Origin: Hansfordia pulvinata
Taxonomy: Eukaryota; Ascomycota; Sordariomycetes; Xylariales
Assembly: GCA_006538405.1 (NCBI GenBank)
Contig: BJKQ01000055.1
Location: forward strand, 1 to 19,420
Direction of reading: 5' to 3'
Length of the DNA: 19,420 bases
Shown: positions 1-19,420 of the stretch, piece by piece
Position numbering within the stretch: the first letter of the stretch is position 1
How the letters are laid out: each line of letters starts with the position of its first letter
Notes under the pieces: model-generated
Databases searched by the model: none
The model's input: the letters and a program-made list of their open reading frames with translations, nothing else
Told to the model about the DNA's origin: nothing
Made by a program: the position numbers and the translations under genes

Positions 1-1050
1 GGTCGGTCGCTCCCTGTCCGTTCCCGGGTCGGCGCTCTCGTCGCCCGGCGTGTGCCCGGGCCCGCGCCCGCGGCCGCCCCTCTCCGGCGCTCCCGGGTCG
101 GTGGCTCCCCTGTCGCGGGTCCGGGTCGGTCCTTCCCCTGTCCGGTCCCGGGTCCTCCCGTGCCGGCCGGGCGCTGGCTTGTCTGGGTGCTCCCGGTCCT
201 CGGTCGCCCCCGCCCCCCTCTTTTTGCGGCCCGTCCCTGCGCCCCCGCGCCCGCCGCGGCGCGTTTGGCGCCCCGTGGGGTCGGTGGGTCCGTGCGGGGG
301 GCGCCGCTGGGCCCCCGCGCCCTGGGTTCCGTGTTCCGGGCGCCGCTGGCGCTGGCCCTCGCGCTCCGGGGCGCTTGGTCGTCCCGGGCCGCCCCTTTCC
401 GGGCTCGCCGGGGGCGGTCCGTCCCCTGGGCCCCCTTGGCCGGGGCCCCGGGCGCGGTCCCGGGTCGGCTTTCTCGCCCTCGGCGCCCTCGCCGGGTTCG
501 CTGTCGCCCTCTTCGGGGGGCCCTTTTTCTCGGGGTCGTCGTCGGCGTCGCGGGGGCGGGCCCCGGGGCGGGTGCTCGGGGCCGCGCCGCGCGGCCTTTC
601 GCGGCCCTCCCCTGTCGCCGTTGCCGGGTCGCCTCCCTGTCGCCGTTCCCGGGTCGGTCGCTCCCGGGTCGGTTCCCTTGGCGGGCTCCCGGGTCGGTCG
701 CGCCGGCCGTGGCGGGGCCTGCCCTCGGCCTGCTCGCTCCGGGCTCGTTCCCGGTCGGTGCGTCCGTCCTCGTTCTCCGCCGCTCCCCGTCCCTGGCCGC
801 GCGTCGGTGCCGGGTCGGTCCGGTGTTGGGCTGGTTCTCGCCCGGTCCTCTTTTCGCCTCCTCCCCTTCTGTCCCGCCCCCCCTTGTTCCCGGTTGCCCC
901 GCGCTGCTGCGGTCTGCTCCCGCCTCTCCCTCCTCCGCGCCTCCTGGGCCCCGGCGGCCCGGCCGGGCCGCTCCCTCGGGCCGCCTGGTGCTGCCTTCGT
1001 CTGGGTCGCCTCCCCTGTCCCTCCCCTGTCGCCGTTCCCTCGGTCGTGTC
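1..1050 (+). repeat. IGS short-motif repeat region (CCCGGGTCGG), unit 0, partial
   Basis: Repeated occurrences of CCCGGGTCGG, often followed by a ctcccctgtc-like stretch, make a degenerate subrepeat of about 25-35 bases. It is the same region as 8190-9549 and 16691-18040. The last copy, near 1034-1045, is damaged (ttccctcggtc instead of ttcccgggtcggtc). Because A and C are merged, the true motif may contain A in place of some C. Confidence 0.7.
157..290 (+). repeat. IGS 135-bp duplicated block, copy A (unit 0)
   Basis: It begins cccgtgccggccgggcgctg and ends ggggtcggtgggtc. The same block recurs at 1521-1655 with only run-length differences, while the flanks on both sides differ. It includes a ctctttttgcggcccgtcc core. 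It may be a spacer promoter copy (see copy B). Confidence 0.9.
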
Positions 1051-1401
1051 CGGCCCGCGTTGGCCCCCTCCCCCTTGGCCCCTGCTGGGTGCTGCCCCGC
1101 CCCGTGCCCCCGGTGCCCCCCTCCCTTCTGTTTGCCTTCGCGCCCTCTCTCGCCTGGCCTCGCTCCGTCCGCGTGCCTCGCCTCCCCGTCGCCCCCGGTC
1201 GGTTTCTCCCTTTTCCCGCCCCGCTCCGGCCGGGCCCCCCCTGGGGCGGCTTGGCCCGGCCTGTTTCCTCCCCTCGCCCCCCTCCCGGCCCGGTCCTTTT
1301 CCCCCCCCCTCGCCCTTTTGCCCCCGCGGGCCCCCCCCCCCCTCCCGGTGCCCCCCCCCTGTGGGCCGGTCGGGTTCGGGGCCGGGCGGGGGGTCGCCGT
1401 C

Positions 1402-1461
1402 GGGTTCGGCTTCGGCGTCGGGGTCGGTTTGGGCCTCGGGTCCGGCCTCGGGTTGGGCCGG
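1402..1461 (+). repeat. Phased degenerate hexamer array GGNNNN x10 (unit 0)
   Basis: Ten consecutive hexamers each begin with GG: gggttc, ggcttc, ggcgtc, ggggtc, ggtttg, ggcctc, gggtcc, ggcctc, gggttg, ggccgg. Allowing C to stand for A, several read as GGGTTA-like telomeric variants (GGGTTA is the usual fungal telomere repeat on this strand). It lies within a G-rich block at 1361-1500, just upstream of the second 135-bp block. The function is unknown. Confidence 0.75.
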
Positions 1462-1520
1462 TTTGCTGGCGGGCGGGTGGTGGGCGCGGGTGGGCCGGCG
1501 CCTTTGCCTCCGTCCGCCCC

Positions 1521-1655
1521 CCCGTGCCGGCCGGGCGCTGGCTTGTCTGGGTGCTCCCGGTCCTCGGTCGCCCCCGCCCCCCTCTTTTTGCGGCCCGTCC
1601 CCCTGCGCCCCGCGCCCGCCGCGGCGCGTTTGGCGCCCCGTGGGGTCGGTGGGTC
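1521..1655 (+). promoter_or_regulatory. IGS 135-bp duplicated block, copy B; candidate Pol I gene promoter (unit 0)
   Basis: Near-identical to 157-290. Its end lies 706 bases before the 18S start. Yeast transcription starts about 700 nt upstream of 18S, so this copy sits where a Pol I core promoter or start would be expected, and copy A would be a spacer promoter. The duplication is seen directly; the promoter role is inference from position alone. Confidence 0.45.
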
Positions 1656-2361
1656 TCTGCGCCCGCGCCCGCCTTCGCGCTGCGCCCTCCGCCCTCGTGC
1701 TTCGCGCGTCTCCGCCTCTCCGGGTTCCGGCCCGCTCCCCGGTTTCTGGCGCCCGTCCGCCCCTGTCTTCCCGCGGTCCTGGCGTCGGGCCCCCGGGGCC
1801 CCGTCCCTTCCGTCGGGCTGGCCCCGGGTGGTCTCCTGGCTTCCGGTCCCGGTCCTCGCGGCCCGTTCCGGCTCCTCCTGCGGTCTCTTTTCCGCGCGGT
1901 TTCCGTTGCGTGTTTCTTTGTCCCGCCTTGCCGCTTCGGCTCGGTCGCGGGGCTTCCTCGCGGTTCCCTCCCCCTCGTGCGCTGCTTCCGCGCTCTCTCG
2001 GCTGCCCCGGCTGTGTCGCTTCGGCGGTCCCGCTCCCGGCTGGGCTTTGTCGCTTCTTGGCCTCTGGCTCGTCCTCTCCGTCCCGCCGCGGGCGCTCCCT
2101 GCCCGCTGGTCCCTCGGCTTCGGCCCTGGCCCCTGCGGGCCCGCGTCTCCTCTTGGGGCTTCTCCGTCCCCCGCGGGCCTCCCCCCCCCCGTGCGGCGGC
2201 CCCGTCCTGGGGCCTGTCGCGGGGCCCCGCGGCTGGCGCTCCCGCGTGTGCCGGGCCCTGCCCGCTCGCCTGCGCGTCCCCTCGCTTCTGTTCGGTGCCG
2301 CCGTCCGTCCCTCCTTCTTCCCTGCCTCCGGGCGGGGCTGGCCCCCCCGGCGCCCGCTCGT
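1656..2361 (+). other. 5' external transcribed spacer (probable), unit 0
   Basis: Seven hundred and six bases between the second 135-bp block and 18S, conserved between all three units. The length suits a fungal 5' ETS, which is transcribed with 18S and removed in processing. No transcription start or U3 snoRNA site can be fixed with A masked. No gene is seen. Confidence 0.6.
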
Positions 2362-4127
2362 TCCTGGTTGCTTCTGCCGTCGTCCTCTGCTTGTCTCCCC
2401 GCTTCCGCCCTGCCTGTCTCCGTCTCCGCCCTTCTCCCGCGCCCTGCGCCTGGCTCCTTCCCTCCGTTCTCGTTTCTTTGCTCGTCCCTTCCTCCTTGGC
2501 TCCCCGTGGTCCTTCTCGCGCTCCTCCCTGCTCCCCCTCCGCCTCCCGGCGGGCTGTCTTTCTTCGCTTCCCCCCCCTGCCCTTCGGGCTCCTTGGTGCT
2601 TCCTCCTCCCTTCTCGCCTCGCCTGGCCTTGCGCCGGCGCTGGTTCCTTCCCCTTTCTGCCCTCTCCCCTTTCGCTGGCCGGGTCTTGGCCTGCCCTGGT
2701 TCCCCGGGTCCCGGCGGGTTCGGGCTCGCCCCGGCGCCGGCGCCTGCGCCCCGGCTCCTCCTCCCCGGCCGGCCGCCGGCGCGCCCCTTCCCCCCTCCGC
2801 CTCGGGGCGGTCGTGCCCCTCCCTCCTGCTCCGGGCTCTTTTGGGTCTTGTCCTTGGCCTGCGTCCCCTTTCCCTCCCTTCCCGCGGCCCCCTTGGCGGG
2901 CCCGTCTGGTGCCGCCGCCGCGGTCCTTCCCGCTCCCTCGCGTCTCTTCCCGTTGTTGCCGTTCCCCGCTCGTCGTTGCCCCTTGGGCCTGGCTGGCCGG
3001 TCCGCCTCCCGCGTGCCCTGGTTCGGCCGGGCCTTTCCCTCTGGGCCCCCCTGCCCTTCCTGGGTGTGCGGGGGCCCCCGGCCTTTTCCTGTGCCCCCTT
3101 CGCGTGTTCCCCGCCGGCCTCTGCTCGCCTCCCTTCGCCTGGCCTCCTCGCCTCGGCCGTGTGGTTCTCTTTTGTTGGTTTCTCGGCCCCCCGTCCTGCT
3201 TCCTCGGGCCCGTCGGGGGCCTCCGTCTTCCGTTGTCCGCGGTGCCCTTCTTGGCTTTCCGGCCGCCTCCCTCCTGCGCCCGCCTTTGCCCCGGCTGTTT
3301 TCCTTCCTCCGGCCCGCCCGTTCGGGGCTCGCCGCCGCTCCGCTCCCGTCGTCGTCTTCCCCCTCCCCTCTGCCGCCTCGGGCTCGGCCGCTGTTCTTTT
3401 TTTGCCTCGTTCGGCCCCTTCCGCGCCCTCCCCGTCTTTGGGTTCTGGGGGGCGTCTGGTCGCCCGGCTGCCCTTCCCGCCCTTGCCGGCCGGGCCCCCC
3501 CCGGGGTGGCGCCTGCGGCTTCCTTTGCCTCCCCCGGGGCCCCTCCCCCGGTCCCGCCCCCTGCGGCTTGCCCGCTTGCGCGCTCTTTCTTGCTTTTGTG
3601 GGTGGTGGTGCCTGGCCGTTCTTCGTTGGTGGCGTGCTTTGTCTGCTTCCTTGCGCTCCCGCCCGCGCCCTTCCCCTGCTCCCTCGCCGTCTTGCTTTGG
3701 CCGTCCGCTGGCTTCTTCGCGGGCCTCTCCGCTCCGCGGCTGGCCGTTTGCGGCCCTCCCGGTCTGTGCTGCCCTTCGCTGTTCTGGGCCGCCCGCGCGT
3801 TCCCCTGCCCGGGCCCGCGCGTCCTTCCTTGGTCGCGCTCCCCGGGTCCTCTTGTTCCCCCTGTCGTGCTGGGGCTCGCGCCTTGCCCTTCTTGCTCTTC
3901 CCCGCGGCCTCCCTCGTCCGCGTCCGTCCTCCCCTTGCGTTGCTTCCGTCCCTGCCCTTTGTCCCCCCGCCCGTCGCTCCTCCCGCTTGCCTGGCTCCGT
4001 GCGGCTTTCGGCCTGGCCCCGCGGCGTCGGCCCCGCCCCCTCCGGGCCGGCCGTTCTCCCCCTCGGTCCTTTCGCGGCCGTCCCGTCGTCCCCGGTCTCC
4101 GTTGGTGCCCCCGCGGCGGGCTCCTTC
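2362..4127 (+). rRNA. 18S rRNA: 18S (small subunit) rRNA, unit 1, A written as C
   Basis: Small-subunit rRNA of the cytosolic ribosome, transcribed by Pol I as the first gene of the 35S/45S precursor. The 5' end tcctggttgcttctgccg fits TACCTGGTTGATTCTGCCAG with one base lost. The 530-loop is at 2909-2924 (gtgccgccgccgcggt, one C short). The stretch gggttctggggggcgtctgg at about 3440 fits the universal GGGTTCTGGGGGGAGTATGG. The decoding-site region gtccccccgcccgtcgctcc at 3961 fits GTACACACCGCCCGTCGCTAC with one C missing from the run. The 3' end ggctccttc fits GGATCATTA. The length of 1,766 is about 30 short of a typical ascomycete 18S, and the checked losses fall in merged A/C runs. No group I intron interrupts it. 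GATTCTGCC near the 5' end instead of GATCCTGCC is, by recall, a Sordariomycetes trait. Confidence 0.96.
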
Positions 4128-4276
4128 CCGCGTTTTCTCCCCTCCCCCCCTGTGCCCTTCCCTCTGTTGCCTCGGCGGCGCCCGGTCGCGCGCCTCTCGC
4201 GCCCTCCCCGGGCCCGCCGGTGGCCCCCCCCTCTTTTGCCTTTTTCGCCCTTCTGCGTGCCCCTCCTCCTCCGTTC
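4128..4276 (+). other. ITS1, unit 1
   Basis: Internal transcribed spacer between 18S and 5.8S, removed during processing, 149 bases. The start ttcccgcgttttctc fits an ascomycete TTACNGAGTT-type opening, and ctctgttgcctcggcgg fits the CTCTGTTGCCTCGGCGG found in many Sordariomycetes. Its end (cgttccccctttcc) fits CGTTAAAACTTTCAA at the entry to 5.8S. Confidence 0.9.
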
Positions 4277-4433
4277 CCCCTTTCCCCCCGGCTCTCTTGG
4301 TTCTGGCCTCGCTGCCGCCCGCCGCGCCCTGCGCTCCGTCCTGTGCCTTGCCGCCTTCCGTGCCTCCTCGCCTCTTTGCCCGCCCCTTGCGCCCCTTCGT
4401 CTTCTCGTGGGCCTGCCTGTTCGCGCGTCCTTT
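4277..4433 (+). rRNA. 5.8S rRNA: 5.8S rRNA, unit 1, A written as C
   Basis: Large-subunit 5.8S rRNA, which pairs with the 5' end of 28S. It is 157 bases, against about 157-158 in fungi. The start ccctttccccccggctctc fits AAACTTTCAACAACGGATCTC, and the end gttcgcgcgtcctttc fits GTTCGAGCGTCATTTC. The variable hairpin at 4389-4408 reads gcgccccttcgtcttctcgt, compatible with GCGCCCATTAGTATTCTAGT. I recall that form from Xylariales and related Sordariomycetes. Confidence 0.96.
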
Positions 4434-4586
4434 CCCCCCCTTCCGCCCTGTTGCTTCGCGTTGGGCGCCTGCCGTCCCCGGCCGCTCCTCCCCGTCCTCG
4501 GCGGCGTTTCCGTCCTCTCTCCGCGTCGTCCTTCGTTCTCGCTTCTGCCGTGCTGTGGCCCCTGCCGCTCCCCCCCCCTTTTTCCG
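4434..4586 (+). other. ITS2, unit 1
   Basis: Spacer between 5.8S and 28S, about 153 bases. The segment ttgcttcgcgttgggcgcct (4451-4470) reads as TTGCTTAGCGTTGGGAGCCT under the merge, which I recall from Hypoxylaceae and Xylariaceae ITS2. Later parts fit a ...GGCGGAGT...GTAGTA... pattern of the same group. It ends at gg before gtttgccctcgg of 28S. Confidence 0.9.
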
Positions 4587-7500
4587 GTTTGCCCTCGGCT
4601 CCGGTCGGCCTCCCCGCTGCCCTTCCGCCTCTCCCTCCGCGGCGGCCCCGCCCCCCCCGGGCTTGCCCTCGTCCCGGCGCGTGCCGCGGCCCCCGCTCCC
4701 CTTTGCCCTCTGGCCTTCTGGTCCGCCTTGTCCTTTGCCGCGGCTGCCTTTGCCGCGGTCCCTTTCGCGTTCCTTGGCCCCGGCCGCCTTCGCGGGTGCG
4801 CGCCCCGTCCGCTTGGCCCCCCGTCTCTGTCCTGCTCCTTCGCCGCGTCGCGTCGTTTGGGCCTGCTGCTCTCCCTGGGCGGTCCCTTTCTTCTCCCGCT
4901 CCCTCCCGGCCCGCGCCCGCTCGCGCCCCCGTCGCGTGCTCGCCCGCTGCCCCGCCCTTTGCCCCGCGGGTTCCCTCGCCCGTGCCCTTGTTGCCCGGGC
5001 CGCGCTTCTGCCCCGCCTTTTTCTCGGGGGCTCCTCCGGCGTTCTCGCTGGTGCCCTTCCCCTGGTTTCGGCCCCCCTCGGTTTCTGCGGGCGGCTCCCG
5101 GCTTCGGGCCTGTGCCTCCTCCGGGCGTGTTCTCGCCCGTTGCCTCCTCCCTCGCGGGCCCGCGGTCCGCGCCTTGCCCGGCTGTTGGCCTCCTGGTCCT
5201 CCGTGCCCCGTCTTGCCCCCGGCCCCCGGCGTCGCCCCTTTGTGCGCGTGTTTGGGTGTCCCCCCTCCCGCGTCCTGCCCGTGCCCGGCGGTGCGCGCCT
5301 TCGGGTGCCTCCTCGCCCGCTCCTGCTGTCTTCGGCTGGCTTTGCGTCCGCGCCTCCCTGTTCGGCCCCGCCCGCTGGTGCCCTCTGCGTGGCTCGGGTG
5401 CCGCCCGCGGCCCCTCTGGTGGCGGCTCGCCGCGGTTCTGCCGTGCCCCTCGCTCGTCCCCTCTGCGCCTGGGGGCGCCCGCCTCCTCGCCCCCTCTCGT
5501 CGCTGGTTCCCGCCGCCGTTTCCCTCCGGCTCGCCGTGTTGTTTTCCGTTTTCTGCGGTCCCGCGCCTGCTTCGGGCCTCGGGGGCGCTCTCTCGCCTTC
5601 CTCCCTTCTCCCCTTTCCCTCTGTCCGCCGCCCTTGTTCCTTCCTTGCCCGTGGGCCTTCGCCTGTCTCCCCCCTCGTGGGCCCTTTTTGGTCCGCCGCC
5701 CTGGCGCTGCGGGCTGCCCCGCCCGCGCGGTTCCGGTGCCCGCGTCGCCGCTCCTCCGCCCCCCCCCGGTGTTCGTCCCTCTTGCCCGCCGGCCGGTGGC
5801 CCTGGCCGTCGGCCTCCGCTCCGGCCTGTGTCCCCCTCCCCTGCCGCCTGTCCTCGCCCTGCCCCTGGCTGGCGCTCCCGCGTCTCCCCCCTCCCTCGCC
5901 TCCGGGTCGCCCCGCTGCCCTGCGGCGTCGGCGGCCGTGGGGGTCCGTGCCGCCGCCTCGGGCGTGCGCCCGGGTCGCCCGGCCCCTCGTGCCGCTCTTG
6001 GTGGTCGTCGCCCTCCTTCCCTGCGCCCTTGCCGGCCCGCCGTGGGGCCCGGTTCCCTGTGCCCCGCGGTTGGCCGTGGGTTCGCCGCTCCTCCGCCCTC
6101 GGGCCGTTCCGTTTCCCCGTGCGCCCTTGTGCGCCGTCTGGCGCCCGGGCCGCCGGTCCCTCTTCCGGCGCCTGGCTTTGGGTTTTGCGCGGCCCCGCCC
6201 CTGCCCGTGGCGCCGCCGGCGGGGGCCCTGGGCCGCGTTCTCTTTTCTTCTTCCCGGTCTCTCCCCTGCCCTCGGTTTGTCCGGCGCTCGGGTTTCCCGG
6301 CCGGCCGCGCCCGCCCCCTCTGTCGGGTCTGGTGCGCCCCCGCCGTCCCTTGCCCCTCCCCGGGCCGGCCTCCTTCTCCCGCCCGGTCGTCCTCCTCCCC
6401 GCCGCCGGTCTCCCCGGTGCCCCGCCTCTGGTTGCTCGCCCCTGTCGCTCCGGGCCGTCGGCCCCCTCGCTCCGTCCCTTCGGGCTCCGGCTTGGCTCTC
6501 CGGGTTGGGTGCGTTGGGCCTTTGGTGGCCGGCTCGGGCGCCGCTCGCCCCTCGCCGGGCCCCCGGCCGGCGGCTTTCCGCCTCTGGGTTCTGCCGCCTT
6601 TGGCCGGCTTCGGCCGTCCGGCGCCCGTTTCCCCCCCCTTCGCCCTGGTCCGGCCCGGGGCCTCTGCCTGTCTCCTTCCCCCTCGCCTTGCGCTGGTCCG
6701 CCCGTGCTGTTGCCGCCCTGTGCTTTCTGCCCCGTGCTCTGCCTGTCCCCGTGCCGCCCTTCCCCCCGCGCGGGTCCCCGGCGGGCGTCCCTCTGCCTCT
6801 CTTCCGGTCGCCCCCTGCCTCGTCCTCTCCTTCGTGCCGCGCCTGCCTGGCTTCCCGCGCTTCCCCCTGTCCCTCTCTCCTCTCTCGCGCCCCCCCCCCC
6901 CGGGCCCGGGCTTGGCCGCCTCCGCGGGGCCCGCCGCCCCTGTTGCGCTTGCCTCTCGTTTGCCCTTGTGCCCCGCCCTCGGCGGTGTCGCCTCGGCGGG
7001 CGCTTCGGCGCCGGTGCCCTCCCTCTCCTCCTCTTGTTTTTTTCCTTCTTCCCTGCCGCGGGGCTGGCTTTCCGTCCCCCTTCTGGTCTTCCGGTCCTTC
7101 GCGGGCCGCCCCGGGTTGCCGCCCTTGTCCGGTGGGGCGTTTGGCTGGGGCGGCCCCTCTGTTCCCCCCCCGCCGGTGTCCTCCGGGGGGCTCCTGGCGC
7201 CCCGCCCTCTCCCGTCGCCCCCCGGGTCCCGTCCCCTTGCTTTTGCTTTTCCGTGTGCCTCCCCCCTGCCCGTGTGGCCTCTCGCTCCTTTCGTCCCTCG
7301 CCCTTTGCGGCTCGCGGTGCCCGCCCCGTTCCCCCGGGCTCCCTGGCTTGTGGCGGCCCCGCGTCCCTCGCGCCGTCGCTTTTTGCTCCTTCGCTGTCGG
7401 CTCTTCCTCTCCCCGCCGCCGCCTTCGGTCCGCGTTGGCTTGTTCCCCCCTCCTCGGGCCCGTGCGCTGGGTTTCGCCCGTCGTGCGCCCGGTTCGTTTT

Positions 7501-7893
7501 CCCCTCCTGCTGCCCTCCCCGCCCTGGTCCTTGCGCTTCGTCCGCGCGGCCCCGCTCCTTCCGCTCCTTGGTTTTTGCGGCTGTCCGCCCGGGCCGTGCC
7601 GCGCCGCTCCCCTCTGCTGGGTCCTGGCTGCCCGCCTCTCCGTCCGCCCCCTGCCCGCCCGCGGTGCTCCCTCCCCCCGTTGTCGCCGGCTCCGCCTCGG
7701 CTCCGGCCTCGTCTCTTCGCTGGCGCTTCCTCCCCTCTCTCGCCGTGCGTTGTGGTCTTTCGCGTCTTGTCCTTTCCCCCCGCGTGGGCTTCCCTCCTTT
7801 GCCGCCGCCTTCGCTGTGCCCCCGGGTCCTGTCCGCCGTCGCGTCGCCTTGTTGTTCCGCTCTGCTGCGGGTCCGCCTCCTTTGCCTCGCTTT
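4587..7893 (+). rRNA. 28S rRNA: 28S/25S (large subunit) rRNA, unit 1, A written as C
   Basis: Large-subunit rRNA, carrying the peptidyl-transferase centre and factor-binding site. The start gtttgccctcggctccggtc fits GTTTGACCTCGGATCAGGTA, followed by cccgctgcccttccgcctc for CCCGCTGAACTTAAGCATA. A mid-gene conserved stretch ggtggccctggccgtcgg (5795-5812) fits GGTGGCCATGGAAGTCGG. The sarcin-ricin loop cgtccgcgcggccccg is at 7539-7554, followed by ggtttttgcggctgtc. Near the 3' end ttgttgttccgctctgctg fits TTGTTGTTACGATCTGCTG. The length of 3,307 suits an intron-free ascomycete gene with some run-length losses. The exact 3' end is placed by analogy with yeast and may be off by several bases. Confidence 0.96.
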
Positions 7894-7928
7894 CTCCTCT
7901 CTCCCCCCTCCGGGGCGGTGCTCCGGGC

Positions 7929-7976
7929 TTTCTTCTTGCCTTCTTCTTTTTTTCTCGCCCGGCTGCTCCCGGGTCC
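7929..7976 (+). terminator. Candidate Pol I terminator: T-rich tract plus Reb1-compatible motif, unit 1
   Basis: A T-rich stretch (tttcttcttgccttcttc, then seven T at 7947-7953) begins about 36 bases after the 28S end. At 7969-7976 ccgggtcc is compatible with the yeast Reb1 site CCGGGTAA when A is written as C. A T-rich element followed by a Reb1 site is the known yeast Pol I terminator layout. The same pair is in unit 2. Because C may be either C or A, the Reb1 reading is only possible, not shown. Confidence 0.4.
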
Positions 7977-8189
7977 GCCGCTCGCGGCCTTGCCTGCCCT
8001 GCCTCTTGCTCCGCCTTTGTCTCTGGGCCCCCGTGGTCGGTCGCGCGGCGTCTTTTGCCCCTCCGGGGTCGGGGGTCTCGGGTCCGTCCTCGCCGGCCTT
8101 GGCCCGCTCTGGCCCCGCCCCTTCCTCCCCGCGCCTCCTCCTTGGCCCCCGCCGGGTGGTGCGCGGGTTCCCCGGCCGTTTTCGCGGGG

Positions 8190-9549
8190 CGGTCCCGGGT
8201 CCGTTGCCTCGGCCTTGGTCGCGGGGCCGGCGCCCGCCTCCCCTGTCGCGCCTGCGCCGGCGCCTGGTCCCGGGTCGCTCCCCCGGGCCCTGCCCGGCCG
8301 GTGCGGGCCCGCGCCTCCCCTGTCGGTGGCCCCTCGCGGCCGCCTCTTCCCGGGTCGGTCCTTCCCCTGTCCGGTGCCGGGTCGGTGGCTCCGGCCCTTG
8401 GGCGGCGGCCTGCGGCGGCCGCCTTCCCCGCCTTCCCCCGTGCCGGCTGCTCCCGGGTCGGCCCTTCCCCTGTCGCGTCCCGGGTCGGTCGCTCCCTGTC
8501 CGTTCCCGGGTCGGCGCTCTCGTCGCCCCGGCGTGTGCCCGGCGGCCCCGCGCCCGCGGCCGCCCCTCTCCGGCGCTCCCGGGTCGGTGGCTCCCCTGTC
8601 GCGGGTCCCGGGTCGGTCCTTCCCCTGTCCGGTCCCGGGTCCCTCCCGTGCCGGCCGGGCGCTGGCTTGTCTGGGTGCTCCCGGTCCTCGGTCGCCCCCG
8701 CCCCCCCCTCTTTTTGCGGCCCGTCCCCCTGCGCCCCCGCGCCCGCCGCGGCGCGTTTGGCGCCCCCGTGGGGTCGGTGGGTCCGTGCGGGGGGCGCCGC
8801 TGGGCCCCCGGCGCCCTGGGTTCCGTGTTCCGGGCGCCGCTGGCGCTGGCCCTCGCGCTCCGGGGCGCTTGGTCGTCCCGGGCCCGCCCCTTTCCGGGCT
8901 CGCCGGGGGCGGTCCGTCCCCTGGGCCCCTTGGCCGGGGCCCCGGGCGCGGTCCCGGGTCGGCTTTCTCGCCCTCGGCGCCCTCGCCGGGTTCGCTGTCG
9001 CCCTCTTCGGGGGGGCCCTTTTTCTCGGGTCGTCGTCGGCGTCGCGGGGGCGGGCCCCGGGGGCGGGTGCTCGGGGCCGCGCCGCGCGGCCTTTCGCGGC
9101 CCTCCCCTGTCGCCGTTGCCGGGTCGCCTCCCCTGTCGCCGTTCCCGGGTCGGTCGCTCCCGGGTCGGTTCCCTTGGCGGGCTCCCGGGTCGGTCGCGCC
9201 GGCCGTGGCGGGGCCTGCCCTCGGCCTGCTCGCTCCGGGCTCGTTCCCGGGTCGGTGCGTCCGTCCTCGTTCTCCGCCGCTCCCCGTCCCTGGCCGCGCG
9301 TCGGTGCCGGGTCGGTCCGGTGTTGGGCTGGTTCTCGCCCGGTCCTCTTTTCGCCTCCTCCCCTTCTGTCCCGCCCCCCTTGTTCCCGGTTGCCCCGCGC
9401 TGCTGCGGTCTGCTCCCGCCTCTCCCTCCTCCCGCGCCTCCTGGGCCCCGGCGGCCCGGCCGGGCCGCTCCCTCGGGCCGCCTGGTGCTGCCTTCGTCTG
9501 GGTCGCCTCCCCTGTCCCTCCCTGTCGCCGTTCCCGGGTCGGTCCCGTG
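8190..9549 (+). repeat. IGS short-motif repeat region (CCCGGGTCGG), unit 1
   Basis: I count twelve exact CCCGGGTCGG in this complete copy (starts near 8349, 8452, 8479, 8504, 8578, 8607, 8953, 9143, 9159, 9184, 9246 and 9533), plus variants such as gccgggtcgg and cccgggtcgc. By composition far fewer than one would be expected. Many are followed by a ctcccctgtcg-type stretch, giving an irregular subrepeat of about 25-35 bases, clustered at 8340-8640 and 9110-9310. Fungal IGS often holds such subrepeats; the role here (enhancer, replication barrier, factor site) is unknown. Confidence 0.8.
8645..8783 (+). repeat. IGS 135-bp duplicated block, copy A (unit 1); candidate spacer promoter
   Basis: Same block as 10034-10169, whose start lies 1,389 bases downstream. 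It runs from cccgtgccggccgggcgctg to ggggtcggtgggtc. After the block the sequence diverges at once (cgtgcggggggcg here, tctgcgcccgcg in copy B), so its borders are sharp. Confidence 0.9.
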
Positions 9550-9914
9550 CCCCCCCCGCGCGTCCCCCGCCCGGCCTCCCCCCTTGGCCCCCTGCTGGGT
9601 GCTGCCCCGCCCCGTGCCCCCCGGTGCCCCCCTCCCCTTCTGTTTGCCTTCGCGCCCTCTCTCGCCTGGCCTCGCTCCCGTCCGCGTGCCTCGCCTCCCC
9701 GTCGCCCCCGGTCGGTTTCTCCCCTTTTCCCGCCCGCTCCGGCCGGGCCCCCCCTGGGGCGGCTTGGCCCGGCCTGTTTCCTCCCCTCGCCCCCTCCCCG
9801 GCCCGGTCCTTTTCCCCCCCCTCGCCCTTTTGCCCCCCGCGGGCCCCTCCCCCCCTCCCCGGTGCCCCCCCCTGTGGGCCGGTCGGGTTCGGGGCCGGGC
9901 GGGGGGTCGCCGTC

Positions 9915-9974
9915 GGGTTCGGCTTCGGCGTCGGGGTCGGTTTGGGCCTCGGGTCCGGCCTCGGGTTGGGCCGG
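9915..9974 (+). repeat. Phased degenerate hexamer array GGNNNN x10 (unit 1)
   Basis: Identical to 1402-1461: ten in-phase hexamers starting with GG inside a G-rich block (9874-10012). Compatible with degenerate GGGTTA-like repeats if some C stand for A. Confidence 0.75.
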
Positions 9975-10033
9975 TTTGCTGGCGGGCGGGTGGTGGGCGC
10001 GGGTGGGCCGGCGCCTTTGCCTCCGTCCGCCCC

Positions 10034-10169
10034 CCCGTGCCGGCCGGGCGCTGGCTTGTCTGGGTGCTCCCGGTCCTCGGTCGCCCCCCCCCCCCCTCTT
10101 TTTGCGGCCCGTCCCCTGCGCCCCCGCGCCCGCCGCGGCGCGTTTGGCGCCCCGTGGGGTCGGTGGGTC
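10034..10169 (+). promoter_or_regulatory. IGS 135-bp duplicated block, copy B; candidate Pol I gene promoter (unit 1)
   Basis: Second copy of the block at 8645-8783. It ends 707 bases before 18S, the distance expected for a fungal transcription start. One internal G is missing in the C run near 10087 compared with the other copies, probably a read error. The promoter role is inferred from position and from the spacer-promoter duplications known in other rDNAs. Confidence 0.45.
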
Positions 10170-10876
10170 TCTGCGCCCGCGCCCGCCTTCGCGCTGCGCC
10201 CTCCGCCCTCGTGCTTCGCGCGTCTCCGCCTCTCCGGGTTCCGGCCCGCTCCCCGGTTTCTGGCGCCCGTCCGCCCCTGTCTTCCCGCGGTCCTGGCGTC
10301 GGGCCCCCGGGGCCCGTCCCTTCCGTCGGGCTGGCCCCGGGTGGTCTCCTGGCTTCCGGTCCCGGTCCTCGCGGCCCGTTCCGGCTCCTCCTGCGGTCTC
10401 TTTTCCGCGCGGTTTCCGTTGCGTGTTTCTTTGTCCCGCCTTGCCGCTTCGGCTCGGTCGCGGGGCTTCCTCGCGGTTCCCTCCCCCCTCGTGCGCTGCT
10501 TCCGCGCTCTCTCGGCTGCCCCGGCTGTGTCGCTTCGGCGGTCCCGCTCCCGGCTGGGCTTTGTCGCTTCTTGGCCTCTGGCTCGTCCTCTCCGTCCCGC
10601 CGCGGGCGCTCCCTGCCCGCTGGTCCCTCGGCTTCGGCCCTGGCCCCTGCGGGCCCGCGTCTCCTCTTGGGGCTTCTCCGTCCCCCGCGGGCCTCCCCCC
10701 CCCCGTGCGGCGGCCCCCGTCCTGGGGCCTGTCGCGGGGCCCGCGGCTGGCGCTCCCGCGTGTGCCGGGCCCTGCCCGCTCGCCTGCGCGTCCCCCTCGC
10801 TTCTGTTCGGTGCCGCCGTCCGTCCCTCCTTCTTCCCTGCCTCCGGGCGGGGCTGGCCCCCCCGGCGCCCGCTCGT
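10170..10876 (+). other. 5' external transcribed spacer (probable), leading to unit 2
   Basis: Seven hundred and seven bases between the second 135-bp block and the 18S of unit 2, nearly identical to 1656-2361. Part of the precursor transcript if the promoter guess is right. Nothing else recognisable. Confidence 0.6.
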
Positions 10877-12645
10877 TCCCTGGTTGCTTCTGCCCGTCGT
10901 CCTCTGCTTGTCTCCCCGCTTCCGCCCTGCCTGTCTCCGTCTCCGCCCTTCTCCCGCGCCCCTGCGCCTGGCTCCTTCCCTCCGTTCTCGTTTCTTTGCT
11001 CGTCCCTTCCTCCTTGGCTCCCGTGGTCCTTCTCGCGCTCCTCCCTGCTCCCCTCCGCCTCCCGGCGGGCTGTCTTTCTTCGCTTCCCCCCCCTGCCCTT
11101 CGGGCTCCTTGGTGCTTCCTCCTCCCTTCTCGCCTCGCCTGGCCTTGCGCCGGCGCTGGTTCCTTCCCTTTCTGCCCTCTCCCCTTTCGCTGGCCGGGTC
11201 TTGGCCTGCCCTGGTTCCCCCGGGTCCCGGCGGGTTCGGGCTCGCCCCCGGCGCCGGCGCCTGCGCCCCGGCTCCTCCCTCCCGGCCGGCCGCCGGCGCG
11301 CCCTTCCCCCTCCCGCCTCGGGGCGGTCGTGCCCCTCCCTCCTGCTCCCGGGCTCTTTTGGGTCTTGTCCTTGGCCTGCGTCCCCTTTCCCTCCCTTCCC
11401 GCGGCCCCTTGGCGGGCCCGTCTGGTGCCCGCCGCCGCGGTCCTTCCCGCTCCCCTCGCGTCTCTTCCCGTTGTTGCCGTTCCCCCGCTCGTCGTTGCCC
11501 CTTGGGCCTGGCTGGCCGGTCCGCCTCCCCGCGTGCCCTGGTTCGGCCGGGCCTTTCCCTCTGGGGCCCCCCTGCCCTTCCCTGGGTGTGCGGGGGCCCC
11601 GGCCTTTTCCTGTGCCCCCTTCGCGTGTTCCCCGCCGGCCTCTGCTCGCCTCCCTTCGCCTGGCCTCCTCGCCTCGGCCGTGTGGTTCTCTTTTGTTGGT
11701 TTCTCGGCCCCCGTCCTGCTTCCTCGGGCCCGTCGGGGGCCTCCGTCTTCCGTTGTCCGCGGTGCCCTTCTTGGCTTTCCGGCCGCCTCCCTCCTGCGCC
11801 CGCCTTTGCCCGGCTGTTTTCCTTCCTCCGGCCCGCCCGTTCGGGGCTCGCCGCCGCTCCGCTCCCGTCGTCGTCTTCCCCTCCCCTCTGCCGCCTCGGG
11901 CTCGGCCGCTGTTCTTTTTTGCCTCGTTCGGCCCCTTCCGCGCCCTCCCCGTCTTTGGGTTCTGGGGGGCGTCTGGTCGCCCGGCTGCCCCTTCCCGCCC
12001 TTGCCGGCCGGGCCCCCCCGGGGTGGCGCCTGCGGCTTCCTTTGCCTCCCCCGGGGCCCCTCCCCGGTCCCGCCCCCTGCGGCTTGCCCGCTTGCGCGCT
12101 CTTTCTTGCTTTTGTGGGTGGTGGTGCCTGGCCGTTCTTCGTTGGTGGCGTGCTTTGTCTGCTTCCTTGCGCTCCCGCCCGCGCCCTTCCCCTGCTCCCT
12201 CGCCCGTCTTGCTTTGGCCGTCCGCTGGCTTCTTCGCGGGCCTCTCCGCTCCCGCGGCTGGCCGTTTGCGGCCCTCCCGGTCTGTGCTGCCCTTCGCTGT
12301 TCTGGGCCGCCCGCGCGTTCCCCTGCCCGGGCCCGCGCGTCCTTCCTTGGTCGCGCTCCCCGGGTCCTCTTGTTCCCCCTGTCGTGCTGGGGCTCGCGCC
12401 TTGCCCTTCTTGCTCTTCCCCGCGGCCTCCCTCGTCCGCGTCCGTCCTCCCTTGCGTTGCTTCCGTCCCTGCCCTTTGTCCCCCCGCCCGTCGCTCCTCC
12501 CGCTTGCCTGGCTCCGTGCGGCTTTCGGCCTGGCCCCGCGGCGTCGGCCCCGCCCCTCCGGGCCGGCCCGTTCTCCCCCCTCGGTCCTTTCGCGGCCGTC
12601 CCCGTCGTCCCCGGTCTCCGTTGGTGCCCCGCGGCGGGCTCCTTC
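10877..12645 (+). rRNA. 18S rRNA: 18S (small subunit) rRNA, unit 2, A written as C
   Basis: Second complete 18S, 1,769 bases. This copy keeps the full run lengths at key places: ttccctggttgcttctgccc at the 5' end, and the 530-loop gtgcccgccgccgcggt at 11425-11441, followed by ccttcccgctcccctcgcg, an exact A-to-C image of AATTCCAGCTCCAATAGCG. The universal ggttctggggggcgtctgg follows at about 11958, the decoding region gtccccccgcccgtcgctcc is at 12478-12497 and the 3' end ggctccttc is at 12637-12645. The V4 region (ccttgggcctggctggccgg) matches the Sordariomycetes form CCTTGGGCCTGGCTGGCCGG with no A needed. No intron. Confidence 0.97.
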
Positions 12646-12793
12646 CCGCGTTTTCTCCCCTCCCCCCCCTGTGCCCTTCCCTCTGTTGCCTCGGCGGCGC
12701 CCGGTCGCGCGCCTCTCGCGCCCTCCCCGGGCCCGCCGGTGGCCCCCCCCTCTTTTGCCTTTTTCGCCCTTCTGCGTGCCCTCCTCCTCCGTT
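12646..12793 (+). other. ITS1, unit 2
   Basis: One hundred and forty-eight bases between 18S and 5.8S, the same as 4128-4276 apart from run lengths. It contains ctctgttgcctcggcgg shortly after the 18S end. Confidence 0.9.
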
Positions 12794-12950
12794 CCCCTTT
12801 CCCCCCGGCTCTCTTGGTTCTGGCCTCGCTGCCGCCCGCCGCGCCCTGCGCTCCGTCCTGTGCCTTGCCGCCTTCCGTGCCTCCTCGCCTCTTTGCCCGC
12901 CCCTTGCGCCCCTTCGTCTTCTCGTGGGCCTGCCTGTTCGCGCGTCCTTT
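12794..12950 (+). rRNA. 5.8S rRNA: 5.8S rRNA, unit 2, A written as C
   Basis: One hundred and fifty-seven bases, the same sequence as unit 1. The start cccctttccccccggctctc and the internal ctcttggttctggc are the A-to-C image of AAACTTTCAACAACGG and CTCTTGGTTCTGGC. The end is at gcgcgtccttt. Confidence 0.96.
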
Positions 12951-13101
12951 CCCCCCTTCCGCCCTGTTGCTTCGCGTTGGGCGCCTGCCGTCCCCGGCCG
13001 CTCCTCCCCGTCCTCGGCGGCGTTTCCGTCCTCTCTCCGCGTCGTCCTTCGTTCTCGCTTCTGCCGTGCTGTGGCCCCTGCCGCTCCCCCCCCTTTTTCC
13101 G
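12951..13101 (+). other. ITS2, unit 2
   Basis: One hundred and fifty-one bases between 5.8S and 28S, the same as 4434-4586 apart from run lengths, with the Xylariales-like ttgcttcgcgttgggcgcct near its start. Confidence 0.9.
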
Positions 13102-16100
13102 GTTTGCCCTCGGCTCCGGTCGGCCTCCCCGCTGCCCTTCCGCCTCTCCCTCCGCGGCGGCCCGCCCCCCCGGGCTTGCCCTCGTCCCGGCGCGTGCCGC
13201 GGCCCCCGCTCCCCTTTGCCCTCTGGCCTTCTGGTCCGCCTTGTCCTTTGCCGCGGCTGCCTTTGCCGCGGTCCCTTTCGCGTTCCTTGGCCCCGGCCGC
13301 CTTCGCGGGTGCGCGCCCCGTCCGCTTGGCCCCCCGTCTCTGTCCTGCTCCTTCGCCGCGTCGCGTCGTTTGGGCCTGCTGCTCTCCCTGGGCGGTCCCT
13401 TTCTTCTCCCGCTCCCTCCCGGCCCGCGCCCGCTCGCGCCCCGTCGCGTGCTCGCCCGCTGCCCCGCCCTTTGCCCCGCGGGTTCCCTCGCCCGTGCCCT
13501 TGTTGCCCGGGCCGCGCTTCTGCCCCGCCTTTTTCTCGGGGGCTCCTCCGGCGTTCTCGCTGGTGCCCTTCCCCTGGTTTCGGCCCCCTCGGTTTCTGCG
13601 GGCGGCTCCCGGCTTCGGGCCTGTGCCTCCTCCGGGCGTGTTCTCGCCCGTTGCCTCCTCCCTCGCGGGGCCCGCGGTCCGCGCCTTGCCCGGCTGTTGG
13701 CCTCCTGGTCCTCCGTGCCCCGTCTTGCCCCCCGGCCCCCGGCGTCGCCCCTTTGTGCGCGTGTTTGGGTGTCCCCCCTCCCGCGTCCTGCCCGTGCCCG
13801 GCGGTGCGCGCCTTCGGGTGCCTCCTCGCCCGCTCCTGCTGTCTTCGGCTGGCTTTGCGTCCGCGCCTCCCTGTTCGGCCCCGCCCGCTGGTGCCCTCTG
13901 CGTGGCTCGGGTGCCGCCCGCGGCCCCTCTGGTGGCGGCTCGCCGCGGTTCTGCCGTGCCCCTCGCTCGTCCCCTCTGCGCCTGGGGGCGCCCGCCTCCT
14001 CGCCCCTCTCGTCGCTGGTTCCCGCCGCCGTTTCCCTCCGGCTCGCCGTGTTGTTTTCCGTTTTCTGCGGTCCCGCGCCTGCTTCGGGCCTCGGGGGCGC
14101 TCTCTCGCCTTCCTCCCTTCTCCCCTTTCCCTCTGTCCGCCGCCCTTGTTCCTTCCTTGCCCGTGGGCCTTCGCCTGTCTCCCCTCGTGGGCCCTTTTTG
14201 GTCCGCCGCCCTGGCGCTGCGGGCTGCCCCGCCCGCGCGGTTCCGGTGCCCGCGTCGCCGCTCCTCCGCCCCCCCCCGGTGTTCGTCCCTCTTGCCCGCC
14301 GGCCGGTGGCCCTGGCCGTCGGCCTCCGCTCCGGCCTGTGTCCCCCTCCCTGCCGCCTGTCCTCGCCCTGCCCCTGGCTGGCGCTCCCGCGTCTCCCCCT
14401 CCCTCGCCCTCCGGGTCGCCCCGCTGCCCTGCGGCGTCGGCGGCCGTGGGGGTCCGTGCCGCCGCCTCGGGCGTGCGCCCGGGTCGCCCGGCCCTCGTGC
14501 CGCTCTTGGTGGTCGTCGCCCTCCTTCCCTGCGCCCTTGCCGGCCCGCCGTGGGGCCCGGTTCCCTGTGCCCCGCGGTTGGCCGTGGGTTCGCCGCTCCT
14601 CCGCCTCGGGCCGTTCCGTTTCCCCGTGCGCCCTTGTGCGCCGTCTGGCGCCCGGGCCGCCGGTCCCTCTTCCGGCGCCTGGCTTTGGGTTTTGCGCGGC
14701 CCCGCCCCTGCCCGTGGCGCCGCCGGCGGGGGCCCTGGGCCGCGTTCTCTTTTCTTCTTCCCGGTCTCTCCCCCTGCCCTCGGTTTGTCCGGCGCTCGGG
14801 TTTCCCGGCCGGCCGCGCCCCCCCTCTGTCGGGTCTGGTGCGCCCCCGCCGTCCCTTGCCCCTCCCCGGGCCGGCCTCCTTCTCCCGCCCGGTCGTCCTC
14901 CTCCCGCCGCCGGTCTCCCCGGTGCCCCGCCTCTGGTTGCTCGCCCCTGTCGCTCCGGGCCGTCGGCCCCTCGCTCCGTCCCTTCGGGCTCCGGCTTGGC
15001 TCTCCGGGTTGGGTGCGTTGGGCCTTTGGTGGCCGGCTCGGGCGCCGCTCGCCCCTCGCCGGGCCCCCGGCCGGCGGCTTTCCGCCTCTGGGTTCTGCCG
15101 CCTTTGGCCGGCTTCGGCCGTCCGGCGCCCGTTTCCCCCCCCTTCGCCCTGGTCCGGCCCGGGGCCTCTGCCTGTCTCCTTCCCCCTCGCCTTGCGCTGG
15201 TCCGCCCGTGCTGTTGCCGCCCTGTGCTTTCTGCCCCGTGCTCTGCCTGTCCCCGTGCCGCCCTTCCCCCCGCGCGGGTCCCCGGCGGGCGTCCCTCTGC
15301 CTCTCTTCCGGTCGCCCCTGCCTCGTCCTCTCCTTCGTGCCGCGCCTGCCTGGCTTCCCGCGCTTCCCCTGTCCTCTCTCCTCTCTCGCGCCCCCCCGCC
15401 CCGGGCCCGGGCTTGGCCGCCTCCGCGGGGCCCGCCGCCCCTGTTGCGCTTGCCTCTCGTTTGCCCTTGTGCCCCGCCCTCGGCGGTGTCGCCTCGGCGG
15501 GCGCTTCGGCGCCGGTGCCCTCCCTCTCCTCCTCTTGTTTTTTTCCTTCTTCCCTGCCGCGGGGCTGGCTTTCCGTCCCCCTTCTGGTCTTCCGGTCCTT
15601 CGCGGGCCGCCCCGGGTTGCCGCCCTTGTCCGGTGGGGCGTTTGGCTGGGGCGGCCCCTCTGTTCCCCCCCCGCCGGTGTCCTCCGGGGGCTCCTGGCGC
15701 CCGCCCTCTCCGTCGCCCCCCCGGGTCCCGTCCCCTTGCTTTTGCTTTTCCGTGTGCCTCCCCCCCTGCCCGTGTGGCCTCTCGCTCCTTTCGTCCCTCG
15801 CCCTTTGCGGCTCGCGGTGCCCGCCCCGTTCCCCCGGGCTCCCTGGCTTGTGGCGGCCCCGCGTCCCTCGCGCCGTCGCTTTTTGCTCCTTCGCTGTCGG
15901 CTCTTCCTCTCCTCCCGCCGCCGCCTTCGGTCCGCGTTGGCTTGTTCCCCCCTCCTCGGGCCCGTGCGCTGGGTTTCGCCCGTCGTGCGCCCGGTTCGTT
16001 TTCCCCTCCTGCTGCCCTCCCCGCCCTGGTCCTTGCGCTTCGTCCGCGCGGCCCCGCTCCTTCCGCTCCTTGGTTTTTGCGGCTGTCCGCCCGGGCCGTG

Positions 16101-16395
16101 CCGCGCCGCTCCCCTCTGCTGGGTCCTGGCTGCCCGCCTCTCCGTCCGCCCCCTGCCCGCCCGCGGTGCTCCCTCCCCCCGTTGTCGCCGGCTCCGCCTC
16201 GGCTCCGGCCTCGTCTCTTCGCTGGCGCTTCTCCCCCTCTCTCGCCGTGCGTTGTGGTCTTTCGCGTCTTGTCCTTTCCCCCCGCGTGGGCTTCCCTCCT
16301 TTGCCGCCGCCTTCGCTGTGCCCCCGGGTCCTGTCCGCCGTCGCGTCGCCTTGTTGTTCCGCTCTGCTGCGGGTCCGCCTCCTTTGCCTCGCTTT
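13102..16395 (+). rRNA. 28S rRNA: 28S/25S (large subunit) rRNA, unit 2, A written as C
   Basis: Second complete 28S, 3,294 bases, co-linear with 4587-7893. The start is gtttgccctcggctccggtc; ggtggccctggccgtcgg is at 14305-14322, the sarcin-ricin loop cgtccgcgcggccccg at 16041-16056, and ttgttgttccgctctgctg lies near the 3' end. It is 13 bases shorter than unit 1, mainly through C-run differences, for example one C fewer in several merged runs. No intron or insertion is present. Confidence 0.96.
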
Positions 16396-16429
16396 CTCCT
16401 CTCTCCCCCTCCGGGGCGGTGCTCCGGGC

Positions 16430-16476
16430 TTTCTTCTTGCCTTCTTCTTTTTTCTCGCCCGGCTGCTCCCGGGTCC
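16430..16476 (+). terminator. Candidate Pol I terminator: T-rich tract plus Reb1-compatible motif, unit 2
   Basis: Copy of 7929-7976, with six T (16448-16453) instead of seven, and ccgggtcc at 16469-16476. Same reasoning and same uncertainty as in unit 1. Confidence 0.4.
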
Positions 16477-16690
16477 GCCGCTCGCGGCCTTGCCTGCCCT
16501 GCCTCTTGCTCCGCCTTTGTCTCTGGGCCCCGTGGTCGGTCGCGCGGCGTCTTTTGCCCCTCCGGGGTCGGGGGTCTCGGGTCCGTCCTCGCCGGCCTTG
16601 GCCCGCTCTGGCCCCGCCCCTTCCTCCCCGCGCCTCCTCCCTTGGCCCCCGCCGGGTGGTGCGCGGGTTCCCCGGCCGTTTTCGCGGGGC

Positions 16691-18040
16691 GGTCCCGGGT
16701 CCGTTGCCTCGGCCTTGGTCGCGGGGCCGGCGCCCGCCTCCCCTGTCGCGCCTGCGCCGGCGCCTGGTCCCGGGTCGCTCCCCCGGGCCCTGCCCGGCCG
16801 GTGCGGGCCCGCGCCTCCCCTGTCGGTGGCCCCTCGCGGCCGCCTCTTCCCGGGTCGGTCCTTCCCCTGTCCGGTGCCGGGTCGGTGGCTCCGGCCCTTG
16901 GGCGGCGGCCTGCGGCGGCCGCCTTCCCCCGCCTTCCCCGTGCCGGCTGCTCCCGGGTCGGCCCTTCCCTGTCGCGTCCCGGGTCGGTCGCTCCCCTGTC
17001 CGTTCCGGGTCGGCGCTCTCGTCGCCCCGGCGTGTGCCCGGCGGCCCGCGCCCGCGGCCGCCCCTCTCCGGCGCTCCCGGGTCGGTGGCTCCCCTGTCGC
17101 GGGTCCCGGGTCGGTCCTTCCCCTGTCCGGTCCCGGGTCCCTCCGTGCCGGCCGGGCGCTGGCTTGTCTGGGTGCTCCGGTCCTCGGTCGCCCCCGCCCC
17201 CCCTCTTTTTGCGGCCCGTCCCCCTGCGCCCCGCGCCCGCCGCGGCGCGTTTGGCGCCCCCGTGGGGTCGGTGGGTCCGTGCGGGGGGCGCCGCTGGGCC
17301 CCCGGCGCCCTGGGTTCCGTGTTCCGGGCGCCGCTGGCGCTGGCCCTCGCGCTCCGGGGCGCTTGGTCGTCCCGGGCCCGCCCCTTTCCGGGCTCGCCGG
17401 GGGCGGTCCGTCCCCTGGGCCCCTTGGCCGGGGCCCGGGCGCGGTCCCGGGTCGGCTTTCTCGCCCTCGGCGCCCTCGCCGGGTTCGCTGTCGCCCTCTT
17501 CGGGGGGGCCCCTTTTTCTCGGGTCGTCGTCGGCGTCGCGGGGGCGGGCCCCGGGGGCGGGTGCTCGGGGCCGCGCCGCGCGGCCTTTCGCGGCCCTCCC
17601 TGTCGCCGTTGCCGGGTCGCCTCCCCTGTCGCCGTTCCCGGGTCGGTCGCTCCCGGGTCGGTTCCCTTGGCGGGCTCCCGGGTCGGTCGCGCCGGCCGTG
17701 GCGGGGCCTGCCCTCGGCCTGCTCGCTCCGGGCTCGTTCCCGGGTCGGTGCGTCCGTCCTCGTTCTCCGCCGCTCCCCGTCCCTGGCCGCGCGTCGGTGC
17801 CGGGTCGGTCCGGTGTTGGGCTGGTTCTCGCCCGGTCCTCTTTTCGCCTCCTCCCCTTCTGTCCCGCCCCCCTTGTTCCCGGTTGCCCCGCGCTGCTGCG
17901 GTCTGCTCCCGCCTCTCCCTCCTCCCGCGCCTCCTGGGCCCCGGCGGCCCGGCCGGGCCGCTCCCTCGGGCCGCCTGGTGCTGCCTTCGTCTGGGTCGCC
18001 TCCCCTGTCCCTCCCTGTCGCCGTTCCCGGGTCGGTCCCG
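16691..18040 (+). repeat. IGS short-motif repeat region (CCCGGGTCGG), unit 2
   Basis: Third view of the region at 8190-9549, with motifs in the same order. One motif near 17004 is shortened to ttccgggtcgg, a run-length difference. Confidence 0.8.
17143..17277 (+). repeat. IGS 135-bp duplicated block, copy A (unit 2); candidate spacer promoter
   Basis: Same as 157-290 and 8645-8783. Its partner, copy B, is at 18528-18659. Confidence 0.9.
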
Positions 18041-18408
18041 TGCCCCCCGCGCGTCCCCCCCGCCCGGCCTCCCCCCTTGGCCCCCTGCTGGGTGCTGCCC
18101 CGCCCGTGCCCCCCGGTGCCCCCCTCCCCTTCTGTTTGCCTTCGCGCCCTCTCTCGCCTGGCCTCGCTCCCGTCCGCGTGCCTCGCCTCCCCGTCGCCCC
18201 CGGTCGGTTTCTCCCCTTTTCCCGCCCGCTCCGGCCGGGCCCCCTGGGGCGGCTTGGCCCGGCCTGTTTCCTCCCCTCGCCCCCTCCCCGGCCCGGTCTT
18301 TTCCCCCCCCCTCGCCCCTTTTGCCCCCCGCGGGCCCCTCCCCCCCCCTCCCCGGTGCCCCCCCCCTGTGGGCCGGTCGGGTTCGGGGCCGGGCGGGGGG
18401 TCGCCGTC

Positions 18409-18468
18409 GGGTTCGGCTTCGGCGTCGGGGTCGGTTTGGGCCTCGGGTCCGGCCTCGGGTTGGGCCGG
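18409..18468 (+). repeat. Phased degenerate hexamer array GGNNNN x10 (unit 2)
   Basis: Identical to 1402-1461 and 9915-9974. All three copies keep exact hexamer phase with no indel, in contrast to the C runs around them. Confidence 0.75.
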
Positions 18469-18527
18469 TTTGCTGGCGGGCGGGTGGTGGGCGCGGGTGG
18501 GCCGGCGCCTTTGCCTCCGTCCGCCCC

Positions 18528-18659
18528 CCCGTGCCGGCCGGGCGCTGGCTTGTCTGGGTGCTCCCGGTCCTCGGTCGCCCCCGCCCCCCTCTTTTTGCGG
18601 CCCGTCCCTGCGCCCCGCGCCGCCGCGGCGCGTTTGGCGCCCCGTGGGGTCGGTGGGTC
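18528..18659 (+). promoter_or_regulatory. IGS 135-bp duplicated block, copy B; candidate Pol I gene promoter (unit 2)
   Basis: Second copy in this unit, ending 704 bases before the third 18S. A few C are missing compared with the other copies (cccgcgccgccgcgg). Role inferred as for 10034-10169. Confidence 0.45.
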
Positions 18660-19363
18660 TCTGCGCCCGCGCCCGCCTTCGCGCTGCGCCCTCCGCCCTC
18701 GTGCTTCGCGCGTCTCCGCCTCTCCGGGTTCCGGCCCGCTCCCCGGTTTCTGGCGCCCGTCCGCCCCTGTCTTCCCGCGGTCCTGGCGTCGGGCCCCCCC
18801 GGGGCCCGTCCCTTCCGTCGGGCTGGCCCCGGGTGGTCTCCTGGCTTCCGGTCCGGTCCTCGCGGCCCGTTCCGGCTCCTCCTGCGGTCTCTTTTCCGCG
18901 CGGTTTCCGTTGCGTGTTTCTTTGTCCCGCCTTGCCGCTTCGGCTCGGTCGCGGGGCTTCCTCGCGGTTCCTCCCCCCCTCGTGCGCTGCTTCCGCGCTC
19001 TCTCGGCTGCCCCGGCTGTGTCGCTTCGGCGGTCCGCTCCCGGCTGGGCTTTGTCGCTTCTTGGCCTCTGGCTCGTCCTCTCCGTCCCGCCGCGGGCGCT
19101 CCCTGCCCGCTGGTCCTCGGCTTCGGCCCTGGCCCCTGCGGGCCCGCGTCTCCTCTTGGGGCTTCTCGTCCCCCGCGGGCCTCCCCCCCCCCGTGCGGCG
19201 GGCCCCCGTCCTGGGGCCTGTCGCGGGGCCCCGCGGCTGGCGCTCCCGCGTGTGCCGGGCCCTGCCCCGCTCGCCTGCGCGTCCCCCTCGCTTCTGTTCG
19301 GTGCCGCCGTCCGTCCTCCTTCTTCCTGCCTCCGGGCGGGCTGGCCCCCCGGCGCCCGCTCGT
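18660..19363 (+). other. 5' external transcribed spacer (probable), leading to unit 3
   Basis: Seven hundred and four bases before the third 18S, collinear with 1656-2361 and 10170-10876. Confidence 0.6.
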
Positions 19364-19420
19364 TCCTGGTTGCTTCTGCCGTCGTCCTCTGCTTGTCTCC
19401 CGCTTCCGCCCTGCCTGTCT
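19364..19420 (+). rRNA. 18S rRNA: 18S rRNA, unit 3, 5' fragment cut by window end
   Basis: The first 57 bases of a third 18S: tcctggttgcttctgccg, then tcgtcctctgcttgtctc, the A-to-C image of TAGTCATATGCTTGTCTC. The gene is cut only by the window edge. Confidence 0.93.

What the first reader, a model, noticed from the sequence alone, without database searches (positions are those of the whole stretch)
2362..16395. A hidden fungal rDNA array: every A has become C
What looks like an unknown satellite reads as 18S-ITS1-5.8S-ITS2-28S if C may stand for A or C. The match is exact over long conserved stretches (530-loop, decoding region, 5.8S, sarcin-ricin loop, 28S ends), gives the right gene order and lengths, and needs no change at T or G. 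Ordinary rRNA models or nucleotide searches could miss it.
Basis: partly seen in the sequence, partly recalled or inferred. Interest (0 to 1): 0.95.

Follow-up and report, generated by a model that had tools for sequence, protein, structure and literature searches.

The report
Fungal ribosomal DNA misread without A
This stretch is an ordinary tandem array of fungal ribosomal RNA genes in which every A was written down as C, most likely by a long-read base-calling failure, so it is a hidden sequencing artefact rather than new biology.

Summary
The window has no A in 19,420 bases and is a tandem array with a unit of about 8.5 kb. With A recoded to C and homopolymer runs collapsed, ribosomal references match collinearly on one strand. 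A database-sourced eukaryotic 18S (L007) gives a 63-run exact block, against at most 31 in 100 Markov sequences. A recalled ascomycete-like 18S gives 241 runs. A>G, A>T or A deleted reach at most 40.

The cause is not mutation. A is lost while T is kept on the same strand. The window shifted by one unit shows 0 substitutions in 6,625 aligned runs and 10 gaps, but run lengths differ for 160/2,616 C, 14/2,140 G and 5/1,869 T runs. Runs that mix A and C in the reference come out short (length 6 or more: 28/31). So A and C were one symbol when run lengths were decided. A was probably called as C in single-strand long reads; the platform is inferred. The host assembly could not be searched. As biology it is ordinary rDNA; as an artefact it matters, because Rfam misses it.

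The parts
1..19420 (+). Whole window: 19,420 bases without A; about 2.3 rDNA units
   Evidence: Base counts; repeats; period in compressed runs
1..2361 (+). Intergenic spacer before unit 1 (cut at the window start)
   Evidence: Repeats with later spacers; no rRNA reference aligned here
2362..4127 (+). 18S rRNA gene, unit 1, every A written C
   Evidence: 5 mismatches in 1,065 aligned compressed runs to a recalled 18S; eight collinear exact blocks with L007; ends set by eye
4276..4440 (+). 5.8S rRNA gene and first bases of ITS2, unit 1
   Evidence: 75-run exact block; 2 mismatches in 103 aligned runs
4588..7895 (+). 28S rRNA gene, unit 1
   Evidence: Blocks up to 174 runs; 0.967 identity over 1,871 aligned runs with gaps; 49-run block with L006 at 7434; weak Rfam LSU piece at 7348-7385
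7896..10876 (+). Intergenic spacer between units 1 and 2
   Evidence: Lies between the aligned 28S and 18S; repeats
10877..12645 (+). 18S rRNA gene, unit 2
   Evidence: As unit 1; ends set by eye
12794..12956 (+). 5.8S rRNA gene and first bases of ITS2, unit 2
   Evidence: 75-run exact block
13103..16397 (+). 28S rRNA gene, unit 2
   Evidence: 216-run exact block at 15132; 49-run block with L006 at 15936
16398..19363 (+). Intergenic spacer between units 2 and 3
   Evidence: Position between aligned genes; repeats
19364..19420 (+). Start of the 18S gene of a third unit, cut by the window end
   Evidence: 33-run block with L007 at 19376; start set by eye

Best explanation
The DNA behind the window is an ordinary fungal, ascomycete-like 35S rDNA array (18S-ITS1-5.8S-ITS2-28S-spacer). 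Every A of the strand shown was called as C before homopolymer lengths were decided, that is, at signal calling, base calling or consensus of single-strand long reads. Since T survived, reads of the two strands were not merged: passes of opposite strands with A collapsed would disagree at every A and every T site. High-copy rDNA supplied enough such reads to assemble as a separate, self-consistent contig. The likeliest instrument cause is a SMRT (PacBio) population of wells in which the A and C signals were not told apart (about 0.6 within this explanation). Shown: A written as C, one strand only, rDNA identity, length errors in merged runs. Inferred: the instrument, the per-strand consensus, the assembly route.
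For: No A in 19,420 bases. A>C recoding alone gives long collinear blocks. 411 of 411 A in exactly matched 18S blocks are C while 404 of 404 T are T; the antisense strand recoded the same way gives 22 runs at most for the three rRNA references. Window shifted by one unit: 0 substitutions in 6,625 aligned runs, 10 gaps, length differences in 160/2,616 C, 14/2,140 G and 5/1,869 T runs; at equal length C exceeds G+T (3: 37/356 v 3/310; 4: 41/168 v 4/74; 5: 34/66 v 1/26; Fisher p 8e-8, 3e-4, 9e-6). Reference runs mixing A and C are shortened: length 4 17/73, length 5 19/32, length 6 or more 28/31 (both units counted, so sites count twice). Six of the 10 gaps, at 5 sites, are a lone G or T missing between C runs.
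Against: No reads, platform, normal rDNA contig or antisense A-less contig was seen: the genome search did not complete (12 tries). Length errors are not confined to mixed runs: against the recalled reference pure C of length 3 differs in 5/28, more than mixed length 3 (12/118), and pure A of length 4 or more in 5/14. Against L007 the contrast is weaker: mixed length 4 8/26 (7 shorter, 1 longer), but T of length 3 4/14 and G of length 3 2/8, which may be species differences. No other A-less rRNA turned up in the collections that I could search, and no paper describing such contigs was listed.
Confidence: 0.88

Rival explanations
1. Text-level change: a correct rDNA contig or read set in which the letter A was replaced by C in a file, by a pipeline fault or on purpose.
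For: The replacement is complete and touches no other letter.
Against: Plain replacement would leave runs mixing A and C at correct length; they are shortened (28/31 at length 6 or more) and C-run length varies between units (160/2,616). It would need added run-length noise. Pure C and long pure A runs also vary, so part of the noise does not depend on merging.
Confidence: 0.07
2. Adenines of the native DNA carry a modification, natural or from a labelling experiment, and a direct single-strand reader such as a nanopore called them C.
For: Would also hit A but not T on one strand and would merge A with C runs.
Against: Needs every A modified in genes and spacer in all units; no such fungal DNA is known to me (recalled). 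Not tested with signal data.
Confidence: 0.03
3. Real DNA that evolved to lack A on one strand.
For: The letters as written.
Against: A would have to change to C at every site, in conserved rRNA cores and spacer alike, with no T to G on the same strand and no substitution between units.
Confidence: 0.005
4. Chance resemblance in a three-letter, run-collapsed alphabet.
For: Such sequences share words of 22-31 runs by chance; recoded E. coli rRNA shows only that (22 and 28), and lenient alignment scores shuffled references high.
Against: Blocks of 241, 216, 75 and 63 runs, collinear in both units.
Confidence: 0.001

Closest known systems
Fungal (Pezizomycotina-like) 35S rDNA tandem array
   Same: Gene order and sizes: 18S about 1.77 kb, 5.8S, 28S about 3.3 kb, spacer about 3 kb; 5 mismatches in 1,065 compressed runs to a recalled ascomycete-like 18S
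   Different: No A is written anywhere; Rfam gives no match at gathering scores
Homopolymer-length errors of long-read consensus (known error class, recalled)
   Same: Differences between units are almost only run lengths and grow with run length
   Different: Here one base is missing from a whole contig and its runs are fused with those of C; the listings of ten paper searches show no description of this
Strand-specific base conversion data such as bisulfite sequencing (recalled)
   Same: One base replaced by another on one strand only
   Different: Bisulfite turns C to T; no common chemistry known to me turns A to C

Membership tests
Eukaryotic 35S rDNA unit | 18S, 5.8S and 28S in this order on one strand, tandemly repeated | tested here: met
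   After A>C recoding, in both units; with database records for 18S and the 28S 3' part only
Eukaryotic 35S rDNA unit | Recognised by rRNA covariance models as written | tested here: not met
   0 matches at gathering scores; one piece of LSU_rRNA_eukarya at E=0.26. Expected if A is misread; the written letters are not a working rDNA
Ascomycete (Pezizomycotina) rDNA | Closer to ascomycete than to other eukaryotic 18S | tested here: inconclusive
   5/1,065 against 49/1,011 mismatched runs, but the ascomycete-like reference is recalled and only one other eukaryote was compared
Bacterial rRNA operon | Blocks shared with recoded E. coli 16S and 23S beyond chance | tested here: not met
   22 and 28 runs against Markov maxima of 26 and 30
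Base-calling artefact of single-strand long reads | A lost and T kept on one strand; length errors concentrated in merged A/C runs | tested here: met
   the length test is clear between units and against the recalled reference, weaker against L007
Base-calling artefact of single-strand long reads | Companion normal rDNA and antisense A-less contigs in the same assembly; signal collapse in the reads | not testable with these tools
   The genome search unreachable in 12 of 12 tries (calls listed in Tried and rejected); no reads offered

The most novel reading that the evidence does not exclude
The A-less letters report a real property of the molecules: native DNA in which the adenines of this array carry a modification, natural or from a labelling experiment, that a direct single-strand reader calls as C, so that the contig is a chemical imprint of fully modified rDNA.
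Probability: 0.03. Interest if true: 0.75.

Novelty: not a real feature. Interest (0 to 1): 0.33.

Why it matters
As biology it is ordinary fungal rDNA. As a data problem it matters: a contig that is self-consistent over more than two rDNA units can lack one base entirely, escape Rfam and look like a novel satellite. A check for contigs missing one of the four bases, and matching against base-collapsed rRNA, would catch it. It also suggests asking whether A-less reads of less abundant loci sit unnoticed in the same data.

Tried and rejected
Chance match: rejected by block lengths and collinearity. My first scoring, a lenient local alignment, was too weak: recoded 18S scored 1016 but shuffled versions 486-514, and E. 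coli 16S (422) scored below its shuffles (431-453); exact compressed blocks replaced it. Bacterial rRNA: not beyond chance. A deleted instead of A to C: at most 40 runs against 241. 5S gene in the window: a recalled fungal 5S gives 15 runs, chance level. SMRTbell adapter (recalled) in collapsed form: 15 of 34 runs, so no adapter chimera was seen. Other A-less rRNA: a recoded 530-loop pattern hit 1 stretch in viral contigs and 3 in genome contigs; all four loci contain A at 12-14% over their whole length, so they are taken as chance hits in GC-rich DNA. A second recoded pattern gave 0 in viral contigs. Window 2361-8400 gave no match in plasmids, phages or E. coli genomes in 'near' mode; a recoded 620-base piece of E. 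coli 16S gave none in E. coli genomes. An ordinary fungal 18S pattern gave 0 in viral contigs and an 18S piece none in phages. Literature: ten searches; two listed nothing; of the others I saw only listings and abstract starts, and opened no paper.

Full report
What is there. The window contains no A: C 9,025, G 5,823, T 4,572 in 19,420 bases. It is a tandem array; direct repeats are spaced 8,489-8,518 bases apart in the 20 of 36 families shown, which makes about 2.3 units. Rfam finds nothing at its gathering scores. In permissive mode on 2300-8100 it finds one weak piece of LSU_rRNA_eukarya at 7348-7385, E=0.26.

Test of the reading. I replaced A by C in rRNA references, collapsed homopolymer runs so that run length does not matter, and looked for exact common blocks. 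Two references come from databases: L007, a 1,764-base record that Rfam scores as eukaryotic SSU (1657.4 bits), and L006, whose first 361 bases score as the 3' part of a eukaryotic LSU (126.8 bits). In the 16 best matches printed, L007 has eight blocks (63, 39, 36, 34, 33, 29, 28 and 27 runs). All eight lie in order in unit 1, seven are also listed in unit 2, and the one at the 18S start recurs at 19376 in the cut third unit. L006 has a 49-run block in both units. Controls: 100 order-1 Markov sequences reached 31 (L007) and 29 (L006); A>G, A>T and A-deleted versions reached 18 to 30. With recalled references, blocks reach 241 (18S), 75 (5.8S) and 216 runs (LSU, 174 in unit 1). Twenty Markov sequences each reached at most 30, and the other recodings 14 to 40. 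E. coli 16S and 23S recoded gave 22 and 28 runs, no better than Markov (26 and 30). A first, lenient alignment score separated poorly and was dropped.

Anatomy. 18S 2362-4127 and 10877-12645; 5.8S with first ITS2 bases 4276-4440 and 12794-12956; 28S 4588-7895 and 13103-16397; a third 18S starts at 19364 (18S ends set by eye). Mismatched compressed runs: 5 of 1,065 to the recalled ascomycete-like 18S, 49 of 1,011 to L007, with 92 reference runs unaligned. The 28S aligns at 0.967 over 1,871 runs, with 173 window and 145 reference runs in gaps, against a partly yeast-type reference. The 18S start and 5.8S resemble Pezizomycotina (recalled). No finer placement was attempted.

What was lost. Exact blocks of 31 or more runs cover 1,570 of 1,796 bases of the recalled 18S and contain 411 A, all read as C, with 404 T, 419 G and 336 C kept. 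For 5.8S they cover 118 of 158 bases (37 A), for LSU 1,168 of 3,207 (341 A). The antisense strand recoded in the same way gives 8 to 22 runs for these three references. So A is lost on one strand while T, the A of the other strand, is untouched.

How it arose. Comparing the window with itself shifted by one unit, there is no substitution in 6,625 aligned runs and there are ten gaps. Run lengths differ for 160 of 2,616 C runs, 14 of 2,140 G runs and 5 of 1,869 T runs. At equal length the excess remains: length 3, 37/356 for C against 3/310 for G+T; length 4, 41/168 against 4/74; length 5, 34/66 against 1/26. Against the recalled reference, runs that mix A and C are shortened: length 4, 17/73; length 5, 19/32; length 6 or more, 28/31, each by one or two bases. 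T of length 3 differs in 0/46 and pure A of length 3 in 1/46 (both units counted, so each site counts twice). Results that fit less well: pure C of length 3 differs in 5/28, more than mixed runs of length 3 (12/118); pure A of length 4 or more in 5/14. Against L007 the contrast is weaker: mixed length 4 differs in 8/26 (7 shorter, 1 longer) and length 6 or more in 4/4, but T of length 3 in 4/14 and G of length 3 in 2/8, perhaps true species differences.

Of the ten gaps, six, at five sites, are a lone G or T missing between C runs, such as the T missing near 7401 that unit 2 has near 15901; three cluster at 1040-1064 and one is at 54. A plain text replacement of A by C would leave mixed runs at correct length, so A and C were probably one symbol when run lengths were decided.

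Mechanism. The best account is single-strand long reads in which A was called C, a consensus kept separate by strand (opposite strands would disagree at all A and T sites), and assembly of abundant rDNA reads into a contig of their own. SMRT sequencing with unresolved A and C signals fits best; that these two signals can be confused in this way is my inference from recalled knowledge and comes from no call. Platform, reads and companion contigs were not seen, because the genome server did not complete (12 identical tries).

Known or not. The array is ordinary rDNA. Ten paper searches (listings and abstract starts only) showed no description of A-less contigs, which does not prove that there is none. 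The recoded patterns and the window itself found no other A-less rRNA in the collections that I searched; the metagenome collection was not scanned.

Verdict. The change from A to C is a reading artefact with high probability. Biological interest is low; interest as a failure mode of long-read assemblies is moderate.

Noticed in passing
L007 (NZ_CP050525.1, 1-1764): A record filed as complete plasmid pVB7036_2 of Acinetobacter baumannii is matched end to end by eukaryotic SSU rRNA (Rfam 1657.4 bits, model 14-1797 of 1831); it looks like contaminating plant-like 18S (recalled).
   Followed up: partly
163-193, 1527-1557, 8651-8681, 10040-10070, 17148-17178, 18534-18564: A 31-base word occurs twice per spacer, about 1.37-1.39 kb apart: a duplicated segment inside the intergenic spacer.
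   Followed up: no
1040-1064 against 9536-9564: Three of the ten gaps between units cluster here, near the window start: real spacer variation or poorer consensus.
   Followed up: partly
1569-1590, 10082-10100, 18576-18595: A lone G inside a long C run is present in units 1 and 3 and missing in unit 2, an example of a base dropped between merged runs.
   Followed up: partly
L006 (IMGVR_UViG_3300009564_000091, 1-361): A contig in the viral collection begins with the 3' part of a eukaryotic LSU rRNA gene, so it may be a misfiled eukaryotic fragment.
   Followed up: no
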